NCBI RefSeq assembly: GCF_011758745.1
Contig: NZ_JAANOV010000001.1
Span: 3,038,001 to 3,102,000, forward strand
Direction: 5' to 3'
DNA: 64,000 bases
Source: Amycolatopsis granulosa
GTDB taxonomy: Bacteria > Actinomycetota > Actinomycetes > Mycobacteriales > Pseudonocardiaceae
Positions 1 to 64,000 of the stretch are shown in pieces. The position numbers were made by a program, and so were the translations under genes. The stretch's first letter is position 1. Every line of letters starts with the position of its first letter. The notes beneath the pieces were generated by a model. The model was not told the origin of the DNA. It ran no database searches and was given only the letters and a program-made list of their open reading frames with translations.

Positions 1-1072
1 GGCCCGGTCCGGCCCCCACCCCGTCGGAATTGTCGCCGTCGTAGGCGAAGTACGCCGCGTTCGGCGAGCCGATCATGTCGAAGTTCAGGTACAGCGCGAT
101 GTCCAGCTGCTGCTCGAACGTCAGCGAGTCCACATAGTACGTCGATCCGACGAGGCCGTACTCCTCGGCGCTCCACCACGCGAACCGCACCGCGTTCTCC
201 ACCTTCGGCTTGCTGCCCAGCTGCAACGCGATCTCCAGCAGCGCCGCCGAGCCGGTGCCGTTGTCGTTGATGCCCGGCCCTGCCGGAACGCTGTCCAGGT
301 GCGCACCGGCCATCACCACGTTGTCCTTGCGGCCGGTCTTCGTCTCCGCGATCACGTTGTACGACGTCCGCTGCTCCCGGAACTCGCGCAGATCCAGCGT
401 CACCGTCGCACCGTTGCGCCCGGCGAGCGCCTGCCCGTCGGCCTGGGAGATGCCGCCCGTCGGGATGCGCGAGGCAGCCGGGTCGCCGAGCGTTCCGTTC
501 AGCGGGCCTGCCTCGTTGTTGTAGATGATCGCGCCGAGCGCACCGGCGTCCGCGGCCGCCGCCTGCTTCTGCGCGAACGGGCACGCGCCGCGCGACACCA
601 GCACGATCTTGCCCGTCACCCCGGTGTAGTCCGACACCTCGCAACCGGGGGTGGCGTCGACCGGGACCACCGCCAGCGGCGCCGTGATCCCGCCCGCGGG
701 AGTGGACGCGCTGTAGGTCATGACGGTGATCGGGACGTCCGCCCCACCCACCGTCAGCTTCTCCGCGAGCTTTTCGGTGTAGACGAACGGGAACTCCTGC
801 CGCGTCACCGAATACCCCGCGTCGGCGAGCTTGCCGGCGATGTACTCGGCCGACGCGGCGTGACCGTCGGTGCTCGCGGCGCGGTTGCCGGCGTGGCTGT
901 CGGCGATGCGCTGCAACGCGACGAGATGGCGGTTGATCGCACCGGCGTCGGTCTTCTTGACGAGCTGTGCGGGTAGCGGGGACGGGGCTGCCGTCGCGGC
1001 CGGGGTGACGGCCGACGCGAGCGCGGCGGTCAGCACCAGGGCGGCAAAGGTTCGCTTTGGCCGAAGTGACAT
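1..1072 (-). CDS. Secreted M28-family metallo-aminopeptidase with PA domain (C-terminus outside window)
   Basis: Secreted zinc aminopeptidase resembling Streptomyces griseus aminopeptidase; it would act outside the cell. The first ~28 residues form a signal peptide (basic start, alanine/leucine-rich core, ATAAP cleavage-like site). A PA (protease-associated) domain spans roughly residues 120-235. The M28 metal ligands are visible in order: His and Asp in AGAHLDS, Asp in GINDNGTGS, the Glu pair in WSAEEYGL, and Asp in NFDMIGS. The reading frame stays open to base 1, so the last part is missing. The ATG at 1072 is chosen because the signal peptide starts there. It is divergent from the quinone reductase at 1148, with 75 bases between. 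The family call is firm; natural substrates cannot be told. Confidence 0.93.
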   Translation of the reverse strand, partial: MSLRPKRTFAALVLTAALASAVTPAATAAPSPLPAQLVKKTDAGAINRHLVALQRIADSHAGNRAASTDGHAASAEYIAGKLADAGYSVTRQEFPFVYTEKLAEKLTVGGADVPITVMTYSASTPAGGITAPLAVVPVDATPGCEVSDYTGVTGKIVLVSRGACPFAQKQAAAADAGALGAIIYNNEAGPLNGTLGDPAASRIPTGGISQADGQALAGRNGATVTLDLREFREQRTSYNVIAETKTGRKDNVVMAGAHLDSVPAGPGINDNGTGSAALLEIALQLGSKPKVENAVRFAWWSAEEYGLVGSTYYVDSLTFEQQLDIALYLNFDMIGSPNAAYFAYDGDNSDGVGAGPG

Positions 1073-1134
1073 GGGCAGTCACTTTTGTCCCGATCCGCCC
1101 GAAGGTCAATCGTGCATTCGGTCTACCCCGGCAA

Positions 1135-1140
1135 TAGGGT
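1135..1140 (+). promoter_or_regulatory. -10 element (TAGGGT) for a leaderless quinone reductase transcript
   Basis: TAGGGT matches the actinobacterial -10 consensus TANNNT and ends seven bases before the ATG at 1148. This is the spacing at which the start codon becomes the 5' end of the mRNA, and no good ribosome binding site lies upstream. It is inferred from sequence only. Confidence 0.5.
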
Positions 1141-1147
1141 CGGGCTC

Positions 1148-2125
1148 ATGCATGCGATCAAGCTCCGTGAACCCGGCGGCCCGGACAACCTGGAATGGGT
1201 CGAGGTCGCCGACCCGCAACCGGGCCCCGGCGAGGTCCTCCTCGACGTCGCCGCCAGCGCGGTGAACCGGGCGGATCTCCTGCAACGCCAGGGCAACTAC
1301 CCACCGCCACCCGGGGCGAGTGACATCCTCGGCCTGGAGTGCTCCGGCAGGATCGCGCGGCTCGGCGAGGGTGTCGAGGGCTGGCAAGTCGGCGACGAGG
1401 TGTGTGCGCTGCTCGCCGGTGGCGGCTACGCCGAACGCGTCGCCGTGCCCGCCGGGCAGCTGCTCCCGGTGCCCGGCGAGGTCGACCTGATCACCGCCGC
1501 CGGCCTGCCCGAGGTGGCCTGCACGGTCTGGTCCAACATCGTGATGCACGCCGGCCTCACCGAGGGTGATGTGCTGCTCGTGCACGGCGGCGCTGGCGGC
1601 ATCGGCACGCACGCGATCCAGGTCGGCAAGGCACTGGGCGCCACGGTCGCGGTCACCGCCGGCTCGGCGGACCGGCTGGACCGCTGCCGCCAGCTCGGTG
1701 CCGACCTCGCGATCAACTACCGCGAGCAGGACTTCGTCGAAGTGCTCCAGAAGGAAACCGGCGGGGCCGACGTCATCCTCGACAACATGGGCGCGAAGTA
1801 CCTGGACCGCAACGTCAGCGCGCTGAGGACCGGCGGCCGCCTGGCGATCATCGGCATGCAGGGCGGCGTCAAGGGCGAGCTGAACATCGGCAAGCTGATG
1901 AGCAAGCGCGCCAGCGTCGCGGCCACCACGCTGCGGGCGCGACCGGTGGACGACAAGGCGCGCATCGTCGCGGACGTGCGGGACCGCCTGTGGCCGCTGG
2001 TCGCCGAGGGCGCCGTGCGGCCGATCATCGGCCAGGTCGTGCCGATGGCCGATGCGGCGGCGGCCCACCGTGCCCTCGAGGAGGGCGGCGTGTTCGGCAA
2101 GGTGCTGCTGTCGGTCCGCGGCTAG
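1148..2125 (+). CDS. NAD(P)H quinone oxidoreductase, zinc-free MDR family (PIG3-type)
   Basis: Medium-chain dehydrogenase/reductase of 325 residues that would reduce quinones or enones with NADPH in the cytoplasm. The N-terminal GroES-like domain contains NRADLLQRQGNYPPP, typical of the PIG3/quinone reductase branch, and there are no zinc-binding cysteines. The cofactor motif HGGAGGIGTHAIQ starts at about residue 145. Position and neighbours match Rv3777 of M. tuberculosis, which also sits beside an aminotransferase-like gene (Rv3778c). The ATG at 1148 is preferred over an upstream in-frame TTG because it begins the canonical N-terminus and sits correctly behind a -10 element. The stop overlaps the stop of the convergent gene by four bases. 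Confidence 0.92.
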   Translation: MHAIKLREPGGPDNLEWVEVADPQPGPGEVLLDVAASAVNRADLLQRQGNYPPPPGASDILGLECSGRIARLGEGVEGWQVGDEVCALLAGGGYAERVAVPAGQLLPVPGEVDLITAAGLPEVACTVWSNIVMHAGLTEGDVLLVHGGAGGIGTHAIQVGKALGATVAVTAGSADRLDRCRQLGADLAINYREQDFVEVLQKETGGADVILDNMGAKYLDRNVSALRTGGRLAIIGMQGGVKGELNIGKLMSKRASVAATTLRARPVDDKARIVADVRDRLWPLVAEGAVRPIIGQVVPMADAAAAHRALEEGGVFGKVLLSVRG

Positions 2126-3330
2126 CGCAGCTCTTCCAACACCCGCGCCAGCTGGTTGACCTCGAAGACGTTGGAGTAGTGGGCGAGCGCGATCCGCACC
2201 GCGCCGCCCACCTCTCCGACGCCGAGCGCGGCGAACACGCCGCTGGTGCCGAGGTCGGCGAACGCGCACAGGCCCTGCGAGGCCAGGTATTCGGCGATCT
2301 CGGGCGCCTTCTTGCCCATCACCGTGAAGGCGAGCGCCGGGATGCGGCGCATCGCGTCGCCGATGACCATGACGTGCCGCAGCGCGCGCAGTTCGGTGCT
2401 GAGCTGGGCGAGCAGTCCCGCGTGGTAGGACTTCGCCGACCCCAGCGAGGTCACCAGACGCTCGCGGCGGGAGCCGGTGGCGGCGTCGTCCAGGCCGGCG
2501 AGGTAGTCGATGGACGCGATGAGCCCGGCCAGCAGCGGGTAGGCGTGCGGCCCCAGCTCCAGCCGGGCGGGCCCGCGGGCACCCGGGTCGAGCGACGCGG
2601 ACGGCAGCCGTTCCAGCAGGTCGGGGTCGCGGAAGACCAGGGCGCTGACGGCCGGACCGCCCCACGCCTGCGCGGCCACGACGAGCACGTCGGCACCGAG
2701 GGCGTTCATGTCGAGCGGCACGAACGGCGCGGCGGCGGTGGCGTCGACGACCACCAGCGCACCGACCCGTTTGGCGAACTCGGCGATCGTGGGCACGTCC
2801 GGGCGGGTGCCCACCGCTCCGGAGGCGGCGGTGACGGCGACCGCCTTGGTGCGGGCGTTGACCAGGTTCTCGTACTGCCAGGCCGGCAGCTCGCAGTTCT
2901 CGATGTCGATCTCGGCCCAGCGCACCACCGCGCCGACCCGTTTCGCGCCGTGCGTCCAGGGCACGATGTTGGCCTGCTCGTCCAGGCGCGAGACCACCAC
3001 CTCGTCACCGAGGGTCCAGCGCTCCGACAGGGCGTCGACGAGCCGGCGCAGCAGCACCGCCGCGCTCGACCCGAGCACGACACCGGCCGGATCGGCACCG
3101 ACGAGATCGGCCACCGCCCGTCTGGCCGCGGTCACGATGCTCTCCGCCCGCTGCGACGCCGGGAACGCGCCGCCCGGTCCGGAGACCGGGGCGCGCATCG
3201 CCGTCGAGACGGCGGAGGCCACCTGTTCGGGTACCAGCATTCCGGCAGGGCCGTCGAAGTGGATCCAGCCGTCACCCAGCGCGGGGAACAACCCACGAAT
3301 TCGAGCGACGTCGAACGCCATGAGCACCAC
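2122..3330 (-). CDS. Class V aminotransferase / cysteine desulfurase-like protein lacking the PLP lysine
   Basis: About 400 residues with the fold-type I PLP signature: HFDGPAGMLVP near the N-terminus, VVVDATAAAPFVPLDMNALGAD in the cofactor region, and ALAHYSN near the C-terminus. In cysteine desulfurase-like relatives the lysine that binds PLP sits in an S-x-K-F-x-G-P-type motif; here the matching stretch reads VVAAQAWGGP, with alanine at residue 222 (codon 2665-2667). It is therefore probably not a standard PLP enzyme. Position matches Rv3778c. Three candidate starts lie close together (GTG 3330, GTG 3327, ATG 3321). The gene is divergent from bpa. Its role is unknown; conserved linkage with galactan genes may be accidental. 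Confidence 0.85.
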   Translation of the reverse strand: MVLMAFDVARIRGLFPALGDGWIHFDGPAGMLVPEQVASAVSTAMRAPVSGPGGAFPASQRAESIVTAARRAVADLVGADPAGVVLGSSAAVLLRRLVDALSERWTLGDEVVVSRLDEQANIVPWTHGAKRVGAVVRWAEIDIENCELPAWQYENLVNARTKAVAVTAASGAVGTRPDVPTIAEFAKRVGALVVVDATAAAPFVPLDMNALGADVLVVAAQAWGGPAVSALVFRDPDLLERLPSASLDPGARGPARLELGPHAYPLLAGLIASIDYLAGLDDAATGSRRERLVTSLGSAKSYHAGLLAQLSTELRALRHVMVIGDAMRRIPALAFTVMGKKAPEIAEYLASQGLCAFADLGTSGVFAALGVGEVGGAVRIALAHYSNVFEVNQLARVLEELR

Positions 3331-3444
3331 CGTACGGACGAGTAGTTTCGCGGCGCGTCCCGGGGTTGGGCTGTCCCCGACCGCCGCCGCGCGGAAAGAC
3401 TAGGCTCGGACACAGCGCGTTGCCGAACCAGCCAGGATGGAGCA

Positions 3445-3999
3445 ATGACGGAACCGAAGTTCTCCGAGTCGAACTCCCCCGACGAGCAGCCCCACCGCGT
3501 GGTCGTGGTGGGTCCGGACGGGTCTCCGGTGGGCACGGCCCGGATCCCCAACGGGGAGGACGAGCACCAGGAGTCGGTCGGTGACCTCGTCGAAGAGCCG
3601 GCGAAGGTCATGCGGATCGGCACGATGATCAAGCAGCTCCTGGAGGAGGTGCGGGCCGCCCCGCTGGACGACGCGAGCCGCGACCGGCTGCGGGAGATCC
3701 ACCAGACGTCGGTCAAGGAGCTGGAGCAGGCGCTCGCGCCGGAGCTGCAGAGCGAGCTGGAACGGCTGGTCAAGCCGTTCACCGACGGCACCACCCCGTC
3801 GGACGCCGAGCTGCGGATCGCGCAGGCCCAGCTGGTCGGCTGGCTGGAGGGACTGTTCCACGGCATCCAGACGGCGCTGTTCGCGCAGCAGATGGCGGCG
3901 CGGGTGCAGCTGGAGCAAATGCGCCGCGGGCTGCCCCCCGGGCGCGGCGGGCAGGAAGGTCAGCCGCCGGGCATCAGCGGGACGGGCCAGTACCTGTAG
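3445..3999 (+). CDS. bpa: Bacterial proteasome activator Bpa/PafE (DUF2587)
   Basis: ATP-independent activator of the actinobacterial 20S proteasome. In M. tuberculosis the orthologue (Rv3780) forms a ring that docks on the 20S core and feeds it unfolded or damaged proteins. The 184-residue protein has a disordered N-terminus, a mostly helical middle from about residue 55 to 160, and ends in the tetrapeptide GQYL, the docking tail known for this family. This ending makes the call strong. A TAGGCT -10 element lies at 3401-3406. It faces a convergent membrane-protein gene. The proteasome subunits themselves are not in the window. Confidence 0.96.
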   Translation: MTEPKFSESNSPDEQPHRVVVVGPDGSPVGTARIPNGEDEHQESVGDLVEEPAKVMRIGTMIKQLLEEVRAAPLDDASRDRLREIHQTSVKELEQALAPELQSELERLVKPFTDGTTPSDAELRIAQAQLVGWLEGLFHGIQTALFAQQMAARVQLEQMRRGLPPGRGGQEGQPPGISGTGQYL

Positions 4000-4025
4000 T
4001 CGCGGTCCCGGTCACGTAGTCGCGG

Positions 4026-5660
4026 TCACGGCTGCCGGCGTGGGCACACGGTCACGTCGTCGGTGCGCAGGGCGCGGGAGCAGTCGAACCGGTCGCGCAC
4101 GGCGGCGGCCATCTCCGGCGGCAGCGCGGCCGGGGTGATCCACACCGGCTCCAGCACGACGTAGCGCACCGACTCGTCGGACAGGCACGCCACGTTCTCG
4201 GCGTAGCTCGCCGTGCCCCGCAGTCCGGGCGGGTACCCGCCCTGGTGGAGGTACGCCGGTGACGGGTACCGGCACGGCGTCGGGTTGCCCAGGAAGTACG
4301 GGATGTCACCGAAGGCCAGGTACACCACGGGTGTGCCGGCGCCGATCCGGTCCCGCACCGCGAGCAGTTCCCCGGTGAACTTGTGCTCGATCTCGACCCG
4401 GCCGGCATTGGTGTAGTCGGCGTGCACACCGTCGAACGAGTACGGCGTGGTCGGCAGGATCGGCACCGCCAACGCGAGCACGCCCACCAGCACCGGCACC
4501 GACAGCACCGGCCGCCCGCCGCGCCCGGGCTCGACCGCGCACGCCAGCACGGCCAGCACCACCAGCCCGGCCAGCAGCCCGTACGCGAGCGTGCCGTGCC
4601 CGGACCGCCAGTCGAACGACGCGCCGAGGCACACCCGGGCGGCGAACGTGACCACCACGGTCGCCCCGACCAGCGTCCACGGCGGGCGGCCGTGCACGAG
4701 TGTCCAGCGCGCGATCGCCAGTGCCCACCACCCCGCGGCCAGCGGGACCAGCGCGGCCGCCTGGAACTGGAACCACTGGCCCGGCACGGCCACGCCGGCC
4801 AGCACCGCGGCCACCGCGAGCACCGTCCACACCACCCAGGCCGTGCGGGCACGGGACACCCGCATCAGCACCACCAGGCTCGCCGGCAGCAAGGCGAGCA
4901 TCGGCGTGAGCATGGCCTCGTTCGCCGCGAACTTCACGAGCGCGCCGATGCTGCGCGTGACACCCTCGTCGAGCTGCACCGACTCGCGCAACCAGCGCCA
5001 TTCCCGCGGTGCCAGCAGGCTCAGTCCGAACAGGACGGCCGTGACCACCACCGCCGTGCCACCGGCGACCACCGCGCGCCGCCGGTCCAGCGCGGCGATC
5101 ACGCCCAGCGCGATCAGCGCGGTCGGCAGCGTCGTGTACCCGACCAGCACCGCGAGCGCCAGCAGCACCCCGCCGACCGCCGCCGGAGCCGTCAGCGCCG
5201 CCCCGATGGCGGCCACCGCGCACACCGCGGCCACCCACTCCGGCTGCAGGAAGTCCCCGTTCGGCGCGAGCGCGAGCGCCAGTCCGACCGCCGCGGCGAC
5301 GGCCGACGCCTCCCCGGGCCGCAGCCCGCGCCGGAGCCCGGCGCGCAGCCACCACGCCGCTCCCGCCACGACCGCCAGCGTGACCAGCCGGACCAGGCCC
5401 TCGCCCACACCGACGGAGCCCACGTCGAACACGCCCAGGCCGTGCACCAGCCACCGGTACGCCGGTGGCCGGTCCACGAACGCGCCGGCCGCGCCGAACC
5501 GGCTGACGTCGAGCCCGCCCAGCACGGCCCGCACGTCGTGGCCGAGGCCGATCCACGACGCGGTCAGCGCCACCGGCAGCGCCGCGACCCCGGCCCACAC
5601 CCAGCCGCGGATGGGCCGGCGCCGCACCTCGTCGCGGACGGTGGTGGTCATGGTGGTCAC
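4026..5660 (-). CDS. Polytopic membrane protein, GT-C glycosyltransferase-like
   Basis: 544 residues with around ten or more hydrophobic segments and a soluble C-terminal region of ~120 residues that would face the outside. The layout (short cytoplasmic start, first transmembrane helix, an extracellular loop carrying acidic residues, many helices, C-terminal soluble part) matches GT-C glycosyltransferases that use polyprenyl-phosphate sugars. I cannot assign a subfamily. It stands in the place Rv3779 has in M. tuberculosis (between bpa and the wzm/wzt genes), but Rv3779 resembles the protein at 25023 more. GTG 5660 and ATG 5651 are both plausible starts. It is convergent with bpa and separated from wzm by a 375-base intergenic region. 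Confidence 0.75.
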   Translation of the reverse strand: MTTMTTTVRDEVRRRPIRGWVWAGVAALPVALTASWIGLGHDVRAVLGGLDVSRFGAAGAFVDRPPAYRWLVHGLGVFDVGSVGVGEGLVRLVTLAVVAGAAWWLRAGLRRGLRPGEASAVAAAVGLALALAPNGDFLQPEWVAAVCAVAAIGAALTAPAAVGGVLLALAVLVGYTTLPTALIALGVIAALDRRRAVVAGGTAVVVTAVLFGLSLLAPREWRWLRESVQLDEGVTRSIGALVKFAANEAMLTPMLALLPASLVVLMRVSRARTAWVVWTVLAVAAVLAGVAVPGQWFQFQAAALVPLAAGWWALAIARWTLVHGRPPWTLVGATVVVTFAARVCLGASFDWRSGHGTLAYGLLAGLVVLAVLACAVEPGRGGRPVLSVPVLVGVLALAVPILPTTPYSFDGVHADYTNAGRVEIEHKFTGELLAVRDRIGAGTPVVYLAFGDIPYFLGNPTPCRYPSPAYLHQGGYPPGLRGTASYAENVACLSDESVRYVVLEPVWITPAALPPEMAAAVRDRFDCSRALRTDDVTVCPRRQP

Positions 5661-5911
5661 CTACTGCCCCGCCCGCCGGCGGCCGGGGCTCCTCCAGCCG
5701 CGCGCGGGTGCCCGGCGCGGATCCTTTCGGCGAGGCACACGGCAATCACCCTTCGTCATCGAGGCGGACGACTCTAGCGAGGTTCACCGGAGGCGGCGAC
5801 GCGAAACAACCTGACCAGCACGGACGCGCCCCACCCCGTCGCGACGGCGGTCTCCGCCCGGACGACCGCCGGCACCCGGGTCTTCCGGCCCTCGGCGGGG
5901 CAACGCGAGCA

Positions 5912-5939
5912 CGTGACGATTCGATACACAGGTGTCACG
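5912..5939. repeat. Inverted repeat CGTGAC-N16-GTCACG upstream of wzm
   Basis: Six-base perfect arms separated by 16 bases, about 100 bases before wzm. Further TGAC/TCAC half-sites follow at about 5940-5965. It could be an operator, possibly Crp-like, but such short repeats occur by chance in GC-rich DNA. Confidence 0.25.
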
Positions 5940-6022
5940 GACAGTCGCACACCGTGATTTCACACGATGTCCAGGGAATCCGGGCGTCTCCGCCCTGCCC
6001 GGAGCGCGGGTGTCCCGCTCGC

Positions 6023-6028
6023 TACGCT
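6023..6028 (+). promoter_or_regulatory. -10 element (TACGCT) for leaderless wzm
   Basis: TACGCT fits TANNNT and ends seven bases before the GTG at 6036. This supports that GTG over the in-frame upstream codon at 5967 and predicts an mRNA starting at or next to the start codon, carrying wzm, wzt and glfT1. Confidence 0.55.
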
Positions 6029-6035
6029 AGGTCCC

Positions 6036-6998
6036 GTGCAAGCCACCAGCACGGTCGACCAGACCAGCGACGATCTCGCCCGCGCGGCGGAGCTGCCCCC
6101 GTTGTCGGACAGCCGCACCTTCGGGCGCGCCGTGGGCGACATCAGGCAGGGGCTCCGCGAGCGCGAACTGTGGAGCCACCTCGGCTGGCAGGACATCAAG
6201 CAGCGGTACCGCCGGTCGGTGATCGGCCCGTTCTGGATCACCATCAGCCAGGGCGTCATCGCGCTCGGACTGGGCCTGCTCTACTCGCAGCTGTTCAAGA
6301 TGAACATCGGCACGTTCCTGCCCTACATCAGCGCCGGGTTCATCGTCTGGGCGTTCATCCAGGGCTGCCTGGTCGAGGGCATGGAGACGTTCATCTCCAA
6401 CGAGGGCCTGATCAAGCAGATCAAGGCGCCGCTGACCGTCTACGCACTGCGCACGGTGTGGCGCCAGACGCTGATGTTCGCGCACAACCTGATCGTCATC
6501 GCGCTCGTGGCCGCGATCTTCTTCGGCAACCTCTCCCACGGCTACTCGCTGACGACGAAGGACGGGCACTGCACCGCGGACCCGAACCTGATCTGCCACC
6601 CGGGCCTGGGCTGGTACACGCTCAGCGCGATCCCGGCGTTCTTCCTGCTGGCCTTCAACGGCCTCTGGGTGACGCTGCTGCTCGGCATCGTGTCGACCCG
6701 CTACCGGGACCTGCCGCAGGTGATCAACTCCCTGGTCCAGCTGCTGTTCTACCTGACCCCGATCGTCTGGCCGATCGACCAGCTCAAGAGCGGTGCCCGG
6801 GAGGGCGTCAGCTGGGCCGAGCCGATCATCAAGCTCAATCCCATCTACCACTTCGTCCAGATCCTGCGCGCGCCGCTGATCGGGCAGGCCGTCAGCGTCT
6901 GGAGCTGGGTCGCCGTCGGTGGCATCACGATCGTGGGCTGGCTGCTCGCGCTCGTCGCCATGCGCAACTACCGGGCCCGCGTCTCCTACTGGGTGTGA
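6036..6998 (+). CDS. wzm: ABC-2 type exporter permease Wzm (galactan export, Rv3783-like)
   Basis: Membrane half of the ABC exporter that with Wzt moves the lipid-linked galactan precursor across the membrane. It has 320 residues: a cytoplasmic start containing ELWSHLGWQDIKQRYRRS, the amphipathic motif typical of polysaccharide ABC-2 permeases, then about six transmembrane segments. The conserved loop STRYRDLPQV sits before the last helices, with LTPIVWP after it. It starts an operon: wzt begins nine bases after the stop and glfT1 follows. M. tuberculosis has the same three functions (Rv3781-Rv3783) in a different order. The GTG start is supported by the -10 element seven bases upstream. Confidence 0.95.
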   Translation: MQATSTVDQTSDDLARAAELPPLSDSRTFGRAVGDIRQGLRERELWSHLGWQDIKQRYRRSVIGPFWITISQGVIALGLGLLYSQLFKMNIGTFLPYISAGFIVWAFIQGCLVEGMETFISNEGLIKQIKAPLTVYALRTVWRQTLMFAHNLIVIALVAAIFFGNLSHGYSLTTKDGHCTADPNLICHPGLGWYTLSAIPAFFLLAFNGLWVTLLLGIVSTRYRDLPQVINSLVQLLFYLTPIVWPIDQLKSGAREGVSWAEPIIKLNPIYHFVQILRAPLIGQAVSVWSWVAVGGITIVGWLLALVAMRNYRARVSYWV

Positions 6999-7007
6999 GA
7001 ACAGACC

Positions 7008-7817
7008 ATGGTCAGCATTGATGTGCAGAACGCCTACGTCGACTTCCCGATCTTCGACGCCAAGACGCGTTCGCTGAAGAAGAAGGTCCTCGGCAAGGTC
7101 GGCGGCAAGATCGGCACCGACGCGAAGGTGCCGATCATCGAGGCGCTGCAGGACATCACCCTGTCGCTGCGCGAGGGGGACCGCGTCGGGCTGGTCGGCC
7201 ACAACGGCGCCGGCAAGTCGACGCTGCTGCGGCTGCTGTCCGGCATCTACGAGCCCACCCGCGGCCTGGCCCGCGTCGAGGGCAAGGTCGCGCCGGTGTT
7301 CGACCTGGGCATCGGCATGGACCCGGAGATCTCCGGCTACGAGAACATCATGATCCGCGGCCTGTTCCTCGGGATGACCCGCAAGCAGATGGAGAAGCGG
7401 GTCGACGACATCGCGGAGTTCACCGAGCTCGGCGACTACCTCGCGATGCCGCTGCGGACGTACTCCACGGGTATGCGGGTGCGGCTCGCGCTGGGTGTGG
7501 TGACCACGATCGACCCGGAGATCCTGATCCTCGACGAGGGCATCGGCGCGGTCGACGCGGCGTTCCTCAACAAGGCGCGGGACCGGCTGGTGGATCTGGT
7601 GAACCGGTCCGGCATGCTGGTCTTCGCCTCGCACGCCGACGACCTGCTCCTGGAGCTCTGCACGACGGCCATCTGGATGGACGAAGGCCGGATGAAGATG
7701 CGGGGCGGCCTGCGCGAGGTACTGACCGCGTACAAGGGTCGTGACCCGTTCGAGAACATCAGCGCGGAAACCGCCCAGCGGCTCGAGACCGCGCCCGCGG
7801 TCCAGGGCGGGGAGTGA
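7008..7817 (+). CDS. wzt: ABC exporter ATPase Wzt (galactan export, Rv3781-like)
   Basis: 269-residue ATP-binding subunit partnering Wzm. Walker A is GHNGAGKST (about residues 64-72), the ABC signature is YSTGMRVRLAL (about 152-162) and Walker B is ILILDEG (about 172-178), followed by an H-loop SHADD. The residues before Walker A resemble the O-antigen/teichoic exporters. There is no C-terminal carbohydrate-binding extension as in E. coli O9a Wzt, so chain recognition must lie elsewhere. The ATG at 7008 is ten bases after the wzm stop and glfT1 starts one base after the wzt stop. Confidence 0.95.
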   Translation: MVSIDVQNAYVDFPIFDAKTRSLKKKVLGKVGGKIGTDAKVPIIEALQDITLSLREGDRVGLVGHNGAGKSTLLRLLSGIYEPTRGLARVEGKVAPVFDLGIGMDPEISGYENIMIRGLFLGMTRKQMEKRVDDIAEFTELGDYLAMPLRTYSTGMRVRLALGVVTTIDPEILILDEGIGAVDAAFLNKARDRLVDLVNRSGMLVFASHADDLLLELCTTAIWMDEGRMKMRGGLREVLTAYKGRDPFENISAETAQRLETAPAVQGGE

Positions 7818-7818
7818 C

Positions 7819-8730
7819 ATGAGCGGTCCGGAGCGGCCTCCGATGCAACCGGGCGGCGTGGCAGCGGTGGTCGTCACGCGGCACCGCCGCGAGCTGCTCG
7901 CCGACTCGCTGAAGGTCATCGCCGCGCAGACCCGGCCGGTCGACCACCTGGTGGTCGTCGACAACGGACCGGACCAGTCGGCGCGGGACGTGGTGGAGTC
8001 GTTCCCCGGGCCGTACACGTACCTGCCCTCCCACCACAACCTCGGCGGGGCCGGCGGGTTCGCACTGGGGATGCTGCACGCGCTCGCCCTGGGCGCGGAC
8101 TGGGTGTGGCTGGCCGACGACGACGGCCGCCCGGCCGACGAGACGGTGCTGTCGGTGCTGCTGGAGGAGGCCGAGAAGCGCGGGCTGGCCGAGATCTCAC
8201 CGATGGTCACCAACATCGACGCACCCGGCAGGCTGGCGTTCCCGCTGCGGCGGGGCCTGACCTGGAAGCGGTCCTCGGCCGAGCTGGGCGTCGACTTCCT
8301 GCCGGGTATCGCTTCGCTGTTCAACGGTGCCCTGTTCCGGTCGTCCACTTTGGACGTGGTCGGGGTACCGGACCTGAGGCTGTTCGTGCGTGGTGACGAG
8401 GTCGAGGTGCACCGGCGGCTGGTCCGGTCCGGGCTGCCGTTCGGCACGTCGCTGCGCGTGGCGTACCTGCACCCGGACGGCTCGGACGAGTTCAAGCCGA
8501 TGCTCGGCGGGCGGTTCCACGCGCAGGACCCGGAGAACGAGGTCAAGCGCTACTACACCTACCGCAACCGGGGCTACCTGCTGTCCCAGCCGGGGATGCG
8601 CAAGATCGGCGCGCTGGAGGTCCTGCGGTTCGGGTTGTACTTCGTGGGGGTCAAGCGCGACCCGGCGGCGTTCGTGCGGTGGCTGAAGCTGGTGCGGCAG
8701 GGACAGCGGGAGCGGTTCTTCCGGTACTGA
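7819..8730 (+). CDS. glfT1: Galactofuranosyltransferase GlfT1 (galactan priming)
   Basis: GT2-family enzyme of 303 residues. In mycobacteria GlfT1 adds the first two galactofuranose units to decaprenyl-PP-GlcNAc-rhamnose, using UDP-galactofuranose at the inner membrane face. Visible features are the donor-fold start AAVVVTRHRRELL, VVDNGPDQSA, the HNLGGAGGFALGM loop shared with GlfT2, and the metal-binding LADDDG (residues ~98-103). The ATG at 7819 follows the wzt stop by one base, so translation is coupled. Linkage with wzm/wzt supports GlfT1 over other GT2 roles. Confidence 0.94.
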   Translation: MSGPERPPMQPGGVAAVVVTRHRRELLADSLKVIAAQTRPVDHLVVVDNGPDQSARDVVESFPGPYTYLPSHHNLGGAGGFALGMLHALALGADWVWLADDDGRPADETVLSVLLEEAEKRGLAEISPMVTNIDAPGRLAFPLRRGLTWKRSSAELGVDFLPGIASLFNGALFRSSTLDVVGVPDLRLFVRGDEVEVHRRLVRSGLPFGTSLRVAYLHPDGSDEFKPMLGGRFHAQDPENEVKRYYTYRNRGYLLSQPGMRKIGALEVLRFGLYFVGVKRDPAAFVRWLKLVRQGQRERFFRY

Positions 8731-8799
8731 CCACCGGCGTGGCTCCGCTGTGCGCGAACTTTGTTGCCGCGCAAGATCGGTGGCTGGTGTGCTGGGGTC

Positions 8800-9042
8800 A
8801 TGGCTGATGAAAAACCCGCGCTCGTGCTGCACCTCGCCACCGGCGGCGAGCCGTTGGTGTTCGCGCTGGCGCCGGACGACGTCGACGAGCTGGACAAGGA
8901 ACTGCACCTGCTCCTCGAACACGGCACCGTGCAGTTGGTGAAGACCAGGGAAGGCTCCACGGTGAGCATCAACTTCCGGCACGTGGCCGTCGCCTACATC
9001 GACGACCTGCAGCGGAAGAACAAGGTCTTCGGGCTGCACTGA
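8800..9042 (+). CDS. Small conserved-looking hypothetical protein
   Basis: 80 residues, soluble, predicted mixed alpha/beta, with an acidic stretch (APDDVDELDKELHLLLEHG) and a C-terminal strand-like part ending in VAYIDDLQRKNKVFGLH. I recognise no family. The ATG at 8800 gives a compact protein and codon use matches its neighbours. It stands between glfT1 and the convergent glfT2, 69 bases after the former. Confidence 0.6.
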   Translation: MADEKPALVLHLATGGEPLVFALAPDDVDELDKELHLLLEHGTVQLVKTREGSTVSINFRHVAVAYIDDLQRKNKVFGLH

Positions 9043-9117
9043 GCCGGGTGCCGCCGGGCAGGCCGGTGAGCCGCGCTCCGGAGCGGAGCCGGCGGCCCAC
9101 CGGCCACCAGGTACGGG

Positions 9118-11058
9118 TCAGAGCCGGTACAGACGCTTCCAGTTCTCGCGGCTGGTGAGTTGCGGCAGGGCGCGCTGGTACTGCTCCTGCACGGCGCGGC
9201 CCTCCTTGCGGAGGCGGTTGAGCGTCTTCACCGCGCGCTTGCCCAGCTCGAGCATGCGGTCCCGGTCGTACTTGCGTACCCGCACGCCCTCCTGGGACGC
9301 ATCGGTCACCACGGCCGTGTCGAACAGCGCCACGTGCCACCAGTGCGCCTCGTCGGTGGGCACGGCGCCCAGCGCGAACCGGGAGTGGCCGCGCAGCCGG
9401 TCGAGGACGCGCTTGACCAGGATCAGCCGCTGCAGCGCGGGCCGCGGGGCGGCGTTGATGATCCCGATGTCGTTGGACGCGATCCCGGGCACCTCGGTCG
9501 CGTCGTGGCGCTTCGTCTCGGGGTACTGGGCCCGGATCGCGCGGATCTCCTGCATCGCGGCGACCCCGCCGTCCTCCAGGATCGACGGGCCCTCCAGGAA
9601 GTCCTCGACCGCCTTGATCAGCGTGTGCGTCAGCCCGTACTGCATGCCGAGCAGGTACCGCACGACCTGCGCCATCAGCGTCCGGCACAGCACGTTCAGG
9701 TTGAAGTCACTGTGCAGCGCGGCGGTGATGATCGAGTTGCGCAGGTTGAAGTAGCGGTGCCACTCGTCCCAGTCCTTCCAGTGGAAGTCGGCGTGCCACA
9801 CGCCGGCGCCGGGCAACGTCACCGTCGGGAAACCGTGCGCCCGCGCCCGGTAGCTGTACTCCGCGTCGTCCCACTGGAAGAAGAACGGCATCGGGTACCC
9901 GATCGCCTTGACCACCTCGTACGGGATCAGGCACGACCACCAGCCGTTGTAGCCCGCATCGAGCCGCCGGTCCTGCCGGTTCGGCTTACCGGTCTCCTCG
10001 TCCACCCCGAGCAGGTCGGCCGTCTGCAGGCTGTGCTCCACCGGGACGCCCGGCTCCAGCGTGTTCAGCCGCGCGTACTCGGCGCCGACGTGGATCTGGT
10101 GCGGGTGCAGCAGGTTGAGCATCTGGCCGCCGACGATGACCGGGTTCACGGCCAGGTTCGAAAACGCCGTCATGCGGACCACCAGGTCCGGCTCGAGCAG
10201 CACGTCGTCGTCCATGAACAACACGTTCGCGTGCTCGGTCTCGGTGTGCCCGGCCACCTCGTAGAGCCCGCGGGTGAAGCCGCCCGCACCGCCGAGGTTC
10301 GGCTGGGTGATGTAGTGCAGCTTGTCGCCGAGGTCGGCCGCGACCTGGGCGAAGCCCTCGCGCGAGTCCACCCGGTCGGTGCCCTGGTCGGCCACGTAGA
10401 TCGCGTCCAGGGTGTCCAGCGACTGGAGGTCACCGGCCAGCGCCTGCAGGTTCTTCAGGCAGTCATCGGCGCGGTTCATCGTGCAGATGGTCACCGCGGT
10501 GGGCCGGATCTTCTCCGGCGGCTCGACGGTCCAGCGCACCCGCTCGACGGTCAGCCGCTGCCCGGGCCGGGTCTCCAGGTCCAGCCACAGCGCGCCGCCG
10601 TCGTAGAACTTGTCGATCCGGACATCGAACGACACCGGCGTCTGCTCGGCGCCCTCGATCTCCCGGGCCTCGATCGTGCGCGGCTCGCCCTCCACGTCGG
10701 ACGCGCGGACGGCGAGCTGGCCGCCGCCGCTGACGACCGCCTCGAGACGGACCTGGCGGACCTTCGCCCAGCGCTGCCAGTAACTGGCCGGGAACCGGCC
10801 GAAGTAGGTGTTGCCGGACACCCGGGCCGACGGCTCCAGCGTCACGCCGTCGCGGTCGCGGTTGACCACGCCCTCGAGAACCTCGGAGTAGAGGTCCTTG
10901 GACACGATGGGCGACGGCCCGGTGTAGAGCCCGCGCTGCGCGGTGAGGCGGCCCTGGGGCGTGTGTTCGGCGAACGTGGTCTGGTCCTCTTTCACCTGGG
11001 CGCCGTTGGTCTTCGCCTTCGCGGGCGCAGGCTGTCCCGCGGCAGTCTTGCCGGCCAT
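9118..11058 (-). CDS. glfT2: Galactofuranosyltransferase GlfT2 (galactan polymerase)
   Basis: Bifunctional polymerase that builds the galactan with alternating beta-1,5 and beta-1,6 galactofuranose links at the membrane. The 646-residue length fits the family. Order: N-terminal beta-rich domain (about 40-180), GT-A domain starting TAVTICTMNRADD (about 188), NLGGAGGFTRG (about 254), metal site FMDDDV (281-286), WDDAEY (396-401) with the likely catalytic acid, WHADFHWKDW (421-430), then a helical C-terminus. The first ~25 residues are Ala/Lys-rich. It is the second gene of a leftward pair behind the GtrA protein (gap 67 bases). Orthologue of Rv3808c. Confidence 0.97.
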   Translation of the reverse strand: MAGKTAAGQPAPAKAKTNGAQVKEDQTTFAEHTPQGRLTAQRGLYTGPSPIVSKDLYSEVLEGVVNRDRDGVTLEPSARVSGNTYFGRFPASYWQRWAKVRQVRLEAVVSGGGQLAVRASDVEGEPRTIEAREIEGAEQTPVSFDVRIDKFYDGGALWLDLETRPGQRLTVERVRWTVEPPEKIRPTAVTICTMNRADDCLKNLQALAGDLQSLDTLDAIYVADQGTDRVDSREGFAQVAADLGDKLHYITQPNLGGAGGFTRGLYEVAGHTETEHANVLFMDDDVLLEPDLVVRMTAFSNLAVNPVIVGGQMLNLLHPHQIHVGAEYARLNTLEPGVPVEHSLQTADLLGVDEETGKPNRQDRRLDAGYNGWWSCLIPYEVVKAIGYPMPFFFQWDDAEYSYRARAHGFPTVTLPGAGVWHADFHWKDWDEWHRYFNLRNSIITAALHSDFNLNVLCRTLMAQVVRYLLGMQYGLTHTLIKAVEDFLEGPSILEDGGVAAMQEIRAIRAQYPETKRHDATEVPGIASNDIGIINAAPRPALQRLILVKRVLDRLRGHSRFALGAVPTDEAHWWHVALFDTAVVTDASQEGVRVRKYDRDRMLELGKRAVKTLNRLRKEGRAVQEQYQRALPQLTSRENWKRLYRL

Positions 11059-11125
11059 CAGTTCTCAGTCCTCCAGGGGAATCCGACTCGCGTGCGCCAA
11101 GTTACACGGGTCACCTGTGACCTCT

Positions 11126-11608
11126 TCACGAGCCGGACTCCGGCGAAACATCCGTCACACCGGGTTCACGGAAGACAACCCACTTGAGCATGACGAAGTT
11201 GATCGCCGTCGCGGTGCCCTGGGAGATCACCCAGGCGACGGTCGGTTTGAACGCGAACTCGCCGAGCACGTGCAGCATCAGGGCGTTCACCCCGACGGCG
11301 ACGAAGAACGTGACCCCGTACAGCAGGACGAAGCTGCCGATCTGGCCCTTGCCGTCCTTGCGGGCAGCGGAGAATGTGAACTTGCGGTTAAGGAAAAATG
11401 CGGTCGTGGTACCCAGGATGAAACTGATCGCGCGCGCCACCGTGTCCCACGGAGCGTGATCGAGGCCCATCGCCCGTAACCCGCTGTAGGTACCCAGATC
11501 GAGCAGCGCGCAAAACCCGCCGATCAGCGCGAATCGCACCAGCTGGCCGAGCAGGCCGGGGCTCGCCTTCTGCGTCATTGCCTGCCCCTGCGGTTCCGTA
11601 GACACCAC
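11126..11608 (-). CDS. GtrA-family membrane protein (Rv3789-like)
   Basis: About 160 residues with four transmembrane helices and the GtrA signatures GGFCALLDLGTY, NRKFTF and a terminal WVVF segment. The M. tuberculosis orthologue Rv3789 also lies next to dprE1 and has been linked to arabinan synthesis, either flipping decaprenyl-phospho-arabinose or anchoring AftA. Starts at GTG 11608, GTG 11605 or ATG 11578 are possible; the last would remove only the polar lead. It is divergent from dprE1, with 94 bases between, and heads a likely operon with glfT2. Confidence 0.9.
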   Translation of the reverse strand: MVSTEPQGQAMTQKASPGLLGQLVRFALIGGFCALLDLGTYSGLRAMGLDHAPWDTVARAISFILGTTTAFFLNRKFTFSAARKDGKGQIGSFVLLYGVTFFVAVGVNALMLHVLGEFAFKPTVAWVISQGTATAINFVMLKWVVFREPGVTDVSPESGS

Positions 11609-11689
11609 TGCACTACCTCGCCAGCATGCGATTTCCAGGACCGGAAAAGTGTAGAAGCGCCTCGGTCAAAGCCGCCCCCCGGGGATGGT

Positions 11690-11695
11690 TACCCT
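11690..11695 (+). promoter_or_regulatory. -10 element (TACCCT) for leaderless dprE1
   Basis: TACCCT ends seven bases before the GTG at 11703. This supports that GTG over the ATG at 11685, which would place the promoter inside the coding region. Confidence 0.55.
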
Positions 11696-11702
11696 GGTCC
11701 GG

Positions 11703-13076
11703 GTGAACACGACACCGCATACCGAGCGGCGGACACTCACCGGGTGGGGTCGCACCGCCCCGACCGTCGCAGACGTGCTGACCACGCCGGACGTGGAGAC
11801 GATCGCCCGCGCGGTGGCGCAGGCCGGCGAGCGTGGCGTCATCGCCCGCGGGCTCGGCCGGTCCTACGGGGACCCGGCGCAGAACGCCGGTGGACTCGTC
11901 ATCGACATGACCGCCCTGAACACCATCCACTCGATCGACCCGGACAGCGGCGAGGTCGACCTGGACGGCGGGGTGAGCCTCGACCAGCTGATGAAGGCCG
12001 CGCTGCCGTACGGGCTGTGGGTGCCGGTGCTGCCCGGAACGCGCCAGGTGACCATTGGTGGCGCGATCGCCAACGACATCCACGGCAAGAACCACCACAG
12101 CGCGGGCAGCTTCGGCAACCACGTGCTGTCGATGGACCTGGTGACCGCGGACGGCAAGATCCGCACGCTCACCCCGGACGGCCCGGAGTCGGAGCTGTTC
12201 TGGGCGACGGTCGCCGGCATCGGCCTGACCGGCATCATCGTGCGCGCGAAGATCCGCATGAAGAAGACCGAGAGCGCCTACTTCATCGTGGACGCCGACC
12301 GCACCGCGAGCCTGGACGAGACCCTGGAGCTGTTCAGCAACGGGTCCGACCTGAACTACGACTACTCGATGTCGGTGCCCGACCTCATCAACTCCGACAG
12401 CCGTCTCGGTCGCGCCACGTTCTCCCGCGGCTCACTGGCCAAACTGGACCAGCTGCCGCCGAAGCTGCAGGCCGACCCGCTCAAGTTCGACGCGCCGCAG
12501 CTGATGACCCTGCCCGACGTCTTCCCGAACGGCCTGGGCAACAAGCTGACCTTCGGCATGCTCAACAACGTCTGGCAGCGCACGGTGCCGAAGAAGGGCG
12601 CGCGCGGCAAGATCCAGAACCTGACGCAGTTCTACCACCCGCTGGACATGCTGGGCGAGTGGAACCGCGCGTACGGCTCCAAGGGCTTCCTGCAGTACCA
12701 GTTCTCCGTGCCGTTCGGCCGGGAGGACGCGCTCAAGGACCTGTGCCGCAAGATCGCGAAGTCGGGCCACTACTCGTTCCTGAACGTGTTCAAGCGGATG
12801 GGCGAGGGCAACCGCGCTCCGCTGTCCTGGCCGTCGCCGGGCTGGATGCTGTCCGTGGACTTCCCCATCAAGGGCGGCCTCGGCCGGTTCTGCACCGAAC
12901 TCGACGAGGACGTCCTGGCGGCCGGTGGGCGGCTCTACACCGCGAAGGACTCGCGCACCACGCCGGAGACGTTCGCGAAGATGTACCCGCGGCTGGAGGA
13001 GTGGCGCAAGATCCGCCAGTCGGTCGACCCCGAGGGCGTGTTCGCGTCCGACATGAGCCGGAGGCTTGAACTGTGA
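11703..13076 (+). CDS. dprE1: Decaprenylphosphoryl-ribose 2'-oxidase DprE1
   Basis: FAD flavoprotein that oxidises the 2'-hydroxyl of decaprenyl-phospho-ribose, the first half of the epimerisation giving the arabinose donor. It is 457 residues. FAD-domain motifs include [28 protein letters not shown], and [15 protein letters not shown], which carries the FAD-linked histidine region. The catalytic lysine motif is YTAKDSRTT near the C-terminus. The drug-reactive cysteine of M. tuberculosis (Cys387, in GWNICVDFPI) aligns with Ser384 here ([10 protein letters not shown]; codon 12852-12854). dprE2 overlaps by four bases (GTGA), as befits two subunits of one epimerase. Orthologue of Rv3790. Confidence 0.97.
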
Positions 13077-13831
13077 TCGACGCTGTTGGCAACCCCCAGT
13101 CCCTGCTGCTGCTCGGCGGCACGTCGGACATCGCGCTGGCGATCGCGCGGAAGTACCTGGCCGACGCCCCGCAGCTGCGCGTCGTCCTGGCGGCGCGGGC
13201 GTCCGAACGGCGCAAGTCGGCCGCCGAGTCCCTGCGCGCGGCCGGCGCCGAGGTGTCCGAAGTGGACTTCGACGCGACGGACACCGCCGCCCACCCGGCG
13301 GTGCTCGACCAGGCGTTCGCGCACGGGGACATCGACGTGGCCGTGGTCGCGTTCGGCCTGCTCGGCGACCCGGAAGAGGCGTGGCAGAACCACGCGGCCG
13401 CGGTCGAGCTGGCGACGGTGAACTACACGGCCGCGGTGTCGGTCGGTGTGGCGCTCGCGGACAAGCTCAGGAAGCAGGGCCACGGCTCGGTGATCGCGCT
13501 GTCCTCCGTGGCCGGTGAGCGCGTGCGGCGGTCGAACTTCGTGTACGGCTCGACGAAGGCCGGGTTCGACGGCTTCTACCTTGGCCTGGGCGAGGCGCTG
13601 GCGCCGTCCGGCGTCACCGTGACGGTGGTGCGGCCGGGCCAGGTCAAGACCAAGATGACCGAGGGCCTGGGCAAGGCGCCGCTCGAGCAGACGGCCGAGC
13701 AGGTGGCCGAGATCGCGGTCGACGCGGCACGCAAGGGCAAGGACCTGGTGTGGGCGCCGGCCCAGTTCCGCGCGGTGATGTCGATCCTGCGGCACGTGCC
13801 GCGGCCGATCTTCCGCAAGCTGCCGCTCTGA
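13073..13831 (+). CDS. dprE2: Decaprenylphosphoryl-2-keto-ribose reductase DprE2
   Basis: Short-chain dehydrogenase of 252 residues that reduces the DprE1 keto product with NADH to decaprenyl-phospho-arabinose, the only known arabinofuranose donor. It has the cofactor motif [13 protein letters not shown] near the N-terminus, the catalytic Ser in IALSSVAG (~144-145), and Tyr158/Lys162 in VYGSTK. The GTG start overlaps the dprE1 stop. The gene is followed by two strong palindromes and faces a convergent GT-C gene. Orthologue of Rv3791. Confidence 0.96.
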
Positions 13832-13848
13832 CGCGGTTCAGCATCTGA

Positions 13849-13883
13849 CGACAGCCCCGGGCACGCCGTGCCCGGGGCTGTCG
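13849..13883. terminator. Perfect 17-base-arm palindrome after dprE2
   Basis: The left arm CGACAGCCCCGGGCACG (13849-13865) and its exact reverse complement (13867-13883) flank one base. There is no T-tract, as is common for actinobacterial terminators. It lies 18 bases after dprE2 and before the convergent gene's end, so it can stop both transcripts. Confidence 0.7.
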
Positions 13884-13892
13884 CACGCGTGC

Positions 13893-13922
13893 TTCGTGCC
13901 CGGGGAGCTCCCCGGGCACGAA
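13893..13922. terminator. Second perfect palindrome, 15-base arms, same core sequence
   Basis: The left arm TTCGTGCCCGGGGAG (13893-13907) is followed directly by its exact reverse complement (13908-13922). Its GTGCCCGGGG core also occurs in the palindrome at 13849-13883, so arms of the two elements could pair with each other. Confidence 0.6.
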
Positions 13923-13988
13923 CCGTCGCCACCGCCCGTCCCGCGACAGCCAACCCACCACCCCGGCGGGCCGTCGGGAAGGGGAGCC

Positions 13989-16121
13989 CTACTGGCTCAG
14001 CCAGTAACCATAGGAGGTGTAGTCCGGGTACGGGTTCAGCAGCGGGCGCGGCTGCTGGATCTCGATCCGCACCGATGGGCTCGTGACCAGCTCCGCCGGA
14101 ACGGTGAAGCTGTACGTCGACCACGTCGTCTTCTGCTCGGGGCGCGTCCACATGCCCGCGTCGACCCCGTTGACCACCACACGCACCTCGGGCACCGTGC
14201 CGTGCATCGCCGTGCGGGAGGTGATCGTCAGCGGGCGGCCGGGCACCAGGTCGTGCGCCGTGAACGTCTCACCGCCCACGATCGGGCGGGCGCTGTCGAT
14301 GACGTCGCCGACGCGGGCCAGCGTCGTCCACGGCTGGGTGCCCACCTGCGCGAGCACCGGCGCGTACCCGTGCTCGCCCTCGCTGCGCAGGTCGCCCACG
14401 TTCACGTAGTCCCGCAGCTCGCCCGGTACCTCCTGCCGGTCACCACTGCCCGCCAGCGACCAGTCGGCCCGGTACACGCCCAGCTGCCGGAACGGGACGA
14501 TCAGCCGCCCACCGAGGTCCGGCTGCGCCTGCACGTCGAAGCTCATCTCCCCCGGCATCTTCAGCACGCCGACGTCCTTCAGCGGCTGCATCGACGGACC
14601 CGGCCACGGGTCGTACACCGCGAAGTACGCCGGCCGCTGCGCCGGTGGCAGGTGCTTCAACGCCTCGTACAGCGAGCCCGTGCCGTTGTTCGCCGGGGCG
14701 GCGAACCCGTTGGTGCCCAGGCCGATCAGGTCCAGCACCGGATGGCCGCCGAAGTAGGCGACCGCGCCGACGTCCTTGACCGCCACGATCGCGCCGGGCG
14801 GCAGGTTGCCACGCACCCACTGCCCCACGGACACGTCGGTGTCGCGGATCGCCGCCGTCGCGCGTCCGAACCGCACCGACCAGCTCGGCAACGTCACCAG
14901 CGACAGCACCAGCAACACCACGAGCGCGGCGTGCAGCCCGATGCGCCGGACGCGCTCCTGGGTGGCGAGCCGGGTCAGCCCGTGCACACCGATCACCGCG
15001 AACAGGATGAGCAGCGGCATGAACGGCTGCACGTACCGCAGCTCGTGCGCCAGCGCGCTGTTCAAAGTGGACACCGACAGCAGGACCAGCAGCAGGCCGC
15101 CCGTCACCGCGTACAGCATCGGCCGCCAGGTCGGCCGCGTCAGGAACACATAGGCCATCCCGGCCGCGGACACCAGCAACGCACCGGGGAAGGCGAAGTC
15201 CTGCCCATCGAAGCCGAGGAAGATGCCGAGGAACGCGCGCATGTTCGCCACCGTGCGGTCGGCGAACTCGCTGGCCCAGAACACCGGCCGGTCATGCAGG
15301 AACGACTTCGACTGGATGCCGTTCGCGGACGCGGTGCCGGTCGCGATCTTGTAGAACAGCAGCTGCGCGGCGCCGACCGCGAGCGGCAGCAGAACCCACA
15401 AGCCGCGCCGCACGGCCCGGCCGGGCGCGACGGCCTTCCGGTACCTGAAGATCGTCCACAGTGCCGCCAGCCCGAGCGCGGCCGCGAGGATCAGGCCCTC
15501 GGTGCGCACGAGCGCGAGCAGCGCGCCCAGCACGGGCGTCCACCGGAACCGCACCCACGGCTGCTCTGTCACGAACGCCAGCAGCGTCGCGACCACCAGC
15601 AGCATCACCAGGCCGACCTCCATGCCGCTGGCCGAGCCCCAGGCCAGCGGGCCGCTCAGCGCGACCAGGACCCCGGACCACACGCCGACCGCGCGGGACA
15701 CCAGCCGCGTGCCCAGCACGGTGACCAGCCCGGCCGCCAGCGCGAAGCACAAGACCCCGAAGCCGACCGCGAACGCCAGCAAGAGCGTGCCGTGGAGCCC
15801 GGCCGCGTAGGCGGCACCGAGCACCAGCACGTACAGCACGCTGCTCGCCCCGGCGCTGATGTCGTCGCCGGTGTTGAACTGGAAGAAGTGCCCCATCCCG
15901 ATCTGCTGGCCGTACTGCAGGTGGATGTAGGCGTCGTCCAGCGGCGCGATCAGCTTGCCCTGGTTCCACACCATGCCGCTGACGACGAACAAGGCACCGA
16001 CCAGCGCGGCGAGCGCAACGGTCAGCCAGAAGGCGGGGTCGGCGCCCAGCACGCGCCGAGTGCGGCGCGAAGTGCGGTCGACCTCGTCCGGAAGTTCGAG
16101 AACCTGTGTCACGTCACGCAC
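13989..16121 (-). CDS. AftB-like GT-C membrane glycosyltransferase with soluble C-terminal domain
   Basis: 710 residues. After a short cytoplasmic start and one helix comes an external loop with LDDAYIHLQYGQQIGMGH, matching the acidic motif of AftB/Emb-type GT-C enzymes. GSASGMEVGLVM and LVRTEGLIL follow at places corresponding to AftB segments. About ten helices follow, then from ~residue 470 a soluble region. The last ~150 residues look beta-rich and may bind carbohydrate, as in other arabinosyltransferases. It is the last gene of the glf-to-aftA operon, so a role in arabinan or galactan decoration is likely. The exact linkage is unknown; AftB itself is possible. Confidence 0.78.
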   Translation of the reverse strand: MRDVTQVLELPDEVDRTSRRTRRVLGADPAFWLTVALAALVGALFVVSGMVWNQGKLIAPLDDAYIHLQYGQQIGMGHFFQFNTGDDISAGASSVLYVLVLGAAYAAGLHGTLLLAFAVGFGVLCFALAAGLVTVLGTRLVSRAVGVWSGVLVALSGPLAWGSASGMEVGLVMLLVVATLLAFVTEQPWVRFRWTPVLGALLALVRTEGLILAAALGLAALWTIFRYRKAVAPGRAVRRGLWVLLPLAVGAAQLLFYKIATGTASANGIQSKSFLHDRPVFWASEFADRTVANMRAFLGIFLGFDGQDFAFPGALLVSAAGMAYVFLTRPTWRPMLYAVTGGLLLVLLSVSTLNSALAHELRYVQPFMPLLILFAVIGVHGLTRLATQERVRRIGLHAALVVLLVLSLVTLPSWSVRFGRATAAIRDTDVSVGQWVRGNLPPGAIVAVKDVGAVAYFGGHPVLDLIGLGTNGFAAPANNGTGSLYEALKHLPPAQRPAYFAVYDPWPGPSMQPLKDVGVLKMPGEMSFDVQAQPDLGGRLIVPFRQLGVYRADWSLAGSGDRQEVPGELRDYVNVGDLRSEGEHGYAPVLAQVGTQPWTTLARVGDVIDSARPIVGGETFTAHDLVPGRPLTITSRTAMHGTVPEVRVVVNGVDAGMWTRPEQKTTWSTYSFTVPAELVTSPSVRIEIQQPRPLLNPYPDYTSYGYWLSQ

Positions 16122-16148
16122 ACGCCTGGGCCCGGTTCTGTGGTTGCC

Positions 16149-16925
16149 TCATCCCGCCAGGCTATCGCGCGACTCCCGCCACTGGTCGAACAGCAGGTCC
16201 TTGTGCAGCTCGTGATAGCGCGCCAGGTCGAAGATGTGGACCGTCCTCGCCCAGCGGAGGTTCTCGTCCGGACGGAACCCGTCCGCCTCCGCGCGCTCGA
16301 AATCGGTGCCCAGGTAGTAAACCCCGACCGAACCGTCCATGCTGATCCCGGCGACCTCGCAGGAATACCCGAGATACTCGGCGCGCGTGGTCACCGCGGC
16401 GACCCGGCCGCCCTCGGTCTCCAGCACCCCCGAGCGCGGCCGGCCGGCGACCACCGCCGCCTGGCCGTTGGGCCAGCCACCGTGCATCGGCACCCCGTCG
16501 ACCGGCCGCACGAACCGCGCCGCCCGCCAGCGCGTGAAGAGCAGGTCGTTCTGCCGCTCGGCGTAGTCACGCAGATCCCGCATGTCGACGGTCTTGTAGT
16601 ACTCGTACGAGTTCTCCTGCACGAACCCGTTGATCGTGGCCCATTCCTGGTCCCATTCGGCGTCGAGCACGCGGGCGGTGCCGTTGTCGAACGCGGCGTC
16701 CACCATCACGCGGTGGTCCCGGTAGGCGGCGTAGACCTGCACCGAGAAAACGCGTTCACACATCTCCACCGGAACCGCGCCGGCGAGCTCCTGGCGCGGG
16801 AACGGGACCGGCCCCGGCGTGGCGGGCGGGAAGTGCACGTAGTTGTCGCCCACCGAGTACGAGACCGGATGGGACACGCCGTCGACCACGGCGAAAGTGC
16901 CGGTGCGGTACAGGGGGTAAGTCAC
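16149..16925 (-). CDS. Unknown protein of the arabinogalactan operon
   Basis: 258 residues, soluble, no signal peptide or membrane segment. It is rich in aromatic and charged residues (NSYEYYKTVDMRDLRDYAERQ, YLGYSCEVAGISMDGSVGVYYLG) and looks beta-rich. I recognise no family. The GTG at 16925 has a good ribosome binding site (GAGGGGG eight bases upstream). It sits 67 bases after aftA and 27 bases before the GT-C gene, so it is almost certainly co-transcribed with the galactan/arabinan genes and may assist them. Confidence 0.7.
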   Translation of the reverse strand: MTYPLYRTGTFAVVDGVSHPVSYSVGDNYVHFPPATPGPVPFPRQELAGAVPVEMCERVFSVQVYAAYRDHRVMVDAAFDNGTARVLDAEWDQEWATINGFVQENSYEYYKTVDMRDLRDYAERQNDLLFTRWRAARFVRPVDGVPMHGGWPNGQAAVVAGRPRSGVLETEGGRVAAVTTRAEYLGYSCEVAGISMDGSVGVYYLGTDFERAEADGFRPDENLRWARTVHIFDLARYHELHKDLLFDQWRESRDSLAG

Positions 16926-16992
16926 GCCGGTGCCCCCTCGAAGTGTCCGACCAACGGGTGTGTGCGGAGCAGTTTACGAGAAGCTCACACAA

Positions 16993-18951
16993 TCAGCTAA
17001 TCGGTGATGCCGAAGTGTTCACGATCACCGTGAACGGCCCGACATCGCGCCGCTGGAATTCGGGCGACGCGAACAGTTCCGGCGCGAAACCCACCTCGTC
17101 CACCCGCAGCGGAACGGCGCGCGGGAACGTGTCCGAGGTGATCGGCGCCAACAATTTTCCGTCGTTACCTCGGCGCAACACGAACACGTTCGGTGCCTCG
17201 TGCGGATTCGCCCGCAGCCGGGCGAGCAGGTCCGCGGAGCCGCGGGCCGTGGCCCAGGACCGGATCTCGTCGTTGCGCTGCGCATACGCGCCCAGGGGAT
17301 TGGCGTAGTGCGGCGTCGTCTGCTGGAAACCCCAGTACGGTTCGAACGACAGCAACCGGTCGTGCGCCGACAACACGATGTTGCCGGTCGGCGGGCGCCC
17401 GGTCAGCTGGGCGATCGTGCTCACCAGCTGCGGCGTCCAGTACCCGTCCTGTTTCGGGTCGTGCTCGAAGTTCGCGTTCCAGCCGTCCGGGTAGTAATCG
17501 GACTCGGCGGTGTCCACGACGTCCTTGAGCGACGAGCTCACGATCGTCTGGGACACGGACACGGCGCCGAGCACGGCCAGGACGAACGCGACCGTGCGCA
17601 CCGGGCGGGCGCGGCCGGTCAGCTTCGGCAGCGCGCGCACCAGCTCGGCCAGCGCGAACACCCCGGCCACCGCCAGTACCACGTCGACGGTCACGATGAA
17701 CCGGAACGACAACAACGTTGTGCGCACCAGCAGGGCGAGGTTCGACAGCGCGAACCACGCGTAGACCAGCGCGGCCAGCACGAGCAGCACGAACGCGACC
17801 GGGTCGCGGCGGGCGCGCAGCAGCAACCAGACCAGCCCGGCCAGGCACAGCACGCCGAACGCGTTCACGGATGTGAACGGCATCGGGAAGTACGCGCTGA
17901 TCTCCGGCAGGAAGTGCGCGGCCACGTTCGGCTTGCCGAGACCGCCGGCGAGGATGAACGGCCCCCAGGTGATCAGGGCGAGCGCCGCGGTGACCGCCCC
18001 GATCACCACCAGGCGCAGCAGCAGCCGCCTGAGCACCGGCCCGGCCGGCTCCCCCGCGCGGATGGCCAGCACCAGGGTGATCAGGGCCAGCAGCACCACC
18101 GCTGCCACCCCGAACGCCACGTGCAACGTGTAGGTGACCGCGGAGAACCCCAGGTAGACACCGATCAGCACCAGCGTCCAGGCCGGCACCCGGCCGCGGA
18201 ACCGCAGCACCCGCCAGGCCAGCAGCATGATCGGCGCCAGCCACGCGGTGGTCGGCCACGCGTAGGGCTCCTCGGGCGCGACGGCGACGAACCCGGCCAG
18301 CACGGTCGCCACCGACGCGAGCAGCGCCATCCGCCGCCGCACGACGAGGCTCCACAACACGAACGCGACCACCCCGGACACCGCGGCCCAGGTGATCGAA
18401 TACGGCTTGTAGGCGGCCCAGCCCTCCAGGCCGAGCAGGTTCGCGAACCGGCCACCGAGCCAGAACCAGCCGCCCGGGTAGTAGGCGGCCAGGCCGTGGT
18501 AGTTCACGTCCGGCAGCCCCGCCGACGTGGTCAGCCGCTCCATGTACTGGAGGCGGAAGGTGTTGTCCACGCTGGAGCCGCCCAGGAAGAACCGGGTGCC
18601 CTGCAGCGGGATCGCCAGCAGCAGGGTGGACAGCGCGGTCAGCGCCGCCCAGCTGCCGCCCAGGCGCACCCACAGCGGCCAGCGGGCCGCGCGGGGGTAC
18701 ACCAGCGCGCCGAACAACAAGACCAGGATCGCCGCGACCGCCAGGTTGACCAGCGCGTCCGGCACGTACGTGCCCGGGTCGATCCGCAGCCGGTTCGCGC
18801 CGAACTGGAGCACGAGGCTGAGCACGACCGCGGCCACGATGCCCAGCACGAGCTCGGCCAGGGTGCGCCCGGGTCCGAGCCGGGTGAGCGGCTGGTGCTT
18901 CCCGGGTTCGGTCGCCGTGTCTCCGCCGGGCCGGGCCAAGGTGCTCGTCAC
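16993..18951 (-). CDS. aftA: Galactan 5-O-arabinofuranosyltransferase AftA (GT85)
   Basis: Adds the first arabinofuranose residues onto the galactan from decaprenyl-phospho-arabinose, outside the membrane. It has 652 residues (Rv3792 has about 640) with about 11-13 transmembrane helices and a C-terminal soluble part of ~150 residues. Family motifs are SVDNTFRLQYMERL with the catalytic aspartate in the first large loop, then AAYYPGGWFWLGGR and EPYAWPTTAW. The frame is open further upstream, but the GTG at 18951 overlaps the ubiA stop (GTGA) and gives a normal AftA start. No emb gene lies nearby, so the enzymes that extend the arabinan must be encoded elsewhere. Confidence 0.93.
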   Translation of the reverse strand: MTSTLARPGGDTATEPGKHQPLTRLGPGRTLAELVLGIVAAVVLSLVLQFGANRLRIDPGTYVPDALVNLAVAAILVLLFGALVYPRAARWPLWVRLGGSWAALTALSTLLLAIPLQGTRFFLGGSSVDNTFRLQYMERLTTSAGLPDVNYHGLAAYYPGGWFWLGGRFANLLGLEGWAAYKPYSITWAAVSGVVAFVLWSLVVRRRMALLASVATVLAGFVAVAPEEPYAWPTTAWLAPIMLLAWRVLRFRGRVPAWTLVLIGVYLGFSAVTYTLHVAFGVAAVVLLALITLVLAIRAGEPAGPVLRRLLLRLVVIGAVTAALALITWGPFILAGGLGKPNVAAHFLPEISAYFPMPFTSVNAFGVLCLAGLVWLLLRARRDPVAFVLLVLAALVYAWFALSNLALLVRTTLLSFRFIVTVDVVLAVAGVFALAELVRALPKLTGRARPVRTVAFVLAVLGAVSVSQTIVSSSLKDVVDTAESDYYPDGWNANFEHDPKQDGYWTPQLVSTIAQLTGRPPTGNIVLSAHDRLLSFEPYWGFQQTTPHYANPLGAYAQRNDEIRSWATARGSADLLARLRANPHEAPNVFVLRRGNDGKLLAPITSDTFPRAVPLRVDEVGFAPELFASPEFQRRDVGPFTVIVNTSASPIS

Positions 18952-20015
18952 AGGTAGAACGTGACCCCGAGGGTGGCGACCCACAGCACACCCAGGATCT
19001 GCAGGACGCGGTCCTTGAGCACGATTTCGTCCGGCGCGCCGGCGGTGCCGCCGTCCACGTCGACCGCGTACCGCAGCACCGCGATCACGAACGGCACCAT
19101 CGAGATGACCGGCCACACCGACTGGTCGGCCCTCTCCCGCAGCTCGAACGCCCACAGCGAGTAGGACATGATCAGGATCGCGGCCGCGGTGGCCCACACG
19201 AAGCGCAGGTAGCTGGCCGAGTACTTCTTCAGCGACGACCGGATCTTCGCCCCGGTCCGCTCGAACAACATGATCTCGGCGTACCGCTTGCCCGCCACCA
19301 TGAACAGCGAACCGAACGCCGTGACCAGCAGGAACCACTGCGACAGGGCGATGCCGGCCGCCACGCCACCGGCGATCGAGCGCATCAGGAAGCCCGACCC
19401 GACGATCGCCAGGTCGATCACCGGCTGGTGCTTCAGCCCGAAGCAGTAACCCAGCTGGACGGCCTCGTAGACTCCCAGCACGATCGCCAGCTGCGGGCTG
19501 GCCAGGAACGACACGGCCAGGCCGACGCCGAAGAGCAGCACCGCCACCACGTACGCGACGGGCACCGGCACGATCCCCGCCGCGATCGGCCGGTTCCGCT
19601 TCGTCGGGTGCGCCCGGTCGGCCTCCACGTCGATCGCGTCGTTGACCAGGTAGACCGACGACGCGACCAGGCTGAACGCCACGAAGGCGATGACCGCGTC
19701 GAGCAGCACCGTGCCGTTGGTGATCTGAGCCGCGGTGAACGGCGCGACGAAGACCAGGACGTTTTTCGCCCACTGCTTCGGCCGCGCGGTCTTGGCGATG
19801 CCGACGACCATGCCCAGCGGGCCGCGCTGCGCCGCCGGAGCGGTCGCGGCCGGCTCGGTGGCCGGCTCCCCCGGCTCCGCAGACTCCCCCGGCTCCGCGG
19901 ACTCGACGGGCTCCGCAGACTCCGCGGAGTCGCGGGTCTCCGCCGTCTCCGCCTCGGCCGTCTCGCTGGTTTCGTCCACGATCTCGGCTTCCGCGTTGTT
20001 CACTGATTTGGTCAC
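18948..20015 (-). CDS. ubiA: Decaprenyl-phosphate phosphoribosyltransferase UbiA (Rv3806c-like)
   Basis: Transfers 5-phosphoribose from PRPP to decaprenyl phosphate, the entry step to the arabinose donor. It has 355 residues: an acidic low-complexity N-terminus of ~65 residues with SAEP(V/G)E repeats, then ARPKQWAKN (phosphate-binding), NDAIDVEAD (NDxxDxxxD at 125-133), HPTKRNRPIA, and about nine helices. The GTG at 20015 has an AGGG ribosome binding site eight bases upstream and lies 10 bases after the phosphatase stop. The N-terminal extension is absent from the ~300-residue mycobacterial enzyme. Confidence 0.95.
   Translation of the reverse strand: MTKSVNNAEAEIVDETSETAEAETAETRDSAESAEPVESAEPGESAEPGEPATEPAATAPAAQRGPLGMVVGIAKTARPKQWAKNVLVFVAPFTAAQITNGTVLLDAVIAFVAFSLVASSVYLVNDAIDVEADRAHPTKRNRPIAAGIVPVPVAYVVAVLLFGVGLAVSFLASPQLAIVLGVYEAVQLGYCFGLKHQPVIDLAIVGSGFLMRSIAGGVAAGIALSQWFLLVTAFGSLFMVAGKRYAEIMLFERTGAKIRSSLKKYSASYLRFVWATAAAILIMSYSLWAFELRERADQSVWPVISMVPFVIAVLRYAVDVDGGTAGAPDEIVLKDRVLQILGVLWVATLGVTFYL
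19848..19931 (-). repeat. SAEPxE repeat-coding stretch in ubiA
   Basis: This stretch encodes about residues 29-56 of UbiA, including three near copies of a five-residue unit (SAEPV E, SAEPG E, SAEPG E) followed by PATEPA. The DNA shows the same imperfect 15-base repeat, so its length may vary between strains. Confidence 0.7.
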
Positions 20016-20025
20016 GGGTGGTTCC

Positions 20026-21814
<1,789 letters not shown>

Positions 21815-22699
21815 CTATCGCGCGCCACGCAGGCCCGGCAGCACGTCGGCGACCACTTCTTCGAGCACCGCCTCGCGGCCCGCGTACGGGCCGGACGACC
21901 GCGGCCAGTGCACGACGACGTCGGTGAAGCCCAGCTCTGCGGCGCGGCCCGCCGCATCCACGAACGCCTGCTTGCTGACCAGGGAAAACACCGGCGAGGC
22001 GTCCAGGGTGAGGTACCGGTGGACCTCGTGGCCGGCACGGCGCGAGTCGGCCAGCGTCTGCTCGAAGCGCTCCGTCAGCCCGGCCACCCCGCGCCACCAG
22101 TCGTCGAGCGACTCGGTGTCCGGGCCGGTCGTCACCCAGCCGCCACCATAAGTTGCCGCAATCTTCATCCCGCGCGGTCCGTTCGCCGCGATGAGGAACG
22201 GAATCCGCGGCCGTTGCACGCACCCGGGCAGGTTTCGCGCGCCGCGCGCCGTGTAGTACGTGCCCGCGTAGTCGAACCGGTCGGTGGTGAGCAGGCCGTC
22301 GAGTGCTTCGACGAACTCGGCGAACCGGTCGGAGCGCCGGCGCGGGGACAGCTCCTCGCCGCCCAGCACGCCCGCGTCGTACCCCAGGCCGCCGGCGCCG
22401 ATGCCCAGCACGAGCCTGCCGTCGGAGACGTCGTCGAGGCTGATCAGCTCGCGGGCGAACGGCACCGGGTGGCGGAAGTTGGGCGAGGCGACGAACGTGC
22501 CGAGCCGGATGGTGGAGGTGACCATCGCCGCGGCGGTCAGCGTGGGCACGGCGGAGAACCACGGGCCGTCCACCAGCGTCCGCCAGCCGAGGTGGTCATA
22601 GGTCCAGGCGTGGTCGAAGCCGTACTCCTCGGCCGCCCGCCACTTCGGCTCGGCCGCCCACCACCGGTCGTCGGGAAGAATCACGATGCCTACGCGCAC
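21815..22699 (-). CDS. LLM-class (luciferase-like) flavin/F420-dependent oxidoreductase
   Basis: 294-residue TIM-barrel oxidoreductase using FMN or F420. Family signs are VGIVILPDDRW at the start, FDHAWTYDHLGW (~28), TIRLGTFVASPNFRHP (~63), DDVSDGRLVLGIGAGG (~88) and AANGPRGMKIAATYGGGW (~170). F420 use is plausible in an actinobacterium, but I see no decisive motif. It lies 48 bases before glf on the same strand, though glf has its own promoter. Substrate unknown. Confidence 0.9.
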   Translation of the reverse strand: MRVGIVILPDDRWWAAEPKWRAAEEYGFDHAWTYDHLGWRTLVDGPWFSAVPTLTAAAMVTSTIRLGTFVASPNFRHPVPFARELISLDDVSDGRLVLGIGAGGLGYDAGVLGGEELSPRRRSDRFAEFVEALDGLLTTDRFDYAGTYYTARGARNLPGCVQRPRIPFLIAANGPRGMKIAATYGGGWVTTGPDTESLDDWWRGVAGLTERFEQTLADSRRAGHEVHRYLTLDASPVFSLVSKQAFVDAAGRAAELGFTDVVVHWPRSSGPYAGREAVLEEVVADVLPGLRGAR

Positions 22700-22762
22700 T
22701 CGTCCACGCTAGCGGTCAGCACCGACGATTCGGCCGGCCGCACCCCAAGGGACAATGGGGGT

Positions 22763-23578
22763 GTGGACAAACCCCTGCTGATCGCCTCGGACGTGGACGG
22801 CACCCTGCTCGACCCGATGGAACGCATGTCGCCACGCACCGCGGCGGTGCTGCACCGCGCCGGCGAGGCGGGGGTTCCGGTCGTGCTCGCCACCGGCCGC
22901 CCGCCGCGCTGGATCCCGGCCGTCGCCGGGCCCGGCGGGCTGACCGGTTACGCCGTCTGCGCCAACGGCGCCGTGCTGTACGACATCGCCGCCGACGAGG
23001 TGGTCAGCGTGCACGGCGCGCTGGAGCCGATGCTGCTCACCGACGCGGTCGGCGAGCTGAGCAGGGTGCTGCCGGGGTGCGGGTTCGCCGCGGAACGGGT
23101 CGGCAGGCACGCCCTCGACCCCGAGGTGCAGCACCTGGTCATCGAGCACGGCTACCGCAACCCGTGGGGCGACGGCGAGGGCGCGCGGGTGTCGCGGGCC
23201 GAGATCGTCGGTCGTCCGGCGGTGAAACTGCTGGTCAGCCACCCGGACATGACCTCGGACGAGATGGCCCGCGTGGCCAGGGCGGTGCTCGACGAGTCGG
23301 TGGACATCACGTTCTCGGCGAGCGGCGGGCTGATCGAGATCGCCGCGCACGGCATCACCAAGGCGACCGGGCTGGCCGAGGTCGCGGAGCGGTTCGGGGT
23401 ACCGGTCGAGCGGATCATCGCGTTCGGCGACATGCCCAACGACGTGGAGATGCTGAAGTGGGCCGGGCACGGCGTGGCGATGGCGAACGCGCACCCGGAC
23501 GTCCTCGCCGTCGCCGACGAGGTGACGGGCCCGAACAGCGAGGACGGCGTCGCGCAGGTGCTCGAACGCTGGTTCTAG
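22763..23578 (+). CDS. HAD-superfamily Cof-type phosphatase (Rv3813c-like)
   Basis: 271-residue sugar- or nucleotide-phosphate phosphatase of the Cof/IIB branch. Motif I is ASDVDGTLLD with the nucleophile Asp near residue 10, motif II is LATGRPP, and motif IV is FGDMPNDVEML near residue 220. A cap domain lies between. The GTG start at 22763 gives the canonical N-terminus. In actinobacteria a Cof-type gene is often found near serS/pheA and glf, as here. Physiological substrate unknown. The stop overlaps the stop of the convergent gene by four bases. Confidence 0.92.
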   Translation: MDKPLLIASDVDGTLLDPMERMSPRTAAVLHRAGEAGVPVVLATGRPPRWIPAVAGPGGLTGYAVCANGAVLYDIAADEVVSVHGALEPMLLTDAVGELSRVLPGCGFAAERVGRHALDPEVQHLVIEHGYRNPWGDGEGARVSRAEIVGRPAVKLLVSHPDMTSDEMARVARAVLDESVDITFSASGGLIEIAAHGITKATGLAEVAERFGVPVERIIAFGDMPNDVEMLKWAGHGVAMANAHPDVLAVADEVTGPNSEDGVAQVLERWF

Positions 23579-24921
23579 GGGCAGGGCACGTAGGTCAGGT
23601 TGCCGTCGCCGGCGAGTTGCGCGAGCAGCCGGGACTCCACGTCGCCGCGCAGGTAGACCGTGAGCCAGCCGAGGCCGGTGCGCTGGAACGTGGCGACCTC
23701 GTACCGCTGGGCGTACTGCTCGGCGATGCCGCAGTCCTGCGCCCGCGCGTACCAGGCCAGGGGCGCGGCGAGCACCGGCAGGCCGAAGTGCGCCACCGGC
23801 GCGTACTCGTCCGCGGGCCCGGACGCGGTGACACCGGTGATCCGCATCCGCGAGCCCGCGCGGAAGGCCAGTGCAGCGTTGCCCGACGTGTCGATCACCG
23901 AGCCCGCCGGGAGCCGGTCACGCAGCCAGTGCCCGATCTCGGTGGTCTGCGCCAGCCGCTCGCGCTCGGCGTGCACGACCTGCTGGACGGCGAAGGCGAC
24001 CGGCACGCTGACCGCGCACAGCACGAGCGCGACCAGCGGCACGACCCGTCGCTCGGCCAGGCTCCGCCGCGGTCGCGGCGACGGCTGGTTCCGGCGTTCC
24101 CCGGCCTTCTCGCACAGCACAGCCACCGCGACCGCGGCCAGGGTGCACAACAGGAACCCGTACGACAGCTGGGCCGACGCCGGCCACTCCGGTCTGGCGC
24201 GGCCGTAGTAGGTCGCCTCCCACACCCACCACGGCACGAGGAACACCAGTGCGCCCAGCAGGTACCCGGCGGGGCCCCACCAGCTGGCGCGGCGCCGCAC
24301 CGCGGTCAGCACCAGCCACAGCTCACCCAGCACCGCGAGGACCGCGCCGTCGGAGCGGGTCATCACGGCCAGCGCGGCGAGCACCCCCGCGACCAGCGGG
24401 TGCCCGGCGGCCAGGGCCAGGCACACGGCCAGCACGAGCAGGACGAACAGCGGCGTCTCGGTACCGGCCAGCCCGTGGGCGGCGAGGATGCTCGCGCCGG
24501 CCGTCAGCAGCGCCGCGACCACCGCGGCCCCGCGGGCGAACCGCTCCGCCAGCAGGTACGCCAGGACGACGCAGCCGAGGGTCGCGGCGATGCCGAGGAC
24601 GACCGCCGCGGTCACGATGTCCACACCGAACGCCGCAGCCGGCAGCGTGACCAGCACCAGCCACAGGAAGTTCGGCAGGCCCTGGGTCTGCTCGCCGATC
24701 GTGTAGACCGCGCCGTAGCCCTCCGCGATGTTGCGCGCGTAGCGGAAGGTGACGAACGCGTCGTCCGGCACCGTCGCCACGACGATCTGCAGGACCAGGG
24801 CGAACACCAGCGCGAGCACCACGATCCAGGCCCGGTGGGCGCGCCCGTTGCCGACCCGCGGCCACACCGCGATCGCGACCCCCGCCAGCGTCAGCCACGC
24901 GGCGACCAGGGCACCAGGCAC
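23575..24921 (-). CDS. GT-C membrane glycosyltransferase, AftB-like
   Basis: 448 residues with about ten transmembrane helices. The first outer loop reads VPDDAFVTFRYARNIAEGYG and then GLPNFLW; GLAGTETPLFVLL and MTRSDGAVLAVLGE follow. This order matches AftB-type transferases that use decaprenyl-phospho-arabinose (and related mannosyltransferases). The C-terminal soluble domain is short (~120 residues) and appears to lack the carbohydrate-binding part of the 710-residue relative at 13989. The GTG at 24921 has a good ribosome binding site (GAGGG). It is divergent from the membrane-protein gene at 25023. Linkage made is unknown. Confidence 0.75.
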   Translation of the reverse strand: MPGALVAAWLTLAGVAIAVWPRVGNGRAHRAWIVVLALVFALVLQIVVATVPDDAFVTFRYARNIAEGYGAVYTIGEQTQGLPNFLWLVLVTLPAAAFGVDIVTAAVVLGIAATLGCVVLAYLLAERFARGAAVVAALLTAGASILAAHGLAGTETPLFVLLVLAVCLALAAGHPLVAGVLAALAVMTRSDGAVLAVLGELWLVLTAVRRRASWWGPAGYLLGALVFLVPWWVWEATYYGRARPEWPASAQLSYGFLLCTLAAVAVAVLCEKAGERRNQPSPRPRRSLAERRVVPLVALVLCAVSVPVAFAVQQVVHAERERLAQTTEIGHWLRDRLPAGSVIDTSGNAALAFRAGSRMRITGVTASGPADEYAPVAHFGLPVLAAPLAWYARAQDCGIAEQYAQRYEVATFQRTGLGWLTVYLRGDVESRLLAQLAGDGNLTYVPCP

Positions 24922-25022
24922 TTCTCACCCTCCGTGACGCCGCTCCACCCTCTCCGTCAGTATCGTTCTCGCGCACGAATTGTTTCGGCCTCGACATTTT
25001 TGGCGGTCCCTTGCCCATCCCG

Positions 25023-26867
25023 ATGAGCGCTCCCGGCGCCGCCGCGACGATCGCGGTGTACCTGCTGGTGCTCTTCACGCCCGGCCTGCTGATCGGCGCG
25101 CTCGCCGGTGCCCGCGGCTGGCTGCTGGCGGGGCTGGCGCCGCTGCTGACGTATTTCGCCGCCGGGCTGGCCGGGCCGTGGTACGCGCAGCTCGGTGTGC
25201 CGTTCAACGTCCCGACCTTCCTGGTGGCCGTGCTGGTGGCGGCCGCGATCGCGTTCCTGGTGGGCCGCCGCCGGGTTGCCGAGCCGGGTGTGTGGGACCG
25301 GCGCGGGCACCTCGCGGTCGCGCTGTGCCTGCTGGCGGGCGCGGCGGTCGGCGCGCGCACCGTGCTGAGCGGCATCGGGCGGCTCAACGCCGTGCCACAG
25401 GGCTTCGACGCGGTGTACCACGGCAACGGCATCCGCTACATCGCCGAGACCGGCGACGGCAGTCTGACGGGTACCGGGACGGTCAACTGGTACCCGAACG
25501 GGTCGTTCTACCCGAACGCCTACCACCTGGTCGGGTCGATCGTGTATCGGCTGACCGGGGCGGAGATCCCGGCGGTGCTCAACGCGAACACGGTGCTGCT
25601 GCCCGGGTTGCTGGCGTTGTCGCTGGTCGTGCTGGTGCGGGCGTTCCGGGGCCGGGCGGTGCTGGCCGGGGCGGTCGCGCTGGTGTGCGTGGCGCCGGTG
25701 ACACTGCTGTACGAGGCCCTCGACTTCGGGCCGCTGCTGCCGTTCCTGCTGGGGATCGCACTGACGCCGCTGGTCGCGGTGGTGCTCGACGGCTACCTGC
25801 GGCGCCCCGCGCCGGACAGCGGGTTCCTGCTGGTCGCGGCCGCGGTCGGACTGCTGACCATCCACTCCTCGACGCTGTTCGGCGGGCTGCTGTTCGCGTT
25901 GCCGCTGCTGGTGAGCCGGTGGCGGCGGCTGTGGCGGCTGCTGCCGATCGCGGTGGCCGGGCTGCTGCTCGGGTGGCTCCAGCTGTTCGGGGCGATCGGG
26001 CTGGCCGCCGGGCCGCTGCCGTACAACGGGTGGCCGACGGCCGCGTCGGCGAACACCGCGGTCGGCATCCTGCTCACGTTCGAGCACGTGGCACCGCATC
26101 CGCAGCTGTGGCTGTCGGCGGCGCTGGTGCTCGGGATCGTGCGGTGGCAGCGGCTGGGGTCCCTGCGCTGGGTGGCCGGGACGGCGCTGCTGTTCGGCGT
26201 GTTCGCGGTGGCGGTGTTGTCCTCGGGGAACCCGCTGGTCAAGGCGGTGTCGCGGCCGTGGTGGAACGATCCGTACCGGTTCATCGCGATGGCGGCCATC
26301 CCGTGCTGCCTGCTGGCCGCGCACGGGCTGGCGGAGATCCAGCGGTGGCTGCGGGACCTGGCCCCGCGCTGGGCCTGGGTGGCCGGAGTGGTCACGCTGG
26401 CGGGCTTCGCGGTCGCGACCAACGGCCTGTACTCGACGTCGAACGCCGACGTCGTACGGCCGGCGTACGCCGCGGACGGCGACCTCCCGCTGAACCGGGG
26501 TGAGGCGCAGGCGATGCTGGAACTGGGGAAGCTCGCCGGGCCGGGTGACTGGGCCATGAACGACCGGGCCGACGGGACGGCGTGGACCTACGCGCTGAGC
26601 GGGGTGCGCCCGGTCGCCGGCCACTTCGACCCGGCCTTACCACCGGCGGACGCCGTGCTGCTGGCCGCCCACTTCCGCGAGTACGAGACGAACCCGCTGG
26701 TGCGGGAGGCGGTGCAGCGGCTGCACATCCGGTGGGTGATCCTCGGGCACGGCGGCTACCCGCGCGGCGCCGAACGCCCACCCGGTCTGCGGGACCTGGA
26801 CGGGCTGCCGTTCCTGACGGTCGCCTACCGCAACGCGGACGCGGTGGTGTACGAGCTGGTGCGCTGA
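25023..26867 (+). CDS. Large polytopic membrane protein, DUF6541/Rv3779-like
   Basis: 614 residues from the ATG at 25023, with about 13 hydrophobic helices and a C-terminal soluble part of ~130 residues. The second part of the N-terminal region holds QGFDAVYHGNGIRYI, then NWYPNGSFYPNAYH; this acidic/aromatic loop is the family's hallmark. The family (Rv3779 in M. tuberculosis) is thought to be GT-C-like and involved in envelope glycans, but no reaction is settled to my knowledge. A TTG at 25011 is a weaker start. The 3' end overlaps the convergent UPF0104 gene by 43 bases. Confidence 0.75.
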   Translation: MSAPGAAATIAVYLLVLFTPGLLIGALAGARGWLLAGLAPLLTYFAAGLAGPWYAQLGVPFNVPTFLVAVLVAAAIAFLVGRRRVAEPGVWDRRGHLAVALCLLAGAAVGARTVLSGIGRLNAVPQGFDAVYHGNGIRYIAETGDGSLTGTGTVNWYPNGSFYPNAYHLVGSIVYRLTGAEIPAVLNANTVLLPGLLALSLVVLVRAFRGRAVLAGAVALVCVAPVTLLYEALDFGPLLPFLLGIALTPLVAVVLDGYLRRPAPDSGFLLVAAAVGLLTIHSSTLFGGLLFALPLLVSRWRRLWRLLPIAVAGLLLGWLQLFGAIGLAAGPLPYNGWPTAASANTAVGILLTFEHVAPHPQLWLSAALVLGIVRWQRLGSLRWVAGTALLFGVFAVAVLSSGNPLVKAVSRPWWNDPYRFIAMAAIPCCLLAAHGLAEIQRWLRDLAPRWAWVAGVVTLAGFAVATNGLYSTSNADVVRPAYAADGDLPLNRGEAQAMLELGKLAGPGDWAMNDRADGTAWTYALSGVRPVAGHFDPALPPADAVLLAAHFREYETNPLVREAVQRLHIRWVILGHGGYPRGAERPPGLRDLDGLPFLTVAYRNADAVVYELVR

Positions 26868-27718
26868 CCGGCGACCGCGAGCAGCGCGGTCAGCACGTCG
26901 GCCACCGTGAACATCACCCGGGACACCAGGGCGAACGCCAGCGCCTGCCCGGCGGTGAACCCGGCCGTGCCGAGCAGGGCCACCAGCACGGCCTCACGGA
27001 CACCGGCGCCGCTGGGCAGCAGGAACGCGAAGGTGCCCGCGGTCATGGCGATCGCCATCGCGCCGACGCAGGACGGAAAACCCACGGACGGGGCGAGCAG
27101 CCACAGGTGCAGGCCCTGCAGCGACCACGCCAGCACCGAGGCCCCGAACGCCCGGCCGATCGCCGGCAGGCTCAGCGACCGGGGCTGCGGGTCGCGGCGC
27201 AGCACGCGCAGCACCAGCCCGGTGCCCCACGCCAGGACGCGCGGGTGCAGCGCCACCAGCCCGATCGGCAGCAGCACCAGCAGCCACCGGGCCGGGCCCG
27301 CGACCGGCAGCGCGAACACCGACAGCAGCAGCGCGGCGACCAGCCCGATGCCGAACTGCACGAGCGAACCGGTGAAGATCCGCGCCCGGGACACCCCGGC
27401 CTTGCGGCCCAGCTCCATCTGCAGCAGGTACGCCCACACGGACCCCGGCACGTACTTGCCCAGCTGCCCGACCAGGCAGATCCGCGCGCCGCGCCGGTAC
27501 CCCACCCGGTCGCCGAGGCCGTCGACCACCACCTGCCAGCCGTAGGTCGACACCGCGATGCTCGCGGCCAGCGCGGCGAGGCTCAGCACCGCCGCCGGCC
27601 AGGCGATCGAGTGCAGCGTGTGCCAGAACTCCGCCCAGTCGGCGACCAGCACCCGCACCACGAACGCGGCCACGACGGCCAGCGCCACCCAGCGGGCGGC
27701 GTCGAGGAGTCGGTTCAT
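26825..27718 (-). CDS. UPF0104/LPG-synthase transmembrane-domain protein, flippase-like
   Basis: 297 residues with about eight transmembrane helices and the family motifs YGWQVVVDGLG, GQLGKYVPGSVWAYLLQ and LLPSGAGVREAVL. Members often accompany glycolipid synthesis and have been proposed to move lipid-linked intermediates across the membrane. It is the last gene of the seven-gene acyl/amino-sugar operon, starting five bases after luxC, so export of that product is an attractive role (inference). Its 3' end overlaps the convergent gene by 43 bases. Confidence 0.87.
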   Translation of the reverse strand: MNRLLDAARWVALAVVAAFVVRVLVADWAEFWHTLHSIAWPAAVLSLAALAASIAVSTYGWQVVVDGLGDRVGYRRGARICLVGQLGKYVPGSVWAYLLQMELGRKAGVSRARIFTGSLVQFGIGLVAALLLSVFALPVAGPARWLLVLLPIGLVALHPRVLAWGTGLVLRVLRRDPQPRSLSLPAIGRAFGASVLAWSLQGLHLWLLAPSVGFPSCVGAMAIAMTAGTFAFLLPSGAGVREAVLVALLGTAGFTAGQALAFALVSRVMFTVADVLTALLAVAGQRTSSYTTASALR

Positions 27719-27723
27719 CGCGG

Positions 27724-28932
27724 TCAGACGGTAACAGTGACGATTCTGGTGAATTCGGTGAGGAGATGGTAGCCGTCCCACACCGGCGCGAACTTCAGCG
27801 CCGATCCGAACGGCACCAGGCGGTCCACACCGGACAGTTGACGCGCGAAGGCGATCAGCTCCGCCCGGGAAAAACCGAAATGCGTGATCGTCTGATCGCG
27901 GCGGACAACTTTCGGTACCAATTCGTCCAGCGTCGAAACGCTCGACTGGGTGAGTACACCCGCGCCCAGCCAATCCCGGATCACCTCCGGTGCCTCCAGC
28001 GTGATCAGGGCCGGGCCGTCGAACGCGATGCGCGCGGCCCGCCCGTCCGCCGCCGCGCCATAGGCACCGACCCGGTTCTGCACCGCCATCGCCGGCTCGG
28101 GGGCCGCCGCGACCTCGGCCAGCATCGCCCGGAACTCGCCGGCGTGCGAGCCGCCCACCCAGTACACCCCGCGCGGGGAGGCGCACGCCGCCTGGTCGAA
28201 CCAGAACACGTCGTTGCGGAACCCCTCGACGGCGGCGCGCCGTTCCGCCTGGGACGCCCGGGCCCAGCCGTCGGCGGAAATGATCGCGAACGACGACCGG
28301 TCCGGGAACGTCAGGTCACGCGCGTGCGGGGCCAGTTCGAACCGCCGCAGGGCACGCACCGAGGCGTCACCACCCCACAGGACCCGCAGGTCCGCGGCGG
28401 CGGACAACGCGGCCGTCACCGCGTCGTCCCGGTCGTAGGTGACGATCCGCTGCGACGCGCGGACCGCGTCGCCCGGCACCCCCGGCTCCCCCGGCAATGC
28501 CGCCCGCATCGCGTCCAGCACCGCGTCCGCGGCCCCCGCCGCACGCGGCGACAACCGCACGACGTTCCGGTTGCCGGCGAGCGCGGACAACGCCCACGAG
28601 TACACGAAGATCGTGTCCACGTTGGCCGGCGGTACGTGGAACACCAGGCCGCGCGGCAGCCGCAGCTCCTCATCCGCCAGCCGCGCCAGCGCGCGCCGGA
28701 TCCCGCCGCGGCGCAGGAAGAACCCCAGCGACGCCAGTTCCGGGTACGCACGCGCCACCGCCGGCGCCAGCAGCGCCCGGGCGAACCGGCCGAGGAAGTC
28801 CACGACCCGCTCGTCCCCCACCTCCAGCGCGGGAGCCGCGCGCAGCTCGTCCAGCAGCGCGGCGACTTCCACGACGTCGCCGCCGTCGCCGCCGTTGCCG
28901 CCCTGGACCGGGCCCGGGAACAGCTGCCTCAT
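27724..28932 (-). CDS. Acyl-CoA/acyl-protein reductase, LuxC family
   Basis: 402 residues of the LuxC aldehyde-dehydrogenase-like family, which reduces an activated acyl group to an aldehyde with NADPH. Visible features: the FHVPPANVDTIF motif (about 98-109), which is the LuxC signature near the cofactor site, and the catalytic cysteine C250 in DQAACASP. The ATG overlaps the stop of the preceding luxE (ATGA), so the two are coupled, just as LuxC and LuxE work as one reductase complex in luminous bacteria. There is no luciferase here, so the aldehyde must serve another purpose, probably in sugar modification. Confidence 0.9.
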   Translation of the reverse strand: MRQLFPGPVQGGNGGDGGDVVEVAALLDELRAAPALEVGDERVVDFLGRFARALLAPAVARAYPELASLGFFLRRGGIRRALARLADEELRLPRGLVFHVPPANVDTIFVYSWALSALAGNRNVVRLSPRAAGAADAVLDAMRAALPGEPGVPGDAVRASQRIVTYDRDDAVTAALSAAADLRVLWGGDASVRALRRFELAPHARDLTFPDRSSFAIISADGWARASQAERRAAVEGFRNDVFWFDQAACASPRGVYWVGGSHAGEFRAMLAEVAAAPEPAMAVQNRVGAYGAAADGRAARIAFDGPALITLEAPEVIRDWLGAGVLTQSSVSTLDELVPKVVRRDQTITHFGFSRAELIAFARQLSGVDRLVPFGSALKFAPVWDGYHLLTEFTRIVTVTV

Positions 28933-29936
28933 GCGGTCGGCACCGCGAAGGTGTCGGAGCAGCCGCGCACCTCGGCCTTGGGCAGCCTGCCCAGCACGGA
29001 GAACCGTTTGCCGGGCCGCTCGCCGTCGTCGATGCCGTGGCACACCCCGAGGTCCTCGGTCAGCAGCACGTGCCCGGGGTACGAGCGCGGCAACGTGCTC
29101 ACGACCTCGATCACGCCGGGAACGCCGACCGGCTGCTCCGCGAACGTCACCGGGTCGCGGATGATCACGTCGGCGAAGTCCGGGCAGTACAGGCCGTCAC
29201 CGGCGGCGCCCTCCACGAACACCGTGCCGATCTGCTCGACCATGCCGTAGTAGTTGTGGATCCGCCGCAACCCGGTGTCCGCGGCGAAGGCGCGGCGGAA
29301 GGTCGCGTTGTCCACCGCCTGGTCGGCGAGCTTCTTCCAGCCGCCGGAGTGCAGCAGGATGCCGTTCGACAGGTCGAACCCGTGCTCGCGCGCCATCCGG
29401 TACAGGTACCGCCACACCATGAAGGTGAACCCGAAGATCAGGAACGGTTCGTCCCCGTGGCGCGCCAGGAACCCGCGCACCGCCTCGACGTCCGGTTCGT
29501 CGTGCTCGTCGAGGACGTAGACGTGCTTGCGCCCGAAGTTCGCCATGCCGAGCACGCCGGCGCCGCGGGCGGAGAACGTGCGCCGGTCCTGCACCACCCC
29601 GGCGGTGTCCACCATCAGCATCGGCAACCGCCGCGGGCCGAGCACCGTTTGCAGCGTCGCGGCCAGGTGCTGGGTCTGCGCGGCCGCCGCCGCCCGGTCG
29701 AGGAAGATCCGCGACGGCGCGCCGGTGGTGCCGGAAGAGGTGAGGACCTTGAACACCTCCTCGGCCGGGATGCTCTTCAGCTCGTGCGTCTTGAACAGCC
29801 GGACCGGCAGCCACGGCAGGTCCGCCACGGACTCGAACTCCCCGCCCGCGCCCAGCGCGGTGAGGATCCGGTCGTAGGCCGCGCAGCGCGCCCGGTGGTG
29901 GGCGGTGAGCGCGGTCAGCTCGGCGAGCAGGTTCAT
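28929..29936 (-). CDS. Acyl-protein synthetase, LuxE family
   Basis: 335 residues. LuxE activates a carboxylic acid with ATP, carries it on a C-terminal cysteine, and hands it to LuxC. The AMP-forming motif TSSGTTGAPSRIF (about 88-100), the HNYYGMVEQIG motif and the end RLPKAEVRGCSD with Cys326, at the place of the acyl-carrying cysteine, are all present. The start overlaps the AMP-ligase stop (ATGA) and the stop overlaps luxC. Chain length cannot be read from the sequence. Confidence 0.9.
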   Translation of the reverse strand: MNLLAELTALTAHHRARCAAYDRILTALGAGGEFESVADLPWLPVRLFKTHELKSIPAEEVFKVLTSSGTTGAPSRIFLDRAAAAAQTQHLAATLQTVLGPRRLPMLMVDTAGVVQDRRTFSARGAGVLGMANFGRKHVYVLDEHDEPDVEAVRGFLARHGDEPFLIFGFTFMVWRYLYRMAREHGFDLSNGILLHSGGWKKLADQAVDNATFRRAFAADTGLRRIHNYYGMVEQIGTVFVEGAAGDGLYCPDFADVIIRDPVTFAEQPVGVPGVIEVVSTLPRSYPGHVLLTEDLGVCHGIDDGERPGKRFSVLGRLPKAEVRGCSDTFAVPTA

Positions 29937-31333
29937 ACCTCGTCCGCCAGCGCCTGGTAGTCGATCTTCCCGCTGGCCAGCAGCGGGATCGTGTCGATGG
30001 GCCGCACGTCGAAGCCGGACGCGTGCAGGTGCAGCCGTTCCGCCAGCGCCCGGGAGGCGGCCTTGCCGGTGTCCGCGGTGATGCCCTCGGCGAACAGCAC
30101 GACCTTGTCACCGGCCGGGACCGCGGCCACGATGTCGATGCCCAGCCCGGTCGCGCGCGTGGCCTGCTCGAGGTCGTCCAGGCTGATCCGGTTGCCGAAC
30201 ACCTTGCCGATCCGCTTGAGCCGTCCGGTGACGAACAGGAACCCCTCCTCGTCGAGGTAGCCGAGGTCGCCGGTGGGCAGCACGCCGCCGCACTCGTCGC
30301 CCAGCGCGAGCTGCCCGGCCGTCGACGCGTAGCCCATCATCACGTTCGGCCCGTGGTAGACGATCTCGCCGGTGATCTTGGGGTGGGTGGTGTCGCCGCC
30401 GTCGGGGCGGCGGATCGCGAACCGCCCACCGGGCAGCGCCGGACCGACCGAGCCGATCTTCTCGGCGAGCCGCTCCGACGGCATGATCGCCATCCGCGGT
30501 GCGGCCTCGGTCTGGCCGTACATCACGAACAACCGGCCGCCCGCCGAGCGCATGAGCGTGTCGAACTCGGCGATCAGCTCGGGCCGCATGCGCCCGCCGG
30601 CCTGGGTGAGCGTGTGCACCCCGGGGTTGGCGGTGGGGTCGAACTTCAGGCGCCGCAGCACCTCGTAGTGGTAGGGCACGCCGGCGACCGACGTGCACTC
30701 GTGCGCGGTGACGGCGTCCCAGAAGCCGCGGCCGAGGATGCCGTCCCGTTCGACGACCACGGTCGCGCCGCTGACCAGGTGCGAGTTGAGCACCGACAGC
30801 CCGTAGCTGTAGTGCAGCGGCAGCGTGGTGGGCGCCACCTCGCGCTCGTCGATGCCGAGCACGCCGGCGATGGCGTGCGCGTTGGTCAGGACAGCCTCGC
30901 GGGACAACCGGACGAGCTTCGGGTTGCCGGTCGAGCCGCTGGTGGGCAGCAGCACGGCGAGGTCGGGGTGCGGGCGGATGCCGTCGGGGTCCCGGCGGAG
31001 CCAGTGCCCGCCGCCCGCGGCCCGGTATCCGTCCGGGGGCCCGGCCGCGGGCGCGCCGAGCACCGCGGCCGGGCGGAACCGCTCGATCAGGCCGGTCAGC
31101 ACCGGCACGTCCAGCGCGGGGTCGATGAGCGCGACCGCGCGGGACGCCGCCATGGCCGCGAGGTAGGTGAGCACGCTGGGCAGGTCCACGCCGGTGCGGG
31201 CGAACAGCACGCCGTCGGGCAGGGCGGCGAGTTCAGCGGCGCGCCGCTCGACCTCAGCCGTCAGCGCGGCGCCGCCGAGAACGGTGCCGGTTGCCGCGTC
31301 GACGAGCCGGGCGCCGGGGGCCGGCAGGGTCAC
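29933..31333 (-). CDS. AMP-dependent acyl ligase (ANL superfamily)
   Basis: 466-residue adenylating enzyme that would activate an acid and load it on the neighbouring carrier protein or CoA. Core motifs: LLPTSGSTGNPKLV (P-loop), MYGQTEAAPRM, TGDLGYLDEEGFLFVTGRLKR and the catalytic lysine in LASGKIDY near the C-terminus. All needed parts are present. It is somewhat shorter than typical fatty acyl-CoA ligases and resembles ligases placed next to stand-alone carrier proteins. It overlaps its upstream neighbour by GTGA and its downstream one by ATGA. Confidence 0.9.
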   Translation of the reverse strand: MTLPAPGARLVDAATGTVLGGAALTAEVERRAAELAALPDGVLFARTGVDLPSVLTYLAAMAASRAVALIDPALDVPVLTGLIERFRPAAVLGAPAAGPPDGYRAAGGGHWLRRDPDGIRPHPDLAVLLPTSGSTGNPKLVRLSREAVLTNAHAIAGVLGIDEREVAPTTLPLHYSYGLSVLNSHLVSGATVVVERDGILGRGFWDAVTAHECTSVAGVPYHYEVLRRLKFDPTANPGVHTLTQAGGRMRPELIAEFDTLMRSAGGRLFVMYGQTEAAPRMAIMPSERLAEKIGSVGPALPGGRFAIRRPDGGDTTHPKITGEIVYHGPNVMMGYASTAGQLALGDECGGVLPTGDLGYLDEEGFLFVTGRLKRIGKVFGNRISLDDLEQATRATGLGIDIVAAVPAGDKVVLFAEGITADTGKAASRALAERLHLHASGFDVRPIDTIPLLASGKIDYQALADEV

Positions 31334-32037
31334 CGCACCATCCCCCCGTCGACGCCGAGCACCTGGCCGGTGACGTAGGACGCCTCGTCGCCGGCGAGGA
31401 AGACGATCGCGTTCGCGACCTCCTCGGCGCGGCCGCGCCGTCCCAGCGCGGTGTCCGGATCGGGGATCCCGGCCGTCATCTCGGTGTCGATCACGCCGGG
31501 GGCGACCGCGTTGACGCGGATGCCGAAGCGGCCGAGTTCCTTGGCCGCGCTCTTCGCGATGTTCGCGACTGCGGCCTTCGACGCCGCGTACGCGGTCTGG
31601 CCGGCGGCTCCGCGTTCGCCGACGACGGAGGCCAGCACGACGATGGACCCGGAGCGAGCACGGGTCATCGCGCGCGCCGCGGCCTGCACGGTGTGGATCG
31701 TGCCGGCGACGTTGGTGGACAGGACCGCGTCGACGTCACCCACCATGCCCAGCACGCCCTCGGCGTAGATCCCGGCGTTGGCGACGACCACGTCCAGCCG
31801 GCCGTGTTCCTTCGCCGCAGCCCGCACGACCGAGGCGACGGCCCTGGCGTCGGTGACGTCCAGTGCGACCCCGGTGACCGGCCCGGGCACCGACGCGGCG
31901 ACCTCTTTGGCCCGGGCCTCGTCGCGGCCGGTGAGCACCACCGCGGCGCCCGCACCGGCGAGCGCGCGCACCGTGGCCAGGCCGATGCCGCGGGTCCCGC
32001 CGGTGACCAGCGCGACCCGGCCACGCAGGTCAGGCAC
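31330..32037 (-). CDS. Short-chain dehydrogenase/reductase, FabG-like
   Basis: 235-residue NADP-type SDR. TGGTRGIG (12-19), the NAG motif (ANAG, ~86-89), catalytic Ser137 and Y150-x-x-x-K154 are all present, and the C-terminal GQVLGVDGGM is typical of FabG. Inside an ACP/ligase operon the likely role is reducing a 3-keto-acyl-ACP, or an aldehyde made by LuxC, to the alcohol. The start overlaps the ACP gene by eight bases. Substrate not provable from sequence. Confidence 0.92.
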   Translation of the reverse strand: MPDLRGRVALVTGGTRGIGLATVRALAGAGAAVVLTGRDEARAKEVAASVPGPVTGVALDVTDARAVASVVRAAAKEHGRLDVVVANAGIYAEGVLGMVGDVDAVLSTNVAGTIHTVQAAARAMTRARSGSIVVLASVVGERGAAGQTAYAASKAAVANIAKSAAKELGRFGIRVNAVAPGVIDTEMTAGIPDPDTALGRRGRAEEVANAIVFLAGDEASYVTGQVLGVDGGMVR

Positions 32038-32266
32038 GCGCCAGCTCCGCCACCATCTTGTGCGCGACCTGGAAGCTGCTCAGGTCGATGACCTGGTCGG
32101 TCTCCAGTTCGATGTCGAACTCGTCCTCGATGGCGGCGACCAGGCTCATGTGTCCGACCGAGTCCCACGCGTCGATGCCGCGGTAGGTCAGCGCCGCCAC
32201 GTCGACGTCGTCGCCGAGGTCGAGCGCCTCGGTGAAGACCTTGCGCAGCCGGGTCTCGATGTCCAC
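32030..32266 (-). CDS. Acyl carrier protein
   Basis: 78-residue dedicated carrier protein. The phosphopantetheine site is Ser36 in IDAWDSVGHMS, followed by acidic helix II/III (AAIEDEFDIEL) typical of ACPs. The GTG at 32266 is two bases after the upstream stop and has a strong ribosome binding site (GGAAGGA). A phosphopantetheinyl transferase is not encoded in the window. Lying between the LpxA-like acyltransferase and the ligase, it would supply the acyl group for sugar N-acylation. Confidence 0.93.
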   Translation of the reverse strand: MDIETRLRKVFTEALDLGDDVDVAALTYRGIDAWDSVGHMSLVAAIEDEFDIELETDQVIDLSSFQVAHKMVAELARA

Positions 32267-32268
32267 GT

Positions 32269-32973
32269 CTAGTCCTTCCGGTCGTTCCACGCCTGCACCA
32301 AAGTAGAGACGCCGGCGGGCAGCCGGTCCAGCAGCCCATCGGGTGGAATCGGACCGGTGCCTTTGAGCCACAGTTCGAGCCCGGCGATCTGCTCCCCGGT
32401 CAGCCCGAGCCGGGTCAGGCCGACCACGTTGAGGCCGGTCACGCGGGCCGGGTTGCCGACGGCGATGGTGAACGCGCCGACCTCGCGGCGCACCGCGGAA
32501 CCCATGCCCACCATGGCTCCCGGGCCGATCCGCACGTGCTGGTGCACGACCGCGCCCATGCCCAGGTTGGCCCGCGACCAGATCGCGGTGTGGCCGCCCA
32601 GCACGACGTTCGACGCGAGGGTGACGTCGTCGCCGATCTCGCAGTCGTGCGCGACGTGACTGCCGCGGAGGTAATAGCCGTTGTCACCCAGTCGTGTGAT
32701 CCGGCGGGTGCCCTGGTGGATGCTCACGTATTCGCGGATCCGGTTGCCACTGCCGATCCGGACCCCGGCACCGGCCGGGTCGTCCTCCCACGACACCGGG
32801 TGCGGGCCGGTGCGGTCCTCGGCCGGAGTGCCGATCGTGACGTGTGGACCGATCCAGTTCCCGTCCCCGATCACCAGCGGCCCGGCGAGCACGGCGTAGG
32901 GTCCGACGACGTTGCCGTCGCCGAGTTCGACACCGGGCCCGAGTACTGCAGTCGGGTGGATGCGGTTTACCAC
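32269..32973 (-). CDS. LpxA-family UDP-sugar acyltransferase (left-handed beta-helix)
   Basis: 234 residues of hexapeptide repeats plus a short helical tail. It aligns without gaps to E. coli LpxA through the active site: SHVAHD puts His109 at the catalytic His125 place (His106 at His122), GGHTA gives His128 (= His144) and VVHQH gives His144 (= His160). NRIREYVSIHQGT and GLNVVGLTRLG also match LpxA. At the hydrocarbon-ruler position (Gly173 in E. coli) the residue is Met157; methionine there selects about C10 chains in the known enzymes. The tail is ~25 residues shorter than in E. coli. Adjacent 3-amino-sugar genes suggest N-acylation of a UDP-3-amino sugar. It is the first gene of the operon. 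Confidence 0.88.
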   Translation of the reverse strand: MVNRIHPTAVLGPGVELGDGNVVGPYAVLAGPLVIGDGNWIGPHVTIGTPAEDRTGPHPVSWEDDPAGAGVRIGSGNRIREYVSIHQGTRRITRLGDNGYYLRGSHVAHDCEIGDDVTLASNVVLGGHTAIWSRANLGMGAVVHQHVRIGPGAMVGMGSAVRREVGAFTIAVGNPARVTGLNVVGLTRLGLTGEQIAGLELWLKGTGPIPPDGLLDRLPAGVSTLVQAWNDRKD

Positions 32974-33038
32974 GGGAGATCCATTCGTACAGTCTTACGG
33001 ACGCCTGAGTCGCACACAGTAAAGGACAGCCGCCCCGC
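32974..33038. promoter_or_regulatory. Divergent promoter region between the LpxA-like operon and the aminotransferase operon
   Basis: 65 bases separate the two start codons and must drive both operons. On the left side GGATC lies before the GTG at 32973, and AAAGGAC lies ~13 bases before the ATG at 33039. I see no clear operator. Shared control of both halves of the pathway is likely from the geometry. Confidence 0.5.
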
Positions 33039-34145
33039 ATGATCCCCATCACCGCGGTCGACGTACGCGACGCCGAACCCCTCGTGGTCGAGGTGCTGCG
33101 ATCGGGGACGCTCGCGCAGGGCCCGATGGTCGCCCGCTTCGAGGACGGCTTCGCGCGCGCCGCCGGCACCGCCCACGCGGTCGCCGTGAACAGCGGCACC
33201 ACCGCGCTGGTCGCGACGCTGCAGGCGCTGGGGCTGGGCCCCGGTGACGAGGTGATCACGACGCCGTTCACGTTCGTCGCGACGCTGAACGCGATCCTGG
33301 AGACCGGCGCGACCGTCCGCTTCGCCGACATCACGCGCGAGGACTTCGCGATCGACCCGGACGCCGTGGCGGCCGCGATCACCCCGCGCACCCGCGCGAT
33401 CCTGCCGGTCCACCTCTACGGCCAGACCGCGAACCTGGGCAAGCTGGTGCCGCTCGCCGAGGAGCACGGGCTGCACCTGGTCGAGGACGCGGCGCAGGCG
33501 GTGGGCGCGACCTTCGCCGGGCGGCCGGCCGGCTCGTTCGGTGTGGGCTGCTTCTCGTTGTACGCCACCAAGAACGTCACCACCGGCGAGGGCGGCGTCA
33601 TCACCACCGACGACGACGATCTCGCCGACCGGTTGCGGCTGCTGCGCAACCAGGGCATGCGGTCCCGCTACGCCTACGAGCTGCCCGGGCACAACTACCG
33701 GATGTCCGAGCTGCACGCCGCCGTCGGCATCCCGCAACTGGCCAAACTGGACGAACTGGTCACCGCGCGGCGGCGCAACGCGCGTCAGCTGTCCGTCGGC
33801 CTGGCCGGGACGCCGGGCCTGGCCCTGCCGGCGGTGCTGCCCGGGCGTGAGCACGTGTGGCACCAGTACAGCGTGCTGATCGGACCGCACGCCATGCTCG
33901 CGCGCGACGAGCTGATCACCGAGCTGACCGAGCGCGGCATCGGGACCGGCGTGTACTACCCGAAGCTCGTCTTCGACCACGACTGCTTCCGCGGGCACCC
34001 GCAGATCCCGGAGGTCTCGCCCGCCGGCTTCCCGGTCGCCGCGCGGGTCGCCGACGAGGTCCTGTCCCTGCCCGTGCACCCCGCACTGTCCGAGTCCGAT
34101 GTGGACACGGTGGTGCGCGAGGTCCGAGAGGCGCTCGGCGCTTGA
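33039..34145 (+). CDS. DegT/DnrJ/EryC1 sugar aminotransferase (GnnB/WlbC-like)
   Basis: 368-residue PLP aminotransferase acting on keto sugars. The PLP lysine is K178 in YATKNVTTGEGG; VEDAAQAVGA (about 148-157) and NSGTTAL (51-57) complete the cofactor site, and HNYRMSELHAAVG is the family motif. The partner gene downstream (TTG start inside its stop, TTGA) encodes a sugar 3-dehydrogenase-like enzyme, so together they should turn a UDP-hexosamine into its 3-amino derivative, as GnnA/GnnB do. The exact sugar is an inference. Confidence 0.93.
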   Translation: MIPITAVDVRDAEPLVVEVLRSGTLAQGPMVARFEDGFARAAGTAHAVAVNSGTTALVATLQALGLGPGDEVITTPFTFVATLNAILETGATVRFADITREDFAIDPDAVAAAITPRTRAILPVHLYGQTANLGKLVPLAEEHGLHLVEDAAQAVGATFAGRPAGSFGVGCFSLYATKNVTTGEGGVITTDDDDLADRLRLLRNQGMRSRYAYELPGHNYRMSELHAAVGIPQLAKLDELVTARRRNARQLSVGLAGTPGLALPAVLPGREHVWHQYSVLIGPHAMLARDELITELTERGIGTGVYYPKLVFDHDCFRGHPQIPEVSPAGFPVAARVADEVLSLPVHPALSESDVDTVVREVREALGA

Positions 34146-35176
34146 GGTACCGGATCGCGCTGGTCGGCGCCGGCACCATGGGTGCGCTGCACGCGCGCGT
34201 GCTGTCCCGCCACGACCGGGTGGACCTGGTGCGCGTGGTTGAACCGCGAGCCGCGGCTGGGCGCGCGTGCGCGCGGCGGTACGGCACGTCCTGGACTCCC
34301 GGGCTCGGCGAGCTGTCCGATGTGGACGCGGTGGTGCTGGCGTCGGCTACCGAGACGCACCACGCGCTCGCGCTGGAGATCCTCGGCCAGGGCAAACCGC
34401 TGCTGGTGGAGAAACCGGTGGCGAACAGCCTCGCCGCGGCCGAAGAGGTCGTCGCGCTGTCCGCCACCCGGGACGTGCCGCTGATGTGCGGCTTCGTCGA
34501 GCGGTTCAACCCAGCGGTGCTGACCGCGCGGGCGCTCGCCGCGCGGCCGGTGCACCTGATGGCCCGCCGCCACGGGCCGTACGCGCCGCGCATCCGCACC
34601 GGCGTGGCGTGGGACCTGCTGGTGCACGACGTCGACATCGCCATCCAGTTCTTCGGCACCACCCCGCACCGCATCACCTCCGGTGCCGGGTACTTCCACC
34701 CGGATTCCGCGGACGGCGCGGAGGACGCGGTGGAGGCGGTGCTGTCGTTCCCGTCCGGGCTCGCGACCGTGTCCGCGTCCCGGGTCGGGCAGCGGAAGGT
34801 GCGCTCGCTGGTGATCTCCGAGCTCGACCGCCTCATCGAGCTGGACCTGATCCGCCGCGACGTCACGCTCTACCGGCACGTGTCGCACGACGCGGTCACC
34901 CCGGACGGGCTGGGCTACCGGCAGCAGGCCGTGATCGAGATCCCCGAGCTGGTGTCGGCCGCGGAACCGCTGGCCGCACAGCTCGACCACTTCCTCGCGC
35001 TGCTCGACGGACGGGCCGACCCGGATGCGGAACGGGCTTCGATCCTGCCCGCGCACCGCGTGGTCGCGACCGTGCTCGACCAGGCCGCGCGATCAGCCGG
35101 GCTCGTCCAGAGTGGACAACAGCAGCCAGCCGATCGCGGGCAGCGCGATCAGCGGGAGGAGCGCGGTGTGCAGTGA
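34142..35176 (+). CDS. Gfo/Idh/MocA-family sugar dehydrogenase (GnnA/WlbA-like)
   Basis: 344-residue NAD(P)-dependent oxidoreductase. The Rossmann start is ALVGAGTMGALHARV, followed by LLVEKPVANSL (EKP motif) and CGFVERFNPAV, the hallmark I associate with UDP-GlcNAc 3-dehydrogenases, then HDVDIAIQFFG with the catalytic-site His/Asp. It begins with TTG at 34142, overlapping the aminotransferase stop. Its C-terminal ~28 residues, rich in Gln/Arg, are read through the 3' end of the convergent MFS gene (84-base overlap) and may be a late addition. Confidence 0.88.
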   Translation: MRYRIALVGAGTMGALHARVLSRHDRVDLVRVVEPRAAAGRACARRYGTSWTPGLGELSDVDAVVLASATETHHALALEILGQGKPLLVEKPVANSLAAAEEVVALSATRDVPLMCGFVERFNPAVLTARALAARPVHLMARRHGPYAPRIRTGVAWDLLVHDVDIAIQFFGTTPHRITSGAGYFHPDSADGAEDAVEAVLSFPSGLATVSASRVGQRKVRSLVISELDRLIELDLIRRDVTLYRHVSHDAVTPDGLGYRQQAVIEIPELVSAAEPLAAQLDHFLALLDGRADPDAERASILPAHRVVATVLDQAARSAGLVQSGQQQPADRGQRDQREERGVQ

Positions 35177-36217
35177 GGTGGCGTCCGCGAGCCCGCCGAG
35201 GACCGGGGCGGCCAGCCCGCCGATGCTGACGGTGAGACCCAGGGTGATGCCGCTCGCCGTGCCCATCCGCCGCGGCAGGTAGTCCTGGCCGAGCGTGACG
35301 TGCAGCGAGAAGGGCACGTACAGGCCGGCCGAGGTGCCCGCGACGAACAGGTACAGCAGCGGCCCTGGCACGAAGACGACCCCGGCGACCGAGGCGACGG
35401 TCAGCGCGTAGGACCACCGCACCACGGCGATGCGGCCGAACCGCGACGCCAGCCACCCGCCCGCGACGGTACCGGCCGCGCCGCCGACGTAGAGCACGAA
35501 CAACGCGATCGTGCCGGACAGCTCGCCGCCGCCCGTCCGCTGCCGCGCGTACAGGCCGATGAACGCGCTCAACCCGACGAAGACGATCGAGCGGCACACG
35601 ATCGCACCGGACAGCTTCGCGAACGAGGCCCAGTCGTCGCGGCCGGCTGCTTCCCGGGCCGTGGCACCGCCGGTGACCCGCGCACGCCGCAACGCCATCG
35701 CGCACAAGACGGCCCCGGCGAGGGCGGGCAGGACCAGCAGGGGTGACCGCGCGAGCCCGCCGGTGCCGACGACGACCGCCACGAGCAGGGGCGCGGTGGC
35801 GAACCCGACGTTGCCGCCGAGGGAGAACCAGCCCATGGCGGTGTGGCTCCCGCCGCTCACCAGCCGGGCCGCGCGGGCGGCTTCCGGGTGGTAGGCGGCG
35901 ACGCCGATGCCGGACACGGCGACGGCCACCAGGGTGAGCGGGTAGGAGCGCCCGATCCCGGCGCACGCGACGCCGAGCCCGCCGACCACGACGCTGACCG
36001 GGAGCAGCCACGGCACCGGCCGCCGGTCCGCGAGCGCGCCGAACAACGGCTGCACGACCGACGACAGCAGCGACGCGGCCAGGACGACGCCGGAGACGGC
36101 GGCGTAGGTGTAGGCCCGCTCGGCGACGAGGAACGGCACCAGCGAGGCCACGGCGCCCTGGTAGACGTCCACGCACGCGTGGGCCAGGGACAGGAGGGTG
36201 ATCGGCCGGGTTCGCAC
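35093..36217 (-). CDS. MFS transporter, fosmidomycin-resistance (Fsr)-like
   Basis: 374 residues with about 12 transmembrane helices. LSLAHACVDVYQGAVASLVPF at the start and GVAAYHPEAARAARLVSGG in the middle are typical of the Fsr branch of exporters. The GTG at 36217 is chosen as the first sensible start. It is divergent from an AraC-family gene 55 bases away, which may control it. The substrate is unknown; fosmidomycin resistance is only the family name. Confidence 0.85.
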   Translation of the reverse strand: MRTRPITLLSLAHACVDVYQGAVASLVPFLVAERAYTYAAVSGVVLAASLLSSVVQPLFGALADRRPVPWLLPVSVVVGGLGVACAGIGRSYPLTLVAVAVSGIGVAAYHPEAARAARLVSGGSHTAMGWFSLGGNVGFATAPLLVAVVVGTGGLARSPLLVLPALAGAVLCAMALRRARVTGGATAREAAGRDDWASFAKLSGAIVCRSIVFVGLSAFIGLYARQRTGGGELSGTIALFVLYVGGAAGTVAGGWLASRFGRIAVVRWSYALTVASVAGVVFVPGPLLYLFVAGTSAGLYVPFSLHVTLGQDYLPRRMGTASGITLGLTVSIGGLAAPVLGGLADATSLHTALLPLIALPAIGWLLLSTLDEPG

Positions 36218-36257
36218 CGGTTCATGGTCGCCGCGGCGAGCTCTGGCGCGCTTCCGA

Positions 36258-36263
36258 TAATCT
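36258..36263 (+). promoter_or_regulatory. -10 element (TAATCT) for the AraC-family gene
   Basis: TAATCT ends five bases before a GTG (36269) and eight before the ATG at 36272. Either could be used without a leader. Confidence 0.45.
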
Positions 36264-36271
36264 GCCAAGTG

Positions 36272-37021
36272 ATGACGCGAATCCGCCACATGTCGCAGGC
36301 CCCCACCCGGACCCAGGTCCTGGCCCCGGGCGAACGCATCGACGCGCACCGCCACGACGACCACCAGATCGTCTACGCCGGCTCGGGTGTCCTCGCCGTC
36401 ACCACCGGCACCGGGACGTGGTTCGCGCCCGGCACCCGCGCGATCTGGATCCCCGCCGGGTGCGTGCACGCCCACCTCGCCCACGGCCGCACCGACCTGC
36501 ACCTGCTCGGCCTGCCCGCGGAGGCGAACCCGCTCGGCCTCGACCGGCCTGCCGTGCTCGCCGTCAGCCCGCTGCTGCGGGAACTGGTCCTGGCCGGCAC
36601 GCGTACCCCCGACGACGGCTCGCCCGAACGGCGGCGGCTGCTCGCGGTGCTGTTCGACCAGCTGCGGGCCGCACCCCAGGAACCCGCCGGGCTACCCACG
36701 CCGGCCGACCCCCGCCTGCGCGCGGTGTGCGACCTGCTGCACCGCGACTGCGCCGACCCGCGCACCCTGGCCGAGCTGGGCGCCGCCGTCGGCGCGAGCG
36801 AACGCACCCTGAGCCGCCTCTTCACGCACGACCTCGGCATGTCCTTCACCCGGTGGCGCACGCAACTGCGGCTGTACCACGCACTGCGGCTCCTGGCCGA
36901 CGGCGTCGGCGTGACGTCGGTGGCGCACCGCTGCGGCTGGTCGTCGGCCAGCGCCTTCATCGACGTGTTCCGCCGCGCCTACGGCACCACGCCCGGCAGC
37001 CACCGGCGGGACCGGCCGTGA
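36272..37021 (+). CDS. AraC-family transcriptional regulator with cupin sensor domain
   Basis: 249 residues. The N-terminal cupin (RIDAHRHDDHQIVYAGSGVLAV, WIPAGCVHAHL) is followed by a C-terminal pair of helix-turn-helix units (LAELGAAVGASERTLSRLF; VGVTSVAHRCGWSSASAFIDVFRRAYGTTP). It resembles regulators that control an adjacent exporter. It is divergent from the MFS gene, the most likely target. The start may be ATG 36272 or GTG 36269. Confidence 0.93.
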   Translation: MTRIRHMSQAPTRTQVLAPGERIDAHRHDDHQIVYAGSGVLAVTTGTGTWFAPGTRAIWIPAGCVHAHLAHGRTDLHLLGLPAEANPLGLDRPAVLAVSPLLRELVLAGTRTPDDGSPERRRLLAVLFDQLRAAPQEPAGLPTPADPRLRAVCDLLHRDCADPRTLAELGAAVGASERTLSRLFTHDLGMSFTRWRTQLRLYHALRLLADGVGVTSVAHRCGWSSASAFIDVFRRAYGTTPGSHRRDRP

Positions 37022-37030
37022 CCGTCCACA

Positions 37031-37597
37031 TCAGACGCCCTGGTCACCGGCGTTCTGCGCCCGCACCCGTGCCGCCTCGGCCCGGATGAACTCCTCGTCG
37101 TAGCGCTGGAACACGCGCGCCGGGTTGCCTGCCACCAGGCACCGGTCCGGCACGTCCTTGGCGACCACCGACATCGGCTGCACCGTGACGAAATCGCCGA
37201 TCGTCACGCCCGGCATGACCACCACCAGGCTGCCGATGAAGCAGCCCTTACCGATCCGCACCGGTTTGCGCTCGATCAGGTCGCTGCCCGGGCGGTTGTC
37301 CAGCATCATGTTCGCCAGCCAGCTGGAATGGGTGAACACCAGCGCGCCGACCCCGATGCTGGTGTGCTCACCGATGCTCAGGCCGCCGCTGGCGTCCAGC
37401 GCCGCGCCCTCACCGATCCAGCAGTGCTCGCCGATCTCCAGCCGCTCCGGGCTGATGATCTTCGCCCGCTCCCGGATCCGGGTGGTCCCGGGCAGGCCGA
37501 ACAGCCGGGCGCGCTCGGCGTCGTTGAGGTACTGCCCGACGAGCTCGGTCAGGATCTGCGGACGCAACCGGTTGCTGCGCTCGTCGTCGAAGAACAT
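37031..37597 (-). CDS. Hexapeptide-repeat O-acyltransferase (WbbJ/LacA-like)
   Basis: 188 residues with left-handed beta-helix repeats (LEIGEHCWIGEGAALDA, LSIGEHTSIGVGALVF, VRIGKGCFIGSLVVVMPGVTIGD) and the closing VAGNPARVFQRY of sugar acetyltransferases. The active-site His is in FTHSSW. It is the last gene of a four-gene leftward set (aminotransferase, epimerase, GT4, this), overlapping the GT4 stop by one base (TGATG). Likely it acetylates the sugar built by that set. Confidence 0.88.
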   Translation of the reverse strand: MFFDDERSNRLRPQILTELVGQYLNDAERARLFGLPGTTRIRERAKIISPERLEIGEHCWIGEGAALDASGGLSIGEHTSIGVGALVFTHSSWLANMMLDNRPGSDLIERKPVRIGKGCFIGSLVVVMPGVTIGDFVTVQPMSVVAKDVPDRCLVAGNPARVFQRYDEEFIRAEAARVRAQNAGDQGV

Positions 37598-38769
37598 CAG
37601 CGGCCCACCATCTTCGCCAGCACACGCAGGTGCTCGCCCGCCACCACGTCGAGCGCGAAGTTGTTGCGCACCAACGCCTGCTGCCGGGCAGCCAGCGCCC
37701 GGCGCTTACCCGGCTCGTTCAGCAGCTCGATCACGTGCGCCGCGACAGCCGCGGCGTCATCCGGTTCGACGAGCAGGACGTTCCAGCCGTTGCGCAGTTC
37801 GAGCCCCGGGTAGTTGTCCTCGCCGACGGACGCGATGGTCGCTGTTCCGGCCGCCATCGCCTCCAGCGACGCCGTGCCGCAGCCGCCGTTGAGGTCGTGC
37901 GCCACGATGTCGGCCGCCGCCAGGTAGGAGGGCACGTCGTCCTTGGGCACCGCGCCGGTGACCAGGAACGCGTCCTCGACGCCGAGTTCCCTGGCGCGCT
38001 TGCGGAACGCGTCGTGGTAGACCCGGCCGACCACCAGCACCTTGACGTCCGGGTGCCGCTCGCGGATCGCCGGCATCGCCTCGACCAGCGGCAGCCGGTT
38101 GCGCAGCGGGATGACGTGCCCCAGCGAGACGATCAGCGGCCCGTCGATCCCGTGCTCGGCCCGGACATCCCTGCGCGGGGCGGAATCCAGGTGGTCGGTG
38201 TCGACCGCGATCGGGAAGAACTCCGCATCGGTGACGCCGTACCGTTGCGCGCAGTAGTCCAGCCCGAGCTTGTCCAGGATGACGAACCGCGGCGCGATCG
38301 AGTTCAGGACCGGCCGCACCAGGACCGCGTCCAGCAACCGGAACAGCCGGTCGTAGCGGCGCCGCTCGCTGACCAGCAGCGTGTGGATGGTCAGCAGCGA
38401 CGGCAGGCCATGCTTGCGCGCGTACCGGCCGGCGAGCCAGGTGAGGTCGAAGAACTGGCCGTGCAGGTGCAGCGCGTCCGGGCGGAACTCGTCCAGCAGC
38501 CGGCGCAACCGGCGGCGGCTGTCCCGGCGCGGGGCGACGAAGCTGAGGTCGAAGTCGATCGACAGGCCGGTCTGCGGCATCTGCACCGCCGGCAGCCGCA
38601 CCACGCGATAACCGTCGCGCTCCTCGGTCTCCGGCGCGTCGCCGTAGGCCGCGGTGATCGCGAGGACCTCGTGGCCCTCGGCCGCGTACCGCTGGGCCAG
38701 CGACGCGGCCATGTGCGCGCTGCCGCCCACCCGGGGCGGGAAGAAGTTGTTGACGACGGCGATCCGCAT
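37597..38769 (-). CDS. Glycosyltransferase family 4
   Basis: About 390 residues with two Rossmann-like domains: the start RIAVVNNFFPPRVGGSAHM is typical of GT4 acceptor domains, and DIVAHDLNGGCGTASLEAMAAG is the E-x7-E donor site near the C-terminus. It would add a sugar from a nucleotide donor at the inner membrane face. A longer form from the GTG at 38808, which overlaps the epimerase stop (GTGA), is possible; the ATG at 38769 starts exactly at the first beta-strand but has a poor ribosome binding site. Linkage unknown. Confidence 0.88.
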   Translation of the reverse strand: MRIAVVNNFFPPRVGGSAHMAASLAQRYAAEGHEVLAITAAYGDAPETEERDGYRVVRLPAVQMPQTGLSIDFDLSFVAPRRDSRRRLRRLLDEFRPDALHLHGQFFDLTWLAGRYARKHGLPSLLTIHTLLVSERRRYDRLFRLLDAVLVRPVLNSIAPRFVILDKLGLDYCAQRYGVTDAEFFPIAVDTDHLDSAPRRDVRAEHGIDGPLIVSLGHVIPLRNRLPLVEAMPAIRERHPDVKVLVVGRVYHDAFRKRARELGVEDAFLVTGAVPKDDVPSYLAAADIVAHDLNGGCGTASLEAMAAGTATIASVGEDNYPGLELRNGWNVLLVEPDDAAAVAAHVIELLNEPGKRRALAARQQALVRNNFALDVVAGEHLRVLAKMVGR

Positions 38770-38804
38770 CGGCCGCTGTGCGCCCGGCCCGGCCGCGGGC
38801 GCCC

Positions 38805-39725
38805 TCACCGGTAGCTCGCCACGAGGTCACGCATGCCCTGCTCCACGGGGATCTCCGGCACCCAGCCGAGCACCTCGCGGGCCCGCGTGATGTCCGCGGC
38901 ACGGCGCGAAACCAGCACGTCCCGCGGGTTGAACTCGGGCTCCACGTCCACCCCGACCGCGTCGATGAGGATCTTCGCCAGGGTCGCGATCGAGGTGTCC
39001 ACGCCGGTGCCGATGTTGATCGGCAGGTTCGCCGTCGCCGACTCGCACGCCAGCACCACGGCGCGCGCGAGGTCGGCCACGTGCACGAAATCCATCGACT
39101 GCTCGCCGCGGCCGTCGATCACCGGCGGTTTGCCCGCCCGCAGGCGCTGGATGAAGTGGTTGATGACCGACGTGTAGTACGCCTCGATCCGCTGGCCCGG
39201 CCCGTACACGTTGAAGAACCGCAACGCGATCCAGGACAGCCCCTTCTGCCGCTGGTAGAACCGCAGCAGATCCTCGCCCGCGCGCTTGCTGATGCAGTAC
39301 GGCGTGAGCGGGTCCAGCCGGTCGTCCTCGTGCATCGGCAGCCTGTCCGGCTCGCCGTACACCGATGCCGACGACGCGAAGACCAGCCGCCGCACGCCCT
39401 CGTCCGCGGCGGCGGCGAACACGTTGTGGTTGCCGGTCATGTTGATGTCGATCGACTCGTGCGGGTCGGCGATCGACTTGTTGATCGACACCGTGGCGAA
39501 GTGGATCACGTGCGTGCAGCCGCGCATCGCCTCGCGCACGGCGCCGCCGTAGCGGACGTCCGCCTCGACCAGCTCGACGTCACCGCCCGCGACGAACCCG
39601 GCGACCCGGTCGCGGTCACCGCGGGTCATGTTGTCCAGGATCCGCACCGCGTAGCCCCGCTCGGTGAGCAGCGGGATGGTGTGCCCGGCGATGAACCCGG
39701 CACCGCCGGTGAGCAGAACTCGCAC
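38805..39725 (-). CDS. NAD-dependent sugar epimerase/dehydratase (extended SDR)
   Basis: 306 residues. The N-terminal VLLTGGAGFIAGH binds NAD, SSASVYGEP holds the Ser/Thr site, and Y-x-x-x-K is in PYCISKRAGE. ALRFFNVYGPGQ and a C-terminal EVLGWVPEIPVEQGM are typical of UDP-glucose 4-epimerase-like enzymes. The GTG start at 39725 shares one base with the aminotransferase stop and has a strong AGGAGAG ribosome binding site. Product sugar not assignable. Confidence 0.93.
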   Translation of the reverse strand: MRVLLTGGAGFIAGHTIPLLTERGYAVRILDNMTRGDRDRVAGFVAGGDVELVEADVRYGGAVREAMRGCTHVIHFATVSINKSIADPHESIDINMTGNHNVFAAAADEGVRRLVFASSASVYGEPDRLPMHEDDRLDPLTPYCISKRAGEDLLRFYQRQKGLSWIALRFFNVYGPGQRIEAYYTSVINHFIQRLRAGKPPVIDGRGEQSMDFVHVADLARAVVLACESATANLPINIGTGVDTSIATLAKILIDAVGVDVEPEFNPRDVLVSRRAADITRAREVLGWVPEIPVEQGMRDLVASYR

Positions 39726-40840
39726 TACAGCTCTCCTACGACTTCTCGGACGGATTCGACGACGCGCTCGACCTGCTCGTCGGTCAGGTCGGCGTGCATG
39801 GGCAGGGCCAGGTGCCGCCGGAACAGCTCCGCCGACACCGGCCGCGGCTCCTGCGGCCCGTACACCGGCTGGAGATGCGAGGCGTAGGTGCCGAACGTGC
39901 ACTGGATCCCGCGCGCCCGCAGCTTCGCGATGGCCTCGTCGCGGCCCGACCCGAGCAGCAGCAGGTACGCCTGCCACGGGTGCTCGCGGTCGGGCAGCTC
40001 CGCCGGGACCGACACGCCGGGCAGGCCGGCGAACGCGTCGGAGTACCGCTTGGCGACCGCGCGGCGGGCCGCGAGCAGCCGCGGCAGCCGGTCCAGCTGG
40101 ACGCGCAGGATCGCGGCCTGCACGTCGGAGAGCCGGAAGTTCCAGCCCAGCTCGTCGAACTCCGGGATCGTGAGCTCACCCTCGCGCGACAGGGCCGGCG
40201 CGATGCCGTAGGTGTGCAGCTTGCGGGCGTGCTCGATCAGGTCGGCGCGGTCCGAGACGAGCGCCCCGCCCTCGCCCGCGGTGATGCCCTTGCGGCCGTG
40301 GAAGGAGAACGCGGCCAGATCGGCGAGGCTGCCCGCCGGGCGGCCGCGGTAGGTCGCCCCGGCCGAGCAGGCGGCGTCCTCGAACAGCCACAGGCCGTGC
40401 CGGTCGGCGATCGCGCGGTAGGCGTCGAAGTCGCCGGGCTGCCCGGCCACGTCGACCGCCAGTATCCCGACGGTGCGGGGCGTGACCAGCGCTTCGACGG
40501 ACGCGGGGTCGGCCGCGAACGAGTCGGGACGGACGTCGGCGAACACCGGCGTCGCCCCGGCCTGCCGCACCGCGTGCCCGGTGGCGGGGAAGGTGTAGTC
40601 CCCGACGATCACCTCGTCGCCCGGCCGCACCCCGAGCACCCGCAGCCCGAGGAACAGGGCGGCACCGCAGCTGCTGGTCGCGAGGGCGTGCGCGGTGCCG
40701 GTGGCGGCGGCGAAGCGCTGCTCGAACCGGCGGCAGGCCGGGCCGGCACCCGCGAGCCAGCCCGACGCGAACACCTCGGCCACGGCGGCGAGCTCTTCCT
40801 CGCCGACGGTCGGACGGCCGAGCGGGACGGGTTCGGGCAT
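39725..40840 (-). CDS. DegT/DnrJ/EryC1 aminotransferase (second)
   Basis: 371 residues; PLP lysine K184 in FHGRKGITAGEGG, ED at 154-155 (FEDAACSAGA), and GWNFRLSDVQAAIL near the C-terminal half. It is the first gene of the leftward set with an epimerase, GT4 and acyltransferase, so it makes an amino sugar for that surface glycan. It differs clearly from the aminotransferase at 33039, so the two loci probably serve different sugars. Confidence 0.93.
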   Translation of the reverse strand: MPEPVPLGRPTVGEEELAAVAEVFASGWLAGAGPACRRFEQRFAAATGTAHALATSSCGAALFLGLRVLGVRPGDEVIVGDYTFPATGHAVRQAGATPVFADVRPDSFAADPASVEALVTPRTVGILAVDVAGQPGDFDAYRAIADRHGLWLFEDAACSAGATYRGRPAGSLADLAAFSFHGRKGITAGEGGALVSDRADLIEHARKLHTYGIAPALSREGELTIPEFDELGWNFRLSDVQAAILRVQLDRLPRLLAARRAVAKRYSDAFAGLPGVSVPAELPDREHPWQAYLLLLGSGRDEAIAKLRARGIQCTFGTYASHLQPVYGPQEPRPVSAELFRRHLALPMHADLTDEQVERVVESVREVVGEL

Positions 40841-40918
40841 GAAACTCCTTCAGGTCGCGCCGCAGTCTAAGCAGGAGCCCCGTGACCCGAACGGGCGACG
40901 ACCCGGGTTACCGGTGTA

Positions 40919-40924
40919 TACGCT
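40919..40924 (+). promoter_or_regulatory. -10 element (TACGCT) for lhgO
   Basis: TACGCT ends six bases before GTG 40931 (and nine before GTG 40934), giving a leaderless start. Confidence 0.5.
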
Positions 40925-40930
40925 GTCCGC

Positions 40931-42115
40931 GTGGTGAACCGGGTTGTCGTCATCGGCGGCGGAATCATCGGCCTCGCGACCGCGTGGGAGCTGACCCGGC
41001 GCGGGTCGGCGGTGACCGTGCTGGAGAAGGAGGACCGCTGGGCCGCGCACCAGACCGGCCACAACTCCAACGTCGTGCACGCCGGCCTGTACTACAAGCC
41101 CGGCTCGGCCAAGGCGCGGATGTCCGTGGCGGGCAACCGGTCCATTGTGGAGTTCGCCCGCGAGCACGGGGTGCCGGTCGAGGTGTGCGGCAAGCTGGTG
41201 GTCGCCACCAGCGAGGCCGAACTGCCCGCGCTCGGGGTGCTGGCCGAGCGGGCCGAGGCCAACGGCGTGCCGGCGAAGCTGGTCAGCGCCGCCGAGGCCC
41301 GCGACTACGAGCCCGAGGTAGCGTGCGTGCGGGCGCTGCGGGTCGAATCCACCGGGATCATCGACTTCCCCCGGGTGTGCACGGCGCTGGTCCGCCTGCT
41401 CACCGAGCACGGCGCCGACCTGCGGCTGGGCACCGCCGCGCTGGGCATCCGGCCGGGCCCGACGGGCGGTGTGGAGGTCGCGACCGGTGACGCGGTGTTG
41501 CGCGCCGACGCGCTGGTCAACTGCGCCGGCCTCCAGGCCGACCGGGTCGCGGAACTCGCCGGGCTGCGGCCGAGCGCGCGGATCGTGCCGTTCCGCGGCG
41601 AGTACTACGAGCTGCGGCCCGAGCGGCGGCACCTGGTGCGCGGTCTCATCTACCCGGTGCCCGACCCGGCGCTGCCGTTCCTCGGCGTGCACCTGACCCG
41701 CATGCTCGACGGCAGCGTGCACGCCGGGCCGAACGCGGTGCTGGCGCTGCGGCGGGAGGGCTACCGCTGGCGGGACGTGTCACCGGCGGACCTCCTCGAC
41801 GTCGCCCGGTTCCCCGGCTCGTGGCGGCTGGCGCGGAAGTGGGCCTACCCGACCGGGCTGGACGAGGTTCGGCGGTCGCTGTCGAAGCGCCGGTTCGCGG
41901 CCGGCCTGGCGCGGCTGGTGCCCGCGGTCGGCCCGGACGACATCGTGCGGCACGGCTCCGGGGTGCGCGCCCAGGCGCTGCGCCCGGACGGTTCGCTGGT
42001 CGACGACTTCCTCATCGAAACCGCGCCGCACCAGGTGCACGTCCTCAACGCCCCCTCCCCCGGCGCCACGTGCGCCCTGGAGATCGCGAAGTACGTGGCC
42101 GACCAGGTCGATTGA
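40931..42115 (+). CDS. lhgO: L-2-hydroxyglutarate oxidase/dehydrogenase
   Basis: 394-residue FAD protein of the DAO family that oxidises L-2-hydroxyglutarate to 2-oxoglutarate, a metabolite-repair step. The FAD-binding start VVVIGGGIIGLATAWEL is followed by TGHNSNVVHAGLYY, the diagnostic LhgO motif, and VRAQALRPDGSLVDDF and NAPSPGATCALEIA near the end. It uses GTG 40931 or 40934. It is divergent from the aminotransferase operon and unrelated to it in function. Confidence 0.94.
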   Translation: MVNRVVVIGGGIIGLATAWELTRRGSAVTVLEKEDRWAAHQTGHNSNVVHAGLYYKPGSAKARMSVAGNRSIVEFAREHGVPVEVCGKLVVATSEAELPALGVLAERAEANGVPAKLVSAAEARDYEPEVACVRALRVESTGIIDFPRVCTALVRLLTEHGADLRLGTAALGIRPGPTGGVEVATGDAVLRADALVNCAGLQADRVAELAGLRPSARIVPFRGEYYELRPERRHLVRGLIYPVPDPALPFLGVHLTRMLDGSVHAGPNAVLALRREGYRWRDVSPADLLDVARFPGSWRLARKWAYPTGLDEVRRSLSKRRFAAGLARLVPAVGPDDIVRHGSGVRAQALRPDGSLVDDFLIETAPHQVHVLNAPSPGATCALEIAKYVADQVD

Positions 42116-42187
42116 CCCGCCGCCCCCACCCCCAGCAGCCAGCCAACCGCCACGAGCGGCCGACACGACGCGCCTGACGGGACGGGG

Positions 42188-42712
42188 TCAGCGTTGCGGC
42201 AGGTGCCCGGCCACGACGGGCGCGGCGCGTTCGGCCACCACGCACGACTTGCTCTCGTCCAGCAGGTTCTGGCCGGTGACCACGACGAACTCCTGCTCGC
42301 CGAGCTTGACGGCCAGGTTGCACAGCCAGTCACCCATCACCGAGGAGTAGCGCTGCCACGTGATGCCGCCCAGGTGCTCCTCCCCGGCCGGCTGCGTGGC
42401 GAAGTACTCCTCCATCGTCTGGCCGGTGCCGTAGTACGCCTGCAGCGAGTCGTCCAGACTGGCGTCCGGATCGAGCGGCCGCCAGTCGCAGCCCGCCGGC
42501 ACCCGCTGCTTCGGGTTGGCCGGGATCGGGGTGCCCGCGCCCAGGCCCAGCGAGGCGGCCTCGTCGATGGTGAGCAGCGTGCACGGATCGGTCGAGGCCG
42601 CCGGCGTCACCGTCACCCGGCCGGGGGCCGGCTGCGGGGTTCCGCCGACCGTGGCGGTGCACGCGCTGACCAGCGCGGCCGTGGCCACCGCGACGGGGAT
42701 CCACCACCTCAC
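42188..42712 (-). CDS. DUF3558-type secreted lipoprotein
   Basis: 174 residues. The signal peptide ends in a lipobox (ALVSAC, Cys ~18), so the mature protein is lipid-anchored outside. The mature part starts with a Pro/Thr-rich linker, then DPCTLLTIDEAASLG and CDWRPL, typical of the DUF3558 family common in Pseudonocardiaceae. Function unknown. The GTG at 42712 has a GGAGG ribosome binding site; an ATG-like upstream extension would place the signal peptide wrongly. Confidence 0.88.
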   Translation of the reverse strand: MRWWIPVAVATAALVSACTATVGGTPQPAPGRVTVTPAASTDPCTLLTIDEAASLGLGAGTPIPANPKQRVPAGCDWRPLDPDASLDDSLQAYYGTGQTMEEYFATQPAGEEHLGGITWQRYSSVMGDWLCNLAVKLGEQEFVVVTGQNLLDESKSCVVAERAAPVVAGHLPQR

Positions 42713-42848
42713 TGAAAGCCTCCCGTGCGGTTCCACCCGCGCGGTGACGCGCGGCGTGCTCGGTTGTCGCACGCCGAACCTAGCCTGGCGCCCGCGGGCG
42801 CGGAGAGGCCGCCGACCGGGTAGGGCGAAAGTCGCTGGTCGGGCTCGT

Positions 42849-42854
42849 TACGCT
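42849..42854 (+). promoter_or_regulatory. -10 element (TACGCT) for serS
   Basis: TACGCT would start transcription near 42861, leaving a leader of about 30 bases before the serS ATG. The leader carries a ribosome binding site (CTGGAG). No T-box-like structure fits in so short a leader. Confidence 0.5.
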
Positions 42855-42890
42855 GGAGCGCATCCCTACCGGCTCGCACCTGGAGTACCG

Positions 42891-44180
42891 ATGCACGACC
42901 CCCGCCAGCTGCTCGACCCCGAGGTGGACGCGGCCGCCAAGCTGCGCCGCCGCGGGTATGTGCTCGACACCGACCACCTGAGCAAACTGGTGAGCAGGCG
43001 GTCCTCCGTGATCAGCGAGGGCGACCAGGCGCGCGCGGAGTCGAAGAAGGCCGCGGCCGAGGTCGGCGCCGCCGCGAAGCGCGGTGCGGATGTCACCGAG
43101 CTGCGTGAGCGCGCCCGCGAGCTGAAGAACCGGATCACCCGGCTCGAGGAGGAGCAGCGCGAGGTCGAGGCCGAGCTGCACGAGTTCCTGCTCGGTATCC
43201 CGAACCTCCCGCTCGACGAGATCCCGGACGGCGCGACCGAGGAGTTCGCCGAGGAGGTCCGCCGCGTCGGCACCCCGCCGGAGTTCGGCTTCGAGCCGCT
43301 GGACCACGTCGACCTCGGCGAGCGTGCCGGCATCCTCGACCTCACGCGGGCGACCAAGCTGTCCGGTCCGCGGTTCGCGGTGTTCAAGGGCGCCGGATCG
43401 CGCCTGCAACGCGCGCTGGCGCAGTTCTTCCTCGACATCCACACCGGCGAGCACGGCTACACCGAGTTCAGCCTGCCCGCGCTGGTCACCCGGCAGACCA
43501 TGACCGGCACCGGTCAGCTGCCGAAGTTCGAGGAGGACCTGTTCCGCACCGGCGTGGCCGACCGGGAACTGTTCCTCATCCCGACCGCCGAGGTACCGCT
43601 GGTCAACCTGCACGCCGGGGAGATCCTGCCGCTGGAGGAGCTGCCGCTGCGGTACACCGCGCACACCCCGTGCTTCCGCTCCGAGGCCGGCTCGTACGGC
43701 AAGGACACCCGGGGCCTGATCCGGCAGCACGAGTTCTCCAAGGTCGAGCTGGTGCAGTTCGTCGAGGAGGAACGTTCGCGCGCGGCGCTGGACGAGATCC
43801 TGTCGCACGCCGAGGCGCCGCTGCAGCGGCTCGGGCTGCCGTACCGGGTCATCAAGCTCGCGGCGGGCGACACCGGTTTCTCCGCGCAGATCACGTTCGA
43901 CGTCGAGGTGTGGCTGCCGAGCCAGGGCACCTACCGGGAGATCTCCAGCGCGTCGGACACCGGCACCTTCCAGGCGCGCCGGGCCGGGATCCGCGGCAAG
44001 GGCAAGGACGGCAAGCGTGCGCAGATCGCCACGCTGAACGCATCCGGCCTGCCGATCGGCCGCACCCTGGTGGCCGTGCTGGAGAACAACCAGCAGGCCG
44101 ACGGGTCGATCCGGATCCCGGAGGCGCTGGTGCCCTACACCCGCTTCGAGGTCATCAACCCGGACGGCACCACCGCCTGA
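42891..44180 (+). CDS. serS: Seryl-tRNA synthetase, atypical lineage
   Basis: 429 residues; charges tRNA-Ser with serine. An N-terminal coiled-coil arm (about 30-105) precedes the class II core: TAEVPLVNLHAGEIL, motif 2 in CFRSEAGSYGKDTRGLIRQHEF, and motif 3 in NASGLPIGRTLVAVLENNQ. All catalytic parts are present. It differs from the usual actinobacterial enzyme: the N-terminus lacks the MIDLKLLR start, and the loop normally reading SNCTDFQARR is SDTGTFQARR. The gene sits where serS is found in M. tuberculosis (near the Rv3835/Rv3836 and pheA genes). It could be a replacement or a second, resistant copy. Confidence 0.93.
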   Translation: MHDPRQLLDPEVDAAAKLRRRGYVLDTDHLSKLVSRRSSVISEGDQARAESKKAAAEVGAAAKRGADVTELRERARELKNRITRLEEEQREVEAELHEFLLGIPNLPLDEIPDGATEEFAEEVRRVGTPPEFGFEPLDHVDLGERAGILDLTRATKLSGPRFAVFKGAGSRLQRALAQFFLDIHTGEHGYTEFSLPALVTRQTMTGTGQLPKFEEDLFRTGVADRELFLIPTAEVPLVNLHAGEILPLEELPLRYTAHTPCFRSEAGSYGKDTRGLIRQHEFSKVELVQFVEEERSRAALDEILSHAEAPLQRLGLPYRVIKLAAGDTGFSAQITFDVEVWLPSQGTYREISSASDTGTFQARRAGIRGKGKDGKRAQIATLNASGLPIGRTLVAVLENNQQADGSIRIPEALVPYTRFEVINPDGTTA

Positions 44181-44311
44181 ACCGGGCCGGCCGTCCACGT
44201 TGGACAACTTCGCGGCCCCTCACGTGAGTGACGCCCGATGGTGTCAGTTTCGCGCCCCCGTAAGACCGTCTACACCCATGGCGGCTCTAAAAAACGCGGA
44301 AGGAGCGAGCC

Positions 44312-45070
44312 ATGACTGGCACCATGCGTCCGGAAGAGCTCATGGAGAACGCGGTGGTGGACTCCCACGGCCGCAAGATCGGGAAGGTCGGCACGGTCTA
44401 CGTCGCCGACGACACGCAGCAGCCGGAGTGGGTCACCGTCCGCACCGGGATGTTCGGGCACAAGGAGAGTTTCGTGCCCCTCCAGGGCGCGACGATGCAC
44501 CGCGACGGGCTGCACGTGCAGGTCACCAAGGAAAAGGTCTCCGAGGCGCCGCAGACGGAAGGCGACCGGCACCTGTCCGAGCAGGAGAGCGCCGAGCTGT
44601 ACCGGTTCTACGACATGCCGGCGCCGCGCGGCAGCCAGGAGAACCGCGGCCGGGGTGAACGCACCAAGCCGCAGCAGCCGCAGCAGCAGACGACCCGCGG
44701 CGGCGAGTCGATGACCCGCTCGGAGGAGCGGCTCAACGTCGGTACGGAGCGCGTCGAGACCGGCCGGGTGCGGCTGCGCAAGTACACCGTCACCGAGGAG
44801 CAGCACGTCAAGGTGCCGGTGACGCACGAAGAGGTGCGGGTGGAGCGCGAGCCGATCACCGAAGGCGACCGCACCGGCGCGCGGATCGCCGACGAGGAGC
44901 AGGAGATCACCCTGCACGAGGAGCGGCCGAAGGTGGAGAAGGAGACCGTGCCGGTCGAAAAGGTGCGGCTGGACAAGGAAACCGTCCGCGACGAGCAGAC
45001 CGTCTCCGGCGAGGTGCGCAAGGAGCGCGTCGAGGTGGACGACGACACCAAGCGGCGCAAGAACCGCTGA
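44312..45070 (+). CDS. PRC-barrel and DUF2382 stress-type protein
   Basis: 252 residues. A PRC barrel (about 8-75, VDSHGRKIGKVGTVYVADDTQ) is followed by a Gln/Arg-rich linker and a DUF2382 domain (from ~130: RSEERLNVG, KYTVTEEQHVKVPVTHEEVRVE), made of charged repeats. The family is general in actinobacteria and deinococci and often linked to stress; function not known. It has a strong ribosome binding site (GGAAGGAG) and a hairpin terminator after it. Confidence 0.92.
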   Translation: MTGTMRPEELMENAVVDSHGRKIGKVGTVYVADDTQQPEWVTVRTGMFGHKESFVPLQGATMHRDGLHVQVTKEKVSEAPQTEGDRHLSEQESAELYRFYDMPAPRGSQENRGRGERTKPQQPQQQTTRGGESMTRSEERLNVGTERVETGRVRLRKYTVTEEQHVKVPVTHEEVRVEREPITEGDRTGARIADEEQEITLHEERPKVEKETVPVEKVRLDKETVRDEQTVSGEVRKERVEVDDDTKRRKNR

Positions 45071-45077
45071 CCTGCCC

Positions 45078-45110
45078 CCCGATGTGGCGTCGCGCGGACG
45101 CCACATCGGG
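45078..45110. terminator. Hairpin terminator between convergent genes
   Basis: A perfect 14-base arm pair (45078-45091 and 45097-45110, CCCGATGTGGCGTC and its complement) flanks a five-base loop. It sits between the convergent PRC-barrel and SDR genes and lacks a T-tract. Confidence 0.75.
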
Positions 45111-45118
45111 CACGCCGG

Positions 45119-45934
45119 TCACGCGAACCGGGTGTCGAGGGAGATCGCCTCCCAGCGGTCGAGGTCAGCGAGCTGAGCGGTGAGCTTTTCGCGGATGCGG
45201 GTGACCGCCTCCGGTCCCAGCGGCAGCCGCAGCGGCGAATCCACGTCCCGCACCGCCCGGATGATCGCCTCCGCGGCGCGCGCCGGGTCGTTCGGCTGCT
45301 TGCCGTCCTGCTCGGCGAACCGCGCTCGCAGCGCACCGGCCGGTGTCCCGGCGTAGTCGTCGATCGGGTCGGCGTAGCGCATCGAGCGGCCCGCGAAGTC
45401 CGTGCGGAACGGGCCGGGTTCCACGATCGTGACCCGGATGCCCAGTGGCGCGACCTCACCAGCGAGCGCCTCGGACATCCCTTCCAGCGCGAACTTCGAG
45501 GTCGCGTACGCCGTGTGGCCGGGGTTGCCGACCACCCCGCCCACCGACGAGAGCTGCACGATGTGTCCGGAGCGCCGTGCCCGCATGTGCGGCAGCACCG
45601 CCCGCGTCACCGCCGCCGCGCCGAAGACGTTCGTCTCCAGCACGGCGCGGAACTGCTCTTCCGACAGTTCCTCCAGCGCGCCGACCAGCCCGTGCCCGGC
45701 GTTGTTCACCAGGACGTCGATCCGGCCGAACTCGGCCACCGCGGTGTCCACCGCCGCGTCGATCGACGCCCGGTCGGTGACGTCCAGCCGCACCGGTGAA
45801 CCCAGCCCGGCCACGGCGCCGGCGTCCCGCGCGGTCGCCACCACCCGGTCACCCCGGTCGAGCACCGCTTCGGCGAGCACCCGCCCGAACCCGCTGCTCG
45901 CCCCCGTGATCATCCAGACCTGATAGTTTGACAT
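45119..45934 (-). CDS. Short-chain dehydrogenase, likely target of the adjacent MarR regulator
   Basis: 271-residue classical SDR: ITGASSGFGRVLAEA (cofactor), NNAGHGLVGAL, catalytic Ser in LSSVGG, and YATSKFALEG (Tyr and Lys). It has the GFG variant typical of this common oxidoreductase group. The ATG at 45934 lies in the spacer of a perfect palindrome (45922-45949), so the divergent MarR protein probably represses it. A TAGTTT -10 element (45942-45947, minus strand) is seven bases before the ATG. The reading frame stays open upstream, but this is only the antisense of the next genes. Substrate unknown. Confidence 0.92.
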   Translation of the reverse strand: MSNYQVWMITGASSGFGRVLAEAVLDRGDRVVATARDAGAVAGLGSPVRLDVTDRASIDAAVDTAVAEFGRIDVLVNNAGHGLVGALEELSEEQFRAVLETNVFGAAAVTRAVLPHMRARRSGHIVQLSSVGGVVGNPGHTAYATSKFALEGMSEALAGEVAPLGIRVTIVEPGPFRTDFAGRSMRYADPIDDYAGTPAGALRARFAEQDGKQPNDPARAAEAIIRAVRDVDSPLRLPLGPEAVTRIREKLTAQLADLDRWEAISLDTRFA

Positions 45935-45949
45935 GCAAGTCAAACTATC
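45922..45949. promoter_or_regulatory. Perfect palindromic operator (11-base arms) between SDR and MarR genes
   Basis: GATAGTTTGAC (45922-45932) and GTCAAACTATC (45939-45949) are exact reverse complements with a six-base spacer. The palindrome covers the -10 of the SDR gene (TAGTTT), its ATG, and the -10-like TATCTT of marR (45946-45951). Such placement gives steric repression of both genes, as for MarR systems. Confidence 0.85.
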
Positions 45950-45970
45950 TTGAGCATCAAGGGGTGTCGA

Positions 45971-46477
45971 GTGGATTCGGTGACCGCGGAGCTGAGCGGG
46001 TGGATCGCGCAGATGCCCGGCGACGTCGACCCGGGTGTCGAGGGGGCACGGCAGCGGATCGGCCGGCTGTCGCGGCAGTTCGCGCGAGTGCTGGACCGGG
46101 CGGCGGCCGAGCACGGCATGACGGTTGGCGACTGGGAGGCGCTGTCGGTCCTGCGCCGGACCAGCCCGGTGTGCACCCCGAAACAGCTGGCCGCGGCGTT
46201 GAACCTGACTTCGGGCACGGTCAGCGTGCGGCTCGACCGGCTGATGCGCGCCGGGCTGGTCGAGCAGGTCGCCGCCGCCGACGGCCGCAGCCGCCCGGTG
46301 CGGCTCACCCGGAAGGGTCACGCCCGCTGGCGTGCCGCGACGGCCGCCCGCACCCGCTACGAGCGGGAGCTGTTCGACGGCGTGGACCTCGCCGCCCTGA
46401 ACTCGCTGCTGGCGCAGCTCCTGGCTCGCTTCGAGACCGAGTTCGGCCTCGTCTCCGGGCACGACCAGGTGGGGTAG
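45971..46477 (+). CDS. MarR-family transcriptional regulator
   Basis: 168-residue winged-helix protein. The recognition helix region is CTPKQLAAALNLTSGTVSVRLDRLMRAGLVEQVAAADGRSRPVRLTRKG-like, with the wing DGRSRPVRLT. The N-terminus (TAELSGWIAQMPGD) and C-terminal helices form the dimer interface. The GTG at 45971 has an AAGGGG ribosome binding site; 45980 is an alternative. It likely binds the palindrome 22 bases upstream and represses itself and the SDR gene. Effector unknown. Confidence 0.93.
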   Translation: MDSVTAELSGWIAQMPGDVDPGVEGARQRIGRLSRQFARVLDRAAAEHGMTVGDWEALSVLRRTSPVCTPKQLAAALNLTSGTVSVRLDRLMRAGLVEQVAAADGRSRPVRLTRKGHARWRAATAARTRYERELFDGVDLAALNSLLAQLLARFETEFGLVSGHDQVG

Positions 46478-46485
46478 CGGACCCC

Positions 46486-47391
46486 TCAGCCGGTGACGAA
46501 CCCGGCGATGACGCGGCCCAGTTCCGCGCCCTGGTCCTCCTGCAGGAAGTGCCCGGCGTTCGCCAGGGTCCGGTGGTCCTGACCCGCGGCGCCTCTCATG
46601 GCGCGTTGCAGAACCGGCGCCATCGGGCCCGTGATGGGGTCGCTGTCGCCGAACGCGCACAGGAACGGGATGTCCAGTTCGGACAGTGTGGCCCAGGCAC
46701 GGCGGTTCGCCTCGCTCGCCGGGTCGTCCGGCCGCGTCGGCACGAGCCCGGGCATCGCGCGTGGACCGGCCTTGTACAGCTCGTTCGGGAACGGCGCGTC
46801 GTACGCGGCCCGCTCCGCCTCGCTCAGCGTGGTCCGGCAACCGGACTGCACGAAACGGCCGATGTCGAGCACCGGCGCTTTCCGGACCGCGTCGTGGAAG
46901 GCCCACCATTCGCGTGGCATGTCCTGGTCGCCGGTGGGCAGTCCGGTGTTGGCCGCGACCACGCGCGCGAACCGGTCCGGGTTCTCCGCGACCACGCGCA
47001 ACCCGATCAGGCCGCCCCAGTCCTGCCCGACCAGGGTGATGTCCCGCAGGTCGAGCGCGTCGAGGGCGAACGCGCGGATCCACTCGACGTGCCGCGCATA
47101 GGTGTGGTCGGCGACGTCGACGGGCTTGTCGGAGCGGCCGAAGCCGATCAGGTCCGGTGCGATCGCCCGGATGCCGGCGGCGGCCAGCACGGGCAGCACC
47201 TTGCGGTAGAGGAACGACCAGCTGGGCTCGCCGTGCAGGAGCAGCACGACGGGGCCGTCGAACGGGCCGGCCTCGACGTAGGAGATCCGGACGATGCCGT
47301 CGTGCTCGCTCTCCAGGTCGGCGTAGAGCGGCGGGTGGTCGAAGTCGGGGAGGTCGGTGAACCGGTCTTCGGGAGTCCTCAGCAGGCGCAC
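46486..47391 (-). CDS. Haloalkane dehalogenase-like alpha/beta hydrolase
   Basis: 301 residues. The oxyanion motif is LLHGEPSW (about 52-58), the nucleophile elbow VGQDWGG with Asp124 and the halide-binding Trp125 next to it, the acid in FGDSDP, and the His in NAGHFLQED. An Asp nucleophile followed by Trp is the haloalkane dehalogenase signature (DhlA/DhmA branch). Real substrates may be other halogenated or epoxide compounds. A TAGGGT -10 (47398-47403, minus strand) lies six bases before the GTG at 47391. Confidence 0.88.
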   Translation of the reverse strand: MRLLRTPEDRFTDLPDFDHPPLYADLESEHDGIVRISYVEAGPFDGPVVLLLHGEPSWSFLYRKVLPVLAAAGIRAIAPDLIGFGRSDKPVDVADHTYARHVEWIRAFALDALDLRDITLVGQDWGGLIGLRVVAENPDRFARVVAANTGLPTGDQDMPREWWAFHDAVRKAPVLDIGRFVQSGCRTTLSEAERAAYDAPFPNELYKAGPRAMPGLVPTRPDDPASEANRRAWATLSELDIPFLCAFGDSDPITGPMAPVLQRAMRGAAGQDHRTLANAGHFLQEDQGAELGRVIAGFVTG

Positions 47392-47414
47392 ACACCCACC
47401 CTAGGGGCTCGCCG

Positions 47415-47867
47415 TCAGCTGATCGAGACCGCGACGACGAGGCCGAGCGCCAGGTGCGCGGCCGCAACCACGATGCTGGCCGGGGCGAACACCTCGCTCT
47501 CGATCGTGCCGCGCACGTCGATCCGGGTCGACCATTCCAGCAGCCGCACCGCGAGCACCTGCACCACGATGCCGAGCAGGCCGTAAACCAGCGACGTGAC
47601 CAGGCCCTCGGTCAGGTCGCTGGCCGAGTTGAAGATCGCGACGACCACGATGAACGCCATCGACAGCATCCCGGACGCGGTGACGACCACCGCGTTCGGG
47701 AGCCCGCGCCGCACCAGGTCGGACAGCTTGCCGGGTGTGGTCCAGTCGATCGCGTAGAAGCCGACCAGCATCAGCAGCAGCCCGATGACGCCGTACAGCA
47801 GGATCGCGCCGATCCCGCGCACGAGATCGGATCCGAACGTGCCGGACAGCGCGAGGGTCGAGGTCAC
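47415..47867 (-). CDS. DUF350 membrane protein (YjfL-like)
   Basis: 150 residues with four transmembrane helices, two similar pairs, as in E. coli YjfL. It is the last gene of an operon with a glutathionylspermidine-synthase-like protein (YjfC-like) and a YgiB/YjfM-like protein. The GTG at 47867 has a GGGAG ribosome binding site. Function unknown; the conserved trio suggests a shared envelope role. Confidence 0.88.
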   Translation of the reverse strand: MTSTLALSGTFGSDLVRGIGAILLYGVIGLLLMLVGFYAIDWTTPGKLSDLVRRGLPNAVVVTASGMLSMAFIVVVAIFNSASDLTEGLVTSLVYGLLGIVVQVLAVRLLEWSTRIDVRGTIESEVFAPASIVVAAAHLALGLVVAVSIS

Positions 47868-47910
47868 GGGGTCTCCCAGATCGGTGATGGACTTGCTCGC
47901 GGGTGGTTTA

Positions 47911-49077
47911 TCACGTTTGCGGGATGCGGTGTGGGACGAACGCGGCACCGTCGTCGGTGACGAGACCGGCGGTTTCGCGGATGCCCAGACCGGCCGCGTT
48001 GTCCCCGACGATCCACGCGCCCAGCGCCGGGCGGAACCCGTCGAACTCGGGCAGCGGGTCGAACGCCTGGTAGACGTAGCCTTCGGCGCCGTAGACGCCG
48101 CCCGTCTCGGTCTCGTACCCGGGCGCGACGATCTGCACGTTCGCGCCCTCGCGGCCCAGCTTCGGCTTGCGCACGTACTCGGTGAGGATGCCGGGCTGGT
48201 CGGCGAACGCGGGCAGCAGGTTCGGGTGGCCCGGGTAGTTCTCCCAGAGGATCGCCAGCAGCGTCTTGTTGGACAGCAGCATCTTCCACAGCGGCTCGAT
48301 CCACAGCGTCCGCGGCAGCGACTCGGCGGCGAAGCGGCCGAACTCCTCCTCGACCACCCATTCCCACGGGTAGAGCTTGACCACGGTGTTCATCGGCGCC
48401 TCTTCGAGGTCGACGAACCGGTGGAGCACCGGGTCCCAGCCGATCTCCTCGATCGCCAGCCCCACCGTGTCCAGGCCGGCCTCGGCGGCGGTCTCCTGCA
48501 GGTAGGACGTCGTGATGTGGTCCTCGCCGGTGGGGTCGGCGCTGGACCAGGTGAAGTACAGCTCGTTGGTGGGCAGCTGCCCGCGGATCTCCTGCCAGCG
48601 TTCGACCAGCCGCTCGTGCACCGAGTTCCACTGGTCGTCGTCCGGGAACACCGCGGTCTTCCAGTGCCACTGCAACACCGACGCCTCGAGCAGCGAGGTC
48701 GGCGTGTCGGCGTTGTACTCGAGCAGCTTCGCCGGGCCGCGGCCGTCGTAGCGCAGGTCGAAGCGGCCGTAGACGTGCGGGTCGCGGCGCTTCCACGACT
48801 CCGCGATGTGCGGCCACACCCATTCCGGGATGCCGAACTCGCGGTAGCGCTCGGTCAGCACCACGTTGTCGACGGCCTCCAGGCACATCGAGTGCAGCAG
48901 CTCGACGTCGGCCTCCAGGCTGAGCACCTCGTCCATCTCCAGGACGTAGTGCACCGACTCGTCCCAGTACGGCCGCTCGTGGCCGGAGCCGTAGCGGGCC
49001 GGGGTGCCGAACACCAGGCCCTGCTCCTCGACGATGCGCTGCCAGTCCCGCCGCGGCTGGGCGGTCCCCCTTCGCAC
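47911..49077 (-). CDS. Glutathionylspermidine synthase-family ATP-grasp protein (YjfC/YgiC-like)
   Basis: 388 residues of the C-terminal synthetase-type ATP-grasp fold, without the amidase half of E. coli Gss. RFDLRYDGRGPAKLLEYNADTPTSLLEAS holds the family motif (shortened: YDG..P.LLEYNADTPT), with TLWIEPLWKMLLSNKTLLAILWE and RKPKLGREGANVQI farther on. It should join an amine to a carboxyl group with ATP, but the peptide or amine partner is unknown; actinobacteria do not make glutathione. The GTG start directly follows the stop of the preceding gene (TAGGTG). Confidence 0.9.
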   Translation of the reverse strand: MRRGTAQPRRDWQRIVEEQGLVFGTPARYGSGHERPYWDESVHYVLEMDEVLSLEADVELLHSMCLEAVDNVVLTERYREFGIPEWVWPHIAESWKRRDPHVYGRFDLRYDGRGPAKLLEYNADTPTSLLEASVLQWHWKTAVFPDDDQWNSVHERLVERWQEIRGQLPTNELYFTWSSADPTGEDHITTSYLQETAAEAGLDTVGLAIEEIGWDPVLHRFVDLEEAPMNTVVKLYPWEWVVEEEFGRFAAESLPRTLWIEPLWKMLLSNKTLLAILWENYPGHPNLLPAFADQPGILTEYVRKPKLGREGANVQIVAPGYETETGGVYGAEGYVYQAFDPLPEFDGFRPALGAWIVGDNAAGLGIRETAGLVTDDGAAFVPHRIPQT

Positions 49078-49698
49078 CTAGGATCCCCCGCTCTTCCCGC
49101 CACCGCCGCTGGTCTTGCCGCTGATGCCGAAACCGCCGCGCTGGACGGTCTTGCCGGAGCTGGTCTTGACCGTGGTGTTGCCGGACGGCTTGGTGTAGGT
49201 GCCGCCGGACACGGGCTGGCCGATCGCGCCGGTGCCGCCGTAGTTGTAGCGGTACTGCCGGTAACCGCCGCCGTTGGGGAGCGGGATGAACCAGAACCCG
49301 GTGGCCGAGTTGTAGTACCCGCCGTGGCTGGTGGCGTAGCTGTCGTCGCAGTACTCGTCGGGCTGGACCGTGTTGCCGCCGTCGGTGCAGACGGCGTTGA
49401 CCGTCTCCCCGGTGCCCGCGACGTACCAGGTCGCCACCACGGCGACCAGGCCGACCGTCACGCCACTGCCGATCAGCACCTTGCGGCGCGTGGCGGCCTT
49501 GCGCGTCGCCTCGGCGTGCGCCTGCTTCGCGGCGGCCACCCTGCGGTCGTGTTCCTCCTCCGCCTTGCGCCGAGCGCGTTGCTCGGCCAGCGTCGGTTCG
49601 CGTGGTGTGGTCGTCGACGGGTCCTGGAACCGCATCGAGCCACGCGGGGGCTGTTCTTCCGGGGGCTCTGCGGCGCCCGGCGCACCGTCTTCTGTCAT
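49078..49698 (-). CDS. Membrane-anchored protein with C-terminal RGGFG tail (YgiB/DUF1190-like)
   Basis: 206 residues: charged, coiled N-terminus (~20-75), one transmembrane helix (VLIGSGVTVGLVAVVATWYVA, shortened: about 75-95), then an external part with CTDGGNTVQPDEYC, SATGFWFIPLPNGGG and YRQYRYNYGG, ending in VQRGGFGISGK and a Gly/Ser tail. E. coli YgiB/YjfM also shows a FWMPL stretch and a TRGGFG tail, and its genes too sit next to an ATP-grasp ligase. The tail may be modified by the neighbouring ligase (inference). A TAGGGT -10 lies seven bases before the ATG at 49698. Confidence 0.8.
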   Translation of the reverse strand: MTEDGAPGAAEPPEEQPPRGSMRFQDPSTTTPREPTLAEQRARRKAEEEHDRRVAAAKQAHAEATRKAATRRKVLIGSGVTVGLVAVVATWYVAGTGETVNAVCTDGGNTVQPDEYCDDSYATSHGGYYNSATGFWFIPLPNGGGYRQYRYNYGGTGAIGQPVSGGTYTKPSGNTTVKTSSGKTVQRGGFGISGKTSGGGGKSGGS

Positions 49699-49705
49699 CG
49701 CGCTA

Positions 49706-49711
49706 ACCCTA
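49706..49711 (-). promoter_or_regulatory. -10 element (TAGGGT) for the YgiB-like operon
   Basis: On the minus strand TAGGGT ends seven bases before the ATG at 49698, giving a leaderless start of the three-gene operon. Confidence 0.5.
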
Positions 49712-49760
49712 ACCACCCGAGGGGTGTCCCGTCCCGCAGACGCAGGCATTATGGGACCCG

Positions 49761-50693
49761 ATGCTGGGACATGGAGTGGAAAAGATCACGCTGCGCACCC
49801 GCCTGATCATGGCGGGTGCGTTTCTGGGCGCGATCCTGGCGCTGTCGCTCAACGTCGCCTTCTCGTGGGGCGGCCCGGTCAGCGGCGGCGGGAAGCCCGA
49901 CGAGTCCCCGGCGGCGAAGGCGGCGTTCACCGCGGCGCCCGGCAGTTGCGTCACCTGGACCGTCCCGGACATCTCGGACATCCGCGTCGTCCCGTGCGCC
50001 CAGCCGCACCTGTACGAGGTGACGGGAGTGGTGAACATCGGCGACAAGTACCCGCCGAACGCGCCCGCGCCGACGGTGGACCAGTGGCGGGACATCGCGC
50101 TGGAGCGGTGCACCGCCGGGGTGGAGAGCTACCTGCACCAGCCCCTCGACCCGTTCGGCCGGTTCACGGTGAGCGCGTTGCGCCCGGGCAACGACGAATG
50201 GGCCGACGGCCACCGCGAGATGCGATGCGTGCTGCAGTGGGCCGCGCCGGGCGGCAAGCTGGAGCCGATCACCGGCGCGGCGGCGGGCCAGTCGCAGTCG
50301 GCGGTGTGGGAGCCCGGCACCTGCCTGGCGCTGGCCGACAAGACGGTCGGCAACCCGATCGACTGCACCCAGCCGCACTCGTACGAGATCGTCGCGACGC
50401 TGGACCTGAAGACGAAGTTCACCGGTGGCTACCCACCCCAGTCCGACCAGAAGACCTGGCTGGACACCGAGTGCAACAAGGCGGTTCAGGACTACGCGGG
50501 ACAGATCGACCTGGCCGCGCAGAAGCTGATCCTCACCTGGGACACCCGGGAGCAGGAGAGCTGGGCCGCCGGGTCGACGCTGGTGAACTGCAAGGTCGGC
50601 GCGAAGCTCCCGGACGCGAGCGGCCTCGCGCCGGTGACCGGCAGCATCCGCAAGGCGGGCACGCCCGCCCCGTCGTCGCGCCCGGGCGGGTAG
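49761..50693 (+). CDS. Septum formation-family membrane protein (Rv3835-like)
   Basis: 310 residues: short cytoplasmic start, one transmembrane helix (about 15-38), then two repeated external units, each with a C-x-C-like pattern around GSCVTWTVPD ... VPCAQPHLYEVTG and GTCLALADK ... IDCTQPHSYEIVA. The repeated C..C(A/T)QPH motif is the septum-formation domain signature. It matches the position of Rv3835 near serS. The role in division is inferred from the family name only. Confidence 0.88.
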   Translation: MLGHGVEKITLRTRLIMAGAFLGAILALSLNVAFSWGGPVSGGGKPDESPAAKAAFTAAPGSCVTWTVPDISDIRVVPCAQPHLYEVTGVVNIGDKYPPNAPAPTVDQWRDIALERCTAGVESYLHQPLDPFGRFTVSALRPGNDEWADGHREMRCVLQWAAPGGKLEPITGAAAGQSQSAVWEPGTCLALADKTVGNPIDCTQPHSYEIVATLDLKTKFTGGYPPQSDQKTWLDTECNKAVQDYAGQIDLAAQKLILTWDTREQESWAAGSTLVNCKVGAKLPDASGLAPVTGSIRKAGTPAPSSRPGG

Positions 50694-50697
50694 TGGC

Positions 50698-51048
50698 GTG
50701 CCGGTGGAGATGTCGCGGACCCGGTTCGAGGAACTGGTCGCCGACGCGCTGGACGCGGTGCCGGAGGAACTGGCCGGCGCCATGGACAACGTGGTCGTGC
50801 TGGTGGAGGACCACAACGAGGAGGCGCCGGACATCCTGGGCCTGTACCACGGCGTGGCGCTGACCGAGCGGACCAGCGACTACGGCGGCGTGCTGCCCGA
50901 CCGGATCTCCATCTACCGCACGCCGATCCTGCGGATGTGCGACAGCGAGGAGCAGGTGGTGGAGGAAGTGCTGATCACGGTGGTGCACGAGATCGCCCAC
51001 CACTTCGGCATCGACGACAGCCGGCTGCACGACCTGGGCTGGGGCTGA
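50698..51048 (+). CDS. Minimal zincin metallopeptidase-like protein (Rv3836-like)
   Basis: 116 residues with a complete HExxHxxGxxD zinc site: H97, E98, H101, G104, D107 in VVHEIAHHFGIDDSRL. The protein is small for a peptidase, as is usual for this actinobacterial family (possible zinc-dependent protease 2). The GTG at 50698 follows the upstream stop by four bases, so it is coupled to the septum-formation gene. Substrate unknown. Confidence 0.9.
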   Translation: MPVEMSRTRFEELVADALDAVPEELAGAMDNVVVLVEDHNEEAPDILGLYHGVALTERTSDYGGVLPDRISIYRTPILRMCDSEEQVVEEVLITVVHEIAHHFGIDDSRLHDLGWG

Positions 51049-51149
51049 CCCGGCGGACGCCGTCGGGGATACTGATCAACTCGCTTTTCCTGGCCGGCTC
51101 GTGGCAGCATCGGAAGCACTGGGGAATCGGAACACCACCGAGGGTGATC

Positions 51150-52361
51150 ATGGCGGACCGGCGGCTGACCTGGCTGCTGTCGGCCAATGCGGTGGGCAAC
51201 CTCGCCGACGGCATCGGCAAGGTGGCCTTCCCGCTGCTGGCCGCGACGCTCACGCGCGATCCGGTGCTGATCGGCGCCCTGTCGGCGACCCAGTTCCTGC
51301 CGTGGTTGCTCTTCGGCGTGTTCGCCGGGACCCTCGCCGACCGGGTGGACCGCAGGCACGCGGTGATCCTCGCCAACGCGTCGCGCGCGGTGGTCGTCGG
51401 CCTGACCGCCGTGCTCGTGGTCACCGGGACGGTGTCGATCTGGCTGGTCTACGTCGCCGCGTTGCTGCTGGGCGTGGCGGAGACCGTCGCGGAGAGCGCG
51501 GGCAACGCGATGATCCCCGCGCTGGCCCCGCCGGCCCAGCTGGAGAGCGCGAACAGCAAGTTCCAGGCCGCGGAGATCCTCGGCCAGACGTTCCTCGGCG
51601 GGCCGGTCGGCAGCCTCACCTTCGCGGCGTTCGCCGCGTTCCCGTTCCTGCTGAACTCGGCGGGGTTCGCGATCGCCGCCGCGCTCCTGATCGGGCTGGC
51701 CGGCAGCTTCCGGCCGAAGGCGCCCGCCGAACCGACCCGGTTGCGCACCGATCTGCTCAGCGGGCTGAAGTGGCTGGTCCGCCACCCGGTGCTGGGCCGG
51801 CTGGTGATCATCGCCGGGCTGATCAGCTTCGCGAGCGAGATGGCGCAGGCGCAGCTGGTGCTGTACGCGCTGCAGGACCTGCACCTGAGCGACGCCGCGT
51901 TCGGGTTGTTCACCTTCGTCGGCGGCATCGGCGGACTGCTCGGCGCCGCCGGCGCGGCGCGGCTGGTGCGGCGGGCCGGGCGGCGGCCGGTGCTGGTGGC
52001 CGGCATCTTCGCGGGCGGCCTCGGGTTCGGCGCCATGGGCTTCGTGCACCAGCCGATCGCCTCGGCCGCCCTGTTCGGGCTGTTCGCGGCGGCGGTGGTG
52101 ACGGTGAACGTGGTCCTGGCGACCGCCCGCCACACGCTCGTGCCCAGCGAGCTGCTGGGCCGTGTGCTCGGCGTGTGGCGGACGGTCGTGTGGGGCTCGA
52201 TCCCCCTCGGCGCCCTGGTCGGCGGCGCGTTCACCCAGCTGCTCGGCAGCGCGAGCGCCACGTTCGCGCTGTCCGGCGCCGCGCAGGTCGCGCTGGCCGT
52301 GCTCGCCGCGCTGATGCTGCGGCGGTTCTCGATCGACCGGGAGGCGGTCAGTTCTTCCTGA
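51150..52361 (+). CDS. MFS exporter (EntS/DHA3-like)
   Basis: 403 residues with 12 transmembrane helices. The start LLSANAVGNLADGIGKVAFPLL and ADRVDRRHAVILANASRAVVVG are typical of the DHA3/EntS group of siderophore and drug exporters; RHTLVPSELLGRVLGVWRTVVWGSIPLGALVGG closes the family motif. The ATG at 51150 follows AGGGTG. The stop overlaps the convergent acyl-CoA synthetase gene by 14 bases. Substrate unknown. Confidence 0.9.
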   Translation: MADRRLTWLLSANAVGNLADGIGKVAFPLLAATLTRDPVLIGALSATQFLPWLLFGVFAGTLADRVDRRHAVILANASRAVVVGLTAVLVVTGTVSIWLVYVAALLLGVAETVAESAGNAMIPALAPPAQLESANSKFQAAEILGQTFLGGPVGSLTFAAFAAFPFLLNSAGFAIAAALLIGLAGSFRPKAPAEPTRLRTDLLSGLKWLVRHPVLGRLVIIAGLISFASEMAQAQLVLYALQDLHLSDAAFGLFTFVGGIGGLLGAAGAARLVRRAGRRPVLVAGIFAGGLGFGAMGFVHQPIASAALFGLFAAAVVTVNVVLATARHTLVPSELLGRVLGVWRTVVWGSIPLGALVGGAFTQLLGSASATFALSGAAQVALAVLAALMLRRFSIDREAVSSS

Positions 52362-53922
52362 GCAGGAACCGTTGCAGCTTGCCGCTCGGGGTCTTCGGCA
52401 GCTCGTCGACGAAGTGCACCTGACGCGGGTAGGCGTGCGCCGCGTACTTCGTCTTCACCAGCTGCTGCAACTCGGTGACCAGCGCCTCGCCCGGTTCCGC
52501 GCCCGGCCGGAGGACGACGAACGCGGCCAGCACCTCGCCGCGCAGCTCGTCGGGCAGGCCCACCACGGCCGCCTCGGCGACGGCGTCGTGCTGCAGCAGC
52601 ACGCTCTCCACCTCGAACGGCCCGATCCGGTAGCCGGCCATCAGGATGACGTCGTCGTCGCGGGACGCGAAGGTGAAGTAGCCGTCCGGCGACTTCGTCG
52701 CGACGTCACCGGTCAGGTACCAGCGGCCGTCGGCGGAGAACCGCTCCGCGGTGCGGTCGGGCGCGTCACGGTAGCCGGTGAACCACATCAGCGGGCTCTC
52801 CTGCAGGTCGATCGCCACCCGGCCCTGTTCACCGGGCGCGGCGACCTCGTCGGCGTCCGGGCGCAGCACCTCGGCCCGCCACCCGGGCAGCGCCCGGCCC
52901 ATCGAACCGGGCCGCAGCTCGCCGTGCACGTCCGGGTGCCAGCCGTTCGCGATCACCATGCCCAGCTCGGTCTGGCCGTAGTGGTCCCGGATGGGCACCC
53001 CGAACACCTTCTCGGCCCACTCGATGACGTCCGGGTTCAGCGGTTCCCCGGCCGACGAGCAGTGCCGCAGCCGCAACCCGTCCGGCACGGGCACGTCCGC
53101 GTTGCGCAGGGCCCGGTACACCGTGGGTCCCGCGGTGAAGTTGGTGACGCCGAACCGCTCCAGCACCGAGTAGGTCAGTTCCGGCGCGAACCCGGCGTGC
53201 AGGAGCAGGCTGCGCTGCCCGAGCGCGAGCGGGGCGATCACCGCGTAGTAGAGGCCGTAGGCCCAGCCCGGGTCGGCCGCGTTCCAGAACACGTCCTCGG
53301 GCCGCTGGTCCAGGCCGTACTCCTGGTACATGCGGAACGCGGCGAGCGCCCTGGCCCGGATCGGCACGCCCTTGGGCGCCCCGGTGGTCCCGGACGTGAA
53401 CAGCTCGACGATCGTCCCGTCACCGCCGACGGCCACCGGCTCCGGCTGCGGGTCCGCGCGCAGCAGGTCGGCGAACGCCAGGTCGTCGCCGCTCGCCTCG
53501 CCGGTGACGATCACCCGCCGCTCGCCGGGTACCTGGTCGAGCTTCGCGCGCTGGTTCGGGTCGGTGATCACGACCCGCACGCCACCGACGCGCGTCTCGA
53601 TGGCGGGCGGCGCGAACGCGGTGAACAGCGGCACCTGTACCGCGCCGAGCCGCCAGATACCCAGGACCGCGACGACGAAGTCCGCCGACTTCGCCATCAG
53701 CGTGGCGACCCGGTCGCCACGCCCGATACCCAGCTCCGCCAAGGCGGTGGCGAAGCGGGCGGAGGCGTCCCGCAGTTCGCCGAAGGTGAGGTCCCGGCTG
53801 GTCAGGTCGGACTCGACGACGGTGAACGCCACGTCGCCGTCCGGGTGGTCGTCACACAGCAGCCGCGCCACGCAGGCGTCCGGCCGGTCGTAGCGGGACA
53901 GCAGGTCCGCGATGCTCGTCAT
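52348..53922 (-). CDS. AMP-forming acyl-CoA synthetase
   Basis: 524 residues with all ANL motifs: FTSGTTGAPKGVPI, DPGWAYGLYYAVIAPLALG, DHYGQTELGMVIAN, YLTGDVATKSPDGYF, and the catalytic Lys in KTPSGKLQRFLLRKN at the very end. It is closest to medium-chain or aromatic acyl-CoA synthetases. The ATG at 53922 starts the usual N-terminus; an upstream GTG/ATG at 53958 is less likely. It stands alone and is not linked to the acyl ligase at 29933. Confidence 0.92.
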   Translation of the reverse strand: MTSIADLLSRYDRPDACVARLLCDDHPDGDVAFTVVESDLTSRDLTFGELRDASARFATALAELGIGRGDRVATLMAKSADFVVAVLGIWRLGAVQVPLFTAFAPPAIETRVGGVRVVITDPNQRAKLDQVPGERRVIVTGEASGDDLAFADLLRADPQPEPVAVGGDGTIVELFTSGTTGAPKGVPIRARALAAFRMYQEYGLDQRPEDVFWNAADPGWAYGLYYAVIAPLALGQRSLLLHAGFAPELTYSVLERFGVTNFTAGPTVYRALRNADVPVPDGLRLRHCSSAGEPLNPDVIEWAEKVFGVPIRDHYGQTELGMVIANGWHPDVHGELRPGSMGRALPGWRAEVLRPDADEVAAPGEQGRVAIDLQESPLMWFTGYRDAPDRTAERFSADGRWYLTGDVATKSPDGYFTFASRDDDVILMAGYRIGPFEVESVLLQHDAVAEAAVVGLPDELRGEVLAAFVVLRPGAEPGEALVTELQQLVKTKYAAHAYPRQVHFVDELPKTPSGKLQRFLLRKN

Positions 53923-54017
53923 GCCCGTATGTTTCCCGCCGAGCGGCGCAGCTGCCACCCCCGGATGGGGGCCGATCGGCGTCTGGTGCGCGCGCCGGGT
54001 CGGTGCTGCAATGTCCT

Positions 54018-54416
54018 ATGCGGATCAGCGAGGAGCCGCTGGCGGGGCGCCGCCGCCTGGTACTGGCGGCCGTCGCCGGGTTCGCGGTGGGCGCCGGGCT
54101 GATCGGGGTGCTGTGGGCGTCGACGACCGCGGTGAGCGGCCCGACCGCGGACGCGAAGGCGGCGTGCGCGGCCCTGGACCGGGCGCAGCCACTGCCCTCG
54201 ACCCGCGTGGACCGGGGCTCGCTCGACCCCGCCGTGCTGCAGCACGTCATGGCGGCCGACGACCTCGCCGCGGCGGCCGCCGACCTCAGCGCGACCTACC
54301 ACGACCTCGCCGACCACATCGACGGCGTGCGCCGGATGGTGCTCAGCCTCAACTTCGCCGACCCCAACGGCCGCCACCACCTGGCGCAGGCGCAGGCCAT
54401 CTGCGGCACGATCTGA
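54018..54416 (+). CDS. Small single-pass membrane protein, unknown
   Basis: 132 residues: a basic start (GRRR), one transmembrane helix (about 16-40), and an external helical part with two cysteines (AACAALD and AICGTI) that may form a disulfide. It resembles small anchored proteins of Pseudonocardiaceae, but I know no family. The ATG at 54018 is the best start. It is convergent with the DUF4232-type gene. Confidence 0.65.
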   Translation: MRISEEPLAGRRRLVLAAVAGFAVGAGLIGVLWASTTAVSGPTADAKAACAALDRAQPLPSTRVDRGSLDPAVLQHVMAADDLAAAAADLSATYHDLADHIDGVRRMVLSLNFADPNGRHHLAQAQAICGTI

Positions 54417-54424
54417 GCGGCACG

Positions 54425-55075
54425 CTACTGGCCGCCGCTGCCCTTCTGGATGGTCTTGACGGTGAGCTGGTCGCCGGGGATCTTGTCGCTCGCGCAGCCG
54501 GTGGTCTGCAGCGGGACGAACACCGACGCCGTCTCCTGGGGCGGGTAGACGCGCAGACCTCGCACCATCTGCGGCTGGCAGGTCACCGTGTCGTAGTTCT
54601 GCACGTTGACGAACCCGACCTCGGCGTAGCCGCTGTCCCCGTTGTTCAGCGTGAACGGACCGCCCTTGTCGCCCTGCCGGACCGCGGCCGGGCCGACCTG
54701 GTGCCCGTCCTCGCCGGCGACGTACGAGACACCCGGGAAGCCCTGGATGACGCAGGGGTGGTTGCTGACGTTGGTGAAGATCAGCGGGCGGTACACCGTG
54801 CCGGCACCGGCGTCACCGTGTCCCAGGCTCAGCTTGAGCTCACTCGACTTGCACAGCGCCTCGCCGGTCTTCGTGCTGGCCGCCGTATCCGGCTGGGTCG
54901 TCGCGGTCGGCGCCGAGGCGGACGGGCTGCTCGACGAGGTGGGATCGGACGTGGTGGGCGGGGCCGGCTGCGGTTGCGCGTCGTTCGTGCCGGTGGTCCC
55001 GCAGCCGGCGAGAACCGCCACCAGCGCCGCCGTCGTCACACCCAGCCCGATGCGTGGAGAAGTCGCTCGAACCAC
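54425..55075 (-). CDS. DUF4232-type secreted lipoprotein
   Basis: 216 residues. A signal peptide ends in the lipobox VLAGC, followed by a long Pro/Thr/Ser linker (about 30-70) and a globular part with ELKLSLGHGDAGAGTVYRPLIF and NHPCVIQGFPGVSYV, the DUF4232 signature with its conserved CxxxGfPgvs. Probably a surface-anchored beta-sandwich; function unknown. The GTG at 55075 is preferred because the signal peptide starts there. Confidence 0.88.
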   Translation of the reverse strand: MVRATSPRIGLGVTTAALVAVLAGCGTTGTNDAQPQPAPPTTSDPTSSSSPSASAPTATTQPDTAASTKTGEALCKSSELKLSLGHGDAGAGTVYRPLIFTNVSNHPCVIQGFPGVSYVAGEDGHQVGPAAVRQGDKGGPFTLNNGDSGYAEVGFVNVQNYDTVTCQPQMVRGLRVYPPQETASVFVPLQTTGCASDKIPGDQLTVKTIQKGSGGQ

Positions 55076-55228
55076 GATCCTTCGCCTCCCTGTGCCGCTC
55101 GGAGCACTACCCGGAGGACGTGCGGCGCACACCCGCGGTTGCGCCCCGGCACGCCCTGTCCCGACCATCCGCCGCCACATGGGGTGAAACTACAACAACA
55201 CAGCGTCCGCGACCGGGTGGCACGTCCC

Positions 55229-55846
55229 CTACATGGGCATTCCCACCCAGCTCAGGCACTGCCAGCCGCCGTCCGCGGCGGGCTCCAGCTCCACGATGCC
55301 GGTGTTCGGGATCAGCCCCTGATCAGCGAGCTGGGGACCCACGTTCGGCGCCAGCCATTCGGCGCCGAGCCGGATCAGGCCGCCGTGCGAGACCAGCACC
55401 ACGACTCCCGCCGATCGGGTGAAATCGTGCCGCTCGGCGAGCCGGGCGATGGCGGTGGTGAACCGCTCCCGGGCCTGCTCGCCGCTCTCCCCGCCGGGCA
55501 TGGCGACGTGCAGCTCACCCCGGGTCCAGCTGCGCGCCACGCTCAAGTACTGCTCGAGCGCGCCGGGGTCGTTGCGGCCCTCCAGGTCGCCGACCACGAT
55601 CTCGTGCACGCCGGCGACGGGCTCGACCTGGAGGCCGAGCGCCTGCGCGAGCGGGGCGGCGGTCTGCTGCGCCCGCGTGGCGTGCGAGGCGTAAACCGCC
55701 TCCACCGGCTCGGTCGCGAGCTTCTCCGCCAGCTGGCGGGCCTGCTCGTGGCCCAGCTCGGTCAGCGACGGCCCGGGCAGGGCGGTGTCCAGCTTGTTGG
55801 CGATGTTGGCCGGGGTCTGCCCGTGCCGGACCAGGTACAGCTTCAC
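55229..55846 (-). CDS. Histidine-phosphatase (phosphoglycerate mutase-like, Rv3837c-like)
   Basis: 205 residues. The phospho-histidine motif is LYLVRHGQTPAN at the N-terminus; the second His is in VVLVSHGGLIRLG, and a Glu in MPGGESGEQARERF completes the site. Length and context suit a general phosphatase rather than a glycolytic mutase. The start overlaps the pheA stop (GTGA), as the two genes are neighbours in M. tuberculosis (Rv3837c, Rv3838c). Confidence 0.92.
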   Translation of the reverse strand: MKLYLVRHGQTPANIANKLDTALPGPSLTELGHEQARQLAEKLATEPVEAVYASHATRAQQTAAPLAQALGLQVEPVAGVHEIVVGDLEGRNDPGALEQYLSVARSWTRGELHVAMPGGESGEQARERFTTAIARLAERHDFTRSAGVVVLVSHGGLIRLGAEWLAPNVGPQLADQGLIPNTGIVELEPAADGGWQCLSWVGMPM

Positions 55847-56757
55847 GCCTGTTCCCCTCTCTGCACCGCGGCGACCCACGCGGCGGCCTCGGTGAAGTCC
55901 TCGTTGCGGGCGACCGGGTCGATCGTCGCCGGCACTTGGTCGGCGCGGGCGAACGAGCCGAGGAACCGGACGTCGCGGCAGCGGCGGCGCAGCGCGGCGA
56001 GCGCGTCGGCGATGCGCGGCTCGGTGGCGTGGCCCTCGAAGTCGATGAAGAACCGGTACTCGCCGAAGTTCTGCTTGTTCGGCCGGGCGTCCAGGCGCGT
56101 CAGGTTGATGCCGCGCGTCGCGAGTTCGGTGAGCAGCTCGGCCAGCGCGCCGGTGCGGTTCACCGCCGCGGCCACGAGCGAGGTCCGGTCGGCGCCCGTC
56201 GGTTCCGGCAGCGTCACCGGGGGTTTGCGCATCAGCAGGAAGCGCGTGCGGGCGTCGGAGACGTCGGCGACCCCGGTCGCGAGCACCTTGAGCGGGTAGT
56301 GCTCGACGGCCACCGGCGCGGTCACGGCCGCGTCGAATTCCCCGGCCTGCACGGCGACCGCGGCCGCGGCGGTGGAACCGGCGGCCACCGCGCGGGCGTC
56401 CGGCAGGTTGTCCGCCAGCCACTGCCGCACCTGCGCCAGCGCGTGCGGATGGCTCGCCACGGTGCGGATTTCGTCCACGTCGTCGCGCGTGAGGATGCTG
56501 AAGTGCACTGGCAGCAACGCTTCCGCGACACCGATCAGCGGTTCGCCGACGGCGAGGCTGTCCAGCGTCGCGGGAACCGCGCCCTCCACGGAGTTCTCCA
56601 CCGGCACGCACGCGGCGTCGGCGGCACCCCGCCGGACGGCGTTCAACGCCTCCGGGATCGTGGCGGCGGCGACGAGTTCGTCCTGCGCCGTGGTGAAAGT
56701 GCGGGCCGCCTGCTCGGTGAACGTCCCGACCGGCCCGAAATATGCGATCCGTGACAC
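55843..56757 (-). CDS. pheA: Prephenate dehydratase
   Basis: 304 residues. Converts prephenate to phenylpyruvate for phenylalanine synthesis. The catalytic domain (1-185) has the start IAYFGPVGTFTEQA, VPVENSVEGAV and the TRF motif in DARTRFLLM. The C-terminal ACT domain senses phenylalanine; the usual ESRP motif is DARP here (RLDARPNKQNFGEY), and GALAELL is kept. The GTG at 56757 is the start. It heads the operon with the histidine phosphatase. The altered ESRP motif may change feedback control. Confidence 0.95.
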   Translation of the reverse strand: MSRIAYFGPVGTFTEQAARTFTTAQDELVAAATIPEALNAVRRGAADAACVPVENSVEGAVPATLDSLAVGEPLIGVAEALLPVHFSILTRDDVDEIRTVASHPHALAQVRQWLADNLPDARAVAAGSTAAAAVAVQAGEFDAAVTAPVAVEHYPLKVLATGVADVSDARTRFLLMRKPPVTLPEPTGADRTSLVAAAVNRTGALAELLTELATRGINLTRLDARPNKQNFGEYRFFIDFEGHATEPRIADALAALRRRCRDVRFLGSFARADQVPATIDPVARNEDFTEAAAWVAAVQRGEQA

Positions 56758-56854
56758 GCGGACAGGCTACGCACCGCCCGGGATCCTGGTCTGTTCAGGC
56801 ATTCGAGTGGGCCGCGTGGTTACGCGGGTTCCGGTTTTTTGGCATGGTGTAGGG

Positions 56855-57469
56855 GTGACTGCCGAATCGGGCACCCAACCCACCGGCAAGCGAACGGAGG
56901 ACCAGGTCCCGCCCGCCACTCCCGGCCTGGTGCTGTGTGCCGTCGACGAACCACTCGCCCGCGCGTGGCGATCCGTTGTGGACACCATGACCGGCTCCGT
57001 GCGCGTGCACCGGGGTTCGGTGCTGGACGTCGTCGCCGACGCCGTGGTGAGCCCGGCGAACTCGTTCGGCTGGATGCGCGGCGGGATCGACGCGGTGTAC
57101 GCCAGGGCGTTCCCGTACGCCGAGCAGAACGTGCGCAGCACGATCCTCGCCTACCACGGTGGCGAACTCCCCGTCGGCAACGCGGTCGTGGTCCCGACCG
57201 GTGAACCGGCCCCGGCGTGGCTGATCAGCGCCCCGACGATGCGGGAGCCGGGTGAACGGCTGCCTGCCGACACGGTCCACCCGTACCTGGCGGCGCGGGC
57301 GGTGTTCCTGCAGTGGCGTGACGCCGTGCTCGAACAGGGCGTGCCGGTGCGCTCGGTCGTGGAGACCATCGCGATGCCGGGGCTGGGCACCGGCGTCGGC
57401 GGGGTCGACCCGCGCACCTGCGCCCGTCAGGTCGCGGCCGCCTGGGACGAGGTCTTCCGGCGGCATTGA
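56855..57469 (+). CDS. Macro-domain protein
   Basis: 204 residues. The core RVHRGSVLDVVADAVVSPANSFGWMRGGIDAVY shows the macro-domain ADP-ribose loop (VSPAN near 65) and AMPGLGTGVGGVD is the second binding loop. It would bind or remove ADP-ribose or related groups. The N-terminal ~30 residues are polar and unlikely to fold. The GTG at 56855 is the best start. It is divergent from pheA and followed by a hairpin and coaA. I see no DarT or other toxin gene next to it. Confidence 0.88.
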   Translation: MTAESGTQPTGKRTEDQVPPATPGLVLCAVDEPLARAWRSVVDTMTGSVRVHRGSVLDVVADAVVSPANSFGWMRGGIDAVYARAFPYAEQNVRSTILAYHGGELPVGNAVVVPTGEPAPAWLISAPTMREPGERLPADTVHPYLAARAVFLQWRDAVLEQGVPVRSVVETIAMPGLGTGVGGVDPRTCARQVAAAWDEVFRRH

Positions 57470-57473
57470 CCCT

Positions 57474-57494
57474 CCCGCCCTGGTCAGGGGCGGG
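57474..57494. terminator. Hairpin after the macro-domain gene
   Basis: CCCGCCCT and AGGGGCGGG pair around a four-base loop, with one extra G, just after the stop at 57469. It is a plausible weak terminator before coaA. Confidence 0.45.
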
Positions 57495-57630
57495 AAACCG
57501 CCCCGGTGGGTGTGCGTGTAGAAGGTCACAGCGCATTTACGGGCGGTAAGCCCTACCGTTGAGGCTGCGTTACCGGGATGTCGGGGATGCCGACGCCAGC
57601 CCAGCCCACCGACGGGCAAGGAGTGTGGGA

Positions 57631-58563
57631 ATGCCACGGGTACGTGAGCTCAGCCCGTACGTCGAGCTCCACCGCGAGCAGTGGCGGGAGCTGCGCCGCA
57701 GCACCCCGTTGCCGCTGACCGCCGAGGAGCTGCGCGGTCTGCGGGGACTCGGCGAGCAAATCGATCTAACCGAGGTCGCCGAGGTCTACCTGCCGCTGTC
57801 CCGGCTGATCAACCTGCAGGTCGCGGCCCGGCAACGGCTGTACGAGGCCACCACGACGTTCCTCGGCGAGGACTGCCGCGGCACCAAGGTGCCGTTCGTG
57901 ATCGGCATCGCCGGCAGCGTCGCGGTCGGCAAGTCGACCACCGCGCGCATCCTGCGCACGCTGCTCGCCCGCTGGCCGGACCACCCGCGCGTCGACCTGG
58001 TGACCACCGACGGCTTCCTCTACCCGAAGGCCGAGCTGGTCCGCCGCGGGATCATGCACCGCAAGGGCTTCCCGGAGAGCTACGACCGCCGCGCGCTGCT
58101 GCGGTTCGTCTCCGACGTCAAGTCCGGCGCCGAGTCGGTCAGCGCGCCGGTGTACTCGCACCTGGCCTACGACATCCTGCCCGGCGAGGAGCAGGTGGTG
58201 CGGCGGCCGGACATCCTCATCATCGAGGGCCTGAACGTGCTGCAGCCCGGCCCGAGCCTGACCGTGTCGGACCTGTTCGACTTCTCCATCTACGTCGACG
58301 CGCACATCGAGGACATCGAGCGCTGGTACGTGGAGCGGTTCCTCAAGCTGCGCGGCACGGCGTTCGCGGACCCGGCCTCGCACTTCCACCACTTCGCCAC
58401 GCTGGACGACGTCGAGGCCCGCGCCGAGGCGCGGCACCTGTGGCGCACCATCAACGAGCCGAACCTGGTGGAGAACATCCTGCCGACGCGCCCGCGCGCC
58501 ACGCTGGTGCTGCGGAAGGACCCCGACCACAGCATCAACCGCGTGCGCCTGCGCAAACTGTAG
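57631..58563 (+). CDS. coaA: Pantothenate kinase (type I)
   Basis: 310 residues; phosphorylates pantothenate as the first step of CoA synthesis. The P-loop is [15 protein letters not shown], then [16 protein letters not shown], and VEGLNVLQ-like IEGLNVLQ, all features of bacterial CoaA. Length fits. The ATG at 57631 has the strong ribosome binding site AAGGAG nine bases upstream. Its product supplies the 4'-phosphopantetheine needed by carrier proteins, but it is a housekeeping gene. Confidence 0.97.
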
Positions 58564-58689
58564 GCGTCCCTCGGCCGAACGGCTGACCCGGCGAGCGCGG
58601 TGGTAACCGGTTGGCCGATACCGCCGGCACCTCGCAAAGCCCACCCTGGAAGTCAGGAAATACGCCCTGACCAGGGAGGAGGCAGGCCG

Positions 58690-58857
58690 GTGTTCGCGAT
58701 CATCATGACGTGGATCGGTGCCGTGCTCGGTATCGCGGTGCTGTTGGTGATGGCCTTCGGTGCGTTCGTCCTCGATTTCGAGGACGCCCTCGCCGACCGG
58801 CGCCGCAACCGGCCCGTCAAGCCGGCCCCCGCGCACGGCCCGGCGGCCGGGCTCTAG
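58690..58857 (+). CDS. Single-pass membrane microprotein
   Basis: 55 residues: one transmembrane helix (about 4-27, IIMTWIGAVLGIAVLLVMAFG, quoted short of the end) followed by an acidic-basic tail (DFEDALADRRRNRPVKP). The ribosome binding site AGGGAGGAGG seven bases before the GTG is the strongest in the window, which argues that this tiny gene is real. Function unknown. Its stop overlaps the convergent gene by four bases. Confidence 0.6.
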   Translation: MFAIIMTWIGAVLGIAVLLVMAFGAFVLDFEDALADRRRNRPVKPAPAHGPAAGL

Positions 58858-60338
58858 TCCTCCGGTTCCGCGTCCAGCTCGTCGAGGGCGGCGACGTAGT
58901 CGTCGAGGTCGAACTCGAGGTCGCCGTCCTCGCCGGCGATCAGCCGGTCCTCCAGGACCGCCGTCAGCTCGGCCAGCACCTGGTCGCGTTCCAGACCGGC
59001 CTCGGTGAGGCGCCGGGCGGCCGCCCAGGTTTCGGCGGGCTCGCCGTCCCACAGCTGGTCGACCACGGTGGTCAGCGCCACCGCGCGCAGGTCGGGCTCG
59101 TCGCCGTCGAACTCCGCGGCGAACTCGCTCAGCACCAGCACGCGGCGCTGGCCGGGGTCGGACGGGTCGAGCTCGACCTCGTCGTCCTCGGTCTCCACGG
59201 TCAGCGACGGGAGGGCGAACTGGCGGCGTTCGAGCAGGTCCTGGACCTCGTCGGGGGCCAGGCCCTCGGATCCGGCGAGGTAGACGTCCAATGCGGACTC
59301 CGCGTCCGCCTCGCGGTCGTCCAACCGGTCCTCGACCGCCTCGACCAGGGCCGTCAGCGCGTCCTCGGGCAGCCCGTCGCGCTCGCCGAACACCCGCGCC
59401 CAGACCGGCAGCAGGGCGGCCATCGCGGCGTCCTGCTCGTCGGTGAGCTCGATCTGCCCGTCGTCCACGAAGTCCACAAAGGACTCCAGCTTGGCCGGGC
59501 CGGCCCGCAGCGGCCGGCGGGGGTCGTGCTCCATACCGAACTCGATCAGCCGCAGGGCCACCACCCTGGCGTCCTCGCTGTCGCCGAGCTCACCGGCCGC
59601 GGCGGCGAAGAACGAGTCGATGACCTCGGCCTGCTCCTCGACGGTCAGCGGCTCCGGCTCGTCCGCCTCCGGCGGCTCGGGCAGGGTGCGCAGCCGGGCC
59701 AGCGCCAGCGCCCGGAACCGCACGAAATCCTCGCCCACCTCGGGCTCGGCCTGCCACTCGGTGCCGGCGAAGGCGTCCGCGATCACCTCGTGCGCCTGTT
59801 CGGGACTGATCTCCTCGCTGGTCACGGACTCGTCCACGGCCCGCAGGTCCGCCAGCACCTCCCGTGGCGACTCGACGATCGCGGCGTCGCTGACCCACCC
59901 GCCGAAGCTGCCGTAGTTGATCGACACGACCAGGCCGTGGTCGCCGAAGGAGACCACCAACGAGCTCTCGTCGCCGTAGACGTCGGTGGTGCGCCAGCAC
60001 TCGCCGGGCGTCACCTGGTTCAGCCGCGACGCCCACGCCGGCTCGGGCAGCCCGAACTTCTCCAGCGCCAGGGCCGCGGCCTCCCGGTGGTCGGCGTCGG
60101 TGGCCAGGACGCGCAGCGCGGCCAGCGGCGCCACCAGGCGCTCCGGCCGCGCGGTCCGCGCGGCGAGGTCGATCAGGCCGGCCGCGAGGTCGTCGTCGGC
60201 CTCCCACCACTCGCCGAGGATCTCCGAGGTGACCAGCTCGACGCGAGTCGGATCGGCGTCGTCCCCCAGCTCGGCGAAGGCGTTCAGGACCTCGTCGAAG
60301 GGCGTCTCCAGCTGCGGCACCTCGGTCATGGCGGACAT
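58854..60338 (-). CDS. Very acidic hypothetical protein
   Basis: About 494 residues from the ATG at 60338 (60329 is an alternative). It is strongly acidic, with many Asp/Glu runs especially in the last 150 residues, and mostly helical, without signal or membrane segment. A central part (SLVVSFGDHGLVVSINYGSFGGWVSD, cut at the ends) looks beta-rich. I recognise no family. Codon use is normal for the window. It is convergent with the microprotein. Confidence 0.7.
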   Translation of the reverse strand: MSAMTEVPQLETPFDEVLNAFAELGDDADPTRVELVTSEILGEWWEADDDLAAGLIDLAARTARPERLVAPLAALRVLATDADHREAAALALEKFGLPEPAWASRLNQVTPGECWRTTDVYGDESSLVVSFGDHGLVVSINYGSFGGWVSDAAIVESPREVLADLRAVDESVTSEEISPEQAHEVIADAFAGTEWQAEPEVGEDFVRFRALALARLRTLPEPPEADEPEPLTVEEQAEVIDSFFAAAAGELGDSEDARVVALRLIEFGMEHDPRRPLRAGPAKLESFVDFVDDGQIELTDEQDAAMAALLPVWARVFGERDGLPEDALTALVEAVEDRLDDREADAESALDVYLAGSEGLAPDEVQDLLERRQFALPSLTVETEDDEVELDPSDPGQRRVLVLSEFAAEFDGDEPDLRAVALTTVVDQLWDGEPAETWAAARRLTEAGLERDQVLAELTAVLEDRLIAGEDGDLEFDLDDYVAALDELDAEPED

Positions 60339-60381
60339 GGTCGCACCAGCGGCGCCCGTTGCGGCGCGCGGGACCGGCGTT

Positions 60382-61377
60382 TCACTCCTTGGGCAACGCG
60401 ATCCGGGCATTCCGGATCTCGGTGAGCAACCGGGCCTTGCGACGGTGGGTGGCGACCAGATCGGCGAGGTAGGGCGCGAAGTCCGCCGGGCGGCCCACGG
60501 TGCGGTGAAGCGTGCGCAGGCGGCGCAGGACGCGGGCCGCCTCGCGGTAGTGCTCGACGGTCCGGCGGGCGATCAGCTCCGCGACGCGGCGGCGGTGGAC
60601 CTCCAGCAGCGCGGCCGCCTCGTCCCGGCGGCCCGCCGCGACCAGGGCGTCGATCAGCCCCTCGGCTTGCTCGGGGGTCGGCGCGGCCTCGAACTCCGCG
60701 CGGCGCAGGCCCAGCACGTCGTCGGCCAGCTCGGCCGCCGCCGGGTCCTGCTTGAGCGCCCTGGCCGCGTAGCCGATCGCCTCCCCGGTGCGGCCGGCCG
60801 CACGCAGGACGCGGACGATCCGCAGGCTCGCCTCCATGCGCGGCAGCTGCTTCGACAGGATCGCGACCAGGCCGTCCACGTCGCCGGAGACCTCCACGAG
60901 CTGCTCGTGCAGGCGTTCCGCGACCGGATCCGGGCGGGCCTTGTCCACGTGCGAGCGCAGCCGGGCCAGTCCGGTCTCGCCGAGCGGACCGGCGAACTCG
61001 GCCAGGTCGATCTCGGCCCGCCCGTCCAGCGCGACGCCACCCAGCCAGTCGGCCAGCTCCACCGGGTCCGGTGGGCGGGCGGCGCAGGCGCGGGCGTACA
61101 GGCCGAGCGCCCGCCGCAGCTCGGCGCCGTCACCCTCGCGGCGGATGCGTTCCACGGTGCGACGGGCCAGCGGGGCGACGTCGGCGCGGGTGCCGGAGTC
61201 GAGCAGGCGCTGCACGGTGTCCAGGACCGGGCCGACCGTGCCCGGATCCGGCTCGCGGACCGCGGCTCGCGCCGCCAGCGACCTCCGCAGCTCCGGATCG
61301 CGCTCGGCCTGGTCGTGCAACAGCCCGGCCAGCGTCTCGGGATCCAGGGATTTCAGGTAGGCGCGGAGGTCCGTCAC
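60382..61377 (-). CDS. Helical-repeat hypothetical protein A of tandem pair
   Basis: 331 residues, all-helical with TPR-like character. It shares the whole plan of the protein at 61428: start TDLRAYLKSLDPETLAGLL, middle ALGLYARACAARPPDP, and end RRKARLLTEIRNARIALPK. The last segment resembles the C-termini of proteins that accompany SWIM zinc-finger genes, but no SWIM motif is present here. GTG 61377 or ATG 61386 may be the start. A tandem duplication is clear. Function unknown. Confidence 0.75.
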   Translation of the reverse strand: MTDLRAYLKSLDPETLAGLLHDQAERDPELRRSLAARAAVREPDPGTVGPVLDTVQRLLDSGTRADVAPLARRTVERIRREGDGAELRRALGLYARACAARPPDPVELADWLGGVALDGRAEIDLAEFAGPLGETGLARLRSHVDKARPDPVAERLHEQLVEVSGDVDGLVAILSKQLPRMEASLRIVRVLRAAGRTGEAIGYAARALKQDPAAAELADDVLGLRRAEFEAAPTPEQAEGLIDALVAAGRRDEAAALLEVHRRRVAELIARRTVEHYREAARVLRRLRTLHRTVGRPADFAPYLADLVATHRRKARLLTEIRNARIALPKE

Positions 61378-61427
61378 GCCGCACATCCTGGCCTACCCGC
61401 CACGCCCACGGCCGCGGCGGACCGGGC

Positions 61428-62471
61428 TCACGCGCCCAGGCTCGCCGCCTTCCGGGTGGCGCCCGGCTTCGGCACGGCGATGCGCGCGTTGCGGACCTCG
61501 ACCAGCAGCCGCCGCTTGCGCTTGTGCGTCTCGACCAGGCCGGCCAGGTACTCGCCGAACTCCGGCACCCGGTCCGCGCGCTTGTGCAGGGCACGCAGCT
61601 CGCGCAGCCGCTGGGCCGCCTCGCGGTAGCCGTCCGGGTCCCGGAGCTCGATGAGCTCCTCGACGTGCAGCCGGTAGACCGGGATCGCCGCGGCCGGATC
61701 CCGCTCGGCGAGCTGGGCGAGCGCCTGGGCGCGTTCGGCAGGCCAGCGGTCCAGCTCCTCGGCGGCGGCCCGCAGCGCGCGATAGGTGTCCGGGGACGGG
61801 TTGCGGCGGAACTCGGCCCGGCGCAGGGCGAGCACACCCTCCCGGGGGTGCACGACGGTGCGCGCGGCGTGCGCGATCGCCTCGCCGTGCCGGCCCGCGG
61901 AGCGGAGCAACCGGACGATGCGCAGCGTGGTGGCCGGGGTGGGCGGCTGGGCGGCCAGGATCGCCAGGAGGGTGTCGACGTCGCCGGTGACCTCGGCGAT
62001 CTGTTCGGCCAGGCGGCGGGCGGCCGCGCTGCGCGGTTTCCCGTCGAGCGTGGCGCGGAGGTGCTGCAGGCCCTCGTCGCCCAGCGCGACGGCGAAGTCG
62101 GCGAGGTTCATCGCGGGCCAGCCGGGACGCTCGAGCTGGGTGTCCAGGATCCAGTCGGCCAGCTCACGCGGATCCGGCCGGTGGGCGGCGCAGGCACGGG
62201 CGTAGAGGCCGATGGCGCGGCGCAGCTCGGCGCCGGCGGCGCAGCTGTCGGCCATCCGGCGGGCGAGCGGGGTCAGGTCGGCCTGGGTGCCCGCGTCGAG
62301 GAGCCGCTGCAGGGTGTCCAGGATCGGACCGACCTTGCCGTGCGCGACCGCGCGCAGCTCCAGCTCGTGCCGCAACCGCGGGTCGCGGCCGGCCTGCTCG
62401 AGGAGCAGGTCGGCGAGGGTCTCCGCGTCAAGAGTGCGCAGGTAGCCGCGCAGATCCGGGGCGGAGGTCAT
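61428..62471 (-). CDS. Helical-repeat hypothetical protein B of tandem pair
   Basis: 347 residues, paralog of the gene just downstream: PDLRGYLRTLDAETLADLLLEQ, AIGLYARACAAHRPDPRELADW and KRKRRLLVEVRNARIAVPK match it block by block. It has ~10 extra C-terminal residues. The ATG at 62471 is chosen by matching the paralog's start. 50 bases separate the two genes. Function unknown. Confidence 0.75.
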   Translation of the reverse strand: MTSAPDLRGYLRTLDAETLADLLLEQAGRDPRLRHELELRAVAHGKVGPILDTLQRLLDAGTQADLTPLARRMADSCAAGAELRRAIGLYARACAAHRPDPRELADWILDTQLERPGWPAMNLADFAVALGDEGLQHLRATLDGKPRSAAARRLAEQIAEVTGDVDTLLAILAAQPPTPATTLRIVRLLRSAGRHGEAIAHAARTVVHPREGVLALRRAEFRRNPSPDTYRALRAAAEELDRWPAERAQALAQLAERDPAAAIPVYRLHVEELIELRDPDGYREAAQRLRELRALHKRADRVPEFGEYLAGLVETHKRKRRLLVEVRNARIAVPKPGATRKAASLGA

Positions 62472-62554
62472 GCGCACATCCTGCCGCACCCAATGGGAGG
62501 AGAACGTCACCCGAGAGCGTCATTTTCCCGAACCGCACTGACGCTGCGTGAGCA

Positions 62555-62902
62555 TCAGCAGGGGCTGAGCCACTGGAAGAAGTACCCGGTGGACGCTTCG
62601 CGATCGAGGTCGTCCAGAAGGGGAACGGGCGAGATCTCCGGCACGCTGCGCGGGTACGGGCGCCAGCGGCCCGCGTCGGCGAGGTAGTACAGCGACCACA
62701 TCTCGTCGAGGCCGTAGCGGAGCTGGGCGAAGGGCCGCTCGGCCGGGCCGTCGCCCGCCCACTCGGCCCGCCGCTCGACGAGGGTCACGATCCGCCCGCG
62801 CCAGCGGGACAGCACCGTGTACTCGCCGCGCTGACCAGCCGGAACCCGCCGCTCACACCAACGATCGATCTGGCGTTGCTGCAGCTCGGGTATCGGCGAC
62901 AT
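62555..62902 (-). CDS. DUF3024-like small protein
   Basis: 115 residues. ELQQRQIDRWCERRVP at the start and RPFAQLRYGLDEMWSLYYLADAGRWRPYP in the middle (cut short) match what I recall of the DUF3024 family. Soluble, Trp/Tyr-rich. ATG 62902 or GTG 62908. It is divergent from the MazG-like gene. Function unknown. Confidence 0.75.
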   Translation of the reverse strand: MSPIPELQQRQIDRWCERRVPAGQRGEYTVLSRWRGRIVTLVERRAEWAGDGPAERPFAQLRYGLDEMWSLYYLADAGRWRPYPRSVPEISPVPLLDDLDREASTGYFFQWLSPC

Positions 62903-62957
62903 ACCCACAGTGATACCGCAACTCGACCGGGCCGGGTGGCACCGGATACTGCCCCCT

Positions 62958-63281
62958 GTGACACTCGACGATCTGCGACGGCGGCTGGCCGAGTTCGCCG
63001 CCGCCCGGGACTGGCAGCGGTTCCACACCCCGAAGAACCTGGTCATGGCACTGTCCGGCGAGGTCGGCGAGCTGACCGCGCTGTTCCAGTGGCTCACCCC
63101 CGAGGAGTCCGCGCGGATCCTCGACGACCCCGCCTCCCGCGCCGCGGTGCTCGACGAACTCGCCGACGTCACGCTCTACCTCACCCGCCTGGCCGACGTG
63201 CTCGGCGTCGACCTCCTCGAAGCCGCCCAGGCGAAGATCGATCGCAACGAGTCCCGCTTCCCGGCTGATCGTTTCGACTAA
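62958..63281 (+). CDS. MazG-like nucleotide pyrophosphohydrolase
   Basis: 107 residues of the all-alpha NTP-pyrophosphatase superfamily (MazG-like/RS21-C6 branch). Metal-binding pairs are visible in ALSGEVGELTALF (E..E) and VLDELADVTLYL (E..D). A KNLVMAL stretch precedes them. It probably removes non-canonical (d)NTPs. The GTG at 62958 gives the canonical start. The stop at 63281 is followed by a likely promoter (TAACCT) for the next gene. Confidence 0.9.
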   Translation: MTLDDLRRRLAEFAAARDWQRFHTPKNLVMALSGEVGELTALFQWLTPEESARILDDPASRAAVLDELADVTLYLTRLADVLGVDLLEAAQAKIDRNESRFPADRFD

Positions 63282-63374
63282 CCTGGCAGGCGCGGCCCGA
63301 CGGGCACCGAAGCAGCCGCTTCGTCGCTGCCCCCACCCGCACGTGGATGACGCGTGCCCAGTGGGGGAATCGAA

Positions 63375-64000
63375 GTGGCTCTTGTCCGGCACAGTGCCGC
63401 ACACCTGCTCGCGGAGGCGAACACCGGCCAGTTGCCCAGGACCCTGAACGACCAGGCCGGTTTCCAGTGGGGACACCGGGTCGCCGCGAGCGAGGTGCGC
63501 TCGTGGGCCGGCAGCCTGCCACCGTTCCTGGCCGACGTGGTGGACGCCGGGCTGGGCCGGGTCGAGGTGCTGCTGGAGCACCGGTTGCCGCACAGCCCGA
63601 AGCGGGTGGACGTGGTGCTGTGCGGGGTGCACCCGAGGACGGGCGCGGCCAGCTACGTCCTCGTCGAGCTGAAGCAGTGGTCGAAGGCGGAATCGCTGGC
63701 GGCGGATCTCGTGCTGATCGACTCGCGCCGGGAGCCGGTGCTGCACCCGGTCGAGCAGGTCCGGCGGTACTGCGAGTACCTCCTCGATTCGACGCCCGCG
63801 CTCGCCGAGGCACCGAACGCCCTGCACGGCATCGCCTACCTGCACAACGCCGAGTCGGCCGGGGTGCCGACGCTGCACCAGTACCAGCCGAGCGAGTTCG
63901 GCTCGCTGTTCACCATGGACGACAAGGCGAAGCTGGCCGATCGCCTGCGGGCGGTCCTCGACCCCGGCGCCGACCGCGACGCGGCCCGCCGGGCGGCCGA
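63375..64000 (+). CDS. N-terminal part of a protein with D/ExK nuclease-like domain (DUF2075-type helicase likely)
   Basis: 208 residues are visible and the frame is open at the right edge. The N-terminal part runs LLAEANTGQLPRTLNDQAGFQWG, then RVDVVLCGVHPRTG and YVLVELKQWSKAE, then HPVEQVRRYCEYLLD. An Asp in RVDVVL followed by E-x-K (ELK) gives the PD-(D/E)xK nuclease pattern. In similar proteins I know this precedes a DUF2075 helicase domain, which would lie outside the window. The GTG at 63375 has a GGGGGA ribosome binding site; a GTG at 63354 is the alternative. Confidence 0.8.
   Translation, partial: MALVRHSAAHLLAEANTGQLPRTLNDQAGFQWGHRVAASEVRSWAGSLPPFLADVVDAGLGRVEVLLEHRLPHSPKRVDVVLCGVHPRTGAASYVLVELKQWSKAESLAADLVLIDSRREPVLHPVEQVRRYCEYLLDSTPALAEAPNALHGIAYLHNAESAGVPTLHQYQPSEFGSLFTMDDKAKLADRLRAVLDPGADRDAARRAA

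Follow-up and report, generated by a model that had tools for sequence, protein, structure and literature searches.

A proposed two-part pathway for N-acylation of a 3-amino sugar with a short hydroxy acid in Amycolatopsis granulosa

In Vibrio cholerae O1, tetronate acylates the perosamine of the O antigen by a pathway that is called putative in the title of Morona 1995. The genes VC0248-0252, which are assigned to tetronate synthesis and lie beside the perosamine genes, include those for RfbL (WbeL; 471 amino acids with a putative ATP-binding domain), an iron alcohol dehydrogenase, the acyl protein synthase/acyl-CoA reductase RfbN and an acetyltransferase. A second set of comparable genes has been described in flagellin glycosylation islands. 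Group II islands of Aeromonas contain genes for an ACP, a 3-oxoacyl-ACP reductase, an AMP synthetase, LuxE and LuxC in 98 strains, beside pse genes, and genes of these types occur in islands of Enterobacteriaceae too, in 71 to 80 strains depending on the gene; the authors of that work read the five genes as fatty-acid or 'liposugar' synthesis. One Aeromonas strain with these genes, A. piscicola AH-3, carries a 376.14 sugar together with a 102 Da moiety of unknown nature, and the paper on AH-1 gives a 376 Da sugar in a figure legend and 403 Da in the text. Beta-helix N-acyltransferases also act on 3-amino sugars in the WlbA/WbpE/WbpD and QdtC-type pathways, with acetyl-CoA as the donor.

We analysed a window of 64,000 nucleotides from Amycolatopsis granulosa (assembly GCF_011758745.1, contig NZ_JAANOV010000001.1, forward-strand positions 3,038,001-3,102,000); all coordinates are positions within this window, counted from its first letter. 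Family calls come from Pfam and NCBIfam matches, and start codons are our choice, guided by homologues. On the minus strand, the gene for an LpxA-like left-handed beta-helix acyltransferase (32269..32973) is followed by those for an ACP of 78 amino acids (32030..32266), a FabG-like SDR (31330..32037; Pfam and NCBIfam), an AMP-forming acid ligase (PF00501, 29933..31333; Pfam 129.7 bits), a LuxE-type acyl-protein synthetase (PF04443, 28929..29936; 158.9 bits), a LuxC-type acyl reductase (PF05893, 27724..28932; 87.4 bits) and a membrane protein of PF03706 (LPG_synthase_TM / UPF0104, 26825..27718; 70.1 bits). On the plus strand, separated from the LpxA-like gene by 65 bases, a DegT/DnrJ/EryC1/StrS sugar aminotransferase gene (33039..34145; 396.9 bits) overlaps by 4 bases with a GFO/IDH/MocA sugar dehydrogenase gene (34142..35176; Pfam and NCBIfam). 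The first-pass annotation had proposed this nine-gene operon, and its order and divergent gap are confirmed. The minus-strand junctions, read from the LpxA-like gene to PF03706, are +2, -8, -4, -4, -4 and +5 bases, so that the earlier limit of 5 bases holds for all but one overlap, which reaches 8. A scan of 32900-33120 for promoters and terminators found none. Adjoining the operon, on the plus strand, lies a gene for a DUF6541 protein (PF20176, 25011..26867; 376.1 bits), possibly a transferase that uses a polyprenyl sugar; of 119 loci scanned, 48 match it over 60% of its length. By the annotation of the window, arabinogalactan-type genes surround the locus. A luciferase-like gene is found at 21815-22699, about 5 kb from LuxC.

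The run of ACP, SDR, ligase, LuxE and LuxC, which we refer to as the cassette, agrees with the Aeromonas islands in its five genes and in their order, as judged from published gene lists; its partners there are pse genes and flagellin, whereas here they are the LpxA-like, GFO and DegT genes. The likeness to V. cholerae O1 is one of gene roles only, in that a ligase, an alcohol dehydrogenase, LuxE/LuxC and an acyltransferase lie beside amino-sugar genes, and the product there, an amino sugar that carries its hydroxy acid in amide linkage as a 2,4-dihydroxybutyramide, is like the one we propose. RfbL is taken to be an AMP ligase, and RfbK to be an ACP. The two loci differ in that V. cholerae has an iron alcohol dehydrogenase rather than an SDR, in that LuxE and LuxC functions are named for one protein there and belong to two here, and in that the sugar is perosamine in a Gram-negative O antigen rather than a proposed 3-amino sugar. 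The earlier statement that no described pathway has this set of genes cannot be upheld, because the five genes were already listed for the Aeromonas and enterobacterial islands and the logic of V. cholerae O1 is similar.

On balance, we think it probable that these genes specify a two-part pathway, in which a 3-amino-sugar core is combined with a hydroxyacyl-ACP cassette for N-acylation with a short hydroxy acid. The substrates, step directions, product and destination that we infer are as follows. The GFO/IDH enzyme, a proposed UDP-GlcNAc 3-dehydrogenase, would oxidize a UDP-N-acetylhexosamine at its 3-hydroxyl, with UDP-GlcNAc as the likeliest substrate; the resulting 3-oxo sugar would then be aminated by the DegT enzyme, as in the GnnA/GnnB pair. 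A small dicarboxylate would be adenylated at one carboxyl by LuxE, which would pass the acyl group to its own cysteine, and LuxC would reduce the LuxE-bound acyl group to a semialdehyde. From this the SDR, a proposed aldehyde or ketone reductase, would make a hydroxy acid, which the AMP ligase, a proposed acyl-ACP ligase, would load onto the dedicated ACP. The LpxA-like enzyme would then N-acylate the UDP-3-amino sugar from acyl-ACP, and the PF03706 protein, a candidate flippase for a lipid-linked sugar, would act with membrane transferases encoded nearby to deliver the sugar to a glycan of the envelope. The acyl group is most likely dihydroxybutyryl (tetronate-like, from malate). A route from dicarboxylate through semialdehyde, hydroxy acid and ACP to the N-acyl sugar had been one model of the first-pass annotation, and it best explains the two acid-activating enzymes, LuxE and the AMP ligase; together with the lack of a ketosynthase among the Pfam families of the cassette, these two enzymes fit a scheme of reducing the acid and then loading it. 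Among the matches listed in a weak search of the open-licence literature, no paper mentioned LuxE or acyl-protein synthetase; 'dihydroxybutyryl' was not found among the matches listed from that literature, although 'dihydroxybut' does occur, once in each of two papers.

The core genes travel together. In a family set of 150 genomes, GFO and DegT occur together in 39, GFO alone in one and DegT alone in four, and the pair lies side by side, as judged by eye from match coordinates. The LpxA-like gene accompanies the pair in 36 of the 150 genomes, with three genomes having the LpxA-like gene alone and three the pair alone, which bears out the earlier view that the three genes belong together. The PF03706 gene is present in 57 of the 61 loci L053-L113. 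The earlier description of the pathway as lipid-A-like holds as a resemblance and no further. The acyltransferase scores below curated LpxA (177.3 bits against a cut-off of 226 for NF003657, and 162.3 against 231.05 for TIGR01852), and its catalytic His109 is present in 90 of 90 aligned rows; in this and all other residue counts, some genomes are counted twice. Its Met157 aligns with Met169 of 5dem, which we take to be the LpxA of P. aeruginosa, at what is presumably the site that sets acyl length, methionine being a presumed mark of short chains. This residue (Met in 81 of 90 rows and Leu in 7) argues for a short acyl chain. LpxC and LpxB gave no match each in the genome at E 0.001, whereas the controls were detected in E. 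coli, and we therefore rejected lipid A biosynthesis. The locus shares a dehydrogenase, an aminotransferase and an LpxA-fold acyltransferase with the GnnA/GnnB/LpxA pathway to 3-amino lipid A (2,3-diamino-2,3-dideoxyglucose), and differs from it in the dedicated ACP, the acid-making cassette, the short-chain mark and the absence of LpxC and LpxB matches.

The PLP lysine of the DegT enzyme, Lys178, is kept in 87 of 87 aligned rows and Lys91 and His162 of the GFO enzyme are conserved, but the specificity of the latter is not fixed by sequence (its best NCBIfam match is NF040723, with 132.6 bits against a cut-off of 450), and the best solved relatives of the DegT enzyme are 2oga ('Transaminase'), presumably DesV, and perosamine synthetases. 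The core may therefore use a different nucleotide sugar, for example a dTDP-sugar or, like WlbA/WbpE/WbpD, UDP-GlcNAcA; alternatively, the sugar may end up, once acylated, in a small molecule rather than the envelope, natural products being common in Amycolatopsis. We regard this reading as unlikely. The best solved relative of the GFO enzyme in a profile search is 7bvj (E 1.4e-34), which we take to be GnnA of Acidithiobacillus ferrooxidans, the operon has a flippase-like gene, and arabinogalactan-type genes surround it; such genes also lie within about 10 kb on each side in 13 of the 61 loci L053-L113. The WlbA/WbpE/WbpD and QdtC-type pathways use acetyl-CoA, whereas this operon has a dedicated ACP and ligase.

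The evidence for the cassette as a unit comes from loci found with LuxE as the query, the other four genes being independent of that query. The complete cassette is present in 77 of the best 80 named loci, all actinobacterial by title, and in order with gaps below 700 bases in 75 of them. The operon is conserved; because the order recurs across genera, it is not due to chance. The SDR had no match in three Amycolatopsis loci (L054, L055 and L057). Cys250 of LuxC, the nucleophile (aligned to 7xc6_A, E 0.0045), Cys326 of LuxE (aligned to LuxE 7xc6_E) and the C-terminal lysine of the ligase are each kept in 107 of 107 aligned rows, the phosphopantetheine serine of the ACP, in a DS motif, is kept in 105 of 105, and Ser137, Tyr150 and Lys154 of the SDR are conserved. 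No NCBIfam match that was listed for any of the nine proteins attains its cut-off: the best for the ligase is TIGR03098 (151.1 bits against 592), and the ACP, which has no Pfam match at 0.001, has weak ACP matches only (best 24.8 bits against 106).

FabG models match the SDR best (TIGR01830, 209.5 bits against a cut-off of 297.75), and amino sugars often carry 3-hydroxybutyryl amides. It is therefore conceivable, if rather improbable, that the cassette makes a 3-hydroxyacyl-ACP such as 3-hydroxybutyryl-ACP for the LpxA-like enzyme to attach to the 3-amino sugar, with the SDR as an ordinary 3-oxoacyl-ACP reductase and with LuxE and LuxC recycling or removing surplus acid. Against this, the cassette lacks a ketosynthase, recycling fails to explain why LuxC lies next to LuxE, the ligase and the ACP in all of the best 80 named loci, and exchanging one acetyl for 3-hydroxybutyryl gives 360.15 rather than the 376.14 of the Aeromonas sugar.

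In bioluminescence, LuxE and LuxC make fatty aldehydes, and the position of the luciferase-like gene could be taken to suggest that an aldehyde is the end product here too (a branched sugar, a lipid aldehyde or a signal), the LpxA pathway using ordinary fatty acyl-ACP. We consider this quite improbable: the two proteins score far below the bioluminescence cut-offs (LuxC 30 against 750 bits, LuxE 61.5 against 550), and the ligase and ACP stand between LuxE/LuxC and the transferase in one overlapping or nearly touching run. A link to luciferase was rejected on these scores and because the luciferase-like gene also lies beside loci that lack the cassette (L147-L149) and so does not go with LuxE and LuxC.

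A close-type LuxE (at least 74% identity) occurs in 23 of the 150 family genomes, and in all 23 there is a strong GFO and DegT, with the ligase and LuxC adjoining LuxE; GFO and DegT occur without it in 16 genomes, and 111 have neither this LuxE nor the pair (Fisher 5e-17, with no correction for kinship). An even draw of the phylum gave a strong LuxE in just 3 of 396 genomes, A. granulosa included, so that the cassette, though common in some families, is rare outside them. Three genomes with a more distant LuxE (G066, G111 and G058) lack the GFO/DegT core, the locus L051 of G111 having methyltransferase and P450 genes nearby, and in G034 the ligase adjoins DegT and GFO without LuxE or LuxC. Within the genus, G064 and G130 retain just the ligase and DegT of the operon, and G026 and G092 have no LuxE match, no GFO at 1e-60 and no DegT at 1e-110, but it is very hard to believe that the locus is a functionless or decaying relic in this strain, given nine genes intact in the reading frames of the window, with no internal stops, tightly spaced junctions and conserved active-site residues.

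The cassette is a plug-in, which can be absent as a block and is elsewhere paired with other acyltransferases and amino sugars. At L147-L149, GFO, DegT, the LpxA-like gene and PF03706 are kept while the whole cassette is absent, and these loci form a clade nested among cassette-bearers; PF03706 adjoins the LpxA-like gene in the cassette-less loci L147-L151. The LpxA-like proteins of the nested clade differ from those of cassette-bearers by E52S, A167P and N174V/A, to which we give no weight because a single lineage is involved. At L114-L132, the cassette occurs with a PseH-like GNAT in 16 of 19 loci and four or five Pse genes are present in 13 of 19 (PseB and PseI exceed their NCBIfam cut-offs at L119), whereas none of the 61 loci L053-L113 has pseudaminic acid genes beside the cassette. 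In Deinococcus, a NeuD/PglD-type transferase, above its cut-off, follows LuxC. At L035 and L063 the cassette is kept, and the LpxA slot is occupied by a PylC-like gene of the ATP-grasp type; such an enzyme would need no acyl-ACP, which counts against the proposed pathway, and at L164 a PylC-like gene occurs without the cassette.

A broader idea, which we put forward tentatively, is that a general exchangeable cassette converts malate, or an acid like it, to dihydroxybutyryl-ACP and plugs into N-acyltransferases that are unrelated to one another, namely the LpxA-fold, PseH-type GNAT and PglD-type enzymes of actinobacteria, Deinococcus and proteobacteria. In Pseudonocardiaceae the cassette would supply an LpxA-fold enzyme, whose 3-(dihydroxybutyramido) sugar would be destined for a wall of the arabinogalactan type that has no lipid A. 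Dihydroxybutyryl would fit the Aeromonas sugar, as replacing one acetyl of Pse5Ac7Ac by C4H6O3 gives a computed mass of 376.148; by our arithmetic, 376 Da also fits two hydroxypropanoyls, hydroxybutanoyl plus glycolyl, or O-methylglyceroyl plus acetyl.

The locus joins three things that have been described separately: a putative O-antigen acyl pathway, the 'fatty-acid' genes of flagellin islands and an envelope locus of an actinobacterium. It offers a testable reading of LuxE and LuxC outside bioluminescence, namely the reduction of a carboxylic acid for sugar decoration, and suggests that an LpxA-fold enzyme works in a genome without LpxC and LpxB. If the general cassette were true, it would put a name to two units of Aeromonas flagellin, those of 102 Da and 376 Da. 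For Amycolatopsis, the pathway predicts a new acylated amino sugar, with its genes next to the arabinogalactan locus.

The operon (26825-35176 of the window, itself 3038001-3102000 of a single-contig genome of 5.62 Mb) was correctly observed in the first-pass annotation: a base-by-base check found nine intact genes in the order it gave. Running leftward are genes for an LpxA-like protein, an acyl carrier protein (ACP), a FabG-like SDR, an AMP ligase, LuxE, LuxC and a PF03706 membrane protein, with successive junctions of +2, -8, -4, -4, -4 and +5 bases; beyond a divergent gap of 65 bases, a DegT aminotransferase and a GFO/IDH dehydrogenase run rightward with a 4-base overlap. The proteins were assigned to families with Pfam and NCBIfam; every NCBIfam match listed for the nine fell below its cut-off, so their names are family-level. 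Genome-wide, LuxC passes the Pfam cut-off once, at the operon copy. Among the LuxE matches listed, from which very near records are possibly absent, the nearest named relative was Amycolatopsis thermalba (92%).

A few kilobases from the operon is an arabinogalactan-type set (5967-21805) comprising an ABC-2 membrane protein (5967), an ABC ATPase (7008), GT2 (7741), a GlfT2-like protein (9118), an FAD/ALO oxidase (DprE1-like, 11685), an SDR (DprE2-like, 13073), a UbiA-type protein (18948), PAP2 (20026) and Glf (20543). We take the proteins at 11685 and 13073, whose families were found by search, to be of the DprE1/DprE2 type. An Emb-type arabinosyltransferase is encoded elsewhere in the genome, away from the locus. 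A luciferase-like monooxygenase (21815-22699) lies near the locus whether or not the ACP-SDR-ligase-LuxE-LuxC cassette is present. On the other flank of the operon, a second amino-sugar set (36373-40840) contains an unknown protein, a WcaF-like hexapeptide transferase (37031), GT4 (37597), a GalE-like epimerase (38805) and a second DegT (39725); parts of this set recur near many Amycolatopsis copies of the operon.

We searched 150 Pseudonocardiaceae genomes for LuxE and found matches in 41 at E 1e-3, with strong matches in 26 (own genome included; 57 to 100% identity), all 26 of which carried the ligase and LuxC within 4 kb around LuxE. The same genomes were searched with the core proteins LpxA-like, GFO and DegT. 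Presence was set at 74% identity or more for LuxE (close type), a best match of at least about 180 bits for LpxA-like, 1e-60 for GFO and 1e-110 for DegT, which gave 23, 39, 40 and 43 positive genomes, respectively. GFO and DegT were present in all 23 close-type LuxE genomes and LpxA-like in 22, the exception being genome G009; 16 further genomes had GFO and DegT without LuxE, 14 of these with LpxA-like, and 111 had neither. LpxA-like co-occurs with the GFO/DegT pair (both in 36 genomes, one alone in 3 and 3, neither in 108). Fisher values, which ignore kinship, were 5e-17 for LuxE versus GFO/DegT and 1e-27 for LpxA-like versus the pair; adding the three genomes with distant LuxE and no core (G066, G111 and G058) turns the LuxE table into 23, 3, 16 and 108.

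For 20 of the 25 remaining strong genomes, we retrieved one stretch each with LuxE and its surroundings (up to 20 kb). Seventeen were of the close type and three (L050-L052) distant; every close-type stretch held all five cassette genes, and 16 held LpxA-like, which was absent from L035. A genome-collection scan returned at least 504 LuxE relatives, of which the best 80 were kept; a gene was scored as present if its match reached E 1e-5 and spanned 60% or more of the query. All of these best 80 of at least 504 bore actinobacterial titles; 77 had the complete cassette (L054, L055 and L057 lacked the SDR), and in 75 the five genes stood in order, less than 700 bases apart (L065 and L126 had a wider gap). 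On the LuxE tree, one locus titled Rhodococcus rhodnii NRRL B-16535 (L059) clusters with those of Kibdelosporangium, and its label may be wrong. Among 61 of the 80 loci (L053-L113; one, L096, from Micromonosporaceae), LpxA-like was found in 59, in 57 of these upstream of ACP within 3 kb, DegT in 59, GFO in 55 and PF03706 in 57, and pseudaminic-acid (Pse) genes in none. The other 19 (L114-L132; Micromonosporaceae and one Actinomadura) had no LpxA-like, window-type DegT or window-type GFO; a PseH-like GNAT was present in 16 and four or five Pse genes in 13. In a Salinispora locus (L119), PseB (485.7 bits) and PseI (458 bits) exceeded their NCBIfam cut-offs, PseC (399.9/423.5), PseG (140.3/153.55) and the PseH-like protein (90.6/93.1) fell just under, and 'PseF' was assigned from a Pfam cytidylyltransferase match and gene position. 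Large proteins without a Pfam match adjoin the Pse genes in L119 (2547-4556) and in Actinoplanes (L131, 13178-15475).

Phylum-wide, the cassette is not a general feature. Of 396 genomes drawn evenly from the phylum, 8 matched LuxE at E 1e-3 and 3, own included, did so strongly. One of these (L160) again had LpxA-ACP-SDR-ligase-LuxE-LuxC, with DegT (58%) and GFO (41%). Of 72,556 plasmid records, 26 matched LuxE, including one Nonomuraea and one Streptomyces. Outside actinobacteria, Deinococcus sp. NW-56 (58%) has, within a polysaccharide region, ACP, SDR, an AMP protein, LuxE and LuxC together with a NeuD/PglD-type transferase, and Ponticoccus (54%) groups ACP, SDR, an AMP protein and LuxE with a GNAT-like protein just below the Pfam cut-off, LuxC lying apart. 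A Rhizobium plasmid (44%; L136, 3101-13172) carries a beta-helix transferase, an ACP-like protein, ligase, DegT, LuxE, LuxC and SDR; a split transketolase pair beside this LuxE/LuxC group could make the acid precursor. Priestia and Salmonella matches were much more distant (26-27%).

Parts of the locus have also been lost or exchanged. Three loci (L147-L149) have GFO, DegT, LpxA-like and PF03706 and no cassette; in two others (L150 and L151), LpxA-like and PF03706 are present and DegT and GFO match only distantly. The tree of LpxA-like proteins (81 distinct rows, root not fixed) places these five in a supported clade within the cassette-bearers, and eight further cassette-less rows fall elsewhere. 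Block loss of the cassette in L147-L151 is the simplest reading. In L035 (13648-14721) and L063 (5871-6941), a PylC-like ATP-grasp gene occupies the LpxA slot beside DegT/GFO, a label that requires two changes on the LuxE tree; another (L164, 11004-12185) adjoins DegT/GFO with no cassette. It is possible that this protein is an ATP-dependent, amide-forming substitute for LpxA-like. Of the operon, only a ligase (88% identical) and DegT (77-78%) are left at this place in the same-genus genomes G064 and G130 (loci L162, 7870-10447, and L163, 9479-12055). Genome G034 has the ligase near DegT/GFO and lacks LuxE and LuxC, and in L050 another GNAT adjoins LuxC. The more distant ligase-LuxE-LuxC group of L051 and L052 (G111 and G058), which includes an SDR, is possibly a cluster for a small molecule; by Pfam, L051 has two methyltransferase genes and a P450 in the vicinity, with matching ORFs in L052 (ORF match alone). 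The operon locus is variable and not essential.

Conserved residues were counted in alignments whose rows include some genomes twice (L033-L052 overlap L053-L132). LuxE Cys326 and LuxC Cys250 align to the LuxE and LuxC cysteines of 7xc6 and are conserved in 107/107 rows, as are the ACP serine (105/105), LpxA-like His109 (90/90), DegT Lys178 (87/87) and GFO Lys91 and His162 (80/80). The SDR serine is found in 102 of 104 rows and its tyrosine and lysine in 103, the exception to the latter being a distant SDR in L159. LpxA-like Met157 aligns to Met169 of 5dem, with glycine at the equivalent position in 4eqy; 5dem is, we presume, the P. aeruginosa LpxA in which Met169 sets C10 length.

The operon encodes two acid-activating enzymes, LuxE and the AMP ligase. 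If cellular fatty acyl-ACP were used, the ligase would be superfluous; if an aldehyde were the end product, the ACP would be. From family chemistry, we infer a scheme that would employ every gene: reduction by LuxE, LuxC and the SDR, loading of the acid onto ACP by the ligase, and transfer of the acyl group from ACP. The earlier proposal of amino-sugar N-acylation, with its preferred acyl model, holds in outline. Its likeness to lipid A synthesis was overdrawn, as LpxC and LpxB gave no match in the genome, with E. coli controls positive.

The belief that no such pathway had been described was mistaken, as the same gene types are published in Aeromonas and enterobacterial islands (PMC7874193, PMC4875605). 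ACP, 3-oxoacyl-ACP reductase, AMP synthetase, luxE and luxC are reported between the pse genes of 98 Aeromonas strains, and the authors propose a liposugar (PMC7874193); the enterobacterial islands list these gene types (PMC4875605). The roles of GnnA and GnnB are described in PMC5644692. In V. cholerae, a wbeL frameshift alters LPS (PMC3441752), and a table in PMC9201469 gives VC0249 as RfbL, VC0250 as an iron-containing alcohol dehydrogenase, VC0251 as the acyl protein synthase/acyl-CoA reductase RfbN and VC0252 as an acetyltransferase. Aeromonas piscicola AH-3 flagellin bears a pseudaminic acid derivative of 376.14 Da together with an unknown moiety of 102 Da; an fgi-1 mutant loses the 102 Da unit and retains the 376 Da unit (PMC7874193). 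For strain AH-1, a legend gives a 376 Da sugar, the glycan otherwise being given as 403 Da (PMC4691044). By calculation, Pse5Ac7Ac is 316.127, C4H6O3 (dihydroxybutyryl, the favoured acyl group) is 102.032, and Pse5Ac7Ac with one acetyl swapped for C4H6O3 is 376.148. This fit to the AH-3 sugar is suggestive, and other acyl pairs with an equal mass sum are possible. New here are the view of the cassette as an interchangeable unit, its pairing with an LpxA-fold enzyme in a genome that yielded neither LpxC nor LpxB, and a specific prediction for the acyl group.
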